This document shows, in pieces, positions 1-64,000 of a stretch of DNA of 64,000 nucleotides. The stretch comes from Phytoactinopolyspora alkaliphila (GTDB lineage Bacteria > Actinomycetota > Actinomycetes > Jiangellales > Jiangellaceae): contig NZ_JAAGOB010000002.1 of NCBI RefSeq assembly GCF_010550695.1, forward strand, positions 124,001 through 188,000, in the 5' to 3' direction. Under the pieces are notes generated by a model that saw only the letters and a program-made list of their open reading frames with translations, was not told the DNA's origin and searched no databases. How positions within the stretch are numbered: position 1 is the first letter of the stretch; each line of letters starts with the position of its first letter. The translations under genes and the position numbers were made by a program.

Positions 1-1572
1 CGGGTCGAGGGTCTCTTCGACACCGGTGACGCCGTCCCGGACTGCGGCGATCTGGTCGCGCTGCCACAGCTGGATGATCGGAGCTTCCTCCGCCACGATC
101 CGGGTGGCGTCTTCGATCGCCGCGACCCGGGCATCCTGGTCGGTGTCAGTACGGATCACCTCGATGAGCTGGTCCATCTCATCGTTGCTGTATCCGTAGT
201 TGAGGAAGTTCTCCGTGTGGAAGAACGGCACGATGTAGTTCGACGCGTCCGGGAAGTCCGGGAACCAGCCCAGGTCGAAGGCGTCCATGCTGCCGTCCGA
301 GAACACCGTGGAGTACTGGCCCCAGGACAGCTGCTCGAGGGTGACGTCGAACAGGCCGCTGTCTTCCAGCTGCCGCTCGATCTCGCCGTACATGTCGCCG
401 ATCTCGGCGCCGTAGCGGTCCGGCATCCACCACAGGTCGAAGGAGACCGGGGTCTCGACGCCGGCGTCGGCGAGGATCTGCTCCGCCGCGGCGACGTCGG
501 GCTCACCGTACTGCTCCTGGAACGACGGGACGTGACCCGCGACGCCCTCCGGCACCGGGCCGTACAGCGGCGTCACCGTGCCGCGGTAGACGGACTCGGC
601 GATGGCATCCCGGTCGATGATCTGGGCGATCGCCTGCCGCACGGCCGGCTCGTCGAACGGCTCCCGGCTGACCTGGAGCACCATGTAGTTGATCTCGGTG
701 CCTTCACCGACCACCACGTTGACGCCGCGGTCGGCGCCGTTCTCCTCGAGGTCGGCGATGTCGGTCACGGACAGGCTGCGGTAGGCGATCATCACCTCGC
801 CCTCTTCGATGGCCTGCTTCAGCGCGGACTCCTGCTGGTAGAACTGGAGCAGGACACCGCTGTTGTTGAGCGGGCGGTCGCCGGAGTAGTTCGCGTTGAT
901 GCCCAGCTGGATCTGCTGGGTGACGTCGAACGACTCGATCGTGTACGGACCGGAGCCGAACGCCTGATCGTTGGGCTGCAGGGCGTCCGCCGGGTAGGAC
1001 ATCGGGACGATCGACGCGGCCGCCGTGGTCAGGATGTAGGGCAAGGTCGCGTCAGCAGTCGACAGGTTGAACACCACGGTGGACTCATCGGTGGCCTCGA
1101 CGCTCTCGATCGTGGCCAGCAGCTCCCAGCCGCCCGACTCGTGCTCGATGGCCTTCTGCCGCTCGATGGAGTGCACGACGTTCTCGGCGGTCAGCTCGCT
1201 GCCGTCGGAGAACAGCAGGCCGCTCTTAAGCGTGCAGCTGTAGGTGGTGTCGTCGACCCAGTCGCAGCTCTCGGCCGCGTCCGGCTGGGGGTCCGTCTCA
1301 CCGAGCGGCACCGCGAGCAGCCGCTGGTAGACGTTGTAGGCGATGTTCCAGGACGGCTTGTCGTAGGCGCCAGCCGGGTCGACGTTGGTAACGGTGTCGG
1401 TCGTGCCGAGCACGATGGGCAGCTCCGAGGTGGGCTCTTCGACATCCGCGTCGTCGCCATTGGCGGCGCCGTTGGCGTCAGCCGGTTCCTCGTCGTCTCC
1501 ACCGCATGCTGCCAACACGAGCGCGCCCGCCGCCGCGAGTGCGGCCGCGGCTCTGAACCTCCGTGTGCGCAT
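1..1572 (-). CDS. ABC transporter substrate-binding lipoprotein, family 5 (partial)
   Basis: Extracellular solute-binding lipoprotein of the DppA/OppA (SBP_bac_5) family, which delivers peptides or other amines to an ABC importer. The ATG at 1572 has an AGGTGG ribosome-binding site. A signal peptide with lipobox 'LVLAAC' places the lipidated Cys at residue 23, followed by an acidic Gly/Asp/Glu linker. About 524 codons are visible, and the C-terminus and stop lie beyond the left edge. It is transcribed divergently from the hydroxyproline operon across a palindrome-rich gap, so the two may be co-regulated. A peptide or hydroxyproline-derivative ligand is inferred only from that position. Its permease and ATPase genes are not in the window. 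Confidence 0.9.
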   Translation of the reverse strand, partial: MRTRRFRAAAALAAAGALVLAACGGDDEEPADANGAANGDDADVEEPTSELPIVLGTTDTVTNVDPAGAYDKPSWNIAYNVYQRLLAVPLGETDPQPDAAESCDWVDDTTYSCTLKSGLLFSDGSELTAENVVHSIERQKAIEHESGGWELLATIESVEATDESTVVFNLSTADATLPYILTTAAASIVPMSYPADALQPNDQAFGSGPYTIESFDVTQQIQLGINANYSGDRPLNNSGVLLQFYQQESALKQAIEEGEVMIAYRSLSVTDIADLEENGADRGVNVVVGEGTEINYMVLQVSREPFDEPAVRQAIAQIIDRDAIAESVYRGTVTPLYGPVPEGVAGHVPSFQEQYGEPDVAAAEQILADAGVETPVSFDLWWMPDRYGAEIGDMYGEIERQLEDSGLFDVTLEQLSWGQYSTVFSDGSMDAFDLGWFPDFPDASNYIVPFFHTENFLNYGYSNDEMDQLIEVIRTDTDQDARVAAIEDATRIVAEEAPIIQLWQRDQIAAVRDGVTGVEETLDP

Positions 1573-1694
1573 TAGGTCCACCTCGATGTTCTAGGAGTGT
1601 GGCCGCCATCGTGACGGCTGGGGTGTTTCTCGGCAGGTTAGTCGCTTCATGACCCCGTGTGCGATGGACCGAGATCCCACTCAGGTAACGATCC

Positions 1695-1733
1695 GGTCAC
1701 GCCGGGTGACCCCTTCCGTCACGTGACGGAAGG
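1695..1733. promoter_or_regulatory. Operator array of two adjacent dyads in the divergent promoter region
   Basis: Positions 1712-1733 form a perfect 22-bp palindrome with no loop, centred on CAC|GTG. Directly beside it, 1695-1711 is GGTCAC-N5-GTGACC. The half-site GTCAC/GTGAC therefore occurs four times in 39 bp between the divergent binding-protein gene and the hydroxyproline operon. A loop-less dyad fits a dimeric repressor site better than a terminator. The GntR/FCD protein encoded at 14304 is the obvious candidate regulator, but nothing in the sequence proves the pairing. Confidence 0.55.
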
Positions 1734-1802
1734 ACCCCCGACCGGGGTTCGACGTATGTGGTGAACTGGCCCGAAGGCGCTGTCAGCAGCGCTGAAATGT
1801 GA

Positions 1803-1808
1803 CATATT
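1803..1808 (+). promoter_or_regulatory. Candidate -10 box for a leaderless transcript
   Basis: CATATT lies six bases before the GTG start at 1815, and there is no ribosome-binding site between them. This is the usual spacing for leaderless actinobacterial mRNAs. The -35 region (TGTCAG near 1781) is weak, so a regulator may be needed. Confidence 0.4.
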
Positions 1809-1814
1809 GCGCCT

Positions 1815-2960
1815 GTGCCTGCCAGCCCTTCCGCAGACGTGATCGTCATCGGCGCGGGCGTCGTCGGCGCCTCGTGCGCGTGGTACGCCGCACGCGCGGG
1901 GCTGAAGGTGACGGTCGTGGACCGCGGCGCCGTCGCCGGCGGGACCACCGGTGCCGGCGAGGGGAACATCCTCGTCTCCGACAAGCCCGCGGGCCACGAA
2001 CTCGATCTGGCGCGGCTGTCCTCCGGCTTGTGGGCGCAGGCGCATGCCGAGGTCGGAGGTTTCGAGTACCAGCGCAAAGGGGGCTTGGTCGTGGCGGAGT
2101 CCGAGGCCGAGCACGCCGGACTCCTGGCCACGGCCGCCGGTCAGCAGGCAGTGGGCGTGGAGACCGTCGTCGTCCCCGCGCAGGATCTGCCGGAGCACGA
2201 ACCGCACCTCGCCCGCGATCTTGCCGGCGGCGTCTACTACGCGCAGGATGCCCAGGTGCAGCCGATGCTGGCGGCGGCCAGGCTGCTCGCCGATGCACGC
2301 GCCCATGGCGCGCAGGTCCGCACCGGAGTCGAGGTGACGGGCATGCTCCGGGCCGGAGACCGGGTGACCGGAGTCCGCACCGCCGAGGGCGATCTCCCGG
2401 CCGGCGCCGTCGTGAACGCGGCCGGCACCTGGGGCGGCGAGGTGGCGGCGATGGGCGGAGTGCGCCTGCCGATCCTTCCCCGGCGCGGGTTCATCCTGGT
2501 CACCGAACCGCTGCCGCGCATGGTCCGGCACAAGGTGTACGCGGCCGGGTATGTGTCCGACGTGGCGAGCGACGACTCCGGTCTGCACACGTCACCGGTC
2601 GTCGAGGGGACCGAGGCCGGGCCGGTCCTGATCGGATCGAGCCGGGAACGCGTCGGGTTCGATCGCGCCATGTCCGTCGGCATCCTCAGCCGGCTCGCGG
2701 CACACGCCGTCCGGCTGTTCCCCGTGCTGACCGCGGTCAAGGTGATCCGGGCCTACCGGGGCTTCCGTCCGTACTGCCCGGATCACCTTCCCGTGCTCGG
2801 TCCGGACGCCCGGGCCCCAGGTCTCCTGCACGCGTGCGGGCACGAAGGCGCGGGAGTCTGCCTGGCGCCCGCTTCTGGCCACGTCATCGCCATGGCGCTC
2901 ACCGGCCAGGCCAGCCCCGTGGACCCGCATCCGTTCCGCCCGGAGCGATTCGATGAGTGA
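1815..2960 (+). CDS. FAD-dependent oxidoreductase, DAO family (D-hydroxyproline dehydrogenase catalytic subunit)
   Basis: A 381-residue flavoprotein of the D-amino-acid-oxidase/sarcosine-oxidase-beta fold (PF01266). The dinucleotide-binding motif GAGVVG is at residues 13-18, and the C-terminus shows the family's RAYRGFRPYCPDHLP and GHEGAGVCLAPASG blocks. In clusters of this composition the protein oxidises cis-4-hydroxy-D-proline to 1-pyrroline-4-hydroxy-2-carboxylate and passes electrons to the two iron-sulfur partners encoded next. The GTG at 1815 follows a plausible -10 box without a Shine-Dalgarno. The end overlaps the next gene by 8 bp. A different secondary amine or D-amino acid substrate is possible, but the neighbouring epimerase and deaminase make hydroxyproline most likely. 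Confidence 0.85.
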   Translation: MPASPSADVIVIGAGVVGASCAWYAARAGLKVTVVDRGAVAGGTTGAGEGNILVSDKPAGHELDLARLSSGLWAQAHAEVGGFEYQRKGGLVVAESEAEHAGLLATAAGQQAVGVETVVVPAQDLPEHEPHLARDLAGGVYYAQDAQVQPMLAAARLLADARAHGAQVRTGVEVTGMLRAGDRVTGVRTAEGDLPAGAVVNAAGTWGGEVAAMGGVRLPILPRRGFILVTEPLPRMVRHKVYAAGYVSDVASDDSGLHTSPVVEGTEAGPVLIGSSRERVGFDRAMSVGILSRLAAHAVRLFPVLTAVKVIRAYRGFRPYCPDHLPVLGPDARAPGLLHACGHEGAGVCLAPASGHVIAMALTGQASPVDPHPFRPERFDE

Positions 2961-3225
2961 CGTCTTCGACTTCGACGGCCGGGCCGTGCCGTTCAGCGCG
3001 GGGCAGAGCGTGGGCGCCGCGCTCGTGGCGGCCGGGATCCTCTCCTGGCGCACCACGCGGGCAGGCCACCGGCCGCGAGGCATCTTCTGCGGGATCGGCG
3101 TCTGCTTTGACTGCCTCGTCACGGTCGACGGGGCGCCGAACCAGCGCGCCTGCCTCACCACGGCGCGAGGCGGCATGCGGGTACGTGCCCAGGAAGGAGA
3201 CGGCCATGCCGGACTGGACACTTGA
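2953..3225 (+). CDS. (2Fe-2S)-binding small subunit of hydroxyproline dehydrogenase
   Basis: A 90-residue ferredoxin-like protein (Fer2_4 type) with ligands C46, C51, C54 and C67 in a C-x4-C-x2-C-x12-C pattern. Such stand-alone [2Fe-2S] subunits accompany DAO-type and HcnB-type flavoproteins in multisubunit amine and D-hydroxyproline dehydrogenases, acting as an electron relay. It overlaps the upstream flavoprotein by 8 bp and the downstream large subunit by 20 bp. This implies translational coupling and 1:1:1 assembly. Confidence 0.85.
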   Translation: MSDVFDFDGRAVPFSAGQSVGAALVAAGILSWRTTRAGHRPRGIFCGIGVCFDCLVTVDGAPNQRACLTTARGGMRVRAQEGDGHAGLDT

Positions 3226-4657
3226 CGTGGCGGTGGTCGGTGCCGGTCCTGCCGGCCTCGCGGCGGCCGCCGCTGCCGCCCACACGGGTACGCGGGTGGG
3301 GGTCGTGGACAACGGCCGCCGGCCTGGTGGGCAGTTCTGGCGGCACCCGGTGCACCGCGGGCACGAGGTCGCGGACCTGCAGCACGACGTGCACACCTTC
3401 GCCGCGCTCGCGCCCGCCCTGCACTCGGTCACGTACCTCTCCGTCCACGACGTCTGGTCCGTGGCCAGGACGGACGGCGGGTTCACCATCCGTGCGCTGC
3501 ACCAGGACGCCGAGGTCACGGTCCACGCCCGGACACTCGTACTGGCCACCGGCGCCTACGACCGGCAGCTTCCCTTCCCCGGCTGGGACCTGCCGGGCGT
3601 CTATACCGCGGGCGGCGCGCAGGCGCTACTCAAAGGGCACCAGGTGGCCGTAGGCCCACGGGTGGTTGTCGGGGGGACCGGGCCGTTCCTGCTGCCGGTC
3701 GCGGCCGGGCTGGCGCGGCGCGGCGCACACGTGCGCGGGGTGTTCGAGGCGAATCGTACGGCGGGCTGGCTGCGTCACCTTCCGGCTGTAACCGGGGCGG
3801 GAGCCAAGGCGGCCGAAGCCACCGGCTACGCGGCCACGCTGGCTCGGCACCGGGTGCCGTATCGCGGCTCGCACGCCGTCGTCGCCGCCCACGGAGACGG
3901 CCACGTGGAAGCGGTGACCGTCGCCCGCCTCAACAGGGACTGGTCGGTGCGGCCGGGATCCGAGCGTACGGTCGCATGCGACGCCGTCGCCGTGGGCTGG
4001 GGGTTCACGCCACGGCTCGAGCTGCCCCTGGCGCTGGGCTGCGCCACGCGTGTGGATGTCGACGGCTCAGTGGTCGTCGATGTCGACCACCGCCAGGCGA
4101 GCAGCGTCCCGGGTGTCTATGTCGCCGGCGAAGCGACCGGCGTCGGCGGTGCCGCGCTCGCCGTCCTCGAGGGCGAGATCGCCGGGCTCGCGGCCACCAG
4201 CCTTCCCACGCACCATCTGCTCCGGCACCGAGCCGCCCTGCGGCGTTTCGCCGCGGCCATGCATGCGGTTCATCCGGTACGGGACGGCTGGCAAGATTGG
4301 CTCTCGCCGGAGACCGTCGTCTGCCGGTGTGAGGAGGTCACCGTCTCCTCCATCCGGTCAGCCGTGCACCAGCTCGGAGCCACGGACGCCCGGTCGGTGA
4401 AGCTCATGTGCCGGGCGGGCATGGGCTGGTGCCAGGGACGGATCTGCGGCTTCCCGGCCGGCGTCATCGCGGCGGCCGAGACCGGCAGGCCGGCGGACCT
4501 TCGGGGCCTTTCCGAGCGCCCGATCGCCGTACCGATTCCGCTCGGCGTCCTCGCCGCGGCGCACGAGGATCACCCCGGGACCGCCCGGACACTAGCGCGG
4601 ACGTCCGGCGCAGCAGGCGCCGAGGACGACCCACCACGAAGGGAACACAAGGGATGA
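3206..4657 (+). CDS. FAD/NAD-dependent oxidoreductase with BFD-like [2Fe-2S] domain (dehydrogenase alpha-type subunit)
   Basis: A 483-residue pyridine-nucleotide-disulfide-oxidoreductase-like subunit. GAGPAG lies at residues 12-17 and a second dinucleotide-binding region (VVVGGTGPF) in the middle. A C-terminal BFD-like cluster domain carries C373, C375, C402, C409 and C414. It resembles the HcnB/OoxA large subunits that, with a DAO subunit and a small [2Fe-2S] protein, make the membrane-associated D-hydroxyproline dehydrogenase. The ATG at 3206 was chosen because of the strong AGGAAGGAGA site just upstream. An earlier in-frame start would run through the small-subunit gene. The stop overlaps the next ATG (ATGA). 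Confidence 0.85.
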   Translation: MPDWTLDVAVVGAGPAGLAAAAAAAHTGTRVGVVDNGRRPGGQFWRHPVHRGHEVADLQHDVHTFAALAPALHSVTYLSVHDVWSVARTDGGFTIRALHQDAEVTVHARTLVLATGAYDRQLPFPGWDLPGVYTAGGAQALLKGHQVAVGPRVVVGGTGPFLLPVAAGLARRGAHVRGVFEANRTAGWLRHLPAVTGAGAKAAEATGYAATLARHRVPYRGSHAVVAAHGDGHVEAVTVARLNRDWSVRPGSERTVACDAVAVGWGFTPRLELPLALGCATRVDVDGSVVVDVDHRQASSVPGVYVAGEATGVGGAALAVLEGEIAGLAATSLPTHHLLRHRAALRRFAAAMHAVHPVRDGWQDWLSPETVVCRCEEVTVSSIRSAVHQLGATDARSVKLMCRAGMGWCQGRICGFPAGVIAAAETGRPADLRGLSERPIAVPIPLGVLAAAHEDHPGTARTLARTSGAAGAEDDPPRREHKG

Positions 4658-5547
4658 CAGCTTCGGACCGCACACCCTGGCACGGTGTCATCGTCGCCAC
4701 TGCACTGCCGTTCCGGGACGATCTCGGCGTCGACCTGGACCGGTTCGCCGAGCACGTGCGATGGCTGGCGGAGAACGGCTGCGACGGTGTCTGCCCGAAC
4801 GGTTCGCTGGGCGAGTACCAGGTCCTCACCGACGACGAGCGGGCGGCCGTCATCCGTACCGCCGTCGACGCGGCACCGGAGGGCTTCACAGTGATGGCGG
4901 GCGTCGGCGCGTACGGAGCCCGGGAATCGCGACGCTGGGCCGACCAGGCGGCCGAGGCTGGTGCCCAGGTAGTGCTCGCGCTGCCGCCGAACTCCTACCG
5001 AGGTGACCGCCGGGCCGTCGTCGATCACTACCAGCAAGTCGCGGCGGCCGGCTTGCCGGTCTGTGCCTACAACAACCCCATCGACACGAAGATCGACCTG
5101 ACCCCGGATCTGCTTGCCGAGCTGCATCAGCAGGGCCTGATCGTGGGGGTCAAGGAGTTCACCGGCGACCCGCGGCGCGGCTACGAGATCGCTGAGCTCG
5201 CCCCCGGCCTCGACGTGCTGGTCGGCACCGACGACTCCGTGGTGGAGATGGGGCTCGCCGGCGCCAAGGGATGGATCGCCGGCTTCCCCAACTCGCTGCC
5301 CCAGCCGTGCGTCGAGCTGTACCGAGCCACCATGGAACACGACCTGGACACCGCACTGCCGCTGTACCGGAAGCTGCACAAGCTGCTCAGATGGGACTAC
5401 CGTACGGAATTCGTGCAGGCCATCAAGGTATCGATGGAAGTCATGGGCCGGTACGGCGGGCCCTGCCGGCCGCCGCGGCAGCCGCTGCTTTCAGAACAGG
5501 CCGCCGAGGTCCGCCGCGAGACCGAACGCTGCGCCCCCTCCCAATGA
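4654..5547 (+). CDS. DapA-family aldolase/deaminase (1-pyrroline-4-hydroxy-2-carboxylate deaminase)
   Basis: A 297-residue member of the dihydrodipicolinate synthase/N-acetylneuraminate lyase superfamily. The Schiff-base lysine is K167 (GVKEFTGD) and the catalytic Tyr is Y139 (AYNNP), at the standard 28-residue spacing. In hydroxyproline clusters this family deaminates and dehydrates 1-pyrroline-4-hydroxy-2-carboxylate to 2-oxoglutarate semialdehyde. The start overlaps the previous stop (ATGA), and the stop lies in a long hairpin. By sequence alone it could be another DapA-type aldolase. The racemase and dehydrogenase neighbours decide the assignment. No semialdehyde dehydrogenase is present in the window. 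Confidence 0.8.
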   Translation: MTASDRTPWHGVIVATALPFRDDLGVDLDRFAEHVRWLAENGCDGVCPNGSLGEYQVLTDDERAAVIRTAVDAAPEGFTVMAGVGAYGARESRRWADQAAEAGAQVVLALPPNSYRGDRRAVVDHYQQVAAAGLPVCAYNNPIDTKIDLTPDLLAELHQQGLIVGVKEFTGDPRRGYEIAELAPGLDVLVGTDDSVVEMGLAGAKGWIAGFPNSLPQPCVELYRATMEHDLDTALPLYRKLHKLLRWDYRTEFVQAIKVSMEVMGRYGGPCRPPRQPLLSEQAAEVRRETERCAPSQ

Positions 5548-5594
5548 TCATCGACGATTGATCGTGTCATAGCACGGTCAATCGTCGATGATCA
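5545..5594 (+). terminator. Long hairpin overlapping a stop codon inside the hydroxyproline operon
   Basis: Arms 5545-5566 and 5573-5594 pair over 22 bp with one G-U-type mismatch around a 6-base loop. The stem begins at the TGA of the deaminase gene and ends 30 bases before the epimerase start. There is no U-tract, as is usual for actinobacterial terminators. It may end the upstream transcript, protect its 3' end, or set the ratio of the dehydrogenase genes to the epimerase and transporter genes. Confidence 0.6.
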
Positions 5595-5624
5595 CGGGGA
5601 AGGGGCGGGAGAAAGGAGCAGGCG

Positions 5625-6626
5625 ATGCGAACCAGCCGGGTCTTCCACGCCGTGGACTCGCACACCGAGGGCATGCCCACCAGAGTGATCACCGGTGGGG
5701 TCGGCACGCTGCCGGGAGCGACGATGTTCGAGCGGCGGCAGTGGTTCGTCGAGAACATGGACGCAGTACGCAGGCTCCTCGTGAACGAGCCGCGGGGCCA
5801 CGCTGCGATGAGCGGCGCCATCCTGCAGCCGCCGACGCGGCCGGACGCCGATGCCGGGGTTCTGTTCATCGAGGTCTCAGGGTGCCTGCCGATGTGCGGA
5901 CACGGCACCATCGGAGTCGCCACCGTCCTGGTGGAGACGGGCATCGTCGCGGTCACCGAGCCGGTGACCACCATCCGGCTCGACACCCCGGCGGGCCTGG
6001 TGGTCGCGCAGGTGGCGGTGCGCGACGGCGCGGCCGAGTCGGTGACCATCCGCAATGTGGCGTCCTTCAGTCACGAGCTCGACGCCACGGTAGACGTCCC
6101 CGGGTACGGCACCGTCCGCTACGACATCGCCTACGGCGGCAACTTCTACGCCATCCTCGACCTGGACCAGCTGGACATTCCGTTCGATCGGTCCGAGAAA
6201 CAGCGCATCCTCGACGCCGGCCTCGCGATCATGGACGCCGTCAATCAGCAGCGGCGCCCCGTGCATCCGGACAACCCGGCCATCGACGTCTGTCACCACG
6301 TGCAGTTCCTGGCTCCCGGCTCCACTGCCCGGCACTCCCGGCACGCCATGGCCATCCACCCCGGATGGTTCGACCGATCACCGTGCGGCACCGGAACGTC
6401 CGCACGGATGGCGCAACTGCATGCCCGGGGCGACCTGCCAATGGACACCGACTTCGTCAACGAGTCGTTCATCGGCACCCGCTTCGTCGGGAGGCTCGTG
6501 GACGAGACGACGGTGGCCGGAAGGCCGGCTGTGGTGCCGACGGTCACCGGCCGGGCATGGATCACCGGCACCGCGCAATACATGCTGGACCCGTCCGATC
6601 CGTTCCCCGAGGGCTTCCAGCTGTGA
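5625..6626 (+). CDS. 4-hydroxyproline 2-epimerase (proline racemase family)
   Basis: A 333-residue proline-racemase-fold enzyme. Both catalytic cysteines are present: C91 in MCGHGTIG and C254 in SPCGTGTSA. The two-Cys form catalyses C2 epimerisation, whereas trans-3-hydroxyproline dehydratases carry Thr at the second position. It should convert trans-4-hydroxy-L-proline to cis-4-hydroxy-D-proline, the substrate of the dehydrogenase encoded upstream. The ATG at 5625 has the site AAAGGAG. The stop overlaps the GTG of the permease gene (GTGA), tying enzyme and transporter translation together. Proline racemase itself is an alternative, but the pathway context argues against it. Confidence 0.88.
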   Translation: MRTSRVFHAVDSHTEGMPTRVITGGVGTLPGATMFERRQWFVENMDAVRRLLVNEPRGHAAMSGAILQPPTRPDADAGVLFIEVSGCLPMCGHGTIGVATVLVETGIVAVTEPVTTIRLDTPAGLVVAQVAVRDGAAESVTIRNVASFSHELDATVDVPGYGTVRYDIAYGGNFYAILDLDQLDIPFDRSEKQRILDAGLAIMDAVNQQRRPVHPDNPAIDVCHHVQFLAPGSTARHSRHAMAIHPGWFDRSPCGTGTSARMAQLHARGDLPMDTDFVNESFIGTRFVGRLVDETTVAGRPAVVPTVTGRAWITGTAQYMLDPSDPFPEGFQL

Positions 6627-7549
6627 CGCAGACTACCCGTCTCTCGGCCGCACGTTCCGGCGCACCACCGGGTGGCCGCGTTCGCGAGAGTGTCTCTGGC
6701 CGGAGGCCCGGCACCCGCCGTGCCGTGCACGTACTGGGCCGATTCGCCGTGCCCGCACTGCTGGCGGCCCTGTTCGCCGCGCCGCTGTGGTTCATGGTGA
6801 CCGGGTCGCTGCGACCGGCCGGGCTGCCGCCTCCACGGACGCTGGAGATCCTCCCGCCCGAGCCGACACTGGCGGCCTACACGCGGCTGCCCGAGCTGAT
6901 GCCCTTGTTCACCTACCTCGGCAACTCTGCCCTGGTGGTCGCGATCGCCGTTCCGGTCACCGTTGTCGTCGCCGGGCTCACCGGCTTCGGCATCCGGCTG
7001 CTGAGCCGCACTGCCCGCCGGCGGGTGCTCGTGGGACTTCTGGTGGTGCTCCTGGTACCGGTGACCGCCGTGTGGGCCACCCGGTTCGAGGTCTTCCGGC
7101 TGGCCGGGGTGGTCGACACGTTCATCCCGCTGCTGGCCCCGGCACTGCTGGCGGTGAGCCCGTTCCTCATCTTGCTCTATGCGTGGAGCTTCGGCGGAAT
7201 CCCGGAGAGCCAGCTCCAGGCAGCGCGCCTCGAGGGCGCAAGCTGGCTGGCGATCTGGCGGCGACTGGCCATGCCGCAGGTCCGTCCGGCCACGCTCGCG
7301 GTCGCCGTGCTCGCGTTCACCTTCCACTGGGCCAACTTCATCGACCCACTGCTCTACCTGCACAGCGGCGACCGCTACACGTTGCCGCTGGGACTGCAGT
7401 TCCTACGGCTGCTCAACCCGACGGACTGGCCGCTGCTCATGGCCGGATGCGTCATCGCCACCCTGCCGTGCGCAGTGGTCTTTCTCTTCGCGCAACGGAT
7501 TCTGTTGAGCGACGACCCCCTGGCCGCTCTTCGAGGAGGACGACGTTGA
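6623..7549 (+). CDS. Carbohydrate-type (CUT1) ABC transporter permease, MalG-like
   Basis: A 308-residue inner-membrane permease. A long polar N-terminus is followed by about six hydrophobic segments. The EAA-type loop that docks the ATPase is visible as QLQAARLEGASWLAIWRRLA, and the C-terminal segment is typical of MalG-like subunits. It starts at a GTG overlapping the epimerase stop and ends overlapping the TTG of the binding protein. A sugar-type importer embedded in a hydroxyproline operon is unusual, because known hydroxyproline transporters are mostly amino-acid-type ABC, symporter or TRAP systems. The substrate may be hydroxyproline, a betaine or a hydroxyproline glycoside. Confidence 0.85.
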   Translation: MTQTTRLSAARSGAPPGGRVRESVSGRRPGTRRAVHVLGRFAVPALLAALFAAPLWFMVTGSLRPAGLPPPRTLEILPPEPTLAAYTRLPELMPLFTYLGNSALVVAIAVPVTVVVAGLTGFGIRLLSRTARRRVLVGLLVVLLVPVTAVWATRFEVFRLAGVVDTFIPLLAPALLAVSPFLILLYAWSFGGIPESQLQAARLEGASWLAIWRRLAMPQVRPATLAVAVLAFTFHWANFIDPLLYLHSGDRYTLPLGLQFLRLLNPTDWPLLMAGCVIATLPCAVVFLFAQRILLSDDPLAALRGGRR

Positions 7550-8841
7550 CCCGGACCGACAGCTGGCGCCTCGGCGTCGCGGCCGTGCTTGCCCTCATGC
7601 TGGCCGCGTGCGGGGGAACCACGGGAAGCGCCTCGACGACCGACATCACCGTGGTCCTGTTCGGTGACGCCGAGGAGATCACCGGCTACCAGAGCATGGT
7701 GGAAGCCTTCGAGGACGAGAACTCCGACATCAGCGTCACGCTGTCCCCCGTGGCCACCCAGGACGACCTGATGGCTCGCCTGACCACGTCGTTCGCGGGT
7801 GGGAATCCACCGGACGTGTTCCTGCTGAACTTCCGCCGCTACGGGCAGTTCGCCGCGCAGGGCGCCATCGAACCCGTCCAGTCCTATCTGGACGACAGCG
7901 AAGTCCTCGACGAGAGCGACTTCAGCCCCAGAGCGCTCGACGCCTTCCGGTACGACGGCGACGAGCTGACCTGCATGCCCCAGAACCTGTCCTCGCTGGT
8001 GGTCTATTACAACGAGGATCTGTTCGACGCGGCCGGCCTGCCGTACCCCGAGCAGGGCTGGGCCTGGGACGATTTCCTCGCCGCCGCGAGCGAGCTGACG
8101 TCCGGCGACCATTACGGCGCGGGCGTCGCGCCGTCGATCATCCGGCTGGCTCCGTTCGTGTGGTCCAACGGCGGCGAGATCGTCGATGACGCCGACCGGC
8201 CCACCACCTTGACCCTGACCCGCGACCCCGCGACCCGTGAGGCCGTGGACTGGTTCCTCGACCTGCAGCTGGTGCACGGCGTGGTGCCGCCGGACGCGGA
8301 GGAGCAGAGCGAGTCGAGCGAAGCCCGGTTCCTGCGCGGAACCCTCGGCATGTACTTCAACAGCAGAGTCGCCGTGCCCACCCTGCGCACGATCGACGGG
8401 TTCGAGTGGGACGTCGCTCCGCTGCCCGTGGCTCCGGGCGGTGAGCCGGTCTCCATCCTCCACAGCGACGCCTACTGCATGAGTGCCGGCCTTCCGGATC
8501 AGGACGCGGCCTGGCGGTTCATCGAGTTCGCGATGAACACCGGCGGCCAGGAGATCCTCGCCGAGTCCGGCCGTACCGTGCCGTCGCGACTGGACGTGGC
8601 CGGGTCGCCCGCCTTCCTCGAACCCGACTTGCCACCCCGCTCGTCGCACGTCTACCTGGACGTGGAGCCGTACCTGCGTGCGACGCCGCGAACGGCCACC
8701 TGGTCCCGGGTGGAACGAGAATCCAACGCCTTGCTCGAAGAGGTCTTCTACGGCCGGGTGGACCGCGAGGAGGGGCTGCGGCAGCTTGAGGACAGCGTCC
8801 GTCCCCTCTTCGATCTCCAGGTGGGAGATGACGGCTCATGA
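7546..8841 (+). CDS. Extracellular substrate-binding lipoprotein, family 1
   Basis: A 431-residue SBP_bac_1-type lipoprotein that captures ligand outside the cell for the co-encoded importer. The TTG start at 7546 overlaps the permease stop and is preceded by GAGGAGGA. Translation from here gives a signal peptide with lipobox LAAC. No better ATG exists before the lipobox. The mature part has the family's NPPDVFLLNF and later GTLGMYFNSR-type features. The ligand cannot be read from the sequence. Operon position suggests a hydroxyproline-containing compound. Confidence 0.87.
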   Translation: MTRTDSWRLGVAAVLALMLAACGGTTGSASTTDITVVLFGDAEEITGYQSMVEAFEDENSDISVTLSPVATQDDLMARLTTSFAGGNPPDVFLLNFRRYGQFAAQGAIEPVQSYLDDSEVLDESDFSPRALDAFRYDGDELTCMPQNLSSLVVYYNEDLFDAAGLPYPEQGWAWDDFLAAASELTSGDHYGAGVAPSIIRLAPFVWSNGGEIVDDADRPTTLTLTRDPATREAVDWFLDLQLVHGVVPPDAEEQSESSEARFLRGTLGMYFNSRVAVPTLRTIDGFEWDVAPLPVAPGGEPVSILHSDAYCMSAGLPDQDAAWRFIEFAMNTGGQEILAESGRTVPSRLDVAGSPAFLEPDLPPRSSHVYLDVEPYLRATPRTATWSRVERESNALLEEVFYGRVDREEGLRQLEDSVRPLFDLQVGDDGS

Positions 8842-9887
8842 GCGGCGGACTGACAGGAGCCCGGAACGGCGACGGCCGGAGCGGCGGCGCAGGCATCCGC
8901 CTGGAGAAGCTGTCCAAGTCTTACGGCCGGGTGCGCGCACTCGACGGCGTCGATCTCGACGTGCCGGCCGGCGAGCTGGTCACGCTCGTCGGCCCGTCGG
9001 GGTCCGGCAAGTCGACCATCCTGCGGCTGATCGCCGGGCTGGACCGGCCGGACGGCGGACGGGTGCTGGTGGGCGGCCAGGATGTCGGCGAGCTGCCACC
9101 GCATCGCCGCTCGGTGGCGATGGTATTCCAGGACTACGCGCTCTACCCGCATCTGAGCGTCCTGGAGAACCTCCTGTTCGGCATGCGGGTGCGAAAGGTA
9201 CCGCGCGCGGAGGCCCGGCGCCGGGCCCACGACGCGGCTGCCCGGCTCGGCATCTCCGACCTGCTCGAGCGGCATCCGGACCAGATGTCCGGCGGTCAGC
9301 GTCAGCGGGTCGCCCTCGCCCGCGCGGTGGTCCGGGAGCCGAGCGTATACCTGCTCGATGAGCCGCTCGCCAGCCTCGATGCCCAGCTGCGGATCACCAC
9401 CCGGGCGGACTTGCTGGCCCTGCACCGCCAGCTGGGAACCACGACCGTCCACGTCACCCACGATCAAGCTGAGGCGATGACTCTCGGAGACCGGGTCGTC
9501 GTCGTCCATGAGGGGCGGGTGCGGCAGGAAGGCCCGCCGCAGGAGGTGTACGACGAGCCGGTCGACACGTTTGTCGCCCGGTTCCTGGGCAGCCCGCCGA
9601 TGAACCTGGTCGCCGGTGGCGGCGTGCTCGGAGGCGAACCCGAGACCATCGTCGGGCTACGCCCGGAAGACCTCGCCCTGGACGCCGACGGGCCGATCGA
9701 AGCGAGCGCCGAGGCGGTGGAGACGCTGGGGAACGAGGCAGTACTGCTGGCCCGCTGTCTCGACGGCACTCGTCTGACAGCCCGCACGGAGCCGCGGCTC
9801 CGCATCCGCCCCGGCGATGCGGTACGGCTCCGGGCCATCCCGGGACGGCTGCACCGGTTCGATGCCGGCACCGGACGGCGGCTGTGA
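8838..9887 (+). CDS. ABC transporter ATP-binding protein, MalK/UgpC-like
   Basis: A 349-residue ATPase of the CUT1 class. Walker A is GPSGSGKST, the signature is MSGGQRQRVALARA, Walker B is LLDEPLASLD, and the switch is in HVTHDQAEAMTL. A C-terminal TOBE-like regulatory domain starts near residue 240. It powers the importer formed with the permeases encoded on either side. It overlaps both neighbours by 4 bp (ATGA and GTGA). MalK-like proteins can serve several transporters, so it may also energise other CUT1 systems. Confidence 0.9.
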   Translation: MSGGLTGARNGDGRSGGAGIRLEKLSKSYGRVRALDGVDLDVPAGELVTLVGPSGSGKSTILRLIAGLDRPDGGRVLVGGQDVGELPPHRRSVAMVFQDYALYPHLSVLENLLFGMRVRKVPRAEARRRAHDAAARLGISDLLERHPDQMSGGQRQRVALARAVVREPSVYLLDEPLASLDAQLRITTRADLLALHRQLGTTTVHVTHDQAEAMTLGDRVVVVHEGRVRQEGPPQEVYDEPVDTFVARFLGSPPMNLVAGGGVLGGEPETIVGLRPEDLALDADGPIEASAEAVETLGNEAVLLARCLDGTRLTARTEPRLRIRPGDAVRLRAIPGRLHRFDAGTGRRL

Positions 9888-10798
9888 CGGCGCCCGAGGT
9901 GGCACCGCCGGACACTCCACGACGCGCACGATCGGACCGGACGCTTAGCGGGTGGGCCTTCCTCGCGCCCTACGGCCTGGCCGTGGCCGTGCTGATCGCG
10001 TTGCCTGCGCTTCTCAACGTCGGGTACGCCTTCACCGATCACACCGGGTTGACGCGCGACCCGCAGTTCATCGGACTGGACAACGTCCAGAGACTCACCT
10101 CGGACACGTTCTTCCGCGACAGCGTCGAGGCTTCGTTGTTCCACGTCGCGGTCTCCGTGCCACTCCGGCTGATCGCGGCGGTGGGCTTGGCCCTGCTCCT
10201 CGCGGCGCCCCGACCCGGCGGCCGGTGGTTCCGCACCGCGGTCTACCTGCCCACCGTGATTCCGGACGTCGCGCTGGCGGTGCTGTTCCTCTGGGTGCTC
10301 AATCCCCTGTACGGGCCGCTGAACCAGCTGCTGGGGTTGTTCGGGCACTCCGGCTTCAACTGGCTGGCGGACCCGTCGACCGCACGGGTAGGCGTCGTAC
10401 TGATGCTGCTCTTCCCGATCGGTGAGGGCTTCATCGTGGTGCTCGCCGCGCGCCGGATGCTCGATGGGCGGCTGTACGAGGCGGCGGCGCTGGAGGGTTG
10501 CGGCCCGTTCGGGCAGCTTCGCCGGCTCACCCTCCCTCTGCTCGCACCGGTACTGATCCTCCTGGCCGTCCGGGACACCATCCTGACCCTCCAGGTCAAT
10601 TTCGTCCCGGCCTATGTGCTCACCGACGGCAGGCCGGCCAACGCCACGCTGTATCTGCCGGTCTACATCTTCGACCAGGCCTTCGAGTTCTCCGGCTTCG
10701 CCTATGCCGCTCTGATCACGATCGTGCTCATGGTGATCACCGCGACGATCATCGTCGCCCAGCTGCTCGCGGTACGACGCTGGCGGATCCTCCGATGA
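9884..10798 (+). CDS. Carbohydrate-type (CUT1) ABC transporter permease, MalF-like
   Basis: A 304-residue inner-membrane permease with six predicted hydrophobic segments. The ATPase-contact loop is YEAAALEGCGPFGQLRRLTL. It starts at a GTG overlapping the ATPase stop and completes the importer (two permeases, binding protein, ATPase). The permease-SBP-ATPase-permease gene order is less common than SBP-permease-permease. It is the last gene of the coupled series. About 100 bp further on is a large inverted repeat. Confidence 0.88.
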   Translation: MTAPEVAPPDTPRRARSDRTLSGWAFLAPYGLAVAVLIALPALLNVGYAFTDHTGLTRDPQFIGLDNVQRLTSDTFFRDSVEASLFHVAVSVPLRLIAAVGLALLLAAPRPGGRWFRTAVYLPTVIPDVALAVLFLWVLNPLYGPLNQLLGLFGHSGFNWLADPSTARVGVVLMLLFPIGEGFIVVLAARRMLDGRLYEAAALEGCGPFGQLRRLTLPLLAPVLILLAVRDTILTLQVNFVPAYVLTDGRPANATLYLPVYIFDQAFEFSGFAYAALITIVLMVITATIIVAQLLAVRRWRILR

Positions 10799-10900
10799 TC
10801 TACACCACGCTCCGCGTTGGCTCGAATCGCCGAATTGGCCATTGGTCGCGCTTCAATTCCATCCACCACCCGTTGAGGAGCCTCACTTCTATGCGCACAG

Positions 10901-10974
10901 TTGACTTCTCTGCGCAAAATCGCGCCACGGCCCCCGTAAGCTCCCTTTCGCGCGATTCTGCGCAGAGAAGTCAA
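10901..10974 (+). terminator. 25-bp inverted repeat after the transporter genes
   Basis: Arms 10901-10925 and 10950-10974 match over 25 bp with one mismatch around a 24-base loop. Part of the right arm (GCAGAGAAGTC) is repeated at 10981-10991. It lies in the 230-bp gap between the MalF-like permease and the next lipoprotein gene and is a probable transcription end for the hydroxyproline operon. The rest of the gap shows no gene. Confidence 0.55.
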
Positions 10975-11028
10975 TCCACAGCAGAGAAGTCGCGGCAGGA
11001 TGCCCCCATCAGTGAACCCGTGACCAGA

Positions 11029-11523
11029 ATGCGCTTCACGGCGATCAAGCGCTGCGCCGCGGCTGCCGTCGCCGGGGCGGTTCTCGCCGCATGCGGCGGC
11101 GACGACCCCGGGGCCAGCGCGGAATCAGGCATGGGCCAAGCCGAGGGCATGCTGGCCAATCTGCCGAGCTGCGACCGGGTACCGCTCGACGAGGAACCGG
11201 AGATCGACGCCGACGTGCCCGGCCTGGTCCTTCCCGACGACGCCCGGCTGACCTCGGTTCTCGAACAGGGCTCCCTCACCACGGTCGACGGCACGATCCG
11301 TATGACACCGCTCGATCTGCGGGCCGACTACGAGAGCCGCACAGACCTCGACGTGATCCGGATCGAGGACGAGATCTTCGAGACGGAAGTGCTACTCCGC
11401 GCTGACGGACACCGGATGTACCTGCGAGCCACTGCGCTGTGTGCCGACGGAACCGCGCTGTCGGCCGTCATCGGCCCCGATACCGAGGATACCGATCTCC
11501 CGGAGTTTCAAAGCGATCTTTAG
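11029..11523 (+). CDS. Small lipoprotein of unknown function
   Basis: A 164-residue predicted lipoprotein with a short basic N-terminus, a hydrophobic core and lipobox LAAC followed by GGDDPG. The mature domain has two Cys residues (SCDR and LCAD) that could form a disulfide, and is otherwise acidic. I do not recognise the family. The ATG at 11029 is chosen because it leads directly into the signal peptide. An in-frame GTG at 11020 is possible. It lies downstream of the importer, but a large inverted repeat separates them, so it may have its own promoter. Its stop codon is inside another hairpin. Confidence 0.65.
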   Translation: MRFTAIKRCAAAAVAGAVLAACGGDDPGASAESGMGQAEGMLANLPSCDRVPLDEEPEIDADVPGLVLPDDARLTSVLEQGSLTTVDGTIRMTPLDLRADYESRTDLDVIRIEDEIFETEVLLRADGHRMYLRATALCADGTALSAVIGPDTEDTDLPEFQSDL

Positions 11524-11610
11524 AATGATCATGTAAACCATGTTTTCTCGTGCTTCACCATGTCTACAGTCCTGGTGAAGCACGGGAAAACATGGTTTAC
11601 ATGATCATTC
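11523..11610 (+). terminator. 38-bp-arm hairpin at the lipoprotein stop codon
   Basis: Arms 11523-11560 and 11573-11610 are complementary over 38 bp with a single T/G mismatch around a 12-base loop. The stem starts on the last base of the TAG stop. It is far longer than a normal intrinsic terminator. The top of the stem contains GGTGAAGCA (and its complement), which recurs at the apex of the two hairpins near 16.4-16.7 kb. Confidence 0.65.
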
Positions 11611-11889
11611 CGGCGCCCACAGCCATACTCGACGCTCCAGGCCACCGGTCACAGTCGCCGTTCCACACCCCCGGGTCACGCTCAACTCCTCACTCACTCC
11701 GCGGCACGGCCTCGCACGCTCACCCGACCACTCCACTCACTCGTCGTCTCGCCGTTCCTTCAGATGTCTAATCGATCCCATCGCGATTCCCGGCACTTGC
11801 TCGGTGACGGCAGGTCGGGGCCGGTTTAGTCTGCGCACAATGCGACCGGTCCTCAGGTCGCTCCCGTGCGCCGGACAGGGAGATTCCGC
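11611..11889 (+). promoter_or_regulatory. Intergenic region with promoter for the beta-propeller gene
   Basis: Together with the preceding hairpin this makes a 366-bp gene-free stretch. The only clear signal is a promoter: GTGACG at 11804-11809, a 17-base spacer, and TAGTCT at 11827-11832. This gives a leader of about 50 bases that includes an AGGGAG site before the ATG at 11890. Nothing else is recognisable. Confidence 0.5.
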
Positions 11890-14283
11890 ATGAACGCGAC
11901 ACTCACCCGACATCGCCGAAGCATCGCGGCTGCGGCGATCCTCGCCCTCGTCACCGCTGTCACACTGATCGCGTCTCTGGTATCGGCGGGTGATCAGGAC
12001 TCGCTGGCCACAACGACGCCTACCGGCCCCATGGAGTTGCCCGACGAGTGGATGGCCGCACAGCGGATGAGCGACGGCAGTACCGAGATATCCGCTGCGA
12101 CCTACAATTCGGCACGCTCGGAGGCGGACAAGATCGCCCAGCGCACCCGCAGCGTGTACCGCCACCTCGCCGAGCAGGACTGGGAGTTCTTCGGCCCCTC
12201 AAACATCGGTGGCCGGATCGTCGACATCGCCGTGGACCCCGAGGTGGACGACCAGATCTTCATCGCCGCCGCTTCGGGTGGTGTGTGGAAATCGAGCGAC
12301 GCCGGCATGACCTACGAGTCCGTCTGGCCGGACTCCTGGGTTCAGGGCATGGGCGCGGTGGCCATGACCAGCGACGGCGTCCTCTTCGCCGGTTCCGGTG
12401 AAGCCCAGCCGGGTGGTGGATCGATCACCTTCGGCGGCAACGGCGTCTACCGCTCGACCGACCGCGGCGAGACATGGGAGCACCTCGGCCTCGAGGACAG
12501 CCACGCTATCGCCCGGTTCGCCATCGACCCGAGCGACGAGGACCGGATCTTCGCGGCCGCTGCCGGAAACCTGTTCACGCCCGGCGGCGAACGCGGTGTG
12601 TACCTGACCGAGGACGGCGGCGACACCTGGACCCAGGTGCTCGCGCCACTCAACGACACCACCGGCGCCACCGAGGTGGTCATCGACCCGGACAACCCGG
12701 ATCGCGTCTACGCAGCCATGTGGGACCACCTCCGTGAGCCTCACCAGCGCACCTACGGTGGGCCCGGATCCAGCCTGTGGCGCTCCGACGACGGCGGCGA
12801 CACCTGGCAGCGGATGACCAACGGACTGCCGACCGACGACGACCAGGGCCGCTGGGGACTGGCATTGGCGCCCAGCAACCCGGATCGCCTGTACGCCTAC
12901 GTCGGAACCGCGCTCGGCCCGTTCCGGGCCTTCTACCGGTCCGACGACGGCGGCGACACGTGGACGCAGACACCGGTCACCGCCGCGCAGGCCTCGCAGT
13001 CGACGTTCAGCTGGTGGTTCGGCAAGATCTTCGTGGACCCGGAGGACCAGAATCACGTCTTCCTCATGGGCGTGAACCTGATGCGCTCGACCAACGGAGC
13101 GAACTCGTTCTCCAGCTCCAGTGGCGTCCACGCCGACCAGCACAAGATGGTGTGGGACCCGAAGGTACCGAACCGCGTGTACCTCGGCAACGACGGCGGC
13201 ATGTACCGCTCGGACACCAACGGTGTCAGCGGTTCGTGGACAAAGGCCACCTACGAGCCGTACACGCAGTTCTACTCCGTCGACGTCGCGGAGACAAACC
13301 CCGTCCTGCATGTCGGCGGCACCCAGGACAACGGCTGCAACCGTGGCTACAACGGGGTCGGCGGCCCCTGGAACTCCATCGGTTGCGGTGACGGCCTTCA
13401 GGTCATCATCCATCCGGAAGACCCCACCATCGTCTTCGGCTGCAGCCAGTACGGCTCCTGCTACCGCTCGGAGAACAGTGGCGGTACCCCGCGGCAGAAC
13501 ATCGGGCCCGGCCAGACGACTTCGGCCCGGCGCAACTGGTTCACCCCGCTGCAGTTCGACCCCAGCAACCCAGACGTCATGTACTACGCCGGGAACATCG
13601 TCAACCGCTCGACCGACAACGGTCGCACCTGGACGGCCATCAGTCCGGACCTGACCGACGGCGGCCCGAACGACCCGGCAGGCTACCCGTGGGGCACGAT
13701 CACCGCGGTGGCTGCGGCACCCACGGACGGCGACAAGCTGTACGCCGGCACCGACGACGGCAACATGTGGTGGACCGACGACCTGGGCGAGAACTGGAAC
13801 CAGGTCGACGCCGACCAGATTCCCGGCACGTGGGTCACCAGGATCGCCGTGCACCCGGACGACGCGGACATCGCCTACGCCACGTTCTCCGGTTTCCGCT
13901 CCGGCAGCGACCGGCCGCACGTGATGGTCACTCAGGACGGCGGCAAGAGCTGGACCGACATCGGCAAGGGCCTGCCCGACGCCCCGGTCAACTCGGTGAT
14001 TCCGACGTCCGACGGCCTCCTGGTCGTGGGGACCGACGTAGGTGTCTTCATGTCGGCGTGGAACGGCGGTGAATGGGCAGCGCTCGGCGCTGACCTGCCC
14101 ATGGCTGCCGTAATGTACATGCGGTACCACGAGCCCAGCCGGCAGCTGACCGCGGCCACGTTCGGGCGGGGCATCTACGACATCGAGGTGCCGAAGTGCC
14201 GGGCCGCGTCGACCAAACTCCCGCTGCGCAATCCGGGCTCGGGTGTCACCGGAGTACTGGCCTCCTGCCGGGGAGCTCAGTGA
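11890..14283 (+). CDS. Secreted BNR/Asp-box beta-propeller protein (sortilin/sialidase-like)
   Basis: A 797-residue exported protein with a signal peptide or anchor at about residues 10-35. Eight or so Asp-box repeats (S-x-D-x-G-x-T-W) follow, for example STDRGETW, TEDGGDTW, SDDGGDTW (twice), STDNGRTW, TDDLGENW and TQDGGKSW. This is the pattern of 7-10-bladed VPS10/sortilin and exo-alpha-sialidase-like propellers. No sialidase Arg triad could be assigned with confidence, so enzymatic activity is uncertain and carbohydrate or peptide binding is equally possible. The ATG at 11890 has an AGGGAG site. The GntR regulator gene begins only 20 bases after its stop. Confidence 0.75.
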   Translation: MNATLTRHRRSIAAAAILALVTAVTLIASLVSAGDQDSLATTTPTGPMELPDEWMAAQRMSDGSTEISAATYNSARSEADKIAQRTRSVYRHLAEQDWEFFGPSNIGGRIVDIAVDPEVDDQIFIAAASGGVWKSSDAGMTYESVWPDSWVQGMGAVAMTSDGVLFAGSGEAQPGGGSITFGGNGVYRSTDRGETWEHLGLEDSHAIARFAIDPSDEDRIFAAAAGNLFTPGGERGVYLTEDGGDTWTQVLAPLNDTTGATEVVIDPDNPDRVYAAMWDHLREPHQRTYGGPGSSLWRSDDGGDTWQRMTNGLPTDDDQGRWGLALAPSNPDRLYAYVGTALGPFRAFYRSDDGGDTWTQTPVTAAQASQSTFSWWFGKIFVDPEDQNHVFLMGVNLMRSTNGANSFSSSSGVHADQHKMVWDPKVPNRVYLGNDGGMYRSDTNGVSGSWTKATYEPYTQFYSVDVAETNPVLHVGGTQDNGCNRGYNGVGGPWNSIGCGDGLQVIIHPEDPTIVFGCSQYGSCYRSENSGGTPRQNIGPGQTTSARRNWFTPLQFDPSNPDVMYYAGNIVNRSTDNGRTWTAISPDLTDGGPNDPAGYPWGTITAVAAAPTDGDKLYAGTDDGNMWWTDDLGENWNQVDADQIPGTWVTRIAVHPDDADIAYATFSGFRSGSDRPHVMVTQDGGKSWTDIGKGLPDAPVNSVIPTSDGLLVVGTDVGVFMSAWNGGEWAALGADLPMAAVMYMRYHEPSRQLTAATFGRGIYDIEVPKCRAASTKLPLRNPGSGVTGVLASCRGAQ

Positions 14284-14291
14284 CCAGGCTC

Positions 14292-14297
14292 TAGGCT
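14292..14297 (+). promoter_or_regulatory. Candidate -10 box for leaderless GntR mRNA
   Basis: TAGGCT (TANNNT) ends six bases before the ATG at 14304, and no ribosome-binding site is present. This suggests a leaderless transcript independent of the upstream propeller gene. No good -35 is visible. Confidence 0.4.
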
Positions 14298-14303
14298 TGG
14301 TGC

Positions 14304-15011
14304 ATGAGTGGGACGGGCTCGATCAAGTTGCCGACATTCGCCAAGCGGACCAGTCTGAGAGAGCAAGTCGCGGATGCGCTACGCGCGGCCGTCGTGTCAG
14401 GCGAGATGAAGCCGGGGCAGGTCTACTCTGCCCCGGCGCTCGCCGCGCGCTTCGGGGTATCGGCGACGCCGGTCCGAGAAGCGATGCTCGACCTGTCCAA
14501 GCAAGGCTTGATCGAGACCGTCCCGAACAAGGGCTTCCAGGTCACCAGTATCTCCGATGCCGATCTGGATCAGATCACCGAGATCCGACTACTGCTTGAA
14601 CCGCCGGCGGCCTCGATTGCCGCACGGCGTGCCACCGACGCCGACGTCGTGCGGCTGCGGCCATTAGCACAGGAGATCGTCGAATCCGCCGCCCGCGGCG
14701 ATCTCATCAGCTATGTCGAGGCCGACCGCGCATTTCACGGCCAGTTGCTCACCATCGGTGGGAACCGGCAGCTCGTGGACATCGTCTCGGAGCTGCGCTC
14801 GCGCACCCGCCTGTACGGGTTGTCCGGACTCGCTGAGCGGGGCCTGCTGGACACCACGGCGCGGGAGCACCTGACGATGTGCGACCATCTAGGCCGAAAC
14901 GACGCAGATGCACTGCGCACGCTGATGCATACTCACATCGGGCACGTCCGCCACGAGTGGGCCGGCAAAGCCCTTGCGCACCATGCCGTTGATGGCAATT
15001 CGCCAGCATAA
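14304..15011 (+). CDS. GntR-family transcriptional regulator, FCD (FadR) subfamily
   Basis: A 235-residue repressor. The N-terminal winged helix-turn-helix (about residues 15-80) includes LREQVADALRAAVVSGE and SATPVREAMLDLSKQGL. The all-helical FCD ligand domain (about 85-215) has probable metal-site residues in EADRAFHGQL and HTHIGHVRHEW. FCD regulators commonly control amino-acid and organic-acid catabolism, including hydroxyproline pathways. It is the best candidate for binding the GTCAC/GTGAC palindromes at 1695-1733, but this is inferred from position only. Confidence 0.85.
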   Translation: MSGTGSIKLPTFAKRTSLREQVADALRAAVVSGEMKPGQVYSAPALAARFGVSATPVREAMLDLSKQGLIETVPNKGFQVTSISDADLDQITEIRLLLEPPAASIAARRATDADVVRLRPLAQEIVESAARGDLISYVEADRAFHGQLLTIGGNRQLVDIVSELRSRTRLYGLSGLAERGLLDTTAREHLTMCDHLGRNDADALRTLMHTHIGHVRHEWAGKALAHHAVDGNSPA

Positions 15012-15096
15012 TTGACGGTCTGTATTTGTAACATGTGATATGTCATACTGCTATTGTCCGTGAGTCTGCGCGCAGCTTTTCCCTGTGGAGGAGTAT
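15012..15096 (+). promoter_or_regulatory. AT-rich promoter region of the PucR-type gene
   Basis: A short AT-rich stretch between the GntR stop and the PucR-type start. It holds an imperfect dyad ATGTGATATGTCAT at 15033-15046. Its 8-mer ATATGTCA (15038-15045) recurs inverted as TGACATAT at 1800-1807, over the start of the hydroxyproline operon. It may be an autoregulatory site, but the evidence is thin. A GGAGGAG ribosome-binding site at 15087-15093 supports the TTG start at 15097. Confidence 0.3.
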
Positions 15097-16386
15097 TTGG
15101 AACTCACGATGCAGCAGTTGTTGGACGCACTCGCCGAGCGGGTTCGCCGTCCGGCGGTGCTCGAGGATCGCTTCATGCGTCTGGTGGCCTACAGTTCGCA
15201 CGATCAAGCGATCGATCACGTCCGGGAAGACTCGATCCTGCGCCGCCACGCGTCCGCCGAGGTGAAGAGCTGGCTCACCGAATTCGGTCTCGGCACCGCA
15301 CGGCGTCCGTTCCGGCTCCCGGCCAATCCCGAGCTCAACATGCTGCCGCGAGTATGCGTTCCCGTGCTGCACAAGGACAAGGTCCTCGGCTATCTATGGT
15401 TTGTCGACCAGGACGGATCCATGAGCACCGCGGATATCGAGTTCTGCCTCAGGGAGGCAGCGGAGCTCGGAGGACAGCTGCATCGAGACAGCGTTGCCAG
15501 CCTGTTCTCGAACGCGCGCCTTTCCGGCGCGATGCACACGCTCTTGAGCGACTCGCCGCTGGCCGGCGAGGCAGCCGAGACGCTGGAGGAAGCCGGCTAC
15601 ATCGCACCGGAGCAAGGCATAGCAGCCGTCGTCATTCAGGGAGTTCCGGCGGATTCTTCCGAGAGCGTCGACATCGAGGACCCTCTCACCCAATCTGTGG
15701 CCGACTTCTGCCGCCTGGTCCGGCGCGGGCAGGCGCTCGACCTGGTCCGCAAAGATCATTGCGTACTTCTGCTCTCCTGCGCCGACGACGACGATCCGTA
15801 TCTGCGGGAACGCGTCGAGCTCGCCACGCAACTGACCAGAACCGCCCTTGCCGCCGCTGGCTCGTCGGCCTCGCTGGTGGTCGGCGTCGGCGGCCGCCGA
15901 ACCCGCCTCCACCAAGCCAACGAGTCGTTTCACGAGGCACGGATGTCCGCCGACGCAGCACGGCTCCTCCCCGGCATCGGTGAGGTCATCTACTGGTCCG
16001 GGCTAGGGGTTCACCAGATCGTGGTGAAGCTCGCCGCGCTGGGTGAACAGGTGCCGATCGTCCATCCTGGCCTGGGAAGGCTCATGGCCGAGCCCGACGC
16101 GTTACCACTGCTGGAGACGCTGGAGACCTATCTCGACGTCGCGGGCAACGCACAAGTCACGGCTGAGCGGCTCAACCTGCACCGCACGTCGCTCTACTAT
16201 CGTCTCCAGCGCCTGGAACAGCTCGCTCACACCGACTTGAAGAACGGGGTGGAACGGCTCGCGCTCCATCTGGCTCTCAAGGTGGCGCGTATGACAGGCC
16301 AGTACGTACCGCGACTCGCGCGCGAGGACGCCCAGCCCAACTCCTCGGCCCAGCGCACCGGTCCACGCGTCGCCCTCTCCCGCTGA
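15097..16386 (+). CDS. PucR/CdaR-type transcriptional regulator with C-terminal helix-turn-helix
   Basis: About 429 residues. The N-terminal half has a GAF-like sensor stretch (VPVLHKDKVLGYLWFVDQDG). The middle resembles a GGDEF-like/CdaR scaffold. The C-terminus is a PucR HTH_30 domain (LETYLDVAGNAQVTAERLNL followed by HRTSLYYRLQRLEQL). Such proteins are usually activators of purine, amino-acid or sugar-acid catabolism. A TTG at 15097 sits five bases after GGAGG and is preferred. An in-frame GTG at 15085 overlaps that site, and an ATG at 15109 is the other option. It probably responds to a metabolite of the neighbouring operons, but the target is unknown. Confidence 0.8.
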   Translation: MELTMQQLLDALAERVRRPAVLEDRFMRLVAYSSHDQAIDHVREDSILRRHASAEVKSWLTEFGLGTARRPFRLPANPELNMLPRVCVPVLHKDKVLGYLWFVDQDGSMSTADIEFCLREAAELGGQLHRDSVASLFSNARLSGAMHTLLSDSPLAGEAAETLEEAGYIAPEQGIAAVVIQGVPADSSESVDIEDPLTQSVADFCRLVRRGQALDLVRKDHCVLLLSCADDDDPYLRERVELATQLTRTALAAAGSSASLVVGVGGRRTRLHQANESFHEARMSADAARLLPGIGEVIYWSGLGVHQIVVKLAALGEQVPIVHPGLGRLMAEPDALPLLETLETYLDVAGNAQVTAERLNLHRTSLYYRLQRLEQLAHTDLKNGVERLALHLALKVARMTGQYVPRLAREDAQPNSSAQRTGPRVALSR

Positions 16387-16405
16387 CCCTGACTCCCCTG
16401 TTCGG

Positions 16406-16512
16406 GCGAGGGGTGGCGGAGATCGCTCTGCGGGCTCCGCAATCTGTGGCGGTGAAGCATGCCACAGATTGCTCTTTAGACGCCCGCTGCCGCGATCTCC
16501 GCCACCCCTCGC
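16406..16512 (+). terminator. Nested hairpin terminator of the PucR-type gene
   Basis: Outer arms 16406-16426 and 16492-16512 are a perfect 21-bp stem. An inner perfect 12-bp stem (16439-16450 and 16461-16472) carries a 10-base loop. The inner 22-nt unit at 16445-16466 is the exact reverse complement of that in the next hairpin. It therefore reads the same in the transcript direction of each convergent gene. Confidence 0.65.
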
Positions 16513-16545
16513 ACCGTCCCAGACCCCGGGACGTGAGGTGAGGTC

Positions 16546-16654
16546 GGCGTGAAGGGTCGGGAAGTGCGGCAGCGGGCACCCTACGAGCTTCGTGTGGCAT
16601 GCTTCACCGCCACACGACGCGAGGCCCGCAGAGCACTTCCCGACCCTTCACGCC
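16546..16654 (-). terminator. Nested hairpin terminator of the secreted beta-helix-like gene
   Basis: Outer arms 16546-16567 and 16633-16654 pair perfectly over 22 bp. The inner arms 16591-16598 and 16609-16616 pair over 8 bp around a 10-base loop. It lies just past the stop of the minus-strand gene at 16661. The apex at 16593-16614 repeats, in reverse orientation, the apex of the hairpin at 16406-16512. Confidence 0.65.
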
Positions 16655-16660
16655 CACGCC

Positions 16661-17602
16661 CTACTCGAAGGCAGGCCCGGCGTCCTCGGCCGCTTGCTCA
16701 CTCGCGTCGGCGCGCTCGTCGATCTTGGCGAGCACCTCCGCCTTGCGGGCGTCGGCGTCGATCTGCGCGCCCCGGCCGAACGTGGTCATCGCCGCAGATC
16801 CGCAGTCCTCGCTCCCGCGTACCCGGTTGCCGCTGGCCACGGTAGCCGGGTCGTTGTCGGAGCAGGTGAGGTCACCACGGATCACGTTTCCGGTGACGAA
16901 CGAGTCTCCACTGGACCCGGTGATGGCGAGATCGCCGCCGAACACGTTGAACTCACACCCGGACACCGGTCCGGCGCCGATCTGAACGAGGTCCCCGTTC
17001 CCGGTGAAGGTCGCTGCACCGTCGATCTCGGAGCCGCAGACCACGCTTCCCCATTCCGAGTCCGTGACGCTCAGCGAACGCTCCACGACCGTGTCGTAGA
17101 CGTCGGTGAGCAGGTCACCGGTGGTGGTGACGTTGCGCGCCACCCATCCGGATTCGATGAACGTCTCACCCTCGGTCGAGGTCACGTTGTTGCCGTGCAC
17201 GGAGTCGAGGCTGTAGTAGAACTCCGGCGCGTTGGCATTGACCGCTCCGGTGAGCTCGCTACTCTCCGTGTACACGCCGAACGCCGCGTTCAGCCGGGTG
17301 GAACCGGCGACGGCGCTGTCCACTACGCTGGCGAACCCGTCCGCTTGGACCACGAGGTTCCCCGCCACCGAGGTATCGGTCAGCAGCAGGTTCCCACCCG
17401 CCCGTACCGTCGCGTTGCCCTGAATCACCACGTCGCTCAGCTCACACGACGCGTCCGCGCGCACCACCAGGTCTCCCGGGATGGTCACGCCCGATGCCGT
17501 GCCGTCGCAGAACGTCGTCAATTGCGCCTGCGACGGCGCCGCCACCCCAACCAGGACCAGGCCGACACCGGCCGTGGTCACCATCAAACGCTGAAACCGC
17601 AT
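16661..17602 (-). CDS. Secreted repeat protein, beta-helix-like, sharing a module with the M64 peptidase
   Basis: A 313-residue exported protein with a signal peptide ending near AQA (residues 25-27). Short repeats of the type 'G-x-L-x-V-x-(A/D)...G-x-x-x-V' (for example GDLVVRADASC, GNATVRAGGNLLLTD, GNLVVQADGFASVVDS) suggest a parallel beta-helix. The segment ending GDLTCSDNDP...GSEDC matches the C-terminal module of the M64 peptidase encoded at 25257-27920. The C-terminal 50 residues are charged and helical. The ATG at 17602 has a good AGGGGAG site. Function is unknown. Surface display or adhesion to the protease substrate is conceivable. Confidence 0.7.
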   Translation of the reverse strand: MRFQRLMVTTAGVGLVLVGVAAPSQAQLTTFCDGTASGVTIPGDLVVRADASCELSDVVIQGNATVRAGGNLLLTDTSVAGNLVVQADGFASVVDSAVAGSTRLNAAFGVYTESSELTGAVNANAPEFYYSLDSVHGNNVTSTEGETFIESGWVARNVTTTGDLLTDVYDTVVERSLSVTDSEWGSVVCGSEIDGAATFTGNGDLVQIGAGPVSGCEFNVFGGDLAITGSSGDSFVTGNVIRGDLTCSDNDPATVASGNRVRGSEDCGSAAMTTFGRGAQIDADARKAEVLAKIDERADASEQAAEDAGPAFE

Positions 17603-17648
17603 GTGTCTCCCCTTGTTTTGAGAACAGATAACGGTGAATGTGTTCCGG

Positions 17649-17672
17649 GTGAGGCGTCAGCCGACGCCTCAC
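17649..17672 (-). terminator. Hairpin between the X-Pro peptidase and the beta-helix-like gene
   Basis: Arms GTGAGGCGTC and GACGCCTCAC pair perfectly over 10 bp around a 4-base loop. It is about 90 bases after the stop of the S15 peptidase gene and 46 bases before the start of the next gene. It could end the protease operon, or serve as an operator for the downstream gene. Confidence 0.5.
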
Positions 17673-17763
17673 GACCGCGTACGCATCGCGCACGGCGATC
17701 ACCGTGCCGCGTGATCTACACGCTGATGACCACCTCCTCCGAATCGAGCGACACGGGCTCTCG

Positions 17764-19776
17764 CTACCCGAGGGCCCGCCGCAGCGCGGCCGCGCCGCCC
17801 ACCACCGGCAGGTGCACGTGGCTACCGTTGAGGTGCACGTCGATCTCGCTGCCGAAGTTGAAGCGGGACTGGATGTTGGTGTCCACGCCAGCGATGACGA
17901 TCCCGATCCGGTGTCCGGCCTCGAAGACGTAGTCGTCGGTCATGATGTCCCACTCCAGCCGGTGCGACTCACCCGGGTCGAAGCCGCTCTCCCCGGTGAG
18001 GAAGCTGGCGCTCGCCCAGCCGCGCGCCACGACCTCATGTGGCAGCGTCCTGGTCACGCGTTCGACGTCGGGGTAGCACCCGGTGTCGGCTTCGGTTCCC
18101 TGCCCGAAGCAGCTGATCGTGGAGAGGTTGGTGATGCCGCCGTTGGTCCAGTTGGTCCGCTCGGCGGTGCCATAGTCCACCACGTAGGCGGACAGACCTG
18201 CGTCGAGTCCGTCGATGGTGGCGCGCAGAGACATCTTCGTCTCACCGCTGATCCGAACCGGCTCGGTGAGCTCGTCGGTCATGAACACCAGGCGCCGCGA
18301 GTCGTCGCTGAACCCGTTCTGCACCACCGTGTTCAGAGCCCGCCGCGATTCGGTGAAACTTTGGGTACGCGGGGACAGGTTGCGGCGGTCGAGGCTCAGC
18401 GCTCCCTGCCGGGGATCGGAGGCGTTCTCCGGCTGCCCCAGCCGAAGGAGGGTCTCGGAACCGCCGGGCCAGGTGTCGAAGGTGCCCCAGTCTCCCAAGC
18501 CGTGTTCGATGTCGGCCACCGGCTCGTCCATGATCCCGTTCTCGATGCCGTGCAGCCAGTAGTCGAACCAGCGGTGAATGGTCACCATCCATTCGTCGCG
18601 ACGGAAGTCGAAGGCCTTCTCGTGCGCCACCGGGGAGAGCCAGATCTTGCGCGGCACATCGTTCTCGGCCAGAGCGTCCCACCACTCGCCGTAGTTGATC
18701 GGCTTGACGTTGTAGTCGTTGGTGCCGTGGACGACGAAGACGCTCGCCTTGACCTTGTCGGCGTCCTTGATGAAGTCCCGCTCCACCCAGAACTCGTGAT
18801 TCGGATCGGCGGTGATCTCACCGAGCGCGAGCTCGGATCGGACATCGGAGCATTCCGAGAACGGCGGCAGCTGGTTCGAGCCCTGGATGGAATTCGCGAG
18901 GCTCAGCGCGGTGTGACCCTGGAAGTGGACGCCGTTGTGCCAGTACCAGTGATACCAGCTGGAGATGCCCTCGATCGGCACGATCGTCGCCAGGCCATCC
19001 ACACCGCGCGCGGCCACGCCATTCGCCACCGTGCCGTCCCACGACTTGCCCACCATGCCGGAGAGCCCGTTGGACCAGTCGGCAGCCACCTCGTTGCCGT
19101 CGAGGTCATAGGCGACGCCGTCGCCCGCCAGCCACTCGATCAGTTTGACGGTGTTGTCGATCTCGGCCGGCCCGCCGATGTCCAGGCAACCGGTCGAGCC
19201 CCGGGTGCCGGCTAGGTCCAGCAGCGCCACCGCGTAACCGCGCGGGACGAAGAAGTTGTCGTAATACAGGGGGAACTGATCGATCGGCCCGCCGGGCACG
19301 GGTTTGCGTTCGCCGAGCCGCCCTCGCCCATTGCTGTGATAGTACGGGCTGGCGACGACGATGGTGGGTACCTTGACGCCGTCCTCCGTTGCCGCAGGCC
19401 GGATGATGTCGACGTAGATCTCGTCCAGCTCGCCGGTGTCCTGGCTGCTCGTGGCGCCCGGCAGGACGATCGCTTCCCGGACCGCGCCGGCGTAGTCGAA
19501 CGCGGGCTGCGTCACACCGTCCTCGACCACGATTCCGGCCGGCTCAGCGGCCGTGGTCGTCTTGAACTGGTCGCCGTCGAGCAGCCGGCGAGCATCCCGC
19601 TCCGCCGAGGGGTCGACGTCCGGGGTGTCGGTGAAGATGTCGGTGGCCGGCCACTCGTCGACCGGCTGGTCGGAGGCAGGCTGAGCTTGTCCTGCCGCGG
19701 GAATGGTCGTGGCGGCGAGGACTCCGGCCCCGACCACCACCACCGCGCGCCGCCATGCGTGCCTGAACGTTCCCAC
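17764..19776 (-). CDS. Secreted Xaa-Pro dipeptidyl-peptidase/CocE-NonD hydrolase (S15)
   Basis: A 670-residue exported serine peptidase. A signal peptide covers about the first 30 residues (hydrophobic core VVVVGAGVLAATTIPAA, then AQA). The alpha/beta-hydrolase nucleophile is S245 in GKSWDG. The likely catalytic His is in SPVAHEKAF, and a C-terminal jelly-roll domain ends with GHRIGIVIAG. The family cleaves X-Pro dipeptides from peptide N-termini, and some members are esterases. The GTG at 19776 was chosen for its GGAGAG site and because the signal peptide starts here. The longer frame adds a low-complexity leader. It lies 93 bp downstream of the M6 protease gene, consistent with joint export and sequential attack on proline-rich protein. 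Confidence 0.85.
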   Translation of the reverse strand: MGTFRHAWRRAVVVVGAGVLAATTIPAAGQAQPASDQPVDEWPATDIFTDTPDVDPSAERDARRLLDGDQFKTTTAAEPAGIVVEDGVTQPAFDYAGAVREAIVLPGATSSQDTGELDEIYVDIIRPAATEDGVKVPTIVVASPYYHSNGRGRLGERKPVPGGPIDQFPLYYDNFFVPRGYAVALLDLAGTRGSTGCLDIGGPAEIDNTVKLIEWLAGDGVAYDLDGNEVAADWSNGLSGMVGKSWDGTVANGVAARGVDGLATIVPIEGISSWYHWYWHNGVHFQGHTALSLANSIQGSNQLPPFSECSDVRSELALGEITADPNHEFWVERDFIKDADKVKASVFVVHGTNDYNVKPINYGEWWDALAENDVPRKIWLSPVAHEKAFDFRRDEWMVTIHRWFDYWLHGIENGIMDEPVADIEHGLGDWGTFDTWPGGSETLLRLGQPENASDPRQGALSLDRRNLSPRTQSFTESRRALNTVVQNGFSDDSRRLVFMTDELTEPVRISGETKMSLRATIDGLDAGLSAYVVDYGTAERTNWTNGGITNLSTISCFGQGTEADTGCYPDVERVTRTLPHEVVARGWASASFLTGESGFDPGESHRLEWDIMTDDYVFEAGHRIGIVIAGVDTNIQSRFNFGSEIDVHLNGSHVHLPVVGGAAALRRALG

Positions 19777-19869
19777 TGGCTCTCCGTTCTCGTGTCGTGA
19801 GTGGCTCGGAGGTGGCGCGGACGACGAAGCCGCCGCGCACACCTCCAGGCCGGGGACTTCAGTCGTCGA

Positions 19870-22230
19870 TCACCTCAGGTCGCCGGCGAGTGAGATCAAG
19901 GCAGCACTCGCCAGGGTTCGCGGGCCGCTGCCGTCAATGTTCTGCGCCAAAGCGACGAACCGGTCCAGTGCCTGCGCCGCTCCTCTGCCGCTGGCCCGCT
20001 CGGCCACCGTCAGCTGCGCCTGGAGCCGCTGATACTCCGACCGGCTCAGAACTCCGTGCGCGTGGTACGCGTCCAGCAGGGCCGACGAGCCGGCGAAGGT
20101 GACCTTCAGGTCCGCGCTGCTCAACTCCAGCTCGATAGTCACCGTCGCGTCCGGGTCGGACTCGCTGGTGGCCGTGATCGTCACCGTCGCCGACTCGGTA
20201 GCACCATCGCCGGCCCGCGCGTAGACCGGGACGGACACACTGTCGCCGGCTTCCACCGCGGTCACCTCGTACGGCAGAGTCACCTCCCAACCGTCACCGG
20301 CCACCGACGACGAGAGTCGGTAGACGTCGGAAGCGAACAGGCCCTCGCCGGCCACGCCGGTGTTGGTGAACGGCGCCGTGATCAGCGCGGTAGACGCACC
20401 CACGGCGTACGACGACGCCTCGCCCGCAGCCACCGAGCGATCGAAGCCACCGGCACCGTCGGTGTTGCGCACCGCGACGTCATAAAACAGTGTCCCGTCG
20501 GCGTCCCGGTACGTGTCCAGGATGTAGAAGTGCAGGTTGTTGTACTCGTCGACGTACTCGTAGTCGCTGTCGGAACCCGTGCCGGCGTGGAAGGTCGCGT
20601 CGTCGAGCTGGCGCGGATCTCCCTTCGACACCGCGACGGGCTCGCCGCCGGGCTCGTCGTCGTTCCCCGGCCGGTAGAAGTCGATCCGGTCGATGTCCTC
20701 CGGATTAGCGTCGATCAGCCACACCCGCGGGGTGCCGCTGTTGCGTGCCTGCGCGAGCAGGACACCGTGGCCGGCGGTGAACGAGTCGTTGCCCACGCGA
20801 TCAACCACTTCCATGGTGAACCGCTGCCAGTTGGTCGCCACCGGGGTGCACCAGAAGGGGTCGTCCACTCGCTCGGCGCACGCTCCAGGAGTGAATCCAC
20901 CGTCGTCGAGGTGGACGGTCAGGCCGACCAGGTCGCCATCAGGGATCGACGAACGGGCCTTCAGCGGCAGCCGCGCGATGCCCTCTGCCGCCAGGTCGCT
21001 CCGGTTCAGTTCGATGTGCTCGCCGTCGTCGAGGACGCCCAATCGCCCGCTGCCGCTGGTCTTGAAGTGCAGCATGTGGTGCGGACCGAGCCCCGAGCCG
21101 CCGGCGTTGGGAACCTGCCACCGGTTGTGGGTGCCACCTGGGCCGTTGAACGTACCCCGGCTCATCATCTCCCAGTAGCCGGTGTAGTTGCGCCCGGTGC
21201 TTGGGTCGAATGGGTTGTTGTAGTTGTCCGGAAGGCCACGCAGGTGACTGAACTCGTGCGCGAACACGCTCCCGCCTGAGCTCTCGGCCTGGGTGGACGT
21301 ACCGCCGCTGGCGTTGGGCCAGTGGTTGGCCGCCGAGCGCCACGACGTCCAGGGCACGTAACGGGTCCCGGCATACGCCGTGATCGGGTTGCCGGCGTTG
21401 TTCAGCACGGGGCCGTCTTCGGCTCCAGGCGGGCCGAACGACGCCGGGACGTCCTCAGGCGTGCGGAACATCATCTCGCCGAATTCCTGCCACGTGGCAG
21501 ATTCGTCGTGGCCAGCGGTGACGTAGAAGCCGTTGTCGAACTCGCACAGGCTGGACTCGCACCCGGTGTCCGCCCGCCACAGCGCGCTTGCGTCGGCCCG
21601 GAGATTCTTGTTGCACTCGTCTCCGGCCGGGCACAGCGAGTCCGGCTGATTGCCCACTGGCCGGTTCCAGCCGGCCAGCCCGTACTCGTGCAGCTTGCCC
21701 GGAAGCGTGTACGGGCCGAACACCTCGACATCGACACCGATACGTCCGTGGCTGTCCTCCATCCAGTATCCGTGGAAGGTCTGGCCGCCGTTGAACTCGT
21801 TCGGCACCGCGTAGTACTCGTAGTACCACTGCGCGGCGTCCTCCTCCGGCACCGGCTCCCAGCCGCTCTGCGGGTTTCCGAACGGGTGAGACTCGGCGTC
21901 CTGAGTGATCAGCAGCGGCTGATCCTCGAAGTCGACCAGAATCACGGCCGTGCGGTACTGGCTCTCGCTACCTTGGCTCGTCTCCGCCGAATTCCATTCG
22001 GCCGGGCGCACGGGCGTGTAGTCGTCCCACGTGAGATCCGCTTGATCCACCCAGTCCTGGGGGTCCACCGGGACGATCGGTCCGCCGCCCGTGTCCGCCA
22101 GAGGGACATCCTGGGCGGCCGCGCCCAGTCCACCCATGATCGAAAGCACCATCGCTCCTGCCACGGCCCCTGAGCCAAGCAGCCATCCGATGGGTCTCGC
22201 CTTGCCGGCCACCTGTCCGTTCGTCGTCAT
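19870..22230 (-). CDS. Secreted M6-family metalloprotease (immune inhibitor A-like)
   Basis: A 786-residue zinc endopeptidase. A signal peptide is followed by a propeptide-like region. The zinc-binding HEFSH is at residues 325-329 (H325, E326, H329), inside an HExxH-x5-PD-type M6 motif. The C-terminal half holds beta-rich, probably binding, domains and a helical tail. M6 enzymes degrade extracellular matrix and host proteins, and here the substrate is presumably environmental protein. The ATG at 22230 follows GGGAGG. A longer frame to 22272 lacks a site. Transcription probably starts near 22277 from the promoter carrying the protease-shared element. Confidence 0.88.
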   Translation of the reverse strand: MTTNGQVAGKARPIGWLLGSGAVAGAMVLSIMGGLGAAAQDVPLADTGGGPIVPVDPQDWVDQADLTWDDYTPVRPAEWNSAETSQGSESQYRTAVILVDFEDQPLLITQDAESHPFGNPQSGWEPVPEEDAAQWYYEYYAVPNEFNGGQTFHGYWMEDSHGRIGVDVEVFGPYTLPGKLHEYGLAGWNRPVGNQPDSLCPAGDECNKNLRADASALWRADTGCESSLCEFDNGFYVTAGHDESATWQEFGEMMFRTPEDVPASFGPPGAEDGPVLNNAGNPITAYAGTRYVPWTSWRSAANHWPNASGGTSTQAESSGGSVFAHEFSHLRGLPDNYNNPFDPSTGRNYTGYWEMMSRGTFNGPGGTHNRWQVPNAGGSGLGPHHMLHFKTSGSGRLGVLDDGEHIELNRSDLAAEGIARLPLKARSSIPDGDLVGLTVHLDDGGFTPGACAERVDDPFWCTPVATNWQRFTMEVVDRVGNDSFTAGHGVLLAQARNSGTPRVWLIDANPEDIDRIDFYRPGNDDEPGGEPVAVSKGDPRQLDDATFHAGTGSDSDYEYVDEYNNLHFYILDTYRDADGTLFYDVAVRNTDGAGGFDRSVAAGEASSYAVGASTALITAPFTNTGVAGEGLFASDVYRLSSSVAGDGWEVTLPYEVTAVEAGDSVSVPVYARAGDGATESATVTITATSESDPDATVTIELELSSADLKVTFAGSSALLDAYHAHGVLSRSEYQRLQAQLTVAERASGRGAAQALDRFVALAQNIDGSGPRTLASAALISLAGDLR

Positions 22231-22283
22231 GGGCCCTCCCAGGACTGCCGTCGCGTCGGTCGCTATAGGCATCGGTGTCTGGG

Positions 22284-22332
22284 ACCTTAGGGCGCACCGC
22301 TACACAGCGTCACCGATCATCTGAACGAAGTT
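22284..22332 (-). promoter_or_regulatory. M6 protease promoter with a protease-shared upstream element
   Basis: Read on the minus strand: -10 TAAGGT (22289-22284), an 18-base spacer, and -35 GTGACG (22313-22308). A 23-bp element at 22310-22332 overlaps the -35. Nineteen of its 23 bases match the element at the same distance from the M64 promoter (28035-28057). It is likely a common activator or repressor site. Confidence 0.6.
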
Positions 22333-22461
22333 GCGTCCCGTCCCGTAGGACATCTGTCGAGAAGCCCTGCCGGTGATCGACGGCGGATTACTCGCCACAG
22401 CCGTGATCGCCGGCGCGTTGGGCAGGCGGAGTGAACGGCGTGGTGCCGATCATCACCGGGA

Positions 22462-23040
22462 TCAGCCGAGGACAAGCCGGTCGATATGCTCACGGAGCTC
22501 GGCCGTGCCGATCCCGCCCGGCCAGCCCCGCACCAGGCGACCGTCCTTGCTCACCAGCGCGACCAGTGGCGGTTCGGCCACGGCGTACTTCAGCCAGCGG
22601 CTGTCGTCCTGGTCGATTCCCACGGGATATGCGACGTCATACTCGCTCACATACTGCCGCACGTTCTCGGGCTCGGACCGGCCCGCGATACCGACGAAGA
22701 GCACCACATCCTGGTAGTCGCGGGCCAGATCGTTGAGGCCGGCCTGCGCATCCCGGCACGGCTCGCACCACGTCTCGAAGAACACCAGGACCATCGGCCG
22801 TTGCGACCATTGCTCGCCGGCATCGAGCGGCGTGCCGTCCAGCAGTTCGAGTTCGAAGGACGGCGCCCGTGGAGCGTCGTCGGGCGGGTCGCGAAACACC
22901 GCATCCGAAGGGACCGGACCGGGCAAAGCGCCGGCAGAACCACTGCCTTCCGACGCAGACGAACACCCCGCCACGGCCATGCCCATGCCTACGAGGAGCG
23001 GAACCGCGACCCGAGGGACGCGCCGCCACCGGCCGGTCAT
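22462..23040 (-). CDS. TlpA-like thioredoxin-fold lipoprotein
   Basis: A 192-residue lipoprotein with lipobox VAGC and a Ser/Gly linker. A TlpA/ResA-type domain carries the redox motif WCEPC and a cis-Pro region near AEPPLVALVS. It probably acts outside the membrane as a thiol-disulfide reductant or exchanger, for example keeping metal-site or exported-enzyme cysteines in the right state. It is the last of five translationally coupled genes led by the M64 peptidase. Its ATG overlaps the stop of the preceding lipoprotein (ATGA). The 230 bp between it and the M6 gene contain the M6 promoter. Confidence 0.8.
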   Translation of the reverse strand: MTGRWRRVPRVAVPLLVGMGMAVAGCSSASEGSGSAGALPGPVPSDAVFRDPPDDAPRAPSFELELLDGTPLDAGEQWSQRPMVLVFFETWCEPCRDAQAGLNDLARDYQDVVLFVGIAGRSEPENVRQYVSEYDVAYPVGIDQDDSRWLKYAVAEPPLVALVSKDGRLVRGWPGGIGTAELREHIDRLVLG

Positions 23041-23534
23041 GGCAAGACCACCTCCGCCGGGCCGTCGAGATCGGGGTTGGCGAGTATCGGCACCGGCCGG
23101 CGATCGCTCAGGATGAATACGTGGCCGTCGACCGTCTCCAGGCCGGGAACCTCGATCATCATCACACAGACCGTCGGCTGGCGACTCTCGCCGGCCTCCA
23201 CCATCGCGGCCTTCTCCGCCGTGCCGTGTGGCAACGTTCCTGTTGCTCGGCGCGCGCCAGTGCCGTCCTCGATGGCGAAGGAGGCTTCCGGATGGGCGAA
23301 CCGGTACGCGCCGGCCCCGGAGCACGACGCTTCTGGCTCCCGGATATGGCCGTCCGGAATCACCAGCCGCACCGTCACCGTCGCCTCGTCCCCGGCGGCG
23401 TGCCCTGTCGCGTGCCGGGTATCCGCTGAGTCGTCGGCACAGCCACCAATCAGCAATGCCGCGGCCGCAGCGACGAGGCACCATGCCACGTCGCTGCCCA
23501 CTGGCCACGTCCTGAGCAACCGCACTCCTGTCAT
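23037..23534 (-). CDS. Lipoprotein of unknown function
   Basis: A 165-residue protein with a hydrophobic segment and lipobox-like IGGC. A His/Asp-rich linker (DDSADTRHATGHAAGDE) follows, then a beta-rich domain containing several Cys (EASC, TVCVMM). I do not recognise a family. The ATG at 23534 begins two bases after the TIGR03943 gene's stop, and the end overlaps the TlpA-like gene. Coupling to a permease/TIGR03943 pair and a thioredoxin-like protein, together with the His-rich linker, makes a metal-related extracytoplasmic role plausible but unproven. Confidence 0.65.
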   Translation of the reverse strand: MTGVRLLRTWPVGSDVAWCLVAAAAALLIGGCADDSADTRHATGHAAGDEATVTVRLVIPDGHIREPEASCSGAGAYRFAHPEASFAIEDGTGARRATGTLPHGTAEKAAMVEAGESRQPTVCVMMIEVPGLETVDGHVFILSDRRPVPILANPDLDGPAEVVLP

Positions 23535-23536
23535 GC

Positions 23537-24268
23537 TCAATACTCGTAGGGCTCGTCCGGCGCGGGTATGACGCTCACCTGCTCGGCCACAATCACCGGG
23601 GGCTCGTCGCTCAGCGTCCCCGGCTCGTGACCGGGCCGTTGTTCCCACCGCCCGGTGACCTCCAGCCAGGTGTCCGGGGGCCGGGCGGCATCGCCCACCA
23701 CCTCGACGCTGAACGCGGTGGCGTCCGCCGCGCAGCAGTTCACCGTGAAGCGGGAGAGCCGGTAACCACCGTCGTCGTCCGGCGTGGCGAAACCGACGAG
23801 TCGCACCGGCACGCCGTCCAACGATCTCCCGGGGTCATACAAGGCACGGGAGACGTATTCACGCAGTGCGAGGTCTACGGCGCCTTCCCGGGGAGCGGGA
23901 AGTTCCAGGAATCCGACCCCGGCGGATGCGGGCGGAGCACTGCCCTGCCGGTCTACGGCGAAGGACCCCAGCGCGGGCGGTGCGATCAACAGGAGTGCCA
24001 GCAGCGGCACCATGAGGAGCCAGGCGACGCCAGGCGCGTGGCGATGGTCGTGGTCCGCCCCGTCACCGCCGGGCGAAGGACCAGATCGGAGTGAACGCAG
24101 CAACCCGTGCCCGCCCAGCAGGGCCAGAGCGATACCCGCCACGAGTAGGGCCGGCTGAAGGCCAGGCTTGATGTATGCCAGAGCGGCGCTGGAGAGTCCC
24201 AGCCGTATGGAGATCGCCGCGAGAGCGAGCAACAGCACGGCCTGGGTCCGCTCGTCCATCGCCTTCAC
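23537..24268 (-). CDS. TIGR03943 (DUF1980, YcgQ-like) membrane protein
   Basis: A 243-residue protein with two N-terminal hydrophobic segments, a His-rich stretch (DHDHRHAP), a third hydrophobic segment, and a soluble domain containing the family's paired cysteines in FTVNCCAADA. These proteins are nearly always encoded beside a PF03773 permease, as here (4-bp GTGA overlap). From memory, comparative genomics has placed some family members in zinc-responsive regulons. The sequence itself only shows His and Cys clusters compatible with metal binding. A start at the GTG 24268 is preferred for the overlap. The ATG at 24259 is the alternative. Confidence 0.8.
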   Translation of the reverse strand: MKAMDERTQAVLLLALAAISIRLGLSSAALAYIKPGLQPALLVAGIALALLGGHGLLRSLRSGPSPGGDGADHDHRHAPGVAWLLMVPLLALLLIAPPALGSFAVDRQGSAPPASAGVGFLELPAPREGAVDLALREYVSRALYDPGRSLDGVPVRLVGFATPDDDGGYRLSRFTVNCCAADATAFSVEVVGDAARPPDTWLEVTGRWEQRPGHEPGTLSDEPPVIVAEQVSVIPAPDEPYEY

Positions 24269-25260
24269 AGCAACCACCAGCCGATCACCAGGGCGCTCAC
24301 CACAGCGACGACGAAGGCTAGCGGCGCGAACCGCAGTGCGAATCCCTTGCCGAAAACACCCACCTGCAACGCGATCAGCTTGATGTCCACCACCGGCCCC
24401 ACCACGAGAAACACCAGCCGAGCGGTCAGGGAGAACTGGGTCAGGCTGGCCGCCACGAACGCGTCTGCCTCCGAGCAGATGGCCAGCACGACGGCCAGCA
24501 GCGCCAGCACCAGAACAGCCAGCCACTCCGTGGTCGCCACCGTGGACAGCACCGACCTGGGCACGAACACCTGCAGTGCGGCTGCAGCGCCGGCACCCAC
24601 CACCAGCCAGCCACCCGCGTGCAGGAAGTCGTGACGGGCCGTTCCGGCGAACACATCCCATCGATTGCCACCCGCGGCGGCCACGCGCCGAGGCAGCCGC
24701 ATCCACGTGCCTTTCCCGAAGCGTGCCCATAACAGCCCCACGGCCATGGCCGTCAGGAACGACGCGACGAACCGGGCCACCACCATGTCCGGCCTGCCCG
24801 GGAACGCCACCGCCGTGGCCGTCAGCACCACGGGGTTGATCGCCGGCGCTGCCAGCATGAATGCCAGCGCCGCCGCCGGTGCCGCACCCTGGGCGGTCAA
24901 TCTGCCGGCGATCGGCACCGACCCGCATTCGCAGCCCGGGAACACCGCGCCCGCCAGGCTCGCCGACGGCACCGCCACAGACGAGCGCCCGGGTATCAGC
25001 TTCGTGATGATCGCCGGCGAGACAAAGGCCGCCACGGCCCCGCTCACCGTGACCCCCAAGATCAGGAACGGCAACGCCTGAATGGTGATGGAGACGAACA
25101 CCGTGGACCATGTCTGCACCCGTGGGTCGTCGAACAGTCCAGCAAGGTAGGGCCGCAGGATCAGCGCCGCCACCAGCCCGAGCGCCAGTAATTCGGGGGC
25201 GAACTGGCCGGGCCGGTGGCGGCGTTGCTCCGGGATTAAAGAGTCCGTCAGATCGGTCAC
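24265..25260 (-). CDS. PF03773 (DUF318/YraQ-type) permease
   Basis: A 331-residue integral membrane protein with about eight hydrophobic segments. The family's cysteine motif is present in FPGCECGSVPIAGRL and a second conserved block in CSEADAFVAAS. PF03773 includes ArsP, an organoarsenical exporter, and uncharacterised metal-linked permeases. The GTG at 25260 overlaps the stop of the M64 peptidase gene and its end overlaps the TIGR03943 gene. Cotranscription of such a permease with a secreted zinc peptidase is odd. Metal export or handling for the peptidase is one possible reading. Confidence 0.82.
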   Translation of the reverse strand: MTDLTDSLIPEQRRHRPGQFAPELLALGLVAALILRPYLAGLFDDPRVQTWSTVFVSITIQALPFLILGVTVSGAVAAFVSPAIITKLIPGRSSVAVPSASLAGAVFPGCECGSVPIAGRLTAQGAAPAAALAFMLAAPAINPVVLTATAVAFPGRPDMVVARFVASFLTAMAVGLLWARFGKGTWMRLPRRVAAAGGNRWDVFAGTARHDFLHAGGWLVVGAGAAAALQVFVPRSVLSTVATTEWLAVLVLALLAVVLAICSEADAFVAASLTQFSLTARLVFLVVGPVVDIKLIALQVGVFGKGFALRFAPLAFVVAVVSALVIGWWLL

Positions 25261-27920
25261 AGGTCCGCGCAGTCACCTGCCGCGTGCCCGTCGACGGCGT
25301 TGGGAGCATCGAAATCCCGAACCGGCGCGCTATTGTCCGAGCAGGTCAGACGTCCCGAGAACGTGTTGCCGGCAAGAACGGGGCCGTACTCGAACCCGTA
25401 GAGCGCGAACCTCTCGGCCCATTCGTGATGCGGCACCTGGTTATTGCCGGTCAGCGCCACCGTGCCCCGGAAGGTGTTCCCGGCCGCGGTGATCCCGCTC
25501 GTCGTCCCGGAGATCCGCACCTGCCCGCTCACCGTCGAACCGAACAGCTGTACCTGCTCGGCACGGTCGGCCACCAGGTTGCCGGTCAGCACGCTGTCCG
25601 TCACCACGATCGAGCCTCCGGAACGCACTGTCACCGTACCGCGGACCTGGGCATCGGTCAGGCAGGTGACACCGCTGGTGACCAGTAACGCGCCGTTGTG
25701 GTTGCCGGTGATGGTCCGCGTGCACTCGGGCATCTCACCGGGCAACACCGTGGCCCGGTACTCCTCGGCGTCACCGATGTTGCCGGCCGGGTCGATGGCA
25801 CGGTGCTCCACCGTGTGCGTGCCGTAGCCGGGCACGAACGGTCCGTTCGGGTCGTCAGGGCCGTAGTACTGCTCGAACGTGGCCTTCGACAGGCCACCGG
25901 TGCCGAGATTGCCGTACGTCAGCGCCTTCACATCGGTGCCCGAGTGGCGGAACTTGAACGGCGACTCCGGCATCGGCTCCTCCGGGAACCCGAAGTAGTT
26001 GAACCATCCGTCGCCGTTCAGACGCAGCTCCCCGACCACGTACAGGTCCTCGTCGTACCCGGTCCGGTCGTCCTGTGGGTCCAGCCACATGTCCCAGCCG
26101 TCGAAATAGACCGGGTGCTCGTCGTCGAGTGTGGTCAGGGGCTCGGAAAGGGTCCGCTCGGCAGTGGGGCCGACGTTGTCCACGGTCCAGGTCACGCTGT
26201 CCGATCCGGCGTCCGGCGCCGCCGGGTCGGTCACCGTGGCCGTCAGCTCGTAGGTGCCGCTGTCCAGATCGAGAGCGCCAAGGTCGAGGTTGCGGCTGTT
26301 GGCGGGGTTCGGCAACTCCTCGCCGTCCAGGTGCCAGGCCACATCCAGAACGCGGTCGGCCGGGTGCGTCGTCTCGACGAACACGACCTCGTCGCCACTC
26401 ACCGGCCGCGTCGTCAGAGACGCGGCGGTGATCTCCACGGGAGCCGCCTCCGGGACAACCCTGTGCCGGCCAACCGTCCATTCACGGGTCTGGACGAAGC
26501 GGGGACCGTTGTAGCCCGAGTCTGTGGCGCTGCTGCCGGCGGACGGGTTGCGCACCCAGTCCAGGCCATCCGGCCCGACCGGGTCACGGACCTCCACGTG
26601 CACGACGGTGCCAGGCGCGAGGTTCAGCGAGCCGAGGTCCAGGTTACGGCTGTTGCCGGTGTCCAGCACCTCGCCGTCGGGTCCGCCGACCCGCCACGTG
26701 ACGTCCAGCTCGTGGAACTTGGGATGCATGGTCTCGACCCACAGAACACTGTCCCGGCGCACCTCGCCCTCAGGCGTGTGCTCGAGGGCCATTTCTCCAC
26801 GATCGCGCTGGCCGGTGATGCGAGCCACCATGTTCTCCCGGCCCACCTGGTCGAAGTAGAACCCGATCCACCGCATCATCGAATGCGAGCTGGGACGCCA
26901 CACGTTCGATCCGTTGTAGGTCCCGCTCTCGTAACCGTCAGGATCGGCGGCCCGGATGATCCCGCCGGACTCGCTCTCCTCACCCAGCCAGCGCCACCAC
27001 TTGGCCTGGGACTCCGTCATCTCCTCGGAGGTCATCCTGGTGTGGTGGAAGGAGCTCGGCTCGAAGTTGCCGTGCGGAGGCCCGGGGTCGGGGCGGTTGG
27101 AGTACGGGTACTCGTCCTGCATGGTGCCCAGGGAGTGGCCCAGCTCGTGCAGGGAGATCAGGGGCGACTGCGGGCTGCCACCGGACGTGGTCGCGTCGCG
27201 GCCGCCGATACCGCCGTAGGTGAACGTGTTGGAGATGGCCAGCGTCTGCACGTTCTGCGGACCCGAGTTGGCTCCGCCCGTCGGCCGGAAGCTGCCCGAG
27301 GGGAGCCCGAGGGCCGGCGCCACATACGAGTTCAGGTACATCGCCCGCTGCTGGTTCCCGTTACACCTGAGATCCCCGAGAATGCCCGGTGCCAGGGGAT
27401 ACTCCGGGTTCGTGCTTGCTGTCGGGTGACCCGGGCACGCACTGCCGTTCGACGGTCCTTGCAGTGGCTGACCATAGGTGATACCCCGGGCCAGCGGATT
27501 GGTGAGACCGTCGGAGTACCAAAGCCGAAGCGGTGTGTTCTTCGCGTCCTTGACCTCCGGTGGAGCGTCTTCTTCCGGGTCACGGCGCACACCGGAGTCG
27601 GGCGACACCATCTCCACCAGATAGACGTTGATGTAGCTGCGGTAGGTCCGGAACGGTTCCACGCTCCACTGAATGGCCTGGTTCCGGTCGACATCCTCCC
27701 GGCACCGGTCCATCTCCTCGTACTGGTACCCGTCGCACAGGATCACCAGGTTGAGCCGGTCGTCCGCTGGTCCGGTCTCCTGCAGCGGTACCACCCGAGC
27801 ACTTCCCACCTCGGGCCACTGTGGCAGCGCCTCGTTGGCGGACGGCACGCCCGCCATGGGCACGGCCAGGAAGCCCGCTCCTAACGCGAGCGGGGCAAGG
27901 GCAGCAATCACACGTTTCAT
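25257..27920 (-). CDS. Secreted M64-family metallopeptidase with C-terminal beta-helix-like module
   Basis: An 887-residue exported protein with a signal peptide at about residues 1-24. The M64 (IgA-peptidase-type) catalytic domain carries HELGH at residues 258-262 followed by SLGTMQDEYPY. Two Ig-like repeats with the shared phrase 'NSRNLDLG(S/A)L' come next. The C-terminal repeat module (about 730-887, ending LTCSDN...GDC) resembles the protein encoded at 16661-17602. The ATG at 27920 follows GAGGTGG. It heads a five-gene coupled unit. Its promoter shares a 23-bp element with the M6 protease. The natural substrate is unknown. The association with X-Pro peptidases and hydroxyproline genes suggests proline-rich protein. 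Confidence 0.88.
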   Translation of the reverse strand: MKRVIAALAPLALGAGFLAVPMAGVPSANEALPQWPEVGSARVVPLQETGPADDRLNLVILCDGYQYEEMDRCREDVDRNQAIQWSVEPFRTYRSYINVYLVEMVSPDSGVRRDPEEDAPPEVKDAKNTPLRLWYSDGLTNPLARGITYGQPLQGPSNGSACPGHPTASTNPEYPLAPGILGDLRCNGNQQRAMYLNSYVAPALGLPSGSFRPTGGANSGPQNVQTLAISNTFTYGGIGGRDATTSGGSPQSPLISLHELGHSLGTMQDEYPYSNRPDPGPPHGNFEPSSFHHTRMTSEEMTESQAKWWRWLGEESESGGIIRAADPDGYESGTYNGSNVWRPSSHSMMRWIGFYFDQVGRENMVARITGQRDRGEMALEHTPEGEVRRDSVLWVETMHPKFHELDVTWRVGGPDGEVLDTGNSRNLDLGSLNLAPGTVVHVEVRDPVGPDGLDWVRNPSAGSSATDSGYNGPRFVQTREWTVGRHRVVPEAAPVEITAASLTTRPVSGDEVVFVETTHPADRVLDVAWHLDGEELPNPANSRNLDLGALDLDSGTYELTATVTDPAAPDAGSDSVTWTVDNVGPTAERTLSEPLTTLDDEHPVYFDGWDMWLDPQDDRTGYDEDLYVVGELRLNGDGWFNYFGFPEEPMPESPFKFRHSGTDVKALTYGNLGTGGLSKATFEQYYGPDDPNGPFVPGYGTHTVEHRAIDPAGNIGDAEEYRATVLPGEMPECTRTITGNHNGALLVTSGVTCLTDAQVRGTVTVRSGGSIVVTDSVLTGNLVADRAEQVQLFGSTVSGQVRISGTTSGITAAGNTFRGTVALTGNNQVPHHEWAERFALYGFEYGPVLAGNTFSGRLTCSDNSAPVRDFDAPNAVDGHAAGDCADL

Positions 27921-28009
27921 CCGCAGACCACCTCACAGCGACGACGCCGGCGCGTCGACCGGCGCCGGGCACCTGCCCGGGCAGACCGGTCCACACATGG
28001 TGATCAGGC

Positions 28010-28057
28010 ACGCTACCGGTGTTCCGGCGGGCGATCACCCGTCATCTGAAGGAACTT
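28010..28057 (-). promoter_or_regulatory. M64 peptidase promoter with the protease-shared element
   Basis: Read on the minus strand: -10 TAGCGT (28015-28010), a 17-base spacer, and -35 GTGATC (28038-28033). The 23-bp element at 28035-28057 overlaps the -35 and matches the M6 promoter element at 19 of 23 positions. The core TCATCTGAA is identical. The expected leader is about 83 bases. Confidence 0.6.
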
Positions 28058-28116
28058 CGGCGCCCGTCGTCCGTCCAACGTCGAACGCTCCCCTCTCTCC
28101 GATAGGAGCGGAGCGG

Positions 28117-29409
28117 TCACAGCTCGCCGCGGACCATCCGGATCAGGCGGTCCAGCACGTTGTCGGTCTCACGCAAGCCGTCGTGCTCATAGGCGTTGGT
28201 CTTCCAGACGCGAGCGCCCCGCACCTCCCGAGCCGTCACCTCGGAGAAACCGGCGTCGACGTACATGTCGTCGGTGTACAACGCCGCTGCCACCGGCACC
28301 TCGTTGCGGCGGAGCTGGCCGACGTCGTACAGCGCCGGCCAGTCGGAGCGTTCCGCGAGAAGCTCCGCCGCTTCAGCGAACGGCGTCAGCGCCGGGTCTT
28401 CCTCGAACATCCAGGGATAGATCATCTCGCCGGTGAACAGCAGCGGCGCCGCGTCCGGGTCGAAGTCCGGCGGCCGGAGCCGGTGAGCCGCCCAGCGAGT
28501 AGCAGCTCCCTGCGCGTAGCAGGGCTCGTGCAGGACGGCGAAAAGCGGGCGGCCAGCGTACGACACCTGAGCCTGAACACCGTGCAGGAAAGTCTCCGAC
28601 AGCTCGCGTCCTCCCGGTCCATCCGCGAAGGCCTCTTCGAAGAGGTAGTGGATCGGAGGCGTGCCGATCCGGGAGCCGAACGCCATGCCGAGGGTCTGCA
28701 GCCGCTGCACCGACAACGGGGATCCGTCAGGGAGCCTGACGTCGCCTTTGCGCAAGAGATCAGCGACCGCTTCGAGCGTGTCGCGGGCCTGCGGATACGC
28801 GGCGTGGAAAGCAGCGTTCTTCTCCCGGACGTGCCCGTAGGTGACGCGGTACACGTCGTCGGCACTGTTCTGGATGGGCCCGAGTCCCCCGGTGATGTAG
28901 GCGGCCGAGAGGTGGTCCGGGGCCAGGGACAGGTACGTGAGTGAGCAGAACCCACCGAAGGATTGCCCGAGAATGCTCCAGGGCCGGTCTCCCATGAGCG
29001 TGCGCCGGATCAGTTCGGCGTCGGCGACGATCGAGTCAGCCCGGAAATGGGAGAGATACGCCGCCTGCTCGGGCACCCCGCCGCGGGTGAGGATGGTCCG
29101 AGCCGTGATGGGCGTGGAGCGCCCCGTCCCGCGCTGGTCGAGGAGGAGCACCCGGAAGTCCTCGACGGCGCGGCCGATCCACCCGGTGGCGCCGGTGGGA
29201 CGCGGGCTCTTGCCACCCGGCCCGCCTTGGAAGAACACCAGCCAGGGCATGTTCTCGTCGTCGACCGACGACGCCGAGGCGACCTCGCGCGCGTAGACCC
29301 GGATGGTCTCACCGTCCGGCGCGCCGTGGTCGAGAGGGACGTCGAACCAGTGGTCGCGCAGCGCCAGGCCGCCTATGCGGAGGGTGCCGTCGTTCCGGGC
29401 AGGAATCAC
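28117..29409 (-). CDS. Alpha/beta hydrolase, prolyl aminopeptidase-like (S33)
   Basis: A 430-residue cytoplasmic enzyme with no signal peptide. It has the S33 oxyanion motif GGPGGKS near residue 62, the nucleophile S150 in GQSFGG, and the probable catalytic His in YEHDGLRE near the C-terminus. Close relatives are prolyl aminopeptidases that remove N-terminal Pro from imported peptides. This fits with the secreted X-Pro peptidase and hydroxyproline genes nearby. The GTG at 29409 lacks a Shine-Dalgarno. A TAGTAT seven bases upstream, overlapping the previous stop codon, could give a leaderless mRNA. Confidence 0.82.
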   Translation of the reverse strand: MIPARNDGTLRIGGLALRDHWFDVPLDHGAPDGETIRVYAREVASASSVDDENMPWLVFFQGGPGGKSPRPTGATGWIGRAVEDFRVLLLDQRGTGRSTPITARTILTRGGVPEQAAYLSHFRADSIVADAELIRRTLMGDRPWSILGQSFGGFCSLTYLSLAPDHLSAAYITGGLGPIQNSADDVYRVTYGHVREKNAAFHAAYPQARDTLEAVADLLRKGDVRLPDGSPLSVQRLQTLGMAFGSRIGTPPIHYLFEEAFADGPGGRELSETFLHGVQAQVSYAGRPLFAVLHEPCYAQGAATRWAAHRLRPPDFDPDAAPLLFTGEMIYPWMFEEDPALTPFAEAAELLAERSDWPALYDVGQLRRNEVPVAAALYTDDMYVDAGFSEVTAREVRGARVWKTNAYEHDGLRETDNVLDRLIRMVRGEL

Positions 29410-29419
29410 GGGCCGGATA

Positions 29420-29821
29420 CTACTCGATGCCGTGCTTACGCAGAATCGCCTCGATGTCGTCGAAATCGTCGTCGGTCTTCTGTGCGCTCTTGCGCTTGGG
29501 CGCGGGCTCGACCGCGGGCTTGCCGGAGCCGTCGACCTGCTTGGTCTTCCTCGGCTTCTCAGACGGGCCCTCGAGTTTCTGCCCGACGAGGAACAGCACG
29601 CCCGCGAGCGACAGGAACCCGACGCCGATCCAGGCCAGCGGGTTGAATACCAGCGTGGTCATGAAGCGCACCAGCCCGGTGGCCGACGCGCCGATCAGCA
29701 ACGCGCCAAACGCGGCCAGCTGGAACGCCGCGGCGGCACCTTTGGTGCGCACCTCTCGGATGGCGCCCGCCACCATACCGGCCCCGAGAACGGCCACGGC
29801 GATAGAAATCAGAGTGCCCAT
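29420..29821 (-). CDS. Small membrane protein of unknown function
   Basis: A 133-residue protein with three hydrophobic segments (residues 3-20, 31-52, 62-80). A basic linker and an acidic C-terminal tail (TDDDFDDIEAILRKHGIE) follow. It is typical of small uncharacterised actinobacterial membrane proteins. The ATG at 29821 is chosen because it starts the first membrane segment. Its stop is 10 bases before the S33 gene. No function is proposed. Confidence 0.65.
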   Translation of the reverse strand: MGTLISIAVAVLGAGMVAGAIREVRTKGAAAAFQLAAFGALLIGASATGLVRFMTTLVFNPLAWIGVGFLSLAGVLFLVGQKLEGPSEKPRKTKQVDGSGKPAVEPAPKRKSAQKTDDDFDDIEAILRKHGIE

Positions 29822-29849
29822 ACCGTCCAGGTTACGTGCCGGACACGCG

Positions 29850-30302
29850 CTACGCCTCAGGGTGATCCCCGACATCTCCGGGTGACCAACCCGGAGGCTG
29901 GTTTCCTGTCATGACCGCTTCGAGCACGTCCGGCGTCAGGTCCTCCTTGTGCACATACGCAACCGCGCCACAGGTACGAGCGTCCGGGGGTAGGTCCGAT
30001 GCCGGATACGTGGACATCAACACGACGATGGTCGCCGGACAGGCAGCGAGCAGCCTCCGAGTCGCCTCGATGCCGGAGATACCTGGAAGGTTGATGTCCA
30101 TGAGCACGAGGCCCGGGCACGACGACGCAGCTTGGCGCACGGCATCCTCACCGGTCTTCGCCTCCCCGACCACCTGAAAACCACGCGTGGCACCGACAAC
30201 GACGCGTGCGACGGACAGGAAGGTCTCCTGATCGTCCACCACCAGCACGTCCACCGCCGACGTACGCGACTCGACAGGGAATCGCTGGGGAGTACCGGCC
30301 AT
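29850..30302 (-). CDS. Stand-alone response regulator receiver (REC) protein
   Basis: A 150-residue single-domain REC protein. The acidic pair is D23/D24, the phospho-acceptor is D69 (LMDINLPG), there is a Thr/Ser switch in MSTYPAS, and a Lys in VHKED. No output domain follows. The last 20 residues are Pro/Gly-rich. It is encoded 114 bases after a LuxR-type response regulator and histidine kinase, so it may be a phosphate sink or connector in that pathway. The ATG at 30302 is chosen as the last start before the domain. Confidence 0.78.
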   Translation of the reverse strand: MAGTPQRFPVESRTSAVDVLVVDDQETFLSVARVVVGATRGFQVVGEAKTGEDAVRQAASSCPGLVLMDINLPGISGIEATRRLLAACPATIVVLMSTYPASDLPPDARTCGAVAYVHKEDLTPDVLEAVMTGNQPPGWSPGDVGDHPEA

Positions 30303-30416
30303 GTCATCAGGATCCCCCGCATCCGGCCCGTTATCCACCCTGAGGGCACCCCTCCCATGGTGGTGCTGGCACCAAGGGCACCACATCACCGCACCAGAGA
30401 TGGCATGTGGCCATGG

Positions 30417-31109
30417 TCAGCCGCGCAGGGAAGCCAGGTACATCAAGACGGCGGTGACCCGGCGATGCGTCTCCGGCTCGCTGGACAAGCCGAGTTTGGC
30501 GAACAATGCGTTGATGTGTTTTTCGACGGCGCGCTCGGTGAGCACCAGATCGGCGGCGACACCGGCGTTGCTCTTACCCTGCGCTATTCGCTCCAGCACC
30601 TCTCGTTCGCGGGGGGTGAGCCTGCTGAGCGGATTGTCGGCCGGACGCGCCCCGGCGACGAGCAACTCGACGACATCCGGGTCCACAACGCTGCCACCGC
30701 GAGCCACCTCGCGGATAGCGCCGGCCAGCTGGTCCGGCTGGCTCACCCGTTCCTTCAGAAGGTAGGCACGGTGCTTGGAACCGCCCGCCAGCAACTCCAG
30801 CGCATACCCCGGCGCCGCGTACTGGGAAAGCACCACCACTCCGGTGCCGGGTGATGTCTCGCGGAGCCTGGTAGCCGCGCGGATCCCCTCGTCGCTGTGT
30901 GTCGGAGGCATCCGGATGTCGGTCACCACCACGTCGGGCTCCCGCGCGCGGACGACAGCCATCAGCCCGTCGAGATCGGCGGCCACGCCGACAACCTCGA
31001 GGTCCGGGTACAGCTCGAGGACACGTTGCACGCCTTCCCGGACCAGCAACGCGTCGTCGGCGACGACCACCCGCACCGTACCCGCCGGTGGCGCGTCTGT
31101 GTCGGCCAT
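30417..31109 (-). CDS. LuxR/NarL-type response regulator
   Basis: About 230 residues. The REC domain has D64 as phospho-acceptor (VTDIRMPP), and a C-terminal LuxR helix-turn-helix includes LTPREREVLERIAQG and LTERAVEKHINALFAKL. It is the cognate partner of the histidine kinase encoded immediately upstream. A GTG at 31142 overlapping the kinase stop would add 11 residues. The ATG at 31109 gives the usual N-terminus. Its REC domain closely resembles that of the cyclase fusion at 40748, down to the shared phrase LSQY, suggesting duplication. Its target is probably the ABC exporter operon that contains it. Confidence 0.85.
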   Translation of the reverse strand: MADTDAPPAGTVRVVVADDALLVREGVQRVLELYPDLEVVGVAADLDGLMAVVRAREPDVVVTDIRMPPTHSDEGIRAATRLRETSPGTGVVVLSQYAAPGYALELLAGGSKHRAYLLKERVSQPDQLAGAIREVARGGSVVDPDVVELLVAGARPADNPLSRLTPREREVLERIAQGKSNAGVAADLVLTERAVEKHINALFAKLGLSSEPETHRRVTAVLMYLASLRG

Positions 31110-31138
31110 GACCGCAGCGTACAGCGCGACGGCACCGG

Positions 31139-32725
31139 TCACGTGGATTCGTCCGGTGCGGGCACCGGGAGCTGGCCCCGGACGACCGTCCCGCTCCCCG
31201 TCGAGCTTTCGACCTCCAAACGCCCACCGAACGCACCGACCCGGTCGCGCATGTTGACGAAGCCGGCCCGGTCCTTCGCGGCCACCGGATCGAATCCCAG
31301 CCCGTCGTCGGCGACCTCGAAGAGGAGAGTCGTTCCCTTGTCGGCGAGACGAATCACCAGTTGAGCGCCCTCGCCCGCGTGTTTACCCGCGTTCTGCATT
31401 GCTTCGAGACAACAGAAGTAGACAGCGGATTCGAGTTGCGGGCCGAACCGCCGTTCAAGGTCGTTCTCGATCGTCGCCGGGACCGTCGACCGGTTCGCCG
31501 CATTTCGCAACGCCTCTGGGAGACCGTGCTCGCGCAGCAACGGAGGATAGATGCCGTGGGCTAGGTCGCGGAGCTCGGTCAATGTGTCCTGGGCATCGCC
31601 GCGCAATTCATCGAGCATCGCCGAGAGTTGCGGCGCACTGCCGTCCACCAGCCTGCGGGCGAGTGCGATCTTCACAGCGATGGCCACGAGCCGTTGCTGG
31701 GCGCCGTCGTGGATGTCGCGCTCGATCTGGCGCCGGGAGGCATCGGCGGCGGACACGATACGGGCACGCGAGGCTTGCAGCTCCTCATTGCGCTGGCGCA
31801 GTTCCTCCAGGGACGCCTGCAGCGCTGTGTCCAGCGAGACGTTGTGCAGAGCGAGGCCAACCTGTCTGGCCAACTCGGTCAGCACGCGATCGTCCTCGTC
31901 GGTGAAGCCCGGACTGTCCGCAGCCCGGGAGCTCGTCAGCAGGCCGAGAAGCCGGCCGAGGTGGGTGATCGGTGCGATCCGGAGCACGGTTCCCTCGGGC
32001 CGGCCGATCAGCACCTGTGGCAGCCAGACCTCCGCCCAGGCATTGCCAGACACCCGAGCCGCACTCACCGCCGTCAGCTCCGGGCCGGACAGCGCGATCC
32101 GGGTGCGCGGCTGCTCCGGCACTGAGACGGTCCGTTCCAGGACGCCGTCGCTACCGGTCCAGACTTCCGCACCAACGGGTCCCATGGTCGATCGCAGCGT
32201 CTCTGTGAGCTGCAGCAGCAACTCGTCCATCGGCACCGCCCGGCTCATCCGGGTACCGAACGTCTCGAGGACGGTCTTGGGAGGACGACGCCGGGCACCG
32301 ACCACCCCGTCGGCCAGCTCCCCCAGCCGGGTTCGGGCCGGCCCGGTCAGCAGAAGAGAGATCAGGCCGGCCACGATGGACAAACTCAGGATCCGGTGCT
32401 CGTCGCCCTCGACACCGTCGCCCAAGCCGACCACCACAACCAGATACACCGCGAGCACCATGAGCAGCACACCGCTGACGACGAGTGTCGGGGCGAACAC
32501 GGTTCCCGCACGCCGGCGCCCCCGCGCGGAGAACAACGCGGCGCCGGCAAAGGGTAGAGCGAGCAGACCACCCAAGGCGTACGGCATCATCCGCTCCGGT
32601 ACGTCCAGGAGAATGCGCAGCGCCCAGACGGCAACTGCCACGGTGACCGTGACCAGCACCAACCATCCGATCCACAGCACCACGTCGCGACGACTCCTGG
32701 CTCGTTCGCTCTGGATCCTGCTCAT
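31139..32725 (-). CDS. Sensor histidine kinase (NarL-class, HisKA_3)
   Basis: A 528-residue membrane kinase with five or so N-terminal hydrophobic segments (about residues 15-130). A GAF-like region, a coiled-coil linker (SLEELRQRNEELQASRARI), the phospho-accepting His in IERDIHDGAQQRLVAI, and a C-terminal HATPase_c domain with N and G boxes (AMQNAGKHA, DDGLGF) follow. The ATG at 32725 lies eight bases after GGGAGG. A GTG at 32734 overlaps that site. The gene starts 16 bases after the third permease gene, placing it in the same unit as the transporter, as in antimicrobial-peptide-sensing modules. Confidence 0.87.
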   Translation of the reverse strand: MSRIQSERARSRRDVVLWIGWLVLVTVTVAVAVWALRILLDVPERMMPYALGGLLALPFAGAALFSARGRRRAGTVFAPTLVVSGVLLMVLAVYLVVVVGLGDGVEGDEHRILSLSIVAGLISLLLTGPARTRLGELADGVVGARRRPPKTVLETFGTRMSRAVPMDELLLQLTETLRSTMGPVGAEVWTGSDGVLERTVSVPEQPRTRIALSGPELTAVSAARVSGNAWAEVWLPQVLIGRPEGTVLRIAPITHLGRLLGLLTSSRAADSPGFTDEDDRVLTELARQVGLALHNVSLDTALQASLEELRQRNEELQASRARIVSAADASRRQIERDIHDGAQQRLVAIAVKIALARRLVDGSAPQLSAMLDELRGDAQDTLTELRDLAHGIYPPLLREHGLPEALRNAANRSTVPATIENDLERRFGPQLESAVYFCCLEAMQNAGKHAGEGAQLVIRLADKGTTLLFEVADDGLGFDPVAAKDRAGFVNMRDRVGAFGGRLEVESSTGSGTVVRGQLPVPAPDEST

Positions 32726-32741
32726 GCCACTCACCTCCCTG

Positions 32742-35111
32742 CTATTCAGCTCTCAGAACGTGCCCGATGCGCATCGTCGCCGCCCGGTGCCCCGGCCAGG
32801 CTGCCAGCAGGTTCGCTGCCAGCAGCGCCAGCGGAACCACCAGGAGCAGTGCCGGCCACGCTGCCGGCGGCACGTAGTGCACGTGGGTGGTGTCCGCGTA
32901 GTACCGCCACAACACGCGTCCCAGCGCGATGCCGAGCGGCACACCCGCGGCCACACCTACCAGCGCCGGAACAGACGCCTGCGTCACCACGACGGCCCGG
33001 CTCTGCCAGGCCGTCATGCCGAGGGCGCGTAATACCGCAAGTTCCTGTCGGCGGCGACGTACCGCAGTGGTGAGCGTGTGCCCGACCGCCCCGAGCGCCA
33101 GGAGCGTGAGGAACGCGGCCAGGAAGACCGGCAGGCGCCGTATCTGCCTGAGCTCGCCCTCCGAGCTGCGTTCCAAGGCGGGCTGAATGAGCTTCTCGTC
33201 ATCGCCTGCCGCGCGTTGGAGCCGGGCCAGCACGGCCGCCGGATCCGCATCCTCGCGCACCACGATGTGGGCCGTGTGGAACATGAACTCACCGAAGAGC
33301 GAATCGAACTCGGATCTGGACACCCACGCACCGGTGTTGTAATAGTTCTGCACTCCTTCCGGGACGAACCCGAATCCGGTGACGGTGAGCTCGCGCGTCG
33401 CCCGCGTTCCCGTCAGCTCGATCGTGTCGCCCACGGCAACCCCGGCCGCCGAGGCGTACGGCGCGACGACGATCTCGGCCGACCGGCTCGGCAGTCGGCC
33501 GCTCGTGACCACCGCGTCGATCGCGGTGCCGACCGGATCCAGCGTGTACACGGTGATCTGGATCTCGGCGTGCTGGGCCACGGCGGACCGGCTGTCGTTG
33601 ACGGCCACGACGTCCGGGTCGGCCGCGATGATCGCCAGCATCTCGTCAGCGGAAACGACATCCTCGCCGAAGAAGCCCAATGTCGCCTCGAGCTGGTGAA
33701 CCTGACCGTATCGGGCTGGGTTGGCTATCGCATCGTCGACAGCGCTGGAAAAGATGAGGGCGGCGACCACTCCGCTGACGCCGGCGACCGCGCCCAACAG
33801 AGCCGGACGTACCGAGACGGCACGCGATCCCTGCCCCGATTCGAGCGCGAACCTCGCCCCGACCACGACCGGCACCGGGAAGCCGGCTCGAGCAGCACCG
33901 GCCACGGCGGCCGACTGCCGCAAAGACCCCGAGGAGCGCTGGGCAAGCCAGCTCGCGCTGACGGCACCGGCCGCCACCAACAGTGGGACGCCTACGATCC
34001 CCGGCACCAGTACCCGCAGGTCCACGTCGACTCCAGGTTCCGGCTCCATCCACGATGCCGCTCCATACGGGAACCATTGCGACGCGACGACGGAGGCCGC
34101 GCCGCCGAGCTGCGTACCGATCACCGCCGCCAGCAAAGGGCCGAGCGCTGCCGCCCAACTTGACGCACGCGGCGTCATCCCCAACCACCGGAGCACCTCG
34201 AGCTCCGCCGTGGCAGAGGTGGTGTGCCGGGCAATCGCCTGGCCCACCAAGACCACCGAGGCCGCGCCCACGGCTACGGCTACGGCTAACATCGCGTTCG
34301 ACTCGAAGCCGGTGATGCTCTGCTCGTACTCGACGGAATCCACATGCGACCAGACGTCGATGTCGCTGCGACCGGTGACCCGGACCAGGTCAGCCGCGAA
34401 GGCGGCGATCGCGTCGCCGCCTTCCTCGAGCCGCACCAATCCGCTCATCATCGCGACGGCTCCGGAGGCACCGAGCAGGTTCGGGGCATACTCGGTGACC
34501 AGCCCGGCGGATGGGACGAGGATTCCACGCGTGTCCAGGGCACTGTCGGACAGCAGATACGACCGGACCACCCCGACGATCTGAATCTCTACCGCGGGAC
34601 CATCTGGGAGCAGGTCCGGATCGCGCCAGAGAGCCTCTAGTGTGTCTGGCTCGTACAGCGCAAGGATCACAGAATCACCAACACCCTTCCCCGACGTCTC
34701 CACGAAGCCGCTCGTGACCACGGCCTCGTCCGGTTGGGTCGGGTCAGCCAGCCGGCCTTCCAGGACTACCGGCCGCTCCACCGTCCGCATGGCGTCAACG
34801 CCGATCGGCACCGGCTGCTCGCTCGCCTGGCCGTCGACGTAATACCGGGTCCAGGCCGTCTCGGCCACTGCCGCGACTTGCGGCATCTCCCGAATCACAT
34901 CCCAGTCGAACTCCGGATCGTTGGGCACCACTTCCACGGTGGCCGGCAGCGTCCGGTCCAGCAGCCGCTCCACCGCGCTCGCGCCCCTGAGCGCACCGGC
35001 CAGGGCCGTCATGACCGCGCCCGCGGCCAGGGCGATCAACAACGTGAGCACCAGCAGCGATCGCCACCGTCGCCGGAGGTCCAGGCGAACCCAGAATGTG
35101 ATCGCCGCCAT
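32742..35111 (-). CDS. FtsX-like ABC permease, copy 3 of a tandem array
   Basis: A 789-residue permease. The conserved N-terminal anchor is LDLRRRWRSLLVLTLLIA, with a large extracytoplasmic domain, FtsX blocks (about residues 250-400 and 650-780), and a C-terminus ending HVLRAE. This is a MacB/FtsX-type duplicated architecture. Such proteins act in lipoprotein, lipid or peptide export or resistance with a MacB-type ATPase. Its ATG overlaps the stop of copy 2 (TGATG). It is closest in layout to the two upstream copies and has no separate promoter. Confidence 0.85.
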   Translation of the reverse strand: MAAITFWVRLDLRRRWRSLLVLTLLIALAAGAVMTALAGALRGASAVERLLDRTLPATVEVVPNDPEFDWDVIREMPQVAAVAETAWTRYYVDGQASEQPVPIGVDAMRTVERPVVLEGRLADPTQPDEAVVTSGFVETSGKGVGDSVILALYEPDTLEALWRDPDLLPDGPAVEIQIVGVVRSYLLSDSALDTRGILVPSAGLVTEYAPNLLGASGAVAMMSGLVRLEEGGDAIAAFAADLVRVTGRSDIDVWSHVDSVEYEQSITGFESNAMLAVAVAVGAASVVLVGQAIARHTTSATAELEVLRWLGMTPRASSWAAALGPLLAAVIGTQLGGAASVVASQWFPYGAASWMEPEPGVDVDLRVLVPGIVGVPLLVAAGAVSASWLAQRSSGSLRQSAAVAGAARAGFPVPVVVGARFALESGQGSRAVSVRPALLGAVAGVSGVVAALIFSSAVDDAIANPARYGQVHQLEATLGFFGEDVVSADEMLAIIAADPDVVAVNDSRSAVAQHAEIQITVYTLDPVGTAIDAVVTSGRLPSRSAEIVVAPYASAAGVAVGDTIELTGTRATRELTVTGFGFVPEGVQNYYNTGAWVSRSEFDSLFGEFMFHTAHIVVREDADPAAVLARLQRAAGDDEKLIQPALERSSEGELRQIRRLPVFLAAFLTLLALGAVGHTLTTAVRRRRQELAVLRALGMTAWQSRAVVVTQASVPALVGVAAGVPLGIALGRVLWRYYADTTHVHYVPPAAWPALLLVVPLALLAANLLAAWPGHRAATMRIGHVLRAE

Positions 35112-37570
35112 CACTCGGCCCTCAGAACTTGGCCGACCCGCATCGACGCTGCTCTCTGGCCGGGCCAGGCCGCCAGCAGGTTCGTCGCCAGCAACGCGAC
35201 GGGAACGACGAGTATCAGCGCCACCCACGCCACCGGCGGCACGTAATGGACGTACAGCGCGTCCGCGACATACCGCCAGACTCCGCGTCCCAGGGCGACG
35301 CCCAAGGGAATCCCCACCACGAGGCCTGCGAGGGTGAGCACCGTTGCCTGGGTGAACACTGCGCCGCGCGCCTGCCACTGGGTCATGCCCAGGGCCCGCA
35401 GCACGGCCACGTCGCTCCTGCGCCGCCGGACCGCCGCAGCCAGCGCGTAGCCCACCGTGCCGAGCGCCAGCACCGCCAGGAAACACGCCAGGAGGACAGG
35501 CAAGGGGCGCATGAACCTGAGCTCCGGCGGGCTTTGGAACACGTACGGAAAGAGGCCGAACTCGTCGGTCCCCGCCACGGCGTACAACTGCGGAAGAATC
35601 GCCTCGGGGTCGACGCCGGACTCAAGCACGATCTCGCCGTAGTGGAACATGAACTCCCCGGCGAACAGAGCGTCATAGGCCGCCGGAGTGGTCGTCATGT
35701 CCGGCCCGAAGGAGCGATCAGTCACGCTGATCCCGACGACGACCAGGTCGGTGGAGCCTGTCGTTCCGGTCACCACGACGGTGTCGCCGACGGTGGCGTC
35801 GAGGGCGTCCGCCGCGACGCGCGAAAGCATCGCCTCGGCCGGTCCCAGCGGCGGTCTGCCCTCGGCGATGGTGTGGCCGGGAGGGCTTCCTTCGGCGCTG
35901 TACGAGAGTACCGTGACCTGTTCACCACCGACTCGGGCTACCTGCGCCCGGATGCCGTTGACCCCGGTCACTCCCGGCACGTCCGCGAGGGCGGGGAAGA
36001 CGACGTCGGACTGGACGTACGTGCGGTTGTCGAAGCCGATCCATGCCTCGACCTGGTGGACGATCCCAAATCGGGCCGCGTTCGTCGCGGCGTCGTCGAC
36101 GGCGGCGGAGAAGGTGAAGGCGGCCAGCACGCCAGTCACGCCGGCCACCGCGCTCACGAGAGCCGGCCGAACCGGGACGGACGTCGAGCCTCGCCCTGGC
36201 TCCAAGGCGAATCGAGTGCCCATGATCACGGAGACCGGCAGCCCCATCGACGCCGCCGCCGTGGCGACCACGGAACGGCGGGGCGCGGGTGCAAACCTGA
36301 GCGCACGCAGGGTCGACGCGGCCGTCATGGTAGCGGCGGCTCCGACCAGCACCGGCACGATGAACAGCCCCCCACCCATCACCAGGATGTCGACGTGGGC
36401 CCCCGGGGCAGGCTCGGCATGCGACGCCGATCCGATCGGGAACCACCGCGACGCCACCACCGCCACGAGCACGCCGAGTACAGCTCCGGCAGCCGCCGCG
36501 GCTGCCGGTCCGGCCGCGGCCGCCCGGGCGGCCTGACCTGGTGTCATTCCGACACCACGCAGTATCCGGAGGTCCGTGGCCGCTGAAGCCGCAAGCCGCG
36601 CGATCGAGGTTCCCACGATGAAGATCGACGCGATGCCGGCCGCTGCCGCGAGGGTGTACAGGCTAGTGGTTTCGAACCCGATCGCGTCCTGCATCTCACG
36701 CGCGATGCTGGCCAGGTTGTGCACGTCGATGTCGGACCGACCGGTCGCCTCCTGCAGGCTCGCCAGAAACGCCGGAATCTCACGCTCTCCTCCCTCCAGG
36801 CGCACCAGAGCGTTGATGGAGGCAAGGCTCTCGGCGCCGAGGAGGTTGGGCGTGTATTCGGCGTACAGGCCGGCCGACGGCACGAGGTACCCAGCCGTGT
36901 CCATCCAGTCGCCGAACCAGGGGGAGCGCACAATGCCAACGATCGTGGCTTCTATCACCGGTCCCGCCGCCTGAGCCGTATCGTTGGGGCTCAGGCCGGC
37001 CTCAACGGCAGCGGTCTGCTGGTGACTCGTCAGGAGCCAGAGCTCGGCACGGTTGCTCCGTGCGGCGGCCGGGCCCTGGCCGGTGTCGATCTGCTCAGGC
37101 GTGTACAAGCCCAACGCCACGGTGTCACCGACGGCCTTGCCATACCGGCTGGCATAAGCGGGAGTGACCACCACCTCATCCGCCCTGGCGGGATCGGAGA
37201 GCCTTCCGTCGAGTACCACGGCCCTCTCCAGGCTCCGCATCGCCTCGGCGCCGGCCGGCGGAACCATGAGGGAGTCAGCGGCCGGCTCGCCGTCGATCTC
37301 GAAGCCGCTGTAGACGACCTCTGCCAGCGCCTCGACCTGGGGCAGCTCGCGAACCGGTTCCCAGTCGAAGCCAGGTGTGAGGGGAGCCACCAGGACCGTG
37401 GCCGGAATGGTCTGGTCGACGAGCCGATCCATCGCACTCCCGCCACGTCTCGCGCCCGCGATAGCCGTCAGCACGACGCCGGCGGCGAGGGCGATGAGCA
37501 GGGTGAGGACCAGGATCGACCGCCAGCGACGACGGAGGTCGATCCGGAACCAGAAGATGATCGCGGCCAT
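35111..37570 (-). CDS. FtsX-like ABC permease, copy 2 of a tandem array
   Basis: An 819-residue paralogue of its neighbours, with the same N-terminal segment (IDLRRRWRSILVLTLLIALA), periplasm-like domain, two FtsX regions and C-terminal QVLRAE. It carries an insertion of about 30 residues around PEQIDTGQGPAAARSNRAEL. Its start and stop overlap the adjacent copies by one base each (TGATG). The partner ATPase is encoded at 39972-40724. The substrate is unknown. Confidence 0.85.
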   Translation of the reverse strand: MAAIIFWFRIDLRRRWRSILVLTLLIALAAGVVLTAIAGARRGGSAMDRLVDQTIPATVLVAPLTPGFDWEPVRELPQVEALAEVVYSGFEIDGEPAADSLMVPPAGAEAMRSLERAVVLDGRLSDPARADEVVVTPAYASRYGKAVGDTVALGLYTPEQIDTGQGPAAARSNRAELWLLTSHQQTAAVEAGLSPNDTAQAAGPVIEATIVGIVRSPWFGDWMDTAGYLVPSAGLYAEYTPNLLGAESLASINALVRLEGGEREIPAFLASLQEATGRSDIDVHNLASIAREMQDAIGFETTSLYTLAAAAGIASIFIVGTSIARLAASAATDLRILRGVGMTPGQAARAAAAGPAAAAAAGAVLGVLVAVVASRWFPIGSASHAEPAPGAHVDILVMGGGLFIVPVLVGAAATMTAASTLRALRFAPAPRRSVVATAAASMGLPVSVIMGTRFALEPGRGSTSVPVRPALVSAVAGVTGVLAAFTFSAAVDDAATNAARFGIVHQVEAWIGFDNRTYVQSDVVFPALADVPGVTGVNGIRAQVARVGGEQVTVLSYSAEGSPPGHTIAEGRPPLGPAEAMLSRVAADALDATVGDTVVVTGTTGSTDLVVVGISVTDRSFGPDMTTTPAAYDALFAGEFMFHYGEIVLESGVDPEAILPQLYAVAGTDEFGLFPYVFQSPPELRFMRPLPVLLACFLAVLALGTVGYALAAAVRRRRSDVAVLRALGMTQWQARGAVFTQATVLTLAGLVVGIPLGVALGRGVWRYVADALYVHYVPPVAWVALILVVPVALLATNLLAAWPGQRAASMRVGQVLRAE

Positions 37571-39966
37571 CACTCGGCCCTCAGAACATGACCGACCCGC
37601 ATCGACGCGGCCCGATGTCCGGGCCAGGCCGCCAGCAGGTTGGCCGCCACCAGAGCGACCGGCACCACGAGCACGAGCGCTAGCCAGGCCACCGGGGGCA
37701 CGTAGAAGACGGGGGTGGTGTTCGCGACGTAGCGCCAGACCGTCCGGCCGAGCGCCACTCCCAGCGGCACCCCCGCGGCCAGGCCCACCAGCGCCAGCAC
37801 CGACGCCTGGGTCACCACGACTCCGCGGGACTGCCACCGCGTCATGCCCAGGGCGCGAAGCACCGCGAGGTCGTGCCGGCGTCGGCGTACCGCCGTGGCC
37901 AGCGCGTGTCCGACCGCCCCGAGGGCCAGCAGCGCCAGGAAACCGGCCAGATACACCGGCAGTTCACGCACCTGCTGCAGCTCGGCCAGCTCAACCGGTG
38001 GAGCCACCGGCTCAAGCGTGAGGCCGGCCGACTCTGCCGCCCGAGCGATCACGGCGGCGGGATCGGCACCCGAGCGAAGGGCTACCAGGCCGAGATGGAA
38101 CTTGAAGCCATCGAAAAGCGCGTCATACGTCTCCGGCGTGACCCACGCCCCGGTCGCGTAGTCGTTGTGCGGCGCGGCCGGCACGAATCCCGTGCCAGCA
38201 ACGGTGGCTTCGCTATCTCCACGGGTGCCGGTGAGGCGGATTGTGTCCCCGACGGCCGCACCAATGGAGTCCGCCGTCCTCGGCGCCAGCACGATCTCAC
38301 CGGCACGCTCCGGCATCCGCCCGCCGGTCAGCACGACGTCCAGCGGGTTCCCCACCGGCCGGAACGTGGCCACCGCCACCGCCACATCGCCGGCCTGCGC
38401 TATGTCCTGCCGGGTGTCGTTGACCGCAACGACATCTGGGTCGTCGGCGAGCGCCGGCAACAGTGTGTCAACCGCCGCGAAGTCACGGCTGTTGTAGCCC
38501 AGGAAGCCCTGCAACTGGTAGGTCTGGCCGAACCGTTCCAGGTTGGTGGCGGCGTCGTTGATCCCGCTGGAGAAGGTCATCGCCGCCAGCACACCGAGCA
38601 CGCCGGCCACCGCGCCCAGGATCGCCGGGCGCACCGGCACCGCGCTGCGCCCTTGGCCGGCCTCGAGCGCGAACCTGGCCCCCACGATCGCCGGCACCGG
38701 AGCACCGACACGGGCCGCCGCTGCGGCCACGGCCGACCGATGACTGGGAGCAGTCCGCAGCGTAGAACGCACCGCGAACCAGGCGGCCCCGACGGCTGCC
38801 AGCGCGACCAGCAGGGGCGTTGCCACCACGCCGGTGACGAGCACCGCGGGGTCGACGTCCATCCCGGGGGACGGCTCCGCCAGCGCCGCGGTGCCGATGG
38901 GGAACCATTGTGACGCCACTACCGCACCCGCCGTGCCCACAACGGCTCCTGCCCCGGCCGCCAGGGTCGGTCCGATCACCGCAACCAATCGCGACTGATC
39001 CGGAGTCATACCCACGGCCCGCATCACCTGAAGGTCGGCCACGGTCGACGCGGCGTAACGGGCGATCGACTGGCCGAGCAGGAATACCGCGGCGATCCCG
39101 GCCGCCGCCGCGAACGCCAGCAGGCTGTTCGCTTCGAACCGGGTGACGTTCTCGACATGGCGCGCCTTGTCGAACCAGTTCCAGACGTCGATGCCGGAAT
39201 TTCCGGTCACCCCCGCGAGCGCCGCTTTGAACTCCGGGAGGGCCGACTCGCCGCCGTTCAGGCGCACGAGCGCGTTGATGGACGCGCTGCTGAGCTCTGA
39301 GCCGAGCAGATTGGGCGCGTATTCCGCGTGCAGGCCCGGTGACGGAACGATGAATCCAAGATCGTTCACCGTCTCCTCGCTGAACCAGCCGGAGCGGATG
39401 ACGCCAACGATCGTCGCCTCGATGGCCGGCCCTTCCCCCCATGTCGGCTCGATGTCGTCCTCGAAGTACTGGTCGACCTGCTCAGGGGCCGCCAGCTCGA
39501 TGGTGACGGTGTCGCCCACGCCGAGACCGAACGAGTCCTCGAACTTGGCAGAGACCACGACTTCGTCGGGTCGGGTCGGGTCGGCGAGGCGTCCTTCGAG
39601 CACCACCGGCCGCTCGATGGTGCGCATGATCTCGTCGTCCGCCGGCGGGAAGTGGCCAACGAAGGCCTGGTGCTCAGGCGGGACGCCATCCACCACATAG
39701 CCGGTCACCACGAACGTAGTCAGCGCTTCCACCTGGGGTAGGGCACGTACCGCGTCCCAGTCGAAGCCTGGCTGGTTCGGCAAGACGACCGCCGTCGCCG
39801 GTAACGTCTGTTCCACCAACCTGTCGATCGCGCTCGCGCCGCGCCGGGCCCCGGCGACAGCCGTCATGACGGTGCCGGCGGCTACCGCTATCAGCAGCAC
39901 GAGCACCAGCAACGACCGCCACCGCCGGCGGATGTCGATCCGGACCCAGGACGCAACGGCGCTCAT
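37570..39966 (-). CDS. FtsX-like ABC permease, copy 1 of a tandem array
   Basis: A 798-residue paralogue with N-terminal VRIDIRRRWRSLLVLVLLIA and C-terminal HVLRAE. It contains two FtsX-type membrane domains separated by long extracytoplasmic regions. The ATG at 39966 lies five bases after the ATPase stop. Three consecutive full-length permeases with one ATPase suggest tandem duplication and possibly alternative or heteromeric complexes. Confidence 0.86.
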   Translation of the reverse strand: MSAVASWVRIDIRRRWRSLLVLVLLIAVAAGTVMTAVAGARRGASAIDRLVEQTLPATAVVLPNQPGFDWDAVRALPQVEALTTFVVTGYVVDGVPPEHQAFVGHFPPADDEIMRTIERPVVLEGRLADPTRPDEVVVSAKFEDSFGLGVGDTVTIELAAPEQVDQYFEDDIEPTWGEGPAIEATIVGVIRSGWFSEETVNDLGFIVPSPGLHAEYAPNLLGSELSSASINALVRLNGGESALPEFKAALAGVTGNSGIDVWNWFDKARHVENVTRFEANSLLAFAAAAGIAAVFLLGQSIARYAASTVADLQVMRAVGMTPDQSRLVAVIGPTLAAGAGAVVGTAGAVVASQWFPIGTAALAEPSPGMDVDPAVLVTGVVATPLLVALAAVGAAWFAVRSTLRTAPSHRSAVAAAAARVGAPVPAIVGARFALEAGQGRSAVPVRPAILGAVAGVLGVLAAMTFSSGINDAATNLERFGQTYQLQGFLGYNSRDFAAVDTLLPALADDPDVVAVNDTRQDIAQAGDVAVAVATFRPVGNPLDVVLTGGRMPERAGEIVLAPRTADSIGAAVGDTIRLTGTRGDSEATVAGTGFVPAAPHNDYATGAWVTPETYDALFDGFKFHLGLVALRSGADPAAVIARAAESAGLTLEPVAPPVELAELQQVRELPVYLAGFLALLALGAVGHALATAVRRRRHDLAVLRALGMTRWQSRGVVVTQASVLALVGLAAGVPLGVALGRTVWRYVANTTPVFYVPPVAWLALVLVVPVALVAANLLAAWPGHRAASMRVGHVLRAE

Positions 39967-39971
39967 GACGG

Positions 39972-40724
39972 TCAGCTCGTCTGAGCCGGCGCATCGGCCA
40001 TTACGTCGACACCGGCCGCCCGGCCGTCGTCGTTGTTTCCCTGGCCGTCGTCGTCATCTCCGATGATCCGCCCGTCACGCATGCGGACCACCCGCGACGC
40101 GCCGCTGGCGACGTCGGCCGAGTGTGTCACCATCAGGATGGTCTGCCCGTCGCCGTGGAGGCGGCGGAACAGCTCCAGGATCTCGACGCCGCCCTCGGAG
40201 TCCAACGCGCCCGTCGGCTCGTCGGCCAGCAGCACGGCCGGCTCGTTGACCAGTGCCCTGGCTATCGCCAGCCGCTGTCGCTGGCCGCCGGAGAGCACCG
40301 ACGGGACCTCCTCGGTCCGGTCTCCCAGGCCCAGCAGGTCCAGCAGGTCGCGGGCACGGGTCTCCGCGGCCTTCCGGCGCATGCCGCCGAGGATCGCCGG
40401 CAGAGCGATGTTGTCGAGGGCGGACACGCCCTCCAGCAGGTTGAAGAATTGGAAGACGATGCCGACGTGGTGCCGCCGGAACTTCGCCAGCCAGTTCTCG
40501 TCGCGATCGTGGACCTGCAGCTCGTCGACGAACACCTCGCCTTCATCCGCCTGGTCCAGGCCGGCGAAGATGTTCAGCAGTGTCGACTTGCCGCAGCCGG
40601 ACGGCCCCATCAGCGCGACGAACTCGCCTCGGGCGACGTCGAGGTCGACGCCGCGCAACGCCCGCACTGGCGCAAGCTCCGCTTCGAACGTGCGACGGAC
40701 GCCACGTGCTTTCAACGCGGTCAT
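39972..40724 (-). CDS. ABC transporter ATP-binding protein, MacB/LolD-like
   Basis: A 250-residue ATPase of the MacB/FtsE/LolD class. Walker A is GPSGCGKST, the Q-loop is in VFQFFNLLEGVSALDNI, the signature is LSGGQRQRLAIARAL, and Walker B is LLADEPTGALD. The C-terminal tail is Asp/Gly-rich. The ATG at 40724 has a GAGGGG site. It powers the three FtsX-like permeases that follow. Its start is 23 bases after the stop of the cyclase-response regulator gene, so the two are probably cotranscribed. Confidence 0.9.
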   Translation of the reverse strand: MTALKARGVRRTFEAELAPVRALRGVDLDVARGEFVALMGPSGCGKSTLLNIFAGLDQADEGEVFVDELQVHDRDENWLAKFRRHHVGIVFQFFNLLEGVSALDNIALPAILGGMRRKAAETRARDLLDLLGLGDRTEEVPSVLSGGQRQRLAIARALVNEPAVLLADEPTGALDSEGGVEILELFRRLHGDGQTILMVTHSADVASGASRVVRMRDGRIIGDDDDGQGNNDDGRAAGVDVMADAPAQTS

Positions 40725-40747
40725 CTCTTGCCCCTCTTCTCGGGCAT

Positions 40748-42079
40748 TCAGCCCTCTGGTGATCCGAAGACGCGGCAGGCCGTGACCGGCGCGTCGCGTC
40801 CCTTGACGTGTACGGGATCGAGCCGTTCGAACGTCCATTCCGGCGCGGCCAACGCGGTGGCTTCACTGACCACGGTGGTTCCCGCTGGCCGGGCCAGGTC
40901 CTGCAGCCGCTGTGCGAGGTTGACGGTGTCGCCGACCAGCGTGTATTCGAGTCTCTCGTCGCTGCCGAGCAGCGCCGCAGCCACCTCACCGGTGGACAGG
41001 CCGATGCCCATCCCGAACGGCTCAAGCCCTTCCGTGGCCCAGCCGCGGTCTACCTCGGCTTGCAGACGGTGCATGTCGAGGGCGGCGACCAGCGCCCGCT
41101 CGGCATGATCGGCCTGCGGGAACGGTGCGCCGAAGACAGCCATCACCGCGTCCCCCACGTACTGCATGACGGTCCCCTCTTGCTTAAGAATGGCAGAGTT
41201 CATGGCTTTGCGGTGCATATTCAGCTGCCGGGCCAGCACTGACGGGTCACTGCGTTCGGCGATGCCGGAGTAGCCCCGGACATCGGACATCAGCACCGTG
41301 ACCGTCAGCCGTTCGGTGCGGCCGATGGCACCCGGGTCGTCGCGCAGCTTGTCCGCCAGGCCAGAAGGAAGCAGCCGAGACAGGCTCTCGCCCTGTTCCT
41401 CGCGGTCCAGGATCGCGTTGTGCAGGGTGCGGAGCCGGTTCAGGGCGTCTCGGCGTCCCGTACTCGCGTCCCGAGCCAAGTGCAAGAAGAGCTGCTCCAC
41501 AGCGGTGTCGACAGCCGCGGGCGTCGTCTGCAGCTGCGCGGCGATGGCCTTGACGGCCCGACCCTCCGCCACCATGGTCAACAGCGTCTCTTCGTCTTCG
41601 GACAATCCGGTGCCGCCCCGTGCGGGAGCCACGAGCGCCGCCACGATCTCTGGATCGAGCATCGAGCCCCCCGCGGCGACCTCCCGCACCGCTCGCACCA
41701 GCCGATCCCCGTCCGCGACCCGCTCCTTGAGCAGATACGCGTAACCGGCAGCCCCCTGCGCGAGCAAAGCGACCGCATACTCCGGGTCGCCGTACTGAGA
41801 CAGCACGACGATCCCCGTCCCGGGCAGGCGCTTACGCACCTCTTTGGCCGCTTCGATCCCCTCGCTGCCGAACCGGGGCGGCATCCGGATGTCCGTGACC
41901 ACGACCTGTGGACGGTGCTCGGTCGCTTGGGTGACCACGCCGTCGTAATCCTCGGCGGTGGCCACCACATCGACGTCGCCTGCCAGTGTCAGCAGTGCGT
42001 GCACACCAGCGCGAACGATGGCGTTGTCATCCGCCAGCAGTACGCTGATCCGTCCGTCTGTCGAGGTCACAAGGCTCAT
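40748..42079 (-). CDS. Response regulator fused to a class III nucleotidyl cyclase
   Basis: A 443-residue three-part protein. A REC domain (residues 10-125) has phospho-acceptor D63 (VTDIRMPP). A degenerate LuxR-like helix-turn-helix (about 158-205; GLSEDEETLLTMVAEGRAVK) follows. The class III cyclase domain (about 255-430) has metal residues D266 (LMSDVRGYS) and D310 (VGDAVMAVFG), the T380 and GDTVN block, and N387/R391 for transition-state stabilisation. The usual base-selecting Lys is Gln (Q306), so ATP/GTP preference is uncertain. The ATG at 42079 follows GGGGAG. It probably makes cAMP or cGMP when phosphorylated. It heads the unit containing the ABC exporter, kinase and second regulator, and lies divergent to a cNMP-binding protein. 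Confidence 0.87.
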   Translation of the reverse strand: MSLVTSTDGRISVLLADDNAIVRAGVHALLTLAGDVDVVATAEDYDGVVTQATEHRPQVVVTDIRMPPRFGSEGIEAAKEVRKRLPGTGIVVLSQYGDPEYAVALLAQGAAGYAYLLKERVADGDRLVRAVREVAAGGSMLDPEIVAALVAPARGGTGLSEDEETLLTMVAEGRAVKAIAAQLQTTPAAVDTAVEQLFLHLARDASTGRRDALNRLRTLHNAILDREEQGESLSRLLPSGLADKLRDDPGAIGRTERLTVTVLMSDVRGYSGIAERSDPSVLARQLNMHRKAMNSAILKQEGTVMQYVGDAVMAVFGAPFPQADHAERALVAALDMHRLQAEVDRGWATEGLEPFGMGIGLSTGEVAAALLGSDERLEYTLVGDTVNLAQRLQDLARPAGTTVVSEATALAAPEWTFERLDPVHVKGRDAPVTACRVFGSPEG

Positions 42080-42202
42080 CACACTCCCCAGCAACCTCTT
42101 AGTGCCAGGGTGTCGGCCTCCGGATCTGCCGGGGTGCCAGCATCCCCCTCAACGGCCAGCTTGCACCCTGGTACCGCCTGAGCACCAGATCTAACGTCGT
42201 CA

Positions 42203-42224
42203 GTACCGCCGTTCCGGGCGGTAC
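42203..42224. promoter_or_regulatory. Dyad in the divergent cyclase / cNMP-binding gene promoter region
   Basis: GTACCGCC and GGCGGTAC form a perfect 8-bp dyad around a 6-base centre. It lies in the 171-bp gap between the divergent cyclase and CNB-domain genes, close to the start of the latter. It may be an operator for a regulator acting on both directions. Confidence 0.4.
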
Positions 42225-42250
42225 CGATGCTCAGATCGGAGTTGACCACA

Positions 42251-43282
42251 ATGTCTTCCACGACCGTGCGAGCGACGATCACGTCACTTTCCTGGATTCC
42301 GTCCGAAGCCGTCACCGGCATGTCCAAAGGCGCGTTCGAGCTGGGTGTGAGTCACTACGACGAGCCCCCGCCGGACTCGTTCGAGGACCTGGAAGAGCTA
42401 CGCGCGGGTGACCGTTTCCGCTTCGCCAACGTGCTGGCCGCCTCCGGCCGGGTCGAGGACGGCCGGATCGTACGAGCCGTCTACCAGCCGCACTCCACCG
42501 TGGTCATGGGCTCTACGACGGTCCGCGTCGGCAGGCTCGGGGCGACGTTCGCGGCGGTGCCGCTGCCGGTCCTTCGTGGCGAGCCTGAGTTCCGGCCCGA
42601 CGGCAGCGTCCGGCTGACGCAGACGTGCGGCGGGCGGACGGCGGTGCCGATACCCCGGGCCGTCCCCCATCCACCGTTCCTGAAGATGCAGGCACCGTGG
42701 GTATGGACCACGCTCGGTCTCACCCTCCGTCCCGACGGCACGTCGGAGACGGAACTCATCGGTGCGAGCACCTTTCCGCGGCATTGGGTGTACGACGCGA
42801 GCCGGACGCTGGCGTTCAAATCCGGTCTCACCGACTACGCCGGTTGGGCCGCGCACTCGTTCGGCGCCCGTACGCCGTGGGGAGACGAGGATTCCCCGGC
42901 GCTGGTCACCGAGGCGGAGAGCGCGAGCGAACGCGTCCTGTCCAAGCTACTGATGAGTGGCGCGTCCCGGCCGAGAATCACCTCCCTGCGCGCAGGCGAG
43001 ACGCTCACCCGGCAAGGTGACGCTGGAGACGAGCTGTATCTCCTGCTCGACGGAGTTCTTGCTGTCGACGTCGACGGCGACGAGCTCGCACAGCTGGGCC
43101 CCGGCGCGATCCTCGGCGAGCGGGCCGTTCTGGAGCACGGCCTTCGCACGTCGACGCTCACCGCCGTCACACCGGTGCGAGTCGCCGTCGCACCGGGAGA
43201 CACGATCGACCGGGCTCGGCTCGCCATGCTCGCGGACTCGCATCGGCGCGAAGACCGCGCCGGCCGAGCTGAGCCGGCGTGA
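42251..43282 (+). CDS. Protein with C-terminal cyclic-nucleotide-binding domain
   Basis: A 343-residue soluble protein. Residues 1-235 form an unrecognised beta-rich domain with several Trp/Pro-rich blocks (PHPPFLKMQAPWVWTT). Residues about 240-325 are a CNB domain. Its phosphate-binding-cassette-like segment GAILGERAVLEHGLRTST includes the conserved Glu and Arg. There is no DNA-binding domain, so it is not a Crp/Fnr regulator. It sits divergent from a nucleotidyl cyclase and overlaps a metallo-hydrolase gene (GTGA). Binding of the cyclase product is a strong inference. The ATG at 42251 follows a GGAG site. Confidence 0.8.
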   Translation: MSSTTVRATITSLSWIPSEAVTGMSKGAFELGVSHYDEPPPDSFEDLEELRAGDRFRFANVLAASGRVEDGRIVRAVYQPHSTVVMGSTTVRVGRLGATFAAVPLPVLRGEPEFRPDGSVRLTQTCGGRTAVPIPRAVPHPPFLKMQAPWVWTTLGLTLRPDGTSETELIGASTFPRHWVYDASRTLAFKSGLTDYAGWAAHSFGARTPWGDEDSPALVTEAESASERVLSKLLMSGASRPRITSLRAGETLTRQGDAGDELYLLLDGVLAVDVDGDELAQLGPGAILGERAVLEHGLRTSTLTAVTPVRVAVAPGDTIDRARLAMLADSHRREDRAGRAEPA

Positions 43283-44115
43283 AGCTGGTCCTTCACGGGG
43301 TTCGCGGCTCGACGCCGGCGTCCGGACCGGGGTTTCTCCGCGTCGGCGGACATACGTCGTGCGTGTCCGTGACCTTGCGCAACGCGGCGGCGCCGGCACT
43401 CGTCCTGGACGCGGGGACCGGATTGACCAATCTGTCGGCGATGCTCGGCGGAGCACCGTTTCGCGGCGAGATCGTGCTGAGCCATCTGCACTGGGACCAT
43501 GTCCAGGGGATCCCGTTCTTCCGGGCGGGCGACACCGCTGCCGCCGACGTCATCCTGCATCTGCCCGCCCAGGACGGCGCCGCGGCGGGCAGGCCGGGAT
43601 CGGCCGCCACGCTCCTGCGCCGCACGATGTCGCCGCCGCATTTCCCGATCGGCCCGGAAGGCCTTGCCGGTCGATGGCGCTTCGAGGCCCGCGACGCCGG
43701 ATGGTTCACGGCGGGCGGGGCGAGGGTGCTGCTCGCCGACGTGCCGCACAAGGGCGGGCGAACCTTCGGCATCAGGGTGGAGGCCGACGACGCCTCATTC
43801 GCCTATCTGCCGGACCATGATCCTTCTCTCGACCCCGGACCCGGCGTCGCGTTGGCCAAGGGTGTCGACGTGCTTCTTCACGACGCCCAGTTCACCGACG
43901 CCGAACGTCGGTGGGCGCGGGCGTACGGGCACGCGACCATCGAAGACGCGATCACCGTGGCGGTCCGCGCCGGAGTGCGCCGCCTAATGCTGGTCCACCA
44001 CGGACCGGCCCGCACCGACGACCAGATCGAGGAGCTCACCGCGAAGTATGCCGCCGATGCACCACTTCCCGTGACCGTGGGCCGGGAGGGCGACGAACTC
44101 GACCTCGGCCGCTGA
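43279..44115 (+). CDS. MBL-fold metallo-hydrolase (possible cyclic-nucleotide phosphodiesterase)
   Basis: A 278-residue metallo-beta-lactamase-fold enzyme. The binuclear metal motif HxHxDH is at H69, H71, D73 and H74 (SHLHWDH). Later ligands are likely in LLHDAQFTD, YGHAT and LVHHGPA. Its COG1235/phosphodiesterase-like layout lacks beta-lactamase or glyoxalase features. The GTG start overlaps the stop of the CNB protein gene. With a cyclase next door, hydrolysis of cAMP/cGMP is a reasonable hypothesis, but other phosphodiester substrates fit equally by sequence. It ends three bases from the convergent truA. Confidence 0.78.
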   Translation: MKLVLHGVRGSTPASGPGFLRVGGHTSCVSVTLRNAAAPALVLDAGTGLTNLSAMLGGAPFRGEIVLSHLHWDHVQGIPFFRAGDTAAADVILHLPAQDGAAAGRPGSAATLLRRTMSPPHFPIGPEGLAGRWRFEARDAGWFTAGGARVLLADVPHKGGRTFGIRVEADDASFAYLPDHDPSLDPGPGVALAKGVDVLLHDAQFTDAERRWARAYGHATIEDAITVAVRAGVRRLMLVHHGPARTDDQIEELTAKYAADAPLPVTVGREGDELDLGR

Positions 44116-44118
44116 TCG

Positions 44119-44994
44119 TCACGGGTCGGGAAGCACCCGGAGCCGACGGGTCGCCCGCGCCTGTGTGGCGAGCTCGCCGTCCGGCGGATAACCGACCCGC
44201 TCCAGCGTGAGCCCGTGCGCCGGCGCCACCGTCACTGCGGAGTCCCGCACGCCCTTCGCCAACACGGTCGCGGGCCAGTCGACCGGGCGCCGGCCGTCGC
44301 CCACGAACAGCAGCGCGCCGATCATCGCGCGAACCTGGTGGTGACAGAACGCGTCCGCCTCGACGACAGCGAACGCGAGCCCATCGACGGTCCGTTCCCA
44401 CGACAGCGTCCGCAGCTCTCGGATGGTGGTGGCACCAGCCCGGGCGCGGCAGTAGGCGGCGAAGTCGTGCTCACCCAGCAGCCCCGCTGCAGCCGCGTTC
44501 ATCGCGGCCAGGTCGAGTGGGCGGTCATGCCACAGGATGTGCGAGCGCAGGAGCGGGTCCACGCCGTACGACGAGTCGGCCACCCGATAGACATAGCGAC
44601 GCCAGATCGCGGAGAAGCGCGCGTCAAACCCGTCAGGTGCGACGGCGGCAGCGGCCACGCGAACGTCGTCGGGCAGCAACCCGGCCAGCCGCCGCACCAA
44701 TGCGCGTTCCGGCGGCACGTCGGACCGCCCCGGCAATGATTCCCAGCCCTCGACGGGTAAGTCAACGTGGCATACCTGGCCACGAGCATGCACACCGGAG
44801 TCCGTCCGTCCCGCCACGGTGAGGCGCGGAGCCTCGGTTCGCAGGACCGTGCCCAAGGCCGTTTCCAGCACACCCTGGACCGTGCGCAGCCCCGGCTGCG
44901 CAGCCCACCCGGAGAAGCCGGTGCCGTCGTAGGCGACGTCGAGCCGGACACGCAACAGCCCACCGCTCCCAGGTGCGGAGTCGGTGGGCTGCAT
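44119..44994 (-). CDS. truA: tRNA pseudouridine(38-40) synthase TruA
   Basis: A 291-residue enzyme that isomerises uridines 38-40 in the tRNA anticodon arm. The catalytic Asp is in [13 protein letters not shown], and N-terminal [13 protein letters not shown] and RSHILWHDR are family blocks. It follows rplQ, the standard actinobacterial position, after a 74-bp gap. That gap holds a likely terminator and a 13-base dyad (44998-45010) directly before the start, so truA may have its own short leader. Confidence 0.95.
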
Positions 44995-45032
44995 GCTGTG
45001 AGAATCTCACGGTGCTCGCGGCGGAACACTAC

Positions 45033-45064
45033 CCGGTGCTGGGGCAGGCGGCCACGAGCACCGG
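45033..45064 (-). terminator. Terminator-like hairpin after rplQ
   Basis: CCGGTGCT (45033-45040) and AGCACCGG (45057-45064) form an 8-bp perfect stem around 16 bases, beginning five bases after the rplQ stop. It is the likely end of the alpha-operon transcript. Confidence 0.5.
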
Positions 45065-45068
45065 CGAG

Positions 45069-45632
45069 TCAGGCCTTGGCCTCGTCCTCGGGCTCGTCCT
45101 GCGAGCCCTCGGCCTCGTCGACCGCGGCTTCCTCGTCGGTGGTCTCGGGTTTCGATTCCTCGGCCGCCTCTGCGGTGACCTCAGCCTCGTCAGCCGCCTC
45201 GGCCGCCGGAGCCGCGGTGGTGTCCGCCGCGGCCCGCCGGGTAGCGCTGGTCGCTTCCTGGACGACCTGCTCCGCCAGCGGCTCGACCAGTTCGATGACG
45301 GCCATCGGAGCGTTGTCGCCCTTACGCGGGCCGATCTTCACAATCCGGGTGTAGCCGCCGTCGCGGTTCTCGTACCGCGGCCCGATCTCAGTGAAGAGAA
45401 CGTGGACGATTCCCTTGTCGCGGATCGTGCTCTGCACCTGCCGCCGAGCGTGCAAGTCGCCACGCTTGGCCTTGGTGATCAGCCGCTCCGCCACCGGCCG
45501 CAGCCGGCGGGCCTTGGCCTCGGTGGTGGTGATGCTGCCGTGCTCGAACAGCGCCGTAGCCAGGTTGGCCAGGATCGCACGCTGGTGCGACGGCGAACCG
45601 CCCAGGCGAGCACCCTTGGTGGGGGTGGGCAT
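45069..45632 (-). CDS. rplQ: 50S ribosomal protein L17
   Basis: A 187-residue L17 that binds 23S rRNA near the exit tunnel. Residues 1-120 are the normal family domain ([20 protein letters not shown] at the start). Residues 125-187 are an acidic, Ala/Glu-rich tail found in several actinobacteria but absent from the roughly 120-residue E. coli protein. It is the last gene of the alpha operon, 60 bases after rpoA. Confidence 0.97.
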
Positions 45633-45692
45633 CGTGATCTTCTCCTGTGTTGGTCAGTGTTCAGCCCGGACGCCCGAAGGCGACAGGACGGA

Positions 45693-46706
45693 TCAGTACT
45701 GCTCGTCCTCAGCGAAGGACTGGTCGTCGTCGCCGTATGCGTCAACCGCCGCGGTGGGGTCGAATCCCGGTGCGCTGTCCTTGAGCCCGAGGCCCATGGT
45801 CACCAGCTTCGCCTTCACCTCGTCGATCGACTTCTGCCCGAAGTTGCGGATGTCGAGCAGGTCGGCCTCGCTGCGCGAGACCAGCTCACCCACCGTGTGG
45901 ATGCCCTCCCGCTTGAGGCAGTTGTAAGACCGGACCGTGAGCTGCAGGTCTTCGATCGGCAGCGCCAGGTCCGCCGCGAGCTGCGCGTCGACCGGCGACG
46001 GGCCGATCTCGATGCCCTCGGCCTCGATGTTGAGCTCCCGCGCCAGCCCGAACAGCTCCACGAGGGTGCTACCGGCCGAAGCCAGGGCATCCCGGGGGCG
46101 GATCGACTGCTTGGTCTCCACGTCGACGATGAGCTTGTCGAAGTCGGTGCGGCCCTCGACTCGGGTCGCCTCGACCTTGTAGCTGACCTTCAGGACCGGC
46201 GAGTAGATGGAGTCGACCGGAATCCGCCCGATCTCGGCGTCGTTGCGCTTGTTCTGCACCGCGGAGACGTAGCCGCGGCCACGCTCGACGGTGAGCTCCA
46301 TCTCAAGCTTGCCCTTGCCGTTGAGCGTGGCGATGTGCAGGTCTGGGTTGTGCACCTCGACGCCGGCGGGCGGCGCGATGTCCGCCGCCGTCACCGCTCC
46401 GGGGCCCTGCTTGCGCAGGTACATCACGACCGGCTCGTCGTGCTCCGACGAAACCACCAGGCCCTTGAGGTTGAGGATGACGTCGGTGACGTCCTCCTTC
46501 ACCCCCGGGATGGTGGTGAACTCGTGCAGAACTCCGTCGATGCGGATGGAGGTGATCGCCGCTCCCGGAATGGAGGAGAGCAGCGTACGGCGCAGCGAGT
46601 TGCCGAGGGTGTAGCCGAAACCGGGCTCCAGTGGCTCGATGACGAACCGGGAGCGATCATCGGCCACGGTCTCCTCGGAGAGCGTGGGACGCTGGGTAAT
46701 GAGCAC
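45693..46706 (-). CDS. rpoA: DNA-directed RNA polymerase subunit alpha
   Basis: A 337-residue full-length alpha. The N-terminal dimerisation/assembly domain includes [18 protein letters not shown], and the C-terminal domain binds UP elements and activators ([18 protein letters not shown]). An acidic tail follows. The position between rpsD and rplQ is standard. Confidence 0.98.
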
Positions 46707-46807
46707 GGGTACTTCCTTTCCGCGCCGCCCGCTATTTGACGGTCGCGATCAGGCGTGAGTCCGGTCGTCCACCGGACGACCGGAACCACATCGAGTAGTT
46801 TGGTGCG

Positions 46808-47413
46808 CTACTTCGAGTAGAACTCGACGATCAGCTGTTCCTGAACCGGCGTGTCGATCTGCTGCCGGGTGGGAAGCTGGTGGACGAGGACCCGCAGCTG
46901 GTTGGGGATGACTTCCAGCCAGGGCGCTACGGGACGCTCGCCGTGGGTTTCACGAGCGATGATGAAAGGCGTCATCTCGCGGGACTTCTCCCGGACATCG
47001 ATGACGTCGTAGGGGCTGACCTGGAAGGACGGAACGTCAACCTTGCGTCCGTTCACCAGGAAATGGCCGTGCACGACGAGCTGGCGGGCGTGCCGCCGGG
47101 TGCGGGCCAGGCCGGAGCGGTAGATGACGTTGTCCAGCCGCGACTCCAGGATCTGAAGAAGCCGCTCGCCGGTACGTCCCTTGGTCTTGTTCGCCTCTTC
47201 ATAGTAGCGCCGGAACTGCTTCTCCAGGACGCCGTACGTGTAACGCGCCTTCTGCTTCTCGTGCAGCTGTACGCGGTACTCGCTCTCCTTCTGCCGGCCG
47301 CGGCCGTGCTGGCCGGGCGGGTACGGGCGGCGTTCGTAAGCTTTGTCCTCGCCCAGGAGGTCGACGCCGAGACGGCGCGACTTCTTCGTGATGGGGCCGG
47401 TGTAACGAGCCAT
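46808..47413 (-). CDS. rpsD: 30S ribosomal protein S4
   Basis: A 201-residue S4 with an S4 RNA-binding domain in the second half (RLDNVIYRSGLARTRRHARQ). The N-terminus lacks the four-Cys zinc site found in some paralogues. It binds the 16S 5' domain and nucleates assembly, and it is encoded between rpsK and rpoA. Confidence 0.98.
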   Translation of the reverse strand: MARYTGPITKKSRRLGVDLLGEDKAYERRPYPPGQHGRGRQKESEYRVQLHEKQKARYTYGVLEKQFRRYYEEANKTKGRTGERLLQILESRLDNVIYRSGLARTRRHARQLVVHGHFLVNGRKVDVPSFQVSPYDVIDVREKSREMTPFIIARETHGERPVAPWLEVIPNQLRVLVHQLPTRQQIDTPVQEQLIVEFYSK

Positions 47414-47445
47414 GGTGGTTCAGGTCTCCTCGTGATCTCGGGCGG

Positions 47446-47844
47446 TCAGACGCGTCGACGCTTCGGCGGACGGCAGCCGTTGTGCGCCTGCGGGGTCACG
47501 TCGGAGATCGAGCCGACCTCGAGGCCGACGGCCTGCAGCGACCGGATCGCCGTCTCCCGGCCCGAGCCCGGACCCTTGACGAAGACGTCGACCTTGCGCA
47601 TGCCGTGCTCCTGAGCGCGACGCGCGGCGGCCTCGGCCGCCATCTGCGCAGCGAACGGAGTCGACTTGCGGGAGCCCTTGAAGCCGACCTGGCCGGCACT
47701 GGCCCACGAGATCACGTTCCCCTGCGGGTCGGTGATCGAGACGATGGTGTTGTTGAAGGTGCTCTTGATGTGCGCTACACCATGAGCGACATTCTTGCGT
47801 TCCTTACGACGCACCTTGGTTGTGCGCCCCTTGGCTGGTGGCAT
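47446..47844 (-). CDS. rpsK: 30S ribosomal protein S11
   Basis: A 132-residue S11, a platform protein contacting the E-site codon region. It ends with the conserved [13 protein letters not shown]-like tail (here [13 protein letters not shown]). Gene order rpsM-rpsK-rpsD is conserved. Confidence 0.98.
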
Positions 47845-47905
47845 GTGTGGTTCTCCCTGTCAAAAGTCTGTTGTGGTCAGCACTGGCGAGCGGGCTGCGG
47901 AAGCG

Positions 47906-48283
47906 TTACTTTCCGGCCTTCTTCTTGCCGGCGACGGTCTTCTTGCGGCCCTTGCGCGTACGGGCATTGGTGTGCGTGCGCTGACCACGGACAGGAAGTC
48001 CGCGGCGGTGCCGGATGCCCTGGTAGCTGCCGATCTCGATCTTCCGGCGGATGTCGCCCTGCACCTCGCGGCGCAGGTCGCCCTCGATCTGGTAGTTGGC
48101 TTCGATCCAGTCACGGAGCTTCACGAGCTCCTCGTCGCCGAGATCCTTGACCCGAAGGTCCGGGCTGATGCCGGTCTGCTTCAGGGTCTCGAGCGAACGG
48201 GTCCGGCCGATGCCGAAAATGTAGGTAAGTGCGACCTCGAGGCGCTTGTCGCGCGGGAGGTCTACACCAACAAGGCGTGCCAT
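47906..48283 (-). CDS. rpsM: 30S ribosomal protein S13
   Basis: A 125-residue S13, a head protein at the subunit bridge. It begins [20 protein letters not shown]. The C-terminal basic tail ([15 protein letters not shown]) reaches the P-site tRNA. The ATG at 48283 is preferred to an upstream in-frame start because of the family N-terminus. Confidence 0.98.
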
Positions 48284-48484
48284 GTGGTTCTCGCTTCTCC
48301 TCAAACGAGTGCGATGGTCTGTGCGCGTCGCGTCTCGGCCGGCCATGCTTGGCGGTCGAGCCCCGGCCAACGCTTCCGGGGGTGGGCACCCACGTGAGTC
48401 TCGGTGTGGGCGGTGCTGACGCGCTGAGTGATATTCAGTTGTCTCGGGGCGATCCGGCCTGGAACGGCCGCGCCGGTGGTGTGA

Positions 48485-48598
48485 TCAGCCCTGCCGCTGC
48501 TTGTGACGCGGGTTATCGCAGATAACCATCACACGGCGGTGGCGGCGGATCACTCTGCACTTGTCGCACATGGGCTTGACGCTCGGCTTGACCTTCAT
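48485..48598 (-). CDS. rpmJ: 50S ribosomal protein L36 (zinc-binding form)
   Basis: A 37-residue protein beginning [14 protein letters not shown] and ending [10 protein letters not shown]. Zinc ligands C11, C14, C27 and H32 are present, so this is the C+ form. It lies between infA and rpsM as in most bacteria. Whether a zinc-free paralogue exists elsewhere cannot be seen here. Confidence 0.97.
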
Positions 48599-48670
48599 CA
48601 GATCTCTCTCATCAACGCGTGTTGCGTAGGTCGGACGGGCTGGCCCGCGCCTTCAACACATGTGAATGGG

Positions 48671-48892
48671 TTACTTGTAGCGGTAGACGATGCGACCGCG
48701 GGTCAGGTCGTACGGACTCAGCTCGACCACAACCCGGTCCTGCGGGAGGATCCGGATGTAGTACTGACGCATCTTTCCGGAAATGTGTGCAAGGACCTTG
48801 TGACCATTGTCCAGCTCCACCCTGAACATGGCGTTGGGTAGAGCTTCGGCCACGGTGCCCTCGATCTCGATGACCCCGTCTTTTTTCGCCAT
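48671..48892 (-). CDS. infA: Translation initiation factor IF-1
   Basis: A 73-residue OB-fold protein ([20 protein letters not shown] at the start; ending RGRIVYRYK). It occupies the A site during initiation. The ATG at 48892 has a GGAGG site. It heads the infA-rpmJ-rpsM-rpsK-rpsD-rpoA-rplQ unit after a 719-bp gene-free region. Confidence 0.98.
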
Positions 48893-49142
48893 AGCCTCCG
48901 CACTTCTTCGTCTTGTCGACTGCCTCAGGCACACTGATCCGCCACCACGCAACGTGCCGGCGGTGAGCCTGGCCGCACACTTCTATCCTCGACGACAAGC
49001 ATCGGGATCAGCCGCGAAGGCGCGATCAGGCAAGCCACAGTGGGCCAACGCCAGATTCTACGCCACAACCCACGGCCAAGCCAAACCGCCAGGCGGCGGC
49101 AAAACTGGGCGGTAAGCCACCACGCCCGCTTGCTCCCCGCGC

Positions 49143-49597
49143 TGTGTCACCTGATCGTCGATATGTCGTCTGATCGTTCTACTGGTTGTGATCAGACGTC
49201 GAACACCGCGACAGATGCCGGAGTGTGCCATCTGATCTCGTCTCACGGTGTGGACGCGAGACGATCAGGTGTCCGAACTGACTCCATACCCGGGCCTTGG
49301 TCATCTGATCCATGTGACTCACCGGCGTCGTTGCAGCGGAAACGTCATGTACCGACCACCCCGCACAAGACAGACAGCGTAGCGCGCTAGTGGTGAGCGA
49401 CAGCTAGATCGGCTGAGCCATCCCCGGTGGATCAGATGACGATGACGCGCACAAGGGCGCCGCTTGGCCATCTGATCCTCTTGCGTCCACACGGTGAGAT
49501 AGATCAGGTGGCACATCGGGGCCGCTGCCAGCGTGTTCGTCGTCTGATCATCACCACCGGAAACGATCAGACGACGTATCGACGATCAGGTGACACA
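49143..49597. repeat. 455-bp symmetric inverted-repeat region upstream of infA
   Basis: The outermost arms 49143-49178 and 49562-49597 match over 36 bp with one mismatch. Similarity continues inwards for roughly 170 bp per arm. The sequence YCTGATC, or its complement GATCAGR, occurs 12 times at mirror-symmetric spacings (about 18, 21, 41, 32, 41, then a central gap of about 126, then 41, 31, 41, 22, 18). The short reading frames it contains differ between the arms and look fortuitous. It fills most of the 49.1-49.6 kb gap between the DUF1707 gene and infA. The remaining 48893-49142 presumably holds the infA promoter, but no clear box stands out. Confidence 0.8.
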
Positions 49598-49611
49598 ACC
49601 GGGACGAGGCT

Positions 49612-50088
49612 TCATTTCAGTGGACGGTCGCCCCATTTGGAGCGGTAGGCGAGCTCGCCGGTACCGAGGACGACGCCCCATGGTCCCGCCACCCACAACG
49701 GCCAGAGGTATTGCAGGCCCTCGTCCGAGGCCACCAGCACCAGGAACCAGATCACCATGCTCAAGGCAACGGTGGCGCCGTAGACCCACCAGCTCACCGT
49801 CAGCAGGGTACGGGCGATGCGCTGCAGCGTGATCCGCCGCGCCGGTGGTGGAGCGGACCGGGGCAGCCGATTGACCTGCGGCATGAGGGGAGCGGGACTT
49901 CTCCGCGCGATCGGGAGGTCGTCGATCACGTCGTCGAGTTGCCGGTAGGTGCGAGCTCCGTACGCGGACTCGATCCGGTTCATGAGTTCGTCCTGGTCGA
50001 GGCGGCCCTCGGTGTGGGCTTCCTGCAAGATCTCGACCACGCGCTCGCGGTCGGAGTCACTGGCGCGCATATCGGACCGGCTGGGCAT
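49612..50088 (-). CDS. DUF1707 domain-containing small membrane protein
   Basis: A 158-residue protein. The N-terminal DUF1707 motif MRASDSDRERVVEILQEAHT plus EGRLDQDELMNRIESAYGAR is diagnostic. A basic Pro-rich linker and two C-terminal hydrophobic segments with Trp-rich flanks follow. Function is unknown, and relatives are abundant in actinobacteria. The ATG at 50088 is chosen (a Met at 50070 is also possible). It is inserted between map and infA, which are adjacent in many genomes. GATACT six bases before the start could allow leaderless expression. Confidence 0.8.
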   Translation of the reverse strand: MPSRSDMRASDSDRERVVEILQEAHTEGRLDQDELMNRIESAYGARTYRQLDDVIDDLPIARRSPAPLMPQVNRLPRSAPPPARRITLQRIARTLLTVSWWVYGATVALSMVIWFLVLVASDEGLQYLWPLWVAGPWGVVLGTGELAYRSKWGDRPLK

Positions 50089-50178
50089 GCGTCCAGTATC
50101 GGCGAAGGCGCGTCTCACGGCCATGGGGGTAACCCCCGATTCCGCCCTCAGGGACGCCCGTGCGTGAAGCGGGACTCG

Positions 50179-50997
50179 TCAGGACAGGGCGCCCGAATGG
50201 TGCACACCGAGCGCCGAGAGCCGTTCTACTCCGCCATCGGGCGCCGTCAGCACGAACGGCCCGTCGTCGGTGACCGCCACGCTGTGCTCGACGTGGGCCG
50301 CCGATGATCCGTCCGCGCTCTTGACCGTCCAACCGTCCGCCAGAGTCACGGTGTCCGCGCCGCCGTTGGTGATCATCGGCTCGATCGCCAGACACAGGCC
50401 GGGCACCAGTTTCGGCCCACGCTGCCGGGTGCGGTAGTTCATCACGTGTGGATCCTGGTGCATCTGAGTGCCGATCCCGTGCCCGCCGAACTCCTCGACG
50501 ATGCCGTACTCGCCCCGCGCGCGAACCAGGTTCTCCACCGCCGTGCCGATATCGCGAAGCCGCCCGCCCGGCTGCATCGCAGCGATTCCGGCCCACAACG
50601 CGTCCTCGCAGGTGGTGAGCATGTGGGCGACGTCCTCGGGGATCTCGCCCACCGGGATGGTGACGGCGGCATCGCCGTGCCAACCGTCGAGGACCGCGCC
50701 GAAGTCGAGCGACACGATGTCGCCCTCCTGGAACGGAGTGTCGTTCGGGATGCCGTGAACGACGACGTCATTGACCGACACGCACACGGTCGCCGGAAAG
50801 CCGTGGTAGCCGAGGAAGTTCGACCGGGCGCCGCGGGCGGCCAGTTCGCGCCGGGCGATCGCGTCCAGGTCCATGCCGGTGGTGCCCGGCTGTACCGCCT
50901 CGCGCATCACCGCATGGATCTCGGCGACCACCAGCCCAGCGGCGCGCATGCCGGCGAGTTGTGCCTTGTCCTTGATCTCCAAAGTCGGCCGTTTCAC
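50179..50997 (-). CDS. map: Type I methionine aminopeptidase
   Basis: A 272-residue metalloenzyme that removes the initiator Met. Metal ligands are evident in SLDFGAVLDGWHGDAAVT (two Asp), EFGGHGIG (His), AIEPMI (Glu) and AHVEHSVAV (Glu). The GTG start at 50997 is supported by family length. It follows adk by 13 bp in the secY-adk-map unit. Confidence 0.97.
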   Translation of the reverse strand: MKRPTLEIKDKAQLAGMRAAGLVVAEIHAVMREAVQPGTTGMDLDAIARRELAARGARSNFLGYHGFPATVCVSVNDVVVHGIPNDTPFQEGDIVSLDFGAVLDGWHGDAAVTIPVGEIPEDVAHMLTTCEDALWAGIAAMQPGGRLRDIGTAVENLVRARGEYGIVEEFGGHGIGTQMHQDPHVMNYRTRQRGPKLVPGLCLAIEPMITNGGADTVTLADGWTVKSADGSSAAHVEHSVAVTDDGPFVLTAPDGGVERLSALGVHHSGALS

Positions 50998-51010
50998 GTC
51001 GGCTGCCGGT

Positions 51011-51592
51011 TCACGCTTCCGGGCTGGCCGCGGAGATCGCGTCCTCCACCCGTGCGGCCACGTCGTCGACCGCGCCTTGGCCGTCGACTCGCAGCAACAG
51101 ACCTCGTTCGGCGTATACCGCCGTCAACGGAGCGGTCTGCTCCCGGTAGACCCGGAGCCGGTTACGGATGACCTCTTCGGAATCGTCTGTGCGTCCCTCT
51201 TCGGCGGCCCGCTTCAGCAGCCGCGCCACGATCTCGTCCTCGTCGACGACGAGCTCGATCACGTGCTCCAGCGGCGCGTTCTGCGCGGCGAGCACGTTGT
51301 CCAGAAATTCGACCTGGGACAGGGTCCGGGGGTAGCCGTCCAGCAGAAAGCCACTGGCGGTATCGGGCTGCGCAAGCCGGTCGCGAACCATATCGTTGGT
51401 GATCTCGTCCGGAACGTAGTCGCCGGCGTCCATGTAACGCTGCGCCTCGACACCGAGCGGGGTGCCCTCAGACACGTTGGCGCGGAAGATGTCGCCGGTG
51501 GAGATCGCCGGCACGCCGAAATACTCCGCGACCAGGACTGCCTGGGTGCCTTTGCCCGCCCCGGGAGGGCCCATGATGAGAAGTCGGGTCAC
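51011..51592 (-). CDS. adk: Adenylate kinase
   Basis: A 193-residue short-lid adenylate kinase. The P-loop is GPPGAGKGTQ, with the AMP-binding STGDIFRANV and the DGYPRT motif. The GTG start overlaps the secY stop by 4 bp, so translation is coupled. Confidence 0.97.
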   Translation of the reverse strand: MTRLLIMGPPGAGKGTQAVLVAEYFGVPAISTGDIFRANVSEGTPLGVEAQRYMDAGDYVPDEITNDMVRDRLAQPDTASGFLLDGYPRTLSQVEFLDNVLAAQNAPLEHVIELVVDEDEIVARLLKRAAEEGRTDDSEEVIRNRLRVYREQTAPLTAVYAERGLLLRVDGQGAVDDVAARVEDAISAASPEA

Positions 51593-52899
51593 TTCAAGAA
51601 TCCCTCGTAGTTGCGCTGCTGCAGCTGGCCCTCGATCTGCTGCACGGTCTGGAGTCCGACACCGACCATGATCAGGATGCTCGTGCCGCCGAACGTGTTG
51701 CTGAACGCCATGCCGCTACCCGGATTGATGATGTTGAACGCCATCAGAGGCAGCAGCGCCACCAGGCCGAGGTAGATGGCCCCCGCGGACGTGATGCGGT
51801 TCAGGATGTATGCGAGGTATTCCTCCGTGGGCCGGCCCGCCCGGATGCCCGGGACAAAGCCGCCGTAGCGCTTCATGTTGTCGGAGATGTCCTTCGGGTT
51901 GAACGTGATCGACACGTAGAAGAACGCGAAGCCCACGATCAGCAGGAAGTAGAACGCCAGATAGATCGGGTGATCACCACGCTGGAAGTGTCGCTCGACC
52001 CAGCCAGCCCAGCTTGCGTCGGCGTTGAACTGAGCGGCCAGCATCGGGACATAGAGGAGCGAGGAGGCGAAGATGACGGGGATCACGCCGGCCTGGTTGA
52101 TCTTCAGCGGGATGTACGTCGACGAGCCGCCGTACATCTTTCGCCCGACCATCCGCTTGGCGTACTGCACGGGGATGCGTCGCTGAGACATCTCGACGAA
52201 GACGATGAGCGACACCACCACGAGCGCGACCGCCAGCACCAGGGCGAAGATGCCCCAGCCGCGCGTCACCTGGATGTTCCAGAACATGCCCGGCACGCTC
52301 GCGACGATCTGCGTGAAGATCAGCATGGACATGCCGTTGCCGACGCCTCGGTCGGTGATGAGCTCTCCCAGCCACATGACCACCGCTGTGCCCGCGGTCA
52401 TGGTGAGGATCATCAGCGCGATCCATTGCACGGAGTTGTTGGCGACCAGGTCCTCGGCACAGCCGGGGAAGAACCGGCCGCTTTCCACCAGCGTGATGAT
52501 GGTGGTGGACTGCAGGATGGCCAACCCGATGGTCAGGTATCGCGTGTACTGGGTGATCTGCGCCTGGCCGGACTGCCCTTCCTTCTTCAGCGCCTCGAGC
52601 TTCGGAATCACCACAGTCAGCAGCTGGAAGATGATCGCAGCCGTGATGTAGGGGATGATGCCGAGCGCGAAGATCGCCAGATTGAGCAGCGCCCCGCCGG
52701 TGAACAGATCGAGCATTCCGTAGAGACCGAAGCCCTCGCTCTCCCGGGCCTGGTCAACACAGATGCCGACCGCTTCCACGTCGATGTTCGGGGTGGGGAT
52801 GGCCGAGCCGAGTCTGAACAGGACAATGATGCCCAGTGTGAACAGCAGCTTCTGCCGCAGGTCAGGCGTCCGGAACGCCTGAACGAACACTCTGAGCAC
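51589..52899 (-). CDS. secY: Protein translocase subunit SecY
   Basis: A 436-residue, ten-segment core of the Sec channel. The N-terminus is MLRVFVQAFRTPDLRQKLLF. The plug/lateral-gate region and the cytosolic loop KDISDNMKRYGGFVPGIRAG are conserved. It is separated from rplO by 186 bp that contain a strong hairpin, suggesting a separate secY-adk-map transcript. Confidence 0.98.
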   Translation of the reverse strand: MLRVFVQAFRTPDLRQKLLFTLGIIVLFRLGSAIPTPNIDVEAVGICVDQARESEGFGLYGMLDLFTGGALLNLAIFALGIIPYITAAIIFQLLTVVIPKLEALKKEGQSGQAQITQYTRYLTIGLAILQSTTIITLVESGRFFPGCAEDLVANNSVQWIALMILTMTAGTAVVMWLGELITDRGVGNGMSMLIFTQIVASVPGMFWNIQVTRGWGIFALVLAVALVVVSLIVFVEMSQRRIPVQYAKRMVGRKMYGGSSTYIPLKINQAGVIPVIFASSLLYVPMLAAQFNADASWAGWVERHFQRGDHPIYLAFYFLLIVGFAFFYVSITFNPKDISDNMKRYGGFVPGIRAGRPTEEYLAYILNRITSAGAIYLGLVALLPLMAFNIINPGSGMAFSNTFGGTSILIMVGVGLQTVQQIEGQLQQRNYEGFLK

Positions 52900-53000
52900 G
52901 TCACTGCCTCCTGAAGGCCGTCATTACGTGGCGACCCTTCGATCGTGTGGGACCCCTCAGCCGGCCACCGCGATGAACGACGGCCGACCCCGGGACGATA

Positions 53001-53080
53001 ACGTATCCGGCCACCCAGAACCTAACCCCGGTCACCTGCTCGAGGTCACCTGAAGGCGCTCATCTGGGCACCGGATACGT
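53001..53080 (-). terminator. Hairpin between rplO and secY
   Basis: ACGTATCCGG (53001-53010) and CCGGATACGT (53071-53080) are perfectly complementary, and the stem continues inwards through CCCAG/CTGGG with a bulge. It begins five bases after the rplO stop, so it probably terminates or attenuates the spc transcript before secY. Confidence 0.55.
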
Positions 53081-53085
53081 CATCA

Positions 53086-53538
53086 CTACAGTTCAGTTGT
53101 GGATCCGCCGGCAGCGGCGATCTTTTCCTTGGCCGAGCCGGAGAACGCATGCGCCGTCACGTCGAGCTTGACCGAGACGTCGCCGGTGCCGAGCACCTTG
53201 ACCGGGTGACCGGAACGCACAGCGCCCTTGTCGACCAGGTCGGCGACGGTGACCGAGCCACCCTCGGGGAACAACGTGGCAAGCTTGTCGAGGTTGACGA
53301 CCTGGTACTCGGTCCGGAACGGGTTCTTGAAGCCCTTCAGCTTCGGAAGCCGCATGTGCAGCGGCATCTGCCCACCCTCGAACCTGGCCGGGACCTGGTT
53401 GCGAGCCTTCGTACCCTTGGTACCGCGTCCGGCGGTCTTACCCTTCGACGCCTCACCGCGACCGACCCGGATCTTGGCCTTCTTGGCCCCCGGGGCGGGA
53501 CGCAGGTGGTGCGGCTTGAGCGGGGATTCACCACTCAT
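53086..53538 (-). CDS. rplO: 50S ribosomal protein L15
   Basis: A 150-residue L15, a late-assembling 23S rRNA-binding protein. The glycine/lysine-rich N-terminal half is diagnostic ([20 protein letters not shown]). The ATG at 53538 is chosen over the longer frame because it gives the family N-terminus. Confidence 0.97.
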
Positions 53539-53542
53539 CGCG

Positions 53543-53725
53543 TCAGTCCACCTCCTCGACGGTGACCAGATGGGACACCGTGTTGACCATGCCGCGAACC
53601 TCAGGTCGGTCTTCCCTGACGACCTCGTCGCCAATGCGCTTCAGACCTAAAGAGCGCAACGAATTACGCTGCGACGACGTTCCGCCGATCGTGCTTTTGA
53701 CCTGTCGGATCTTGAGCTGGCTCAT
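53543..53725 (-). CDS. rpmD: 50S ribosomal protein L30
   Basis: A 60-residue L30 ([20 protein letters not shown]). It overlaps the rpsE stop by 4 bp and precedes rplO by four bases, as in the standard spc operon. Confidence 0.97.
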
Positions 53726-54339
53726 GCGTTGGCCTCCGCTCGGGCCCGCAGGAGTGCCGCCGGCGCCACATCCTCGAGCGGCAGGCCGCGTCGTGCAGCC
53801 ACCTGCTCGGGACGTTCGAGACCGCGCAGAGCGGCCACCGTCGCGTGCACGATGTTGATCGCATTGCTGGAGCCCAGCGACTTGCTCAGCACGTCACTGA
53901 TCCCGGCTGCTTCCAGCACCGCGCGGACCGGGCCGCCCGCGATGACTCCGGTACCCGGCGACGCCGGACGCAGAAGAACGACGCCTGCCGCCTTCTCACC
54001 CTGCACCGGATGCGGGATGGTTCCCTGAATCCGCGGCACCTTGAAGAACTGCTTCTTGGCTTCCTCGACACCCTTGGCGATCGCCGCGGGCACCTCCTTG
54101 GCCTTGCCGTAGCCGACGCCGACGGTTCCATCACCGTCGCCCACGACCACCAGGGCGGTGAAGCTGAAGCGCCGGCCACCCTGCACGACCTTGGCGACAC
54201 GGTTGATGGCGACGACGCGCTCGATGTAGGCGGTCTTATCCGCCCCGCCGTCGCCGCGACGGTTGTCGCGGTCGCGACGGTCACGGCGTTCGCGGCGCTC
54301 GCCACCGGCACCGCCTGCGCGGCGCTGTGGTTCAGCCAT
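53722..54339 (-). CDS. rpsE: 30S ribosomal protein S5
   Basis: A 205-residue S5 with an Arg/Asp-rich N-terminal extension of about 30 residues. The S5 double-stranded RNA-binding domain ([20 protein letters not shown]) and the C-terminal domain follow. It functions in decoding fidelity. Confidence 0.97.
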
Positions 54340-54392
54340 GATCTCCTCTTTCGTTCGAATTCGTCGTCAGTCTCATCTGGTCGACTCTCCGC

Positions 54393-54776
54393 TTACAGTT
54401 TCAGACCCGACTCGCGGGCGCCGTCCGCTACCGCGGCCACCCGGCCGTGGTACCGGTTGCCGCCCCGGTCGAACACGACGGCATCGACGCCGGCGGCCTT
54501 CGCCCGCTCGCCGACGATCTCGCCGACCCTACGGGCCTTGGCGGTCTTGTCGCCCTCGAGCGTGCGCAGGTCGGACTCCATGCTGGACGCCGAGGCGATG
54601 GTGCGCCCGGTCGTGTCGTCCACGACCTGCGCCACCATGTGCCGCAGCGATCGGGAAACCACCAGCCGAGGACGCTGCGTGGTTCCACTGATCCGCTTGC
54701 GAACCCGCAGATGCCGCCGGCTTCGCGCAGCAGCCTTGTCGCCACGCTTCACGCGACGGTTGATCGCGATACCCAT
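54393..54776 (-). CDS. rplR: 50S ribosomal protein L18
   Basis: A 127-residue L18 that carries 5S rRNA into the central protuberance. The conserved end is [20 protein letters not shown]. It follows rplF by two bases. Confidence 0.97.
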
Positions 54777-54778
54777 GG

Positions 54779-55318
54779 TTACTTACCAGCCTTTCCGACC
54801 TTGCGCCGGACCTTCTCGCCCTCGTAGCGGATGCCCTTGCCCTTGTACGGCTCCGGCGGGCGAACCCCGCGGATCCGCGCGGCGGCGTGACCGACTCGCT
54901 GCTTGTCGATGCCCTGCACCGAGAACCTCGTCGGAGACTCGACCACGAAGGTGATGCCTTCGGGCGCCTCGAACACCACGGGGTGGCTGAAGCCGACCGC
55001 GAGCTCGATGTTCGATCCCTTGGCGGTGACCCGGTAGCCGACCCCGACGATCTCCAGCTTCTTCTCGTACCCGTTCGTCACGCCGGTGACCATGTTCGAC
55101 ACCAGCGTCCGGGTCAGCCCGTGCAGGGCCTTGTTCTGGCCCTCGTCGTTCGGACGACGCACCTCGAGAGTGCCGTCCTCCACCCGCTCCAGGTCGATGG
55201 TCTCCGGCAGCGTGTGCTGCAGCGTTCCCTTCGGCCCCTTGACCGTGACCTCACGGCCCTCGACGGCGACGTCGACACCGGCCGGCACGGGAATCGGGAG
55301 CTTGCCAATACGCGACAT
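54779..55318 (-). CDS. rplF: 50S ribosomal protein L6
   Basis: A 179-residue L6 made of two related RNA-binding domains. It starts [20 protein letters not shown] and ends with the basic [20 protein letters not shown]. It lies near the factor-binding site of the large subunit. Confidence 0.98.
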
Positions 55319-55341
55319 GTTCCTCTAACGCTCCCTTCCTG

Positions 55342-55749
55342 CTACCAGACGTAGGCGAGGACTTCCCCGCCCACCCCTTGCTTGGCCGCGGCACGATCGG
55401 TCAGCAAGCCGTGCGATGTCGAAATGATCGCGACCCCGAGGCCACCGAGCACCTTCGGCATGTTGTTGGCCTTCGCGTAGACGCGCAGACCCGGCTTGCT
55501 CACCCGGCGCACGCCGGCGATGGAACGCTCACGGGAGGGGCCGTACTTCAGCGACACCACAAGGGTGCTACCGGTCTTGTCCTCGTCGGCTTCCTCGACG
55601 TTGAATCCGCCGATGTAGCCCTCTTGCTTGAGGATCTCCGCGATGTGCGCCTTGAGCTTGCTGTACGGCATCGCCACGGTGTCGTGGTACGCCGAGTTGG
55701 CGTTCCGCAGACGCGTGAGCATGTCTGCGATTGGATCGGTCATGGTCAT
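55342..55749 (-). CDS. rpsH: 30S ribosomal protein S8
   Basis: A 135-residue S8 ([15 protein letters not shown] near the start; GGEVLAYVW at the end). It binds 16S helix 21, and in E. coli it represses the spc operon. Possible starts are at 55749 and 55743, and a GTG at 55764 would add five residues. Confidence 0.97.
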
Positions 55750-55829
55750 GGTCGTATGAACCACTTTCCCGCCGCGGTTTCCGCGTCAGCGGACCTTCGG
55801 CGATCGAGAAATGTCACCAGCTTGGCCAA

Positions 55830-56015
55830 TTACCAGCTGGATTTCGTCACACCGGGAAGCTCACCGCGGTGAGCCATCTCGCGCAGGCAGACCCGGCAGA
55901 GCCCGAACTTGCGATACACGGAATGCGGACGACCGCACTTCTGGCACCGCGTGTAGGCGCGGACAGCGAACTTCGGCTTCCGCTGTGACTTGTTGATCAG
56001 CGCTTTCTTCGCCAC
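55830..56015 (-). CDS. rpsN: 30S ribosomal protein S14, zinc-type
   Basis: A 61-residue short S14 (type Z, often named rpsZ). It has two CxxC pairs (CQKC and CRVC) that bind zinc. It sits in its usual place between rplE and rpsH. Confidence 0.97.
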
Positions 56016-56040
56016 GTCAGTTCTCCTCGCTCATCGTTCG

Positions 56041-56604
56041 TCACTTCTCCTTGAACGGGAAGCCCAGGTGGCGCAGCAGCGCCCGGCCTTCGTCGTCGTT
56101 GGTAGCCGACGTCACGACCGTGATGTCCATGCCGCGTACCCGGTCGATCTTGTCCTGGTCGATCTCGTGGAACATCGACTGCTCGTTGAGACCGAAGGTG
56201 TAGTTGCCACGACCGTCGAACTGCTTGGGCGACAGCCCACGGAAGTCACGGATGCGCGGCAGCGCGATCGAGACCAGGCGGTCCAGGAACTCCCACATCC
56301 GGTCCCCGCGCAGGGTCACGTGGGCACCGATCGGCATACCCTCACGCAGCTTGAACTGCGCGATGGACTTCCGGGCCTTGGTCACGGCCGGCTTCTGACC
56401 CGTGATGTCAGCCAGGTCGCGCACCGCGCCCTCGATCAGCTTCGCATCACGAGCCGCTTCGCCCACGCCCATGTTGACCACGACCTTCTGGACCGTGGGC
56501 ACCTGCATGATGTTGGCGATGTCGAACTCGTCCCGCAGCGCCGACACGATCTCCTCGCGGTAGCGCTGCTTCAGGCGCGGGATGTCTGTGGTGGTAGTGC
56601 TCAT
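56041..56604 (-). CDS. rplE: 50S ribosomal protein L5
   Basis: A 187-residue L5 of the 5S RNP, contacting the P-site t[23 protein letters not shown] and RIRDFRGL are family blocks. The ATG at 56604 is the last start compatible with the family N-terminus. The longer frame runs back into rplX. Confidence 0.97.
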
Positions 56605-56620
56605 CAGCCTTCCCTGCCGA

Positions 56621-56956
56621 TCAGATCGTCTCGCCGGTGCGCTTGGCATACCGGACCTTGTTGCCGTCGTCGTCGAATCGGTAGCCGACCCGGGTGCCGA
56701 CGGTCTTCTTCTCGCCCTCGACGTCGACCTCGACCGCAAGCTGCACGTTGGACACGTGGATGGGAGCCTCCTGGTGGATGATCCCACCACCCTCGCTGCC
56801 CCGAGCCGTACGAGTCGGCTTGGCGTGCTTGGTGATGCGGTTGACGCCCTCGACGAGCACCTTATCTTCGCGGGGGTACGCCGTGATGACCTTGCCGACC
56901 ACGCCCTTGTCGCGGCCCGCGATCACAACGACCTTGTCGCCCTTCTTGACGCGCAT
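56621..56956 (-). CDS. rplX: 50S ribosomal protein L24
   Basis: A 111-residue L24, an assembly initiator. It has an N-terminal KOW motif ([20 protein letters not shown]), and it lies three bases downstream of rplN. Confidence 0.97.
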
Positions 56957-56959
56957 GGT

Positions 56960-57328
56960 TTACAGCACCTCCGGAGCGAGAGAGATGATGCGCATGAAGC
57001 GCTTCTCCCGAAGCTCGCGGCCGACCGGCCCGAAGATACGCGTGCCACGCGGGTCGCCGCCGTCGCGGATGATGACGGCCGCGTTCTCGTCGAACCGGAT
57101 ATACGAACCGTCCGGGCGACGCCGCTCCTTCACGGTCCGGACGATGACGGCCTTGACGACGTCACCTTTCTTCACGCCGCCGCCGGGGATGGCATCCTTC
57201 ACGGTCGCCACCACGACGTCGCCGATGCCGGCATATCGCCGGCCCGAGCCGCCGAGCACACGGATGCACAAAAGCTCCTTCGCACCCGTGTTGTCGGCGA
57301 CGCGTAGTCGCGACTCCTGCTGAATCAT
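56960..57328 (-). CDS. rplN: 50S ribosomal protein L14
   Basis: A 122-residue L14 ([20 protein letters not shown]). It forms intersubunit bridges and is the first gene of the spc group. A 161-bp gap with hairpins separates it from rpsQ. Confidence 0.98.
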
Positions 57329-57406
57329 CTCTAAAGGCTCCTGTTTGTCGCGCTGGTTCTCATCACTCGGCTCTCGCCCACCGATGAGCCTGGCGGAACG
57401 GACCTT

Positions 57407-57480
57407 GGGGCTTTGCCCCCTGGCTTGTCTATGGCTTGGCGGGCCCGGCCCCTACGTGTTGGGGTCGCGGGGCCGAACCC
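57407..57480 (-). terminator. Double hairpin at the S10/spc operon boundary
   Basis: In the minus-strand transcript after rpsQ, arms 57469-57480 and 57441-57452 form a 12-bp stem (two G-U pairs). Then 57407-57419 forms GGGGC-AAA-GCCCC. Two consecutive hairpins between rpsQ and rplN fit termination or attenuation at the classical S10/spc boundary. No other gene lies in the gap. Confidence 0.6.
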
Positions 57481-57489
57481 GCACAGTTC

Positions 57490-57786
57490 TTACTTGGCCT
57501 TCTCGAGGATCTCGACGACGCGCCAGCGCTTCGTGGCCGAAAGCGGCCGGGTCTCCATCAGGAGCACCCGGTCACCCAGGCCGGCGTTGTGCTCGTCGTG
57601 AGCCTTGAGCCTGCTCGTCCGCCGCACGACCTTGCCGTACAGCGCGTGCTTGTACCGGTCTTCGACGGCCACGACGACCGTCTTCTGCATCTTGTCGCTC
57701 ACCACGAGGCCCTCACGGACCTTGCGGAAGCCACGGGTCTCGTTCTTCTTCTCACTCACCGAGGTGTCCTTGCTCGTGGGGCTCAT
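57490..57786 (-). CDS. rpsQ: 30S ribosomal protein S17
   Basis: A 98-residue OB-fold S17 with a polar extension of about 18 residues before the core ([20 protein letters not shown]). It overlaps the rpmC stop by 4 bp and is the last gene of the S10 group. Confidence 0.97.
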
Positions 57787-58049
57787 GCCGCATCTCCCTT
57801 GGCCGCATCATCGGATGCCGACGCGACGACCGGGATGATGCCGAGCTCGCGCTCGCGCATGATCGTGTAGATGCGGGCGATGTCCCGCCGCACGGCCTTC
57901 AGCCGGCCGTGGCTCTCGAGCTGGCCCGTGGCTGCCTGGAACCGCAGGTTGAACAGCGATTCCTTGGCCTTGCCCAGCTCTTCCACCAGGTCCGCGTCCG
58001 ACTTCTCACGCAGCGACTCGGCGTCGAGGTTCTTCGATCCGATGGCCAT
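57783..58049 (-). CDS. rpmC: 50S ribosomal protein L29
   Basis: An 88-residue helical-hairpin L29 at the exit tunnel, where chaperones dock. It has a short acidic C-terminal extension ([12 protein letters not shown]). The ATG at 58049 overlaps the rplP stop by one base. A GTG at 58052 is possible. Confidence 0.96.
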
Positions 58050-58468
58050 CACAGATCACCTGTCTCGCGTGTCACGATCTTGGCCTTCATCGGCAGCTTG
58101 TGGATCGCGCGGGTCAAGGCCTCACGCGCCACCGTGTCGTTCGGGTAGGACAGTTCGAACATGACCCGGCCCGGCTTGACGTTGGCCACCCACCACTCCG
58201 GCGAACCCTTGCCGGAACCCATACGGGTCTCGGCCGGCTTCTTGGTCAGCGGCCGGTCCGGATAGATGTTGATCCAGACCTTGCCGCCACGCCGGATGTG
58301 CCGGGTGATGGCGATACGTGCTGCCTCGATCTGGCGGTTGGTCACGTAGTGGCCTTCCACCGCCTGGATGCCGTACTCGCCGAAAGCCAGGCTGGTACCG
58401 CCCTTGGCCACGCCACGCCGCTTCGGGTGGTGCTGCTTGCGGTGCTTGACCCTGCGGGGAATCAGCAT
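58049..58468 (-). CDS. rplP: 50S ribosomal protein L16
   Basis: A 139-residue L16 ([19 protein letters not shown]) near the A-site tRNA elbow. It contains the conserved [19 protein letters not shown] segment. A four-base gap follows rpsC. Confidence 0.98.
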
Positions 58469-58472
58469 GACC

Positions 58473-59372
58473 TCACACCTCCTGCTCGTTCGTCGTCTCC
58501 GAGGTGGCCGGCGCCTCGACGGCCAGCGACTCGACCGCGGGAGTCTCCACAACGGGGCTCTCGCTGGCCGGCGTCTCGACCGCAGGGGTCTCCACCGCGG
58601 ACTCGGTCTCGGCCGGGGCCGAACCCTGCTGGCCGCCGCGTCCACGCGTGGGACGACGACGCTCGGGGCGACGACGCTCACGCTGCTGGGCACGGGCCGC
58701 GGCAGCCTGCTCCGCGGCGCGCTCGGCGCGCGATCCGCTGACGTCACCCTTGTAGATCCACACCTTCACGCCGATCCGGCCGAAGGTGGTACGCGCCTCG
58801 TAGAAGCCGTAGTCGACGTCCGCGCGCAGCGTGTGCAGCGGCACCCGGCCCTCACGGTAGAACTCCGAACGGCTCATCTCCGCGCCGCCGAGCCGACCGG
58901 AGCACTGGATCCGTACGCCCTTGGCGCCGGCGCGCATGGTGGTCTGGATCGCCTTACGCATCGCACGACGGAACGCCACTCGGGCGGACAGCTGCTCGGC
59001 CACCCCTTGGGCGACGAGTTGCGCGTCGACCTCGGGCTGCTTGACCTCGAGCACGTTCATCTGAACCTGCTTGCCGGTCAGCTTCTCCAGCTCGGAGCGG
59101 AGCCGATCGGCTTCCACGCCACGGCGGCCGATCACGATGCCCGGCCGGGCGGTGTGGATGTCGACCCGAACGCGGTCACGCGTGCGCTCAATCTCCACGC
59201 TGGAGATGCCGGCGCGCTCCATGCCGGTGGTCATCAGTTTGCGGATGGCGACGTCCTCGGCGACGTAGTCGCGGTAACGCTGGCCCTTGTTGGTGCTGTC
59301 GGCGAACCACCGGCTCTTGTGATCGGTGGAGATGCCGAGCCGAAACCCGTGCGGGTTGATCTTCTGACCCAC
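58473..59372 (-). CDS. rpsC: 30S ribosomal protein S3
   Basis: A 299-residue S3 with an N-terminal KH domain ([20 protein letters not shown]) and a conserved C-domain to about residue 215 (KVWIYKGD). A basic patch ([19 protein letters not shown]) and an acidic Val/Glu/Thr/Pro repeat tail of about 50 residues follow. The family core is about 220-235 residues, so the tail is an actinobacterial-style extension. The GTG start overlaps the rplV stop by one base. Confidence 0.97.
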
Positions 59373-59785
59373 TAGCGGGCCCCTCCCTTCGAGGCACCGG
59401 CAGAGGCTCGCTTCTCCGCCGAGGCCGCATCATTGCTGGCGCCGGCCGTCCGCTTGTCGTCCACGGTGACGGTGATGTGGCATGTGCGCTTCTTGATCCG
59501 GAACGCACGGCCCTTACCGCCCGGCCGGAATCGCTTCATCGTCGGTCCTTCGTTCACATACGCCGATCCGACGACGAGCGAGTCCCGCTGCGCCCCGGTC
59601 TGGTCGTATGCGTTCGCCACGGCGCTCTCCAGTACCTTGAGCACCGGTTCGGCGGCGGCGATCGGCGTGAACCGCAGAAGGGCGGACGCCTCGTCGACGT
59701 CCAGGCCACGGATGAGGTCCACCACGCGGCGCGCCTTCATGGGCGTCACGCGGACGAACCGCGCCTGAGCCCTGGCTGCTTCCAT
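59372..59785 (-). CDS. rplV: 50S ribosomal protein L22
   Basis: A 137-residue L22 whose beta-hairpin lines the exit tunnel ([20 protein letters not shown]). A Ser/Ala-rich tail of about 25 residues is added. Macrolide-resistance changes in this family map to the hairpin, which looks normal here. Confidence 0.97.
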
Positions 59786-59817
59786 CGTTGACTCCTAATG
59801 TTCTGCGTGGTCGACCA

Positions 59818-60099
59818 TCACCGGCGGCGGGCGCGGCGATCGTCCTTCTCGTGGCCCCGGAAGGTCCGCGTAGGAGCGAACTCGCCGAGCTTGTGGCCCA
59901 CCATCGACTCGGTGATGAACACCGGGACGTGCTTGCGGCCGTCGTGCACCGCGATCGTGTGCCCGATCATGTCCGGCACGATCATCGACCGGCGCGACCA
60001 TGTCTTGATCACGTTCTTCGTGCCCTGGTCGTTCTGCACCTCGACCTTCTTGGCCAAGTGCTCGTCGACGAAGGGGCCCTTCTTCAGACTTCGTGGCAT
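59818..60099 (-). CDS. rpsS: 30S ribosomal protein S19
   Basis: A 93-residue S19 ([20 protein letters not shown]) of the 30S head, a partner of S13. The ATG at 60099 gives the exact family N-terminus. Confidence 0.98.
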
Positions 60100-60118
60100 C
60101 TCTTCGTAACTCCCCGAC

Positions 60119-60955
60119 TCAGCGCTTCTTACCGGTCTTGCGGCGGCGGACGATCTGACGGTCACTCGGCTTGTTCTTGCGACGCGTGCGGCCTTCCGGC
60201 TTACCCTTCGGGTTCACCGGGTGACGGCCACCGGACGTCTTGCCCTCACCACCACCGTGCGGGTGGTCCACCGGGTTCATGACCACACCACGGACAGTCG
60301 GGCGCTTGCCCTTCCACCGCATCCGGCCGGCCTTACCCCAGTTGATGTTGGACTGCTCGGCGTTGCCGACCTCGCCGACGGTGGCGCGACAGCGCACGTC
60401 GACGTTCCGGATCTCGCCGGACGGCATGCGCAGCTGCGCCCAGGTGCCTTCCTTCGCTACCAGCTGGACGCTGGAGCCGGCGGAGCGGGCGATCTTCGCA
60501 CCGCCGCCAGGACGCAGCTCGATCGCGTGCACGACCGTACCCACCGGAATGTTGCGCAGAGGCAGGTTGTTGCCGGGCTGGATGTCTGCCTTCGGCCCCG
60601 ACTCCACCGTGCGTCCCTGGGCCATGCGGCTCGGCGCGAGGATGTACCTCTTCTCGCCGTCCGCGTAGTGCAGCAACGCGATGCGCGACGTGCGGTTCGG
60701 GTCGTACTCGATGTGAGCGACCTTGGCGGGCACGCCGTCTTTGTCAGCGCGCCGGAAGTCGATCACTCGGTACTGCCGCTTGTGCCCGCCACCCTGGTGA
60801 CGGGTGGTGATGCGGCCGGAGCTGTTCCGTCCGCCCTTCTTCGGCAGCGGCCGAACCAGCGACTTCTCCGGCTCGGCCCGGGTGATCTCGGCGAAGTCGG
60901 CGACGCTGGAGCCACGCCGGCCCGGCGTCGTCGGCTTGTACTTACGGATTCCCAT
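60119..60955 (-). CDS. rplB: 50S ribosomal protein L2
   Basis: A 278-residue L2, near the peptidyl-transferase centre. The universally conserved [16 protein letters not shown] loop is present, as is the C-terminal basic tail. Confidence 0.98.
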
Positions 60956-60990
60956 TCCAGACCTCGATAACTCGTATCCCGTGCCTGTCT

Positions 60991-61296
60991 CTACGAGACC
61001 GGGCCGGAGAAGATGTCGATTCGCTGACCGTCGGCGACCGTCACGATCGCGCGCTTGGTGTCCGGCCGCTTACCCACGCCGAAACGCGTCCGACGACGCT
61101 TGCCGGCGCGGTTGGCCGTGTTGACGCGAAGGACTTTGACGTTGAACACCTTTTCGACCGCGATCTTGATCTCGGTCTTGTTCGCGCCGGGATCGACCAG
61201 GAAGGTGTACTTGTTCTCGTCAAGCAGGCCGTAGCTCTTCTCGGAGACGACGGGCTTGAGGAGAATGTCGCGTGGATCCTTGCGAACGCCGTTCAT
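60991..61296 (-). CDS. rplW: 50S ribosomal protein L23
   Basis: A 101-residue L23 at the tunnel exit, a docking site for SRP and trigger factor. It starts [20 protein letters not shown] and overlaps the rplD stop by 4 bp. Confidence 0.97.
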
Positions 61297-61973
61297 TTGG
61301 CCTCCTCCGTCTCAGCCGCGTCTTCCGAGGCTCCGTTCGCCGCGATCTTCTGCCGGCTGGCGAGAAACGCGTCGAGCGCCGCCTTGGTGAAGACGAGCTC
61401 ATCAGCGCAGAGCACGTCATAGGTGTTGAGTTGGTCTGCGACGAGCAGGTGCACGCCGTCGACGTTGCGAAGGCTCTTCGTGGTGAGCTCGTCACCACGC
61501 TCCACGACGACCAGCACGTTGCGGCGCTCGGTCACCGACTTGAGCGTGGCCAGCGCGGCCTTCGTGGATGGCGTCTCGCCGTCCACGAAGGACGTCACGA
61601 CGCGCACACGCTCGTGGCGGGCACGATCGGACAGTGCGCCACGCAGCGCGGCGGCCTTCATCTTCTTCGGCGTCCGCTGCGAGTAGTCTCGCGGCTGCGG
61701 GCCGTGAACGACGCCGCCACCAGCGAACTGGGGAGCACGGATGGAGCCCTGACGGGCCCGGCCGGTGCCCTTCTGCCGGTAAGGCTTCGCACCGCCGCCG
61801 CGGACCTCGCCGCGGCTCTTGACGGAGTGGGTGCCCTGCCTGGCCGCGGCCAGCTGAGCCACCACGACCTGGTGAATCAGCGGCACGTTGACCTGTACGT
61901 CGAAGATCTCCGCGGGGAGCTCGACGCTGCCCGCGGCAGCGCCCTTCGGATCATGAACGGACACGGTTGTCAT
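61293..61973 (-). CDS. rplD: 50S ribosomal protein L4
   Basis: A 226-residue L4. The tunnel-lining loop is recognisable ([20 protein letters not shown]). In E. coli L4 represses the S10 operon, but no leader structure equivalent to that system could be identified here. It overlaps rplC by 4 bp. Confidence 0.97.
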
Positions 61974-62644
61974 TTCGCCGCCCCCTTCGCAGCTGTGCGG
62001 ACCAGCACCAGGCCGCCGTTGGGGCCTGGCACGGCGCCCTTCAGCAGCAGCAGGCCGTTCTCCGCGTCGACGGCGTGGACGGTGATGTTCTGCGCGGTCA
62101 CCCGCTCGTTGCCCATCCGGCCGGCCATCTTCATTCCCTTGAACACTCGTCCAGGGGTGGCGCAGCCGCCGATGGAGCCAGGCGAGCGGTGCTTACGCTG
62201 CACACCGTGCGACGCGCGCAGGCCGTGGAAGCCGTGGCGCTTCATCACGCCGGCTGTCCCCTTGCCTTTGCTCGTGCCGGTCACGTCGACCTCTTGGCCC
62301 GCCTCGAACACCTCAGCGGTGAGCTCCTGGCCCGTGGTGTACTCCGACGCGTCAGCGGTACGGATCTCCACCACATGGCGGCGCGGCGTCACGCCGGCCT
62401 TGTCGAAGTGGCCCTTGGCGGGCTTGGTGACCTTGCGTGGGTTCGGAGCGCCGTAGGCGATCTGAACAGCGTCGTAGCCATCGGTGGCCGGCGTACGGAC
62501 CTGCGTCACTACGCATGGTCCCGCCTTGACGACCGTGACCGGAACGATGCGCTGCTGCTCGTCCCACACTTGTGTCATGCCGATCTTCTCGCCGAGCAGG
62601 CCGGAAACGACGCGGCTGGCGGACTGGGTTACGTCGATAGTCAT
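61970..62644 (-). CDS. rplC: 50S ribosomal protein L3
   Basis: A 224-residue L3 with [16 protein letters not shown] near the N-terminus and the extended loop [20 protein letters not shown] that reaches the peptidyl-transferase centre. The ATG at 62644 is preferred. The frame extends upstream into rpsJ. Confidence 0.97.
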
Positions 62645-62657
62645 CGCCCTCGGACCC

Positions 62658-62966
62658 TCAGAGCTTGATCTCGATGTCGACACCGGCCGGGAGGTCGAGA
62701 CGCATCAGCGAATCGACGGTCTTCGGCGTGGGGTCGATAATGTCAATGAGCCGCTTGTGTGTGCGCATCTCGAAGTGCTCGCGACTGTCCTTGTACTTGT
62801 GCGGCGAGCGGATGACGCAGTACACGTTCTTCTCGGTCGGCAGCGGCACCGGGCCCGCGACCTGCGCACCAGTACGAGTCACCGTGTCGACGATCTTCCG
62901 TGCCGACGTGTCGATGACCTCGTGGTCGTAGGCCTTGAGCCGGATGCGGATCTTCTGTCCCGCCAT
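62658..62966 (-). CDS. rpsJ: 30S ribosomal protein S10
   Basis: A 102-residue S10/NusE ([20 protein letters not shown]). It belongs to the 30S head and also to transcription antitermination complexes. It is the first gene of the S10 operon, preceded by a 569-bp gene-free region. Confidence 0.98.
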
Positions 62967-63403
62967 GGCTGCTTATCGTCCTTTTCTTCGTACCGCTTAC
63001 GAACCGAATACTGACTGTTGCTCGACCGACCCCCGCGGTCGGGCGTGTCGCGGTCTGCAGGCACATTGCACCCACGGTTCGCGATTCACTTCTCATCGGG
63101 GAGTTCAGCAGGGCCCACACCCACGGCATGGGCGAGGCCACTGACTACGAAGCCTCCGCTTCGGCTGCGCCTGGCCGGAACAACTTCCGGGCAGCGCACC
63201 ACGGCAACCTCATCCGAGCAACCTGAACAGTATGCCAAAGAATAGTGGCCTTTGGCCAATCCAGTGATCAGCACCGGCAATCGCGCCGGTCACCGACCAT
63301 TGCGGGGCGGGCGTCGCGCAGTCACGCTGGCCACGATCGGCCCCGCGATCTTCACGTTGTCCGTTGGTTGCGCCGACGACACCGAAGACCAAACCGCACC
63401 ACA
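62967..63403 (-). other. S10 operon promoter/leader region
   Basis: No gene is seen here. On the minus strand an AT-richer stretch at 63229-63259 offers -10 candidates CATACT (63234-63229) and TATTCT (63244-63239) and a TTGGCC at 63259-63254. The spacings are not ideal, so the exact promoter is unresolved. Either would give a leader of about 250 bases for rpsJ. Confidence 0.4.
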
Positions 63404-63494
63404 GGGGCGGGGCCGGAAGGTCCCGTCCAGGGTTCGGACGGGCATCGGCGAGGTACGAGCCGCGGGCGGGGACGGGACCTTCCGACCCCGCCCC
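63404..63494 (-). terminator. 25-bp-arm hairpin after tuf
   Basis: Arms 63404-63428 and 63470-63494 pair over 25 bp with one mismatch around 41 bases, about 40 bases past the tuf stop. It is very GC-rich and lacks a U-tract. It probably ends the str/tuf transcript before the S10 promoter. Confidence 0.6.
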
Positions 63495-63535
63495 AGCGCG
63501 CCGCAACCACATTGTCGACCGCCGCAACCGCCAAA

Positions 63536-64000
<465 letters not shown>

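Follow-up and report, generated by a model that had tools for sequence, protein, structure and literature searches.

A gene cassette of the soil actinobacterium Phytoactinopolyspora alkaliphila, with similar cassettes in dozens of its relatives, is best explained as a whole as a system for cyclic-mononucleotide signaling under two-component control, a reading that we consider likely. The cassette groups predicted synthesis, sensing and probable breakdown of a messenger with its upstream control, a candidate operator, itself conserved, and a presumed effector domain that is absent from Pfam. To our knowledge, the roles of cyclic nucleotides in most actinobacteria are poorly known beyond the Crp-type regulators. 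Because the predicted maker, sensor and probable destroyer of a messenger adjoin here, together with an output domain outside the family libraries, a small signaling circuit now becomes testable, and the cassette can serve as a test case on two questions: how a cyclic nucleotide may act other than through Crp, and which substrate Gln-type class III cyclases use. When we searched the open-licence literature for this combination of genes, we found no description of it. All positions below refer to the window, the 64,000-nucleotide stretch of contig NZ_JAAGOB010000002.1 that was analysed.

A three-gene core within a larger unit

The preliminary description of this DNA had proposed a cassette of three open reading frames, all of which are present at the coordinates that it gave. 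The first, on the minus strand (40,751-42,079, stop codon at 40,748-40,750), encodes a protein in which a receiver is followed by a degenerate LuxR-type helix-turn-helix (HTH), a signaling helix and a class III cyclase domain, as judged from Pfam, alignment residues and linkage; it probably starts at the ATG at 42,079, the alternative being a TTG at 42,094. Divergent from it, the plus-strand gene at 42,251-43,282 encodes a protein that we call N-CNB, for its N-terminal domain and its cyclic-nucleotide-binding (CNB) domain (cNMP_binding, 2.1e-16, residues 253-329; model pLDDT 89.7). The open reading frame itself stands, with its start moved from 42,227 to the more likely, conserved ATG at 42,251. 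The third gene (43,279-44,115, plus strand) encodes a hydrolase of the metallo-beta-lactamase fold (MBL; Lactamase_B_2, 3.6e-17), a candidate cyclic-nucleotide phosphodiesterase with an invariant motif and a weak match to the model NF041851. Its GTG start at 43,279 precedes the N-CNB stop codon (43,280-43,282), so that the two genes do overlap by 4 bp, as first noticed.

The unit is larger than these three genes, however, and the run of minus-strand genes behind the cyclase had been overlooked. The receiver-cyclase in fact leads this run. An ABC transporter ATPase (39,972-40,724; ABC_tran 1.6e-35, family HMM 1e-103) lies 23 bp past the cyclase stop and is followed by three FtsX-like permeases: the first at 37,570-39,966 (FtsX 2.3e-20, also matched by its family HMM), the second at 35,111-37,570 (FtsX 1.2e-14, likely start ATG 37,570) and the third at 32,742-35,111 (family HMM 3.5e-294, likely start ATG 35,111). 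Next come a sensor histidine kinase of the HisKA_3 type (31,139-32,734; 497 bits to the HMM of the cassette kinases, one family member of which shows HisKA_3 and HATPase_c in Pfam) and a NarL-family response regulator with an intact-looking HTH (30,417-31,142). The latter is 46% identical to the receiver-HTH part of the cyclase and is the best match to it in the genome. A stand-alone receiver-domain protein (29,850-30,389, minus strand; receiver HMM 1e-32) sits beside the run, and its membership is uncertain. The initial proposal, that synthesis, sensing and breakdown may be encoded together under two-component control, is supported; the kinase, NarL regulator and ABC genes, which all follow the cyclase on its strand, add the two-component part.

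Conservation across genomes

Clustering of the orthologues had been named beforehand as a test that could refute this proposal. N-CNB and the receiver-cyclase do cluster, and they co-occur across phyla. The comparison covered 80 N-CNB loci of Actinomycetota, Dormibacterota and Chloroflexota. In 56 of them a class III cyclase is encoded no more than 2 kb from N-CNB, the receiver-cyclase is linked in 49, an MBL gene lies within 1 kb in 48, and the HMM of the cassette kinase finds a match in 43, counted in the fetched flanks only. Neither cyclase nor MBL adjoins N-CNB in 16 of the 80, some of which are at contig ends. Twenty genomes in which no cyclase is found within 2 kb were checked, and 11 of them encode an orthologous receiver-cyclase elsewhere. 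Over 394 genomes, N-CNB and the receiver-cyclase co-occur with a Fisher value of 1e-24, and outside the host family (372 genomes, eight with both) the p value is 3e-9; the statistic ignores relatedness in both cases. The genome of the host, 5.5 Mb in size, contains only two class III cyclase matches. Given this scarcity and the conservation across phyla, we consider the arrangement to be beyond chance. In the host family the locus is syntenic, next to truA/rplQ/rpoA, and nine Frankia-family genomes carry a paralogue of the receiver-cyclase without N-CNB.

A receiver-cyclase with Gln at the substrate position

The receiver domain (41,741-42,043, minus strand; Response_reg 1.9e-16, residues 18-118) is intact: the phosphoacceptor Asp and the conserved Lys are in place, and D63, S94 and K118 are invariant in the alignment. 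The HTH (41,489-41,605, minus strand) is degenerate, as had been claimed, because it scores 17.7 bits against GerE, below the Pfam cut-off of 23.5; the positions of the recognition helix, moreover, are not conserved, and the intact DNA-binding HTH of a NarL/LuxR regulator is lacking. The catalytic domain (40,787-41,305, minus strand; Guanylate_cyc 3.2e-22) retains the machinery of class III enzymes. In P0001 numbering and among gap-free homologues, the metal-binding residues D271 and D315 (D266 and D310 when counted from the ATG at 42,079) are conserved in 54 of 54 receiver-cyclases; of the two transition-state residues, R396 is conserved in all 55 and N392 in all but one of 54. The catalytic core, the two metal Asps, the transition-state Asn and Arg and the intact receiver are thus common to this enzyme and to other receiver-linked class III cyclases; what sets it apart is a decayed LuxR HTH, with kinship to the adjacent NarL regulator, behind the receiver.

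The other distinctive feature is the first substrate-specifying position. Canonical adenylate cyclases have Lys there, as do 7 of the 11 non-receiver cyclases in the same set, whereas all 53 gap-free receiver-cyclases have Gln; the second position is T/S. This is the Q306 of the preliminary description, which holds when residues are counted from the ATG at 42,079 (Q311 from the TTG). Among solved structures, 2w01, 6fht, 1wc0 and 3r5g come closest to the catalytic domain; the position is Lys in 1wc0 and Glu in 2w01. Since Gln replaces the substrate Lys in every gap-free homologue, the nucleotide made is uncertain and the messenger may differ from cAMP. Gln does not exclude ATP as the substrate, and we lean slightly towards cAMP as the product, with cGMP or another cyclic nucleotide otherwise.

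The lost Lys, together with the second class III cyclase of the host genome, might also suggest that the cyclase domain is non-catalytic in vivo, that the protein is simply a receiver-based regulator and that N-CNB senses the product of another cyclase. We regard this as improbable, because nearly all homologues keep the two metal Asps and the transition-state residues and because, in some lineages, other class III cyclases occupy the same place beside N-CNB. In fact, several lineages that lack the receiver-cyclase have distantly related AAA-TPR class III cyclases adjoining N-CNB.

A putative effector domain outside Pfam

The CNB domain of N-CNB (42,983-43,213, plus strand), recognized by Pfam, has the invariant Glu and Arg of the phosphate-binding cassette (alignment A4, 74 sequences) that Crp, GlxR and other CNB proteins also share, and its model superimposes on solved CNB domains with Z ~14 (~13-14 for those of Crp, GlxR, PKG and HCN). 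Unlike Crp and GlxR, N-CNB is without a DNA-binding domain; instead, a domain absent from Pfam precedes the CNB domain. The phosphate cassette of N-CNB reads RT[SA]T, and the Crp-like proteins of the host family have RSA at the corresponding position. We considered the Thr as a marker of cGMP and rejected it as undiagnostic: it is unchanged in loci with Lys-type cyclases, and Thr is also found at this position in cAMP-binding Crp/GlxR proteins.

The N-terminal part had been called unrecognised, and so it remains: over its ~224 residues (42,251-42,922, plus strand; 224-225 depending on the boundary), none of the 74 family members searched reaches the cut-off of any Pfam family, and profile searches of the PDB gave no significant match. 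Counted from the ATG at 42,251, its residues Q124, R136, R177, H178, W179 and K190 are invariant. The confident model (pLDDT 87.3) is mostly beta. Foldseek against the PDB and viral models returned nothing at E < 0.001, and among its top 1000 chains only the entries of 3c5p rise above Z 4.5. The latter structure, BAS0735 of Bacillus anthracis, a protein of unknown function, may resemble the domain in fold (Z 12.2 and rmsd 3.7 over 175 of 194 residues, 16% identity, no sequence match); unlike N-CNB, its 194-residue chain is too short for an additional CNB domain. A literature search on 3c5p/BAS0735 brought up only unrelated matches. It is plausible that this N-terminal domain is the output of the system.

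Pycsar, too, has neighboring genes for a cyclase and a CNB effector, and we weighed a Pycsar-like antiphage system with a pyrimidine cyclic nucleotide and N-CNB as the toxic effector. PADLOC does match the cyclase domain to PycC models (1.7e-20) and the CNB domain to PycTIR models (5e-8), and Gln in place of the ATP-type Lys would fit as well, although these matches may stem from shared domain families only. Against it, neither a TIR nor a membrane effector is present, the cyclase heads a run with an ABC transporter, kinase and NarL regulator, the chromosomal locus is syntenic in the host family, and neither N-CNB nor its N-terminal domain has a relative, at the sensitivity used, in viral contigs or in 72,556 plasmids. 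We rejected membership in Pycsar on account of the missing effector and the two-component/ABC context, and hold the antiphage reading to be very improbable.

A conserved palindrome and a proposed circuit

The divergent promoter contains the palindrome GGGTGCCAGCATCC (42,132-42,145; consensus GGGTGCYRGCACCC), followed by a half site, TGCACCCTG, at 42,162-42,170. With at most one mismatch, GGGTGCYRGCACCC occurs in 22 of 73 regions upstream of N-CNB and in 18 of 2190 control windows, an enrichment of ~37-fold, and it is also found upstream of the unlinked cyclases of loci L077, L078 and L080. A scan of the host's own genome gave 11 places, not above the reversed control; at that stringency, therefore, the motif points to no wider regulon. 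The GTACCGCC repeats (42,170-42,227) were discarded as an operator, being rare upstream of relatives.

The sequence itself shows the gene order and its conservation, the co-occurrence of the genes, the intact residues for catalysis and binding, and the conserved palindrome. These suggest the following circuit, in which we infer phosphotransfer, cyclase activity, the identity of the nucleotide, effector output, the MBL substrate and operator binding. The neighboring ABC transporter of the FtsX type possibly feeds a membrane histidine kinase, which would phosphorylate two related regulators, the DNA-binding NarL-type protein and the receiver-cyclase with its decayed HTH. In the latter, phosphorylation of the receiver would rearrange the dimer and switch the cyclase on; the cyclic nucleotide would then bind the CNB domain of N-CNB and alter the activity of its N-terminal domain. 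The MBL hydrolase, whose translation is coupled to that of N-CNB, would cleave this nucleotide and so reset the system. Through the palindrome, both arms would answer to a single regulator, probably the NarL-type protein. Thus, a single kinase could drive transcription and cyclic-nucleotide synthesis together.

The MBL hydrolase and its other partners

The hydrolase, identified as a metallo-hydrolase from the start, has the SHLHWDH motif and H157, D179 and H240, all invariant in the alignment. Rv1339 is a cyclic-nucleotide phosphodiesterase with a [T/S]HXHXDH motif and a member of PF12706 (PMC9293780); like Rv1339 and Apyc1 (PMC9117128), the cassette protein combines the MBL fold, this motif, PF12706 (3.6e-17) and kinship with RNase Z, features of the atypical class-II phosphodiesterases. 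It stands apart from both as a subfamily of its own, found in linkage with cyclase and CNB genes, and scores only 49.9-50.1 bits against NF041851, the NCBI model for cyclic-nucleotide-degrading phosphodiesterases, whose cut-off is 400. It probably breaks down a cyclic nucleotide.

The cyclase-sensor pair could also be right while the MBL has a substrate other than the messenger, either a different phosphodiester or something made by the N-terminal domain. The best curated matches are in fact RNase Z models, with which the C-terminal motif region is shared, and the MBL gene is missing from ~40% of the 80 loci. We consider this unlikely, given the motif and family held in common with Rv1339 and given that, where the MBL family occurs without N-CNB, a different CNB protein, a class III cyclase or both are nearby in 11 of 12 loci examined. 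This recurring pattern of cyclase, CNB effector and MBL suggests that the design is modular and its parts interchangeable. Tentatively, and with the doubts outweighing, we envision a signaling system of Actinomycetota, Dormibacterota and Chloroflexota in which a kinase acts on transcription and messenger synthesis through sister regulators, the effector domain has an undescribed biochemistry, and the MBL phosphodiesterase module is reused with other cyclases and CNB effectors (MFS-CNB, MFS-CNB-patatin). Phage records contain one match to the MBL, 42% identical over 52 residues.

A probable three-gene cyclic-nucleotide cassette

The three genes named in the preliminary description are real, appearing in the window as open reading frames with Pfam domains. 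The receiver-cyclase (40751-42079, minus strand) has the domain order proposed for it: a receiver, a GerE helix-turn-helix (HTH) that falls below threshold, and a class III cyclase domain. It is divergent from N-CNB (42251-43282, plus strand), in which about 225 residues without Pfam assignment precede a cyclic-nucleotide-binding (CNB) domain, and whose start is placed by conservation at the ATG at 42251. The gene for MBL (43279-44115, plus strand), a PF12706 hydrolase of the metallo-beta-lactamase fold, begins with a 4-bp overlap of N-CNB. Overall, the reading of these genes as a cyclic-nucleotide cassette is supported, and two-component control stands on firmer ground than first proposed.

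A collection scan gave 254 relatives, the best 80 of which we examined with their flanks. A class III cyclase lies less than 2 kb from N-CNB at 56 of these 80 loci (49 receiver-type, 7 other), and at 48 of the 64 loci having at least 3 kb on each side; 11 of 20 genomes without a close cyclase carry an orthologous receiver-cyclase elsewhere. Of 394 class-level genomes, 29 have N-CNB, 32 have the receiver-cyclase and 23 have the two together (Fisher 1e-24, kinship ignored), and outside the host family the counts are 13, 17 and 8 among 372 genomes (p 3e-9, kinship ignored). Genome-wide co-occurrence of the orthologues thus holds for N-CNB and the receiver-cyclase, and MBL is linked to N-CNB, within 1 kb, at 48 of the best 80 loci.

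Within the host family, Jiangellaceae, 14 of 22 genomes hold all three genes, G011 lacks MBL alone, G004 (81% complete) has only N-CNB, and six have neither a full-length N-CNB nor the other two genes. The receiver-cyclase adjoins N-CNB divergently in Jiangella, a further genus of the family besides Phytoactinopolyspora, and lies 9-18 kb away on the same contig in the three other cassette-bearing Phytoactinopolyspora genomes. At L137 two N-CNB paralogues (10001-10999 and 13816-14514) stand near each other with one MBL.

At eight loci from several lineages (L062, L064, L108, L115, L133, L139, L149, L152) an AAA-TPR class III cyclase adjoins N-CNB in place of the receiver-cyclase, as expected if N-CNB needs the cyclic nucleotide and not that particular protein; the cyclase near N-CNB at L072 is likewise without receiver link. 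The exceptions to co-occurrence are informative. In G369 (L073), neighbouring N-CNB and receiver-cyclase genes both look broken, consistent with joint decay. Nine genomes of the Frankia-containing family have only a receiver-cyclase paralogue, 60-63% identical, and the eight stretches fetched around it (L224-L231) gave no match to N-CNB, to CNB domains or to MBL.

A candidate phosphodiesterase

All 60 sequences compared share residues H69, H71, D73, H74, H157, D179 and H240 of MBL. Among curated models, those for RNase Z match MBL best, and it scores 50 bits against a cyclic-nucleotide phosphodiesterase model with a cut-off of 400. The [T/S]HXHXDH motif and PF12706 are common to MBL and Rv1339, a demonstrated cyclic-nucleotide phosphodiesterase whose group is described as RNase Z-related (PMC9293780); cyclic mononucleotides are also cleaved by Apyc1 and its bacterial relatives (PMC9117128). 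The strongest support for MBL as a candidate cyclic-nucleotide phosphodiesterase is genomic context: among MBL loci from genomes without N-CNB, 11 of 12 have CNB genes, class III cyclase genes or both in the fetched stretch, the CNB genes including MFS-CNB and MFS-CNB-patatin fusions.

Long reading frames to which Pfam assigns MFS transporter, CNB and patatin phospholipase domains adjoin MBL at L212 (6148-10324), L213 (1900-7279) and L215 (1-5778), and are candidates for an unusual cyclic-nucleotide effector. Class III cyclase-AAA(-TPR) and/or MFS-CNB proteins occur near MBL relatives at L216-L223, which suggests that the cyclase-CNB-MBL pattern recurs with different effectors. In two Phytoactinopolyspora relatives (L076, 6802-7833; L079, 1146-2120) MBL has an extra segment near residue 100.

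Conserved residues and the N-terminal domain

Receiver residues D63, S94 and K118 of the receiver-cyclase are invariant, as are the Glu and Arg of the CNB domain of N-CNB, and the metal-binding Asps and transition-state Asn/Arg of the cyclase are conserved. All 53 gap-free receiver-cyclases share the Gln reported at the substrate-Lys position, and their second substrate position is Thr or Ser. The best-matching solved domains have Glu (2w01, a guanylyl cyclase) or Lys (1wc0) at the first position, and Gln stands there in the mycobacterial adenylate cyclase Rv0386; 2w01 and Rv0386 are leads to specificity, not tests of it.

As first described, the N-terminal domain of N-CNB is unrecognised, no Pfam family scoring above cut-off and sequence comparison with the PDB giving no significant match. 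Its AlphaFold2 model is confident and mostly beta (pLDDT 87.3 alone, 89.7 with the CNB domain). One entry alone aligns well, 3c5p (Z 12.2, 175 residues, 16% identity; next entry Z 4.5), which is B. anthracis BAS0735, of unknown function. Invariant residues include Q124, R136, R177, H178, W179 and K190, which suggests a putative binding or catalytic site.

Transcriptional context

On the minus strand, 3' of the receiver-cyclase, follow an ABC ATPase (after a 23-bp gap), three FtsX permeases, a HisKA_3-type histidine kinase and a NarL regulator; because the intergenic gaps are small or overlapping, the run is likely an operon. At the same best 80 of the 254 relatives' loci, HMM matches number 43 for the kinase, 35 for the permease and 36 for the ATPase. 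The receiver-HTH part of the receiver-cyclase has 17 other matches in the genome, the closest being the NarL regulator, with 46% identity. The likely history is that a regulator was duplicated, then gained a cyclase domain while its HTH decayed.

A palindrome at 42132-42145 marks a candidate operator in the divergent promoter. With at most one mismatch, GGGTGCNNGCACCC is present in 30% of N-CNB upstream regions (22 of 73). Random windows taken from the same loci contain it in 0.8% of cases (18 of 2190), and Markov shuffles in 0.3% (5 of 1460). The enrichment is partly post hoc because the motif came from inspecting these same promoters. The palindrome also stands upstream of the unlinked cyclases in the three other Phytoactinopolyspora genomes, differing at two or three positions from the 14-mer used in that search; when the whole genome was scanned, matches were no more frequent than in the control. 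That the NarL regulator may bind this operator is inferred solely from location and architecture. A weaker second match, perhaps a chance one (30360-30374, 2 mismatches), lies between the NarL regulator and a stand-alone receiver gene, 0.77 matches being expected in the window by chance. The divergent promoter further contains inverted and direct repeats, GTACCGCC/GGCGGTACC (42170-42227), which are rare in relatives.
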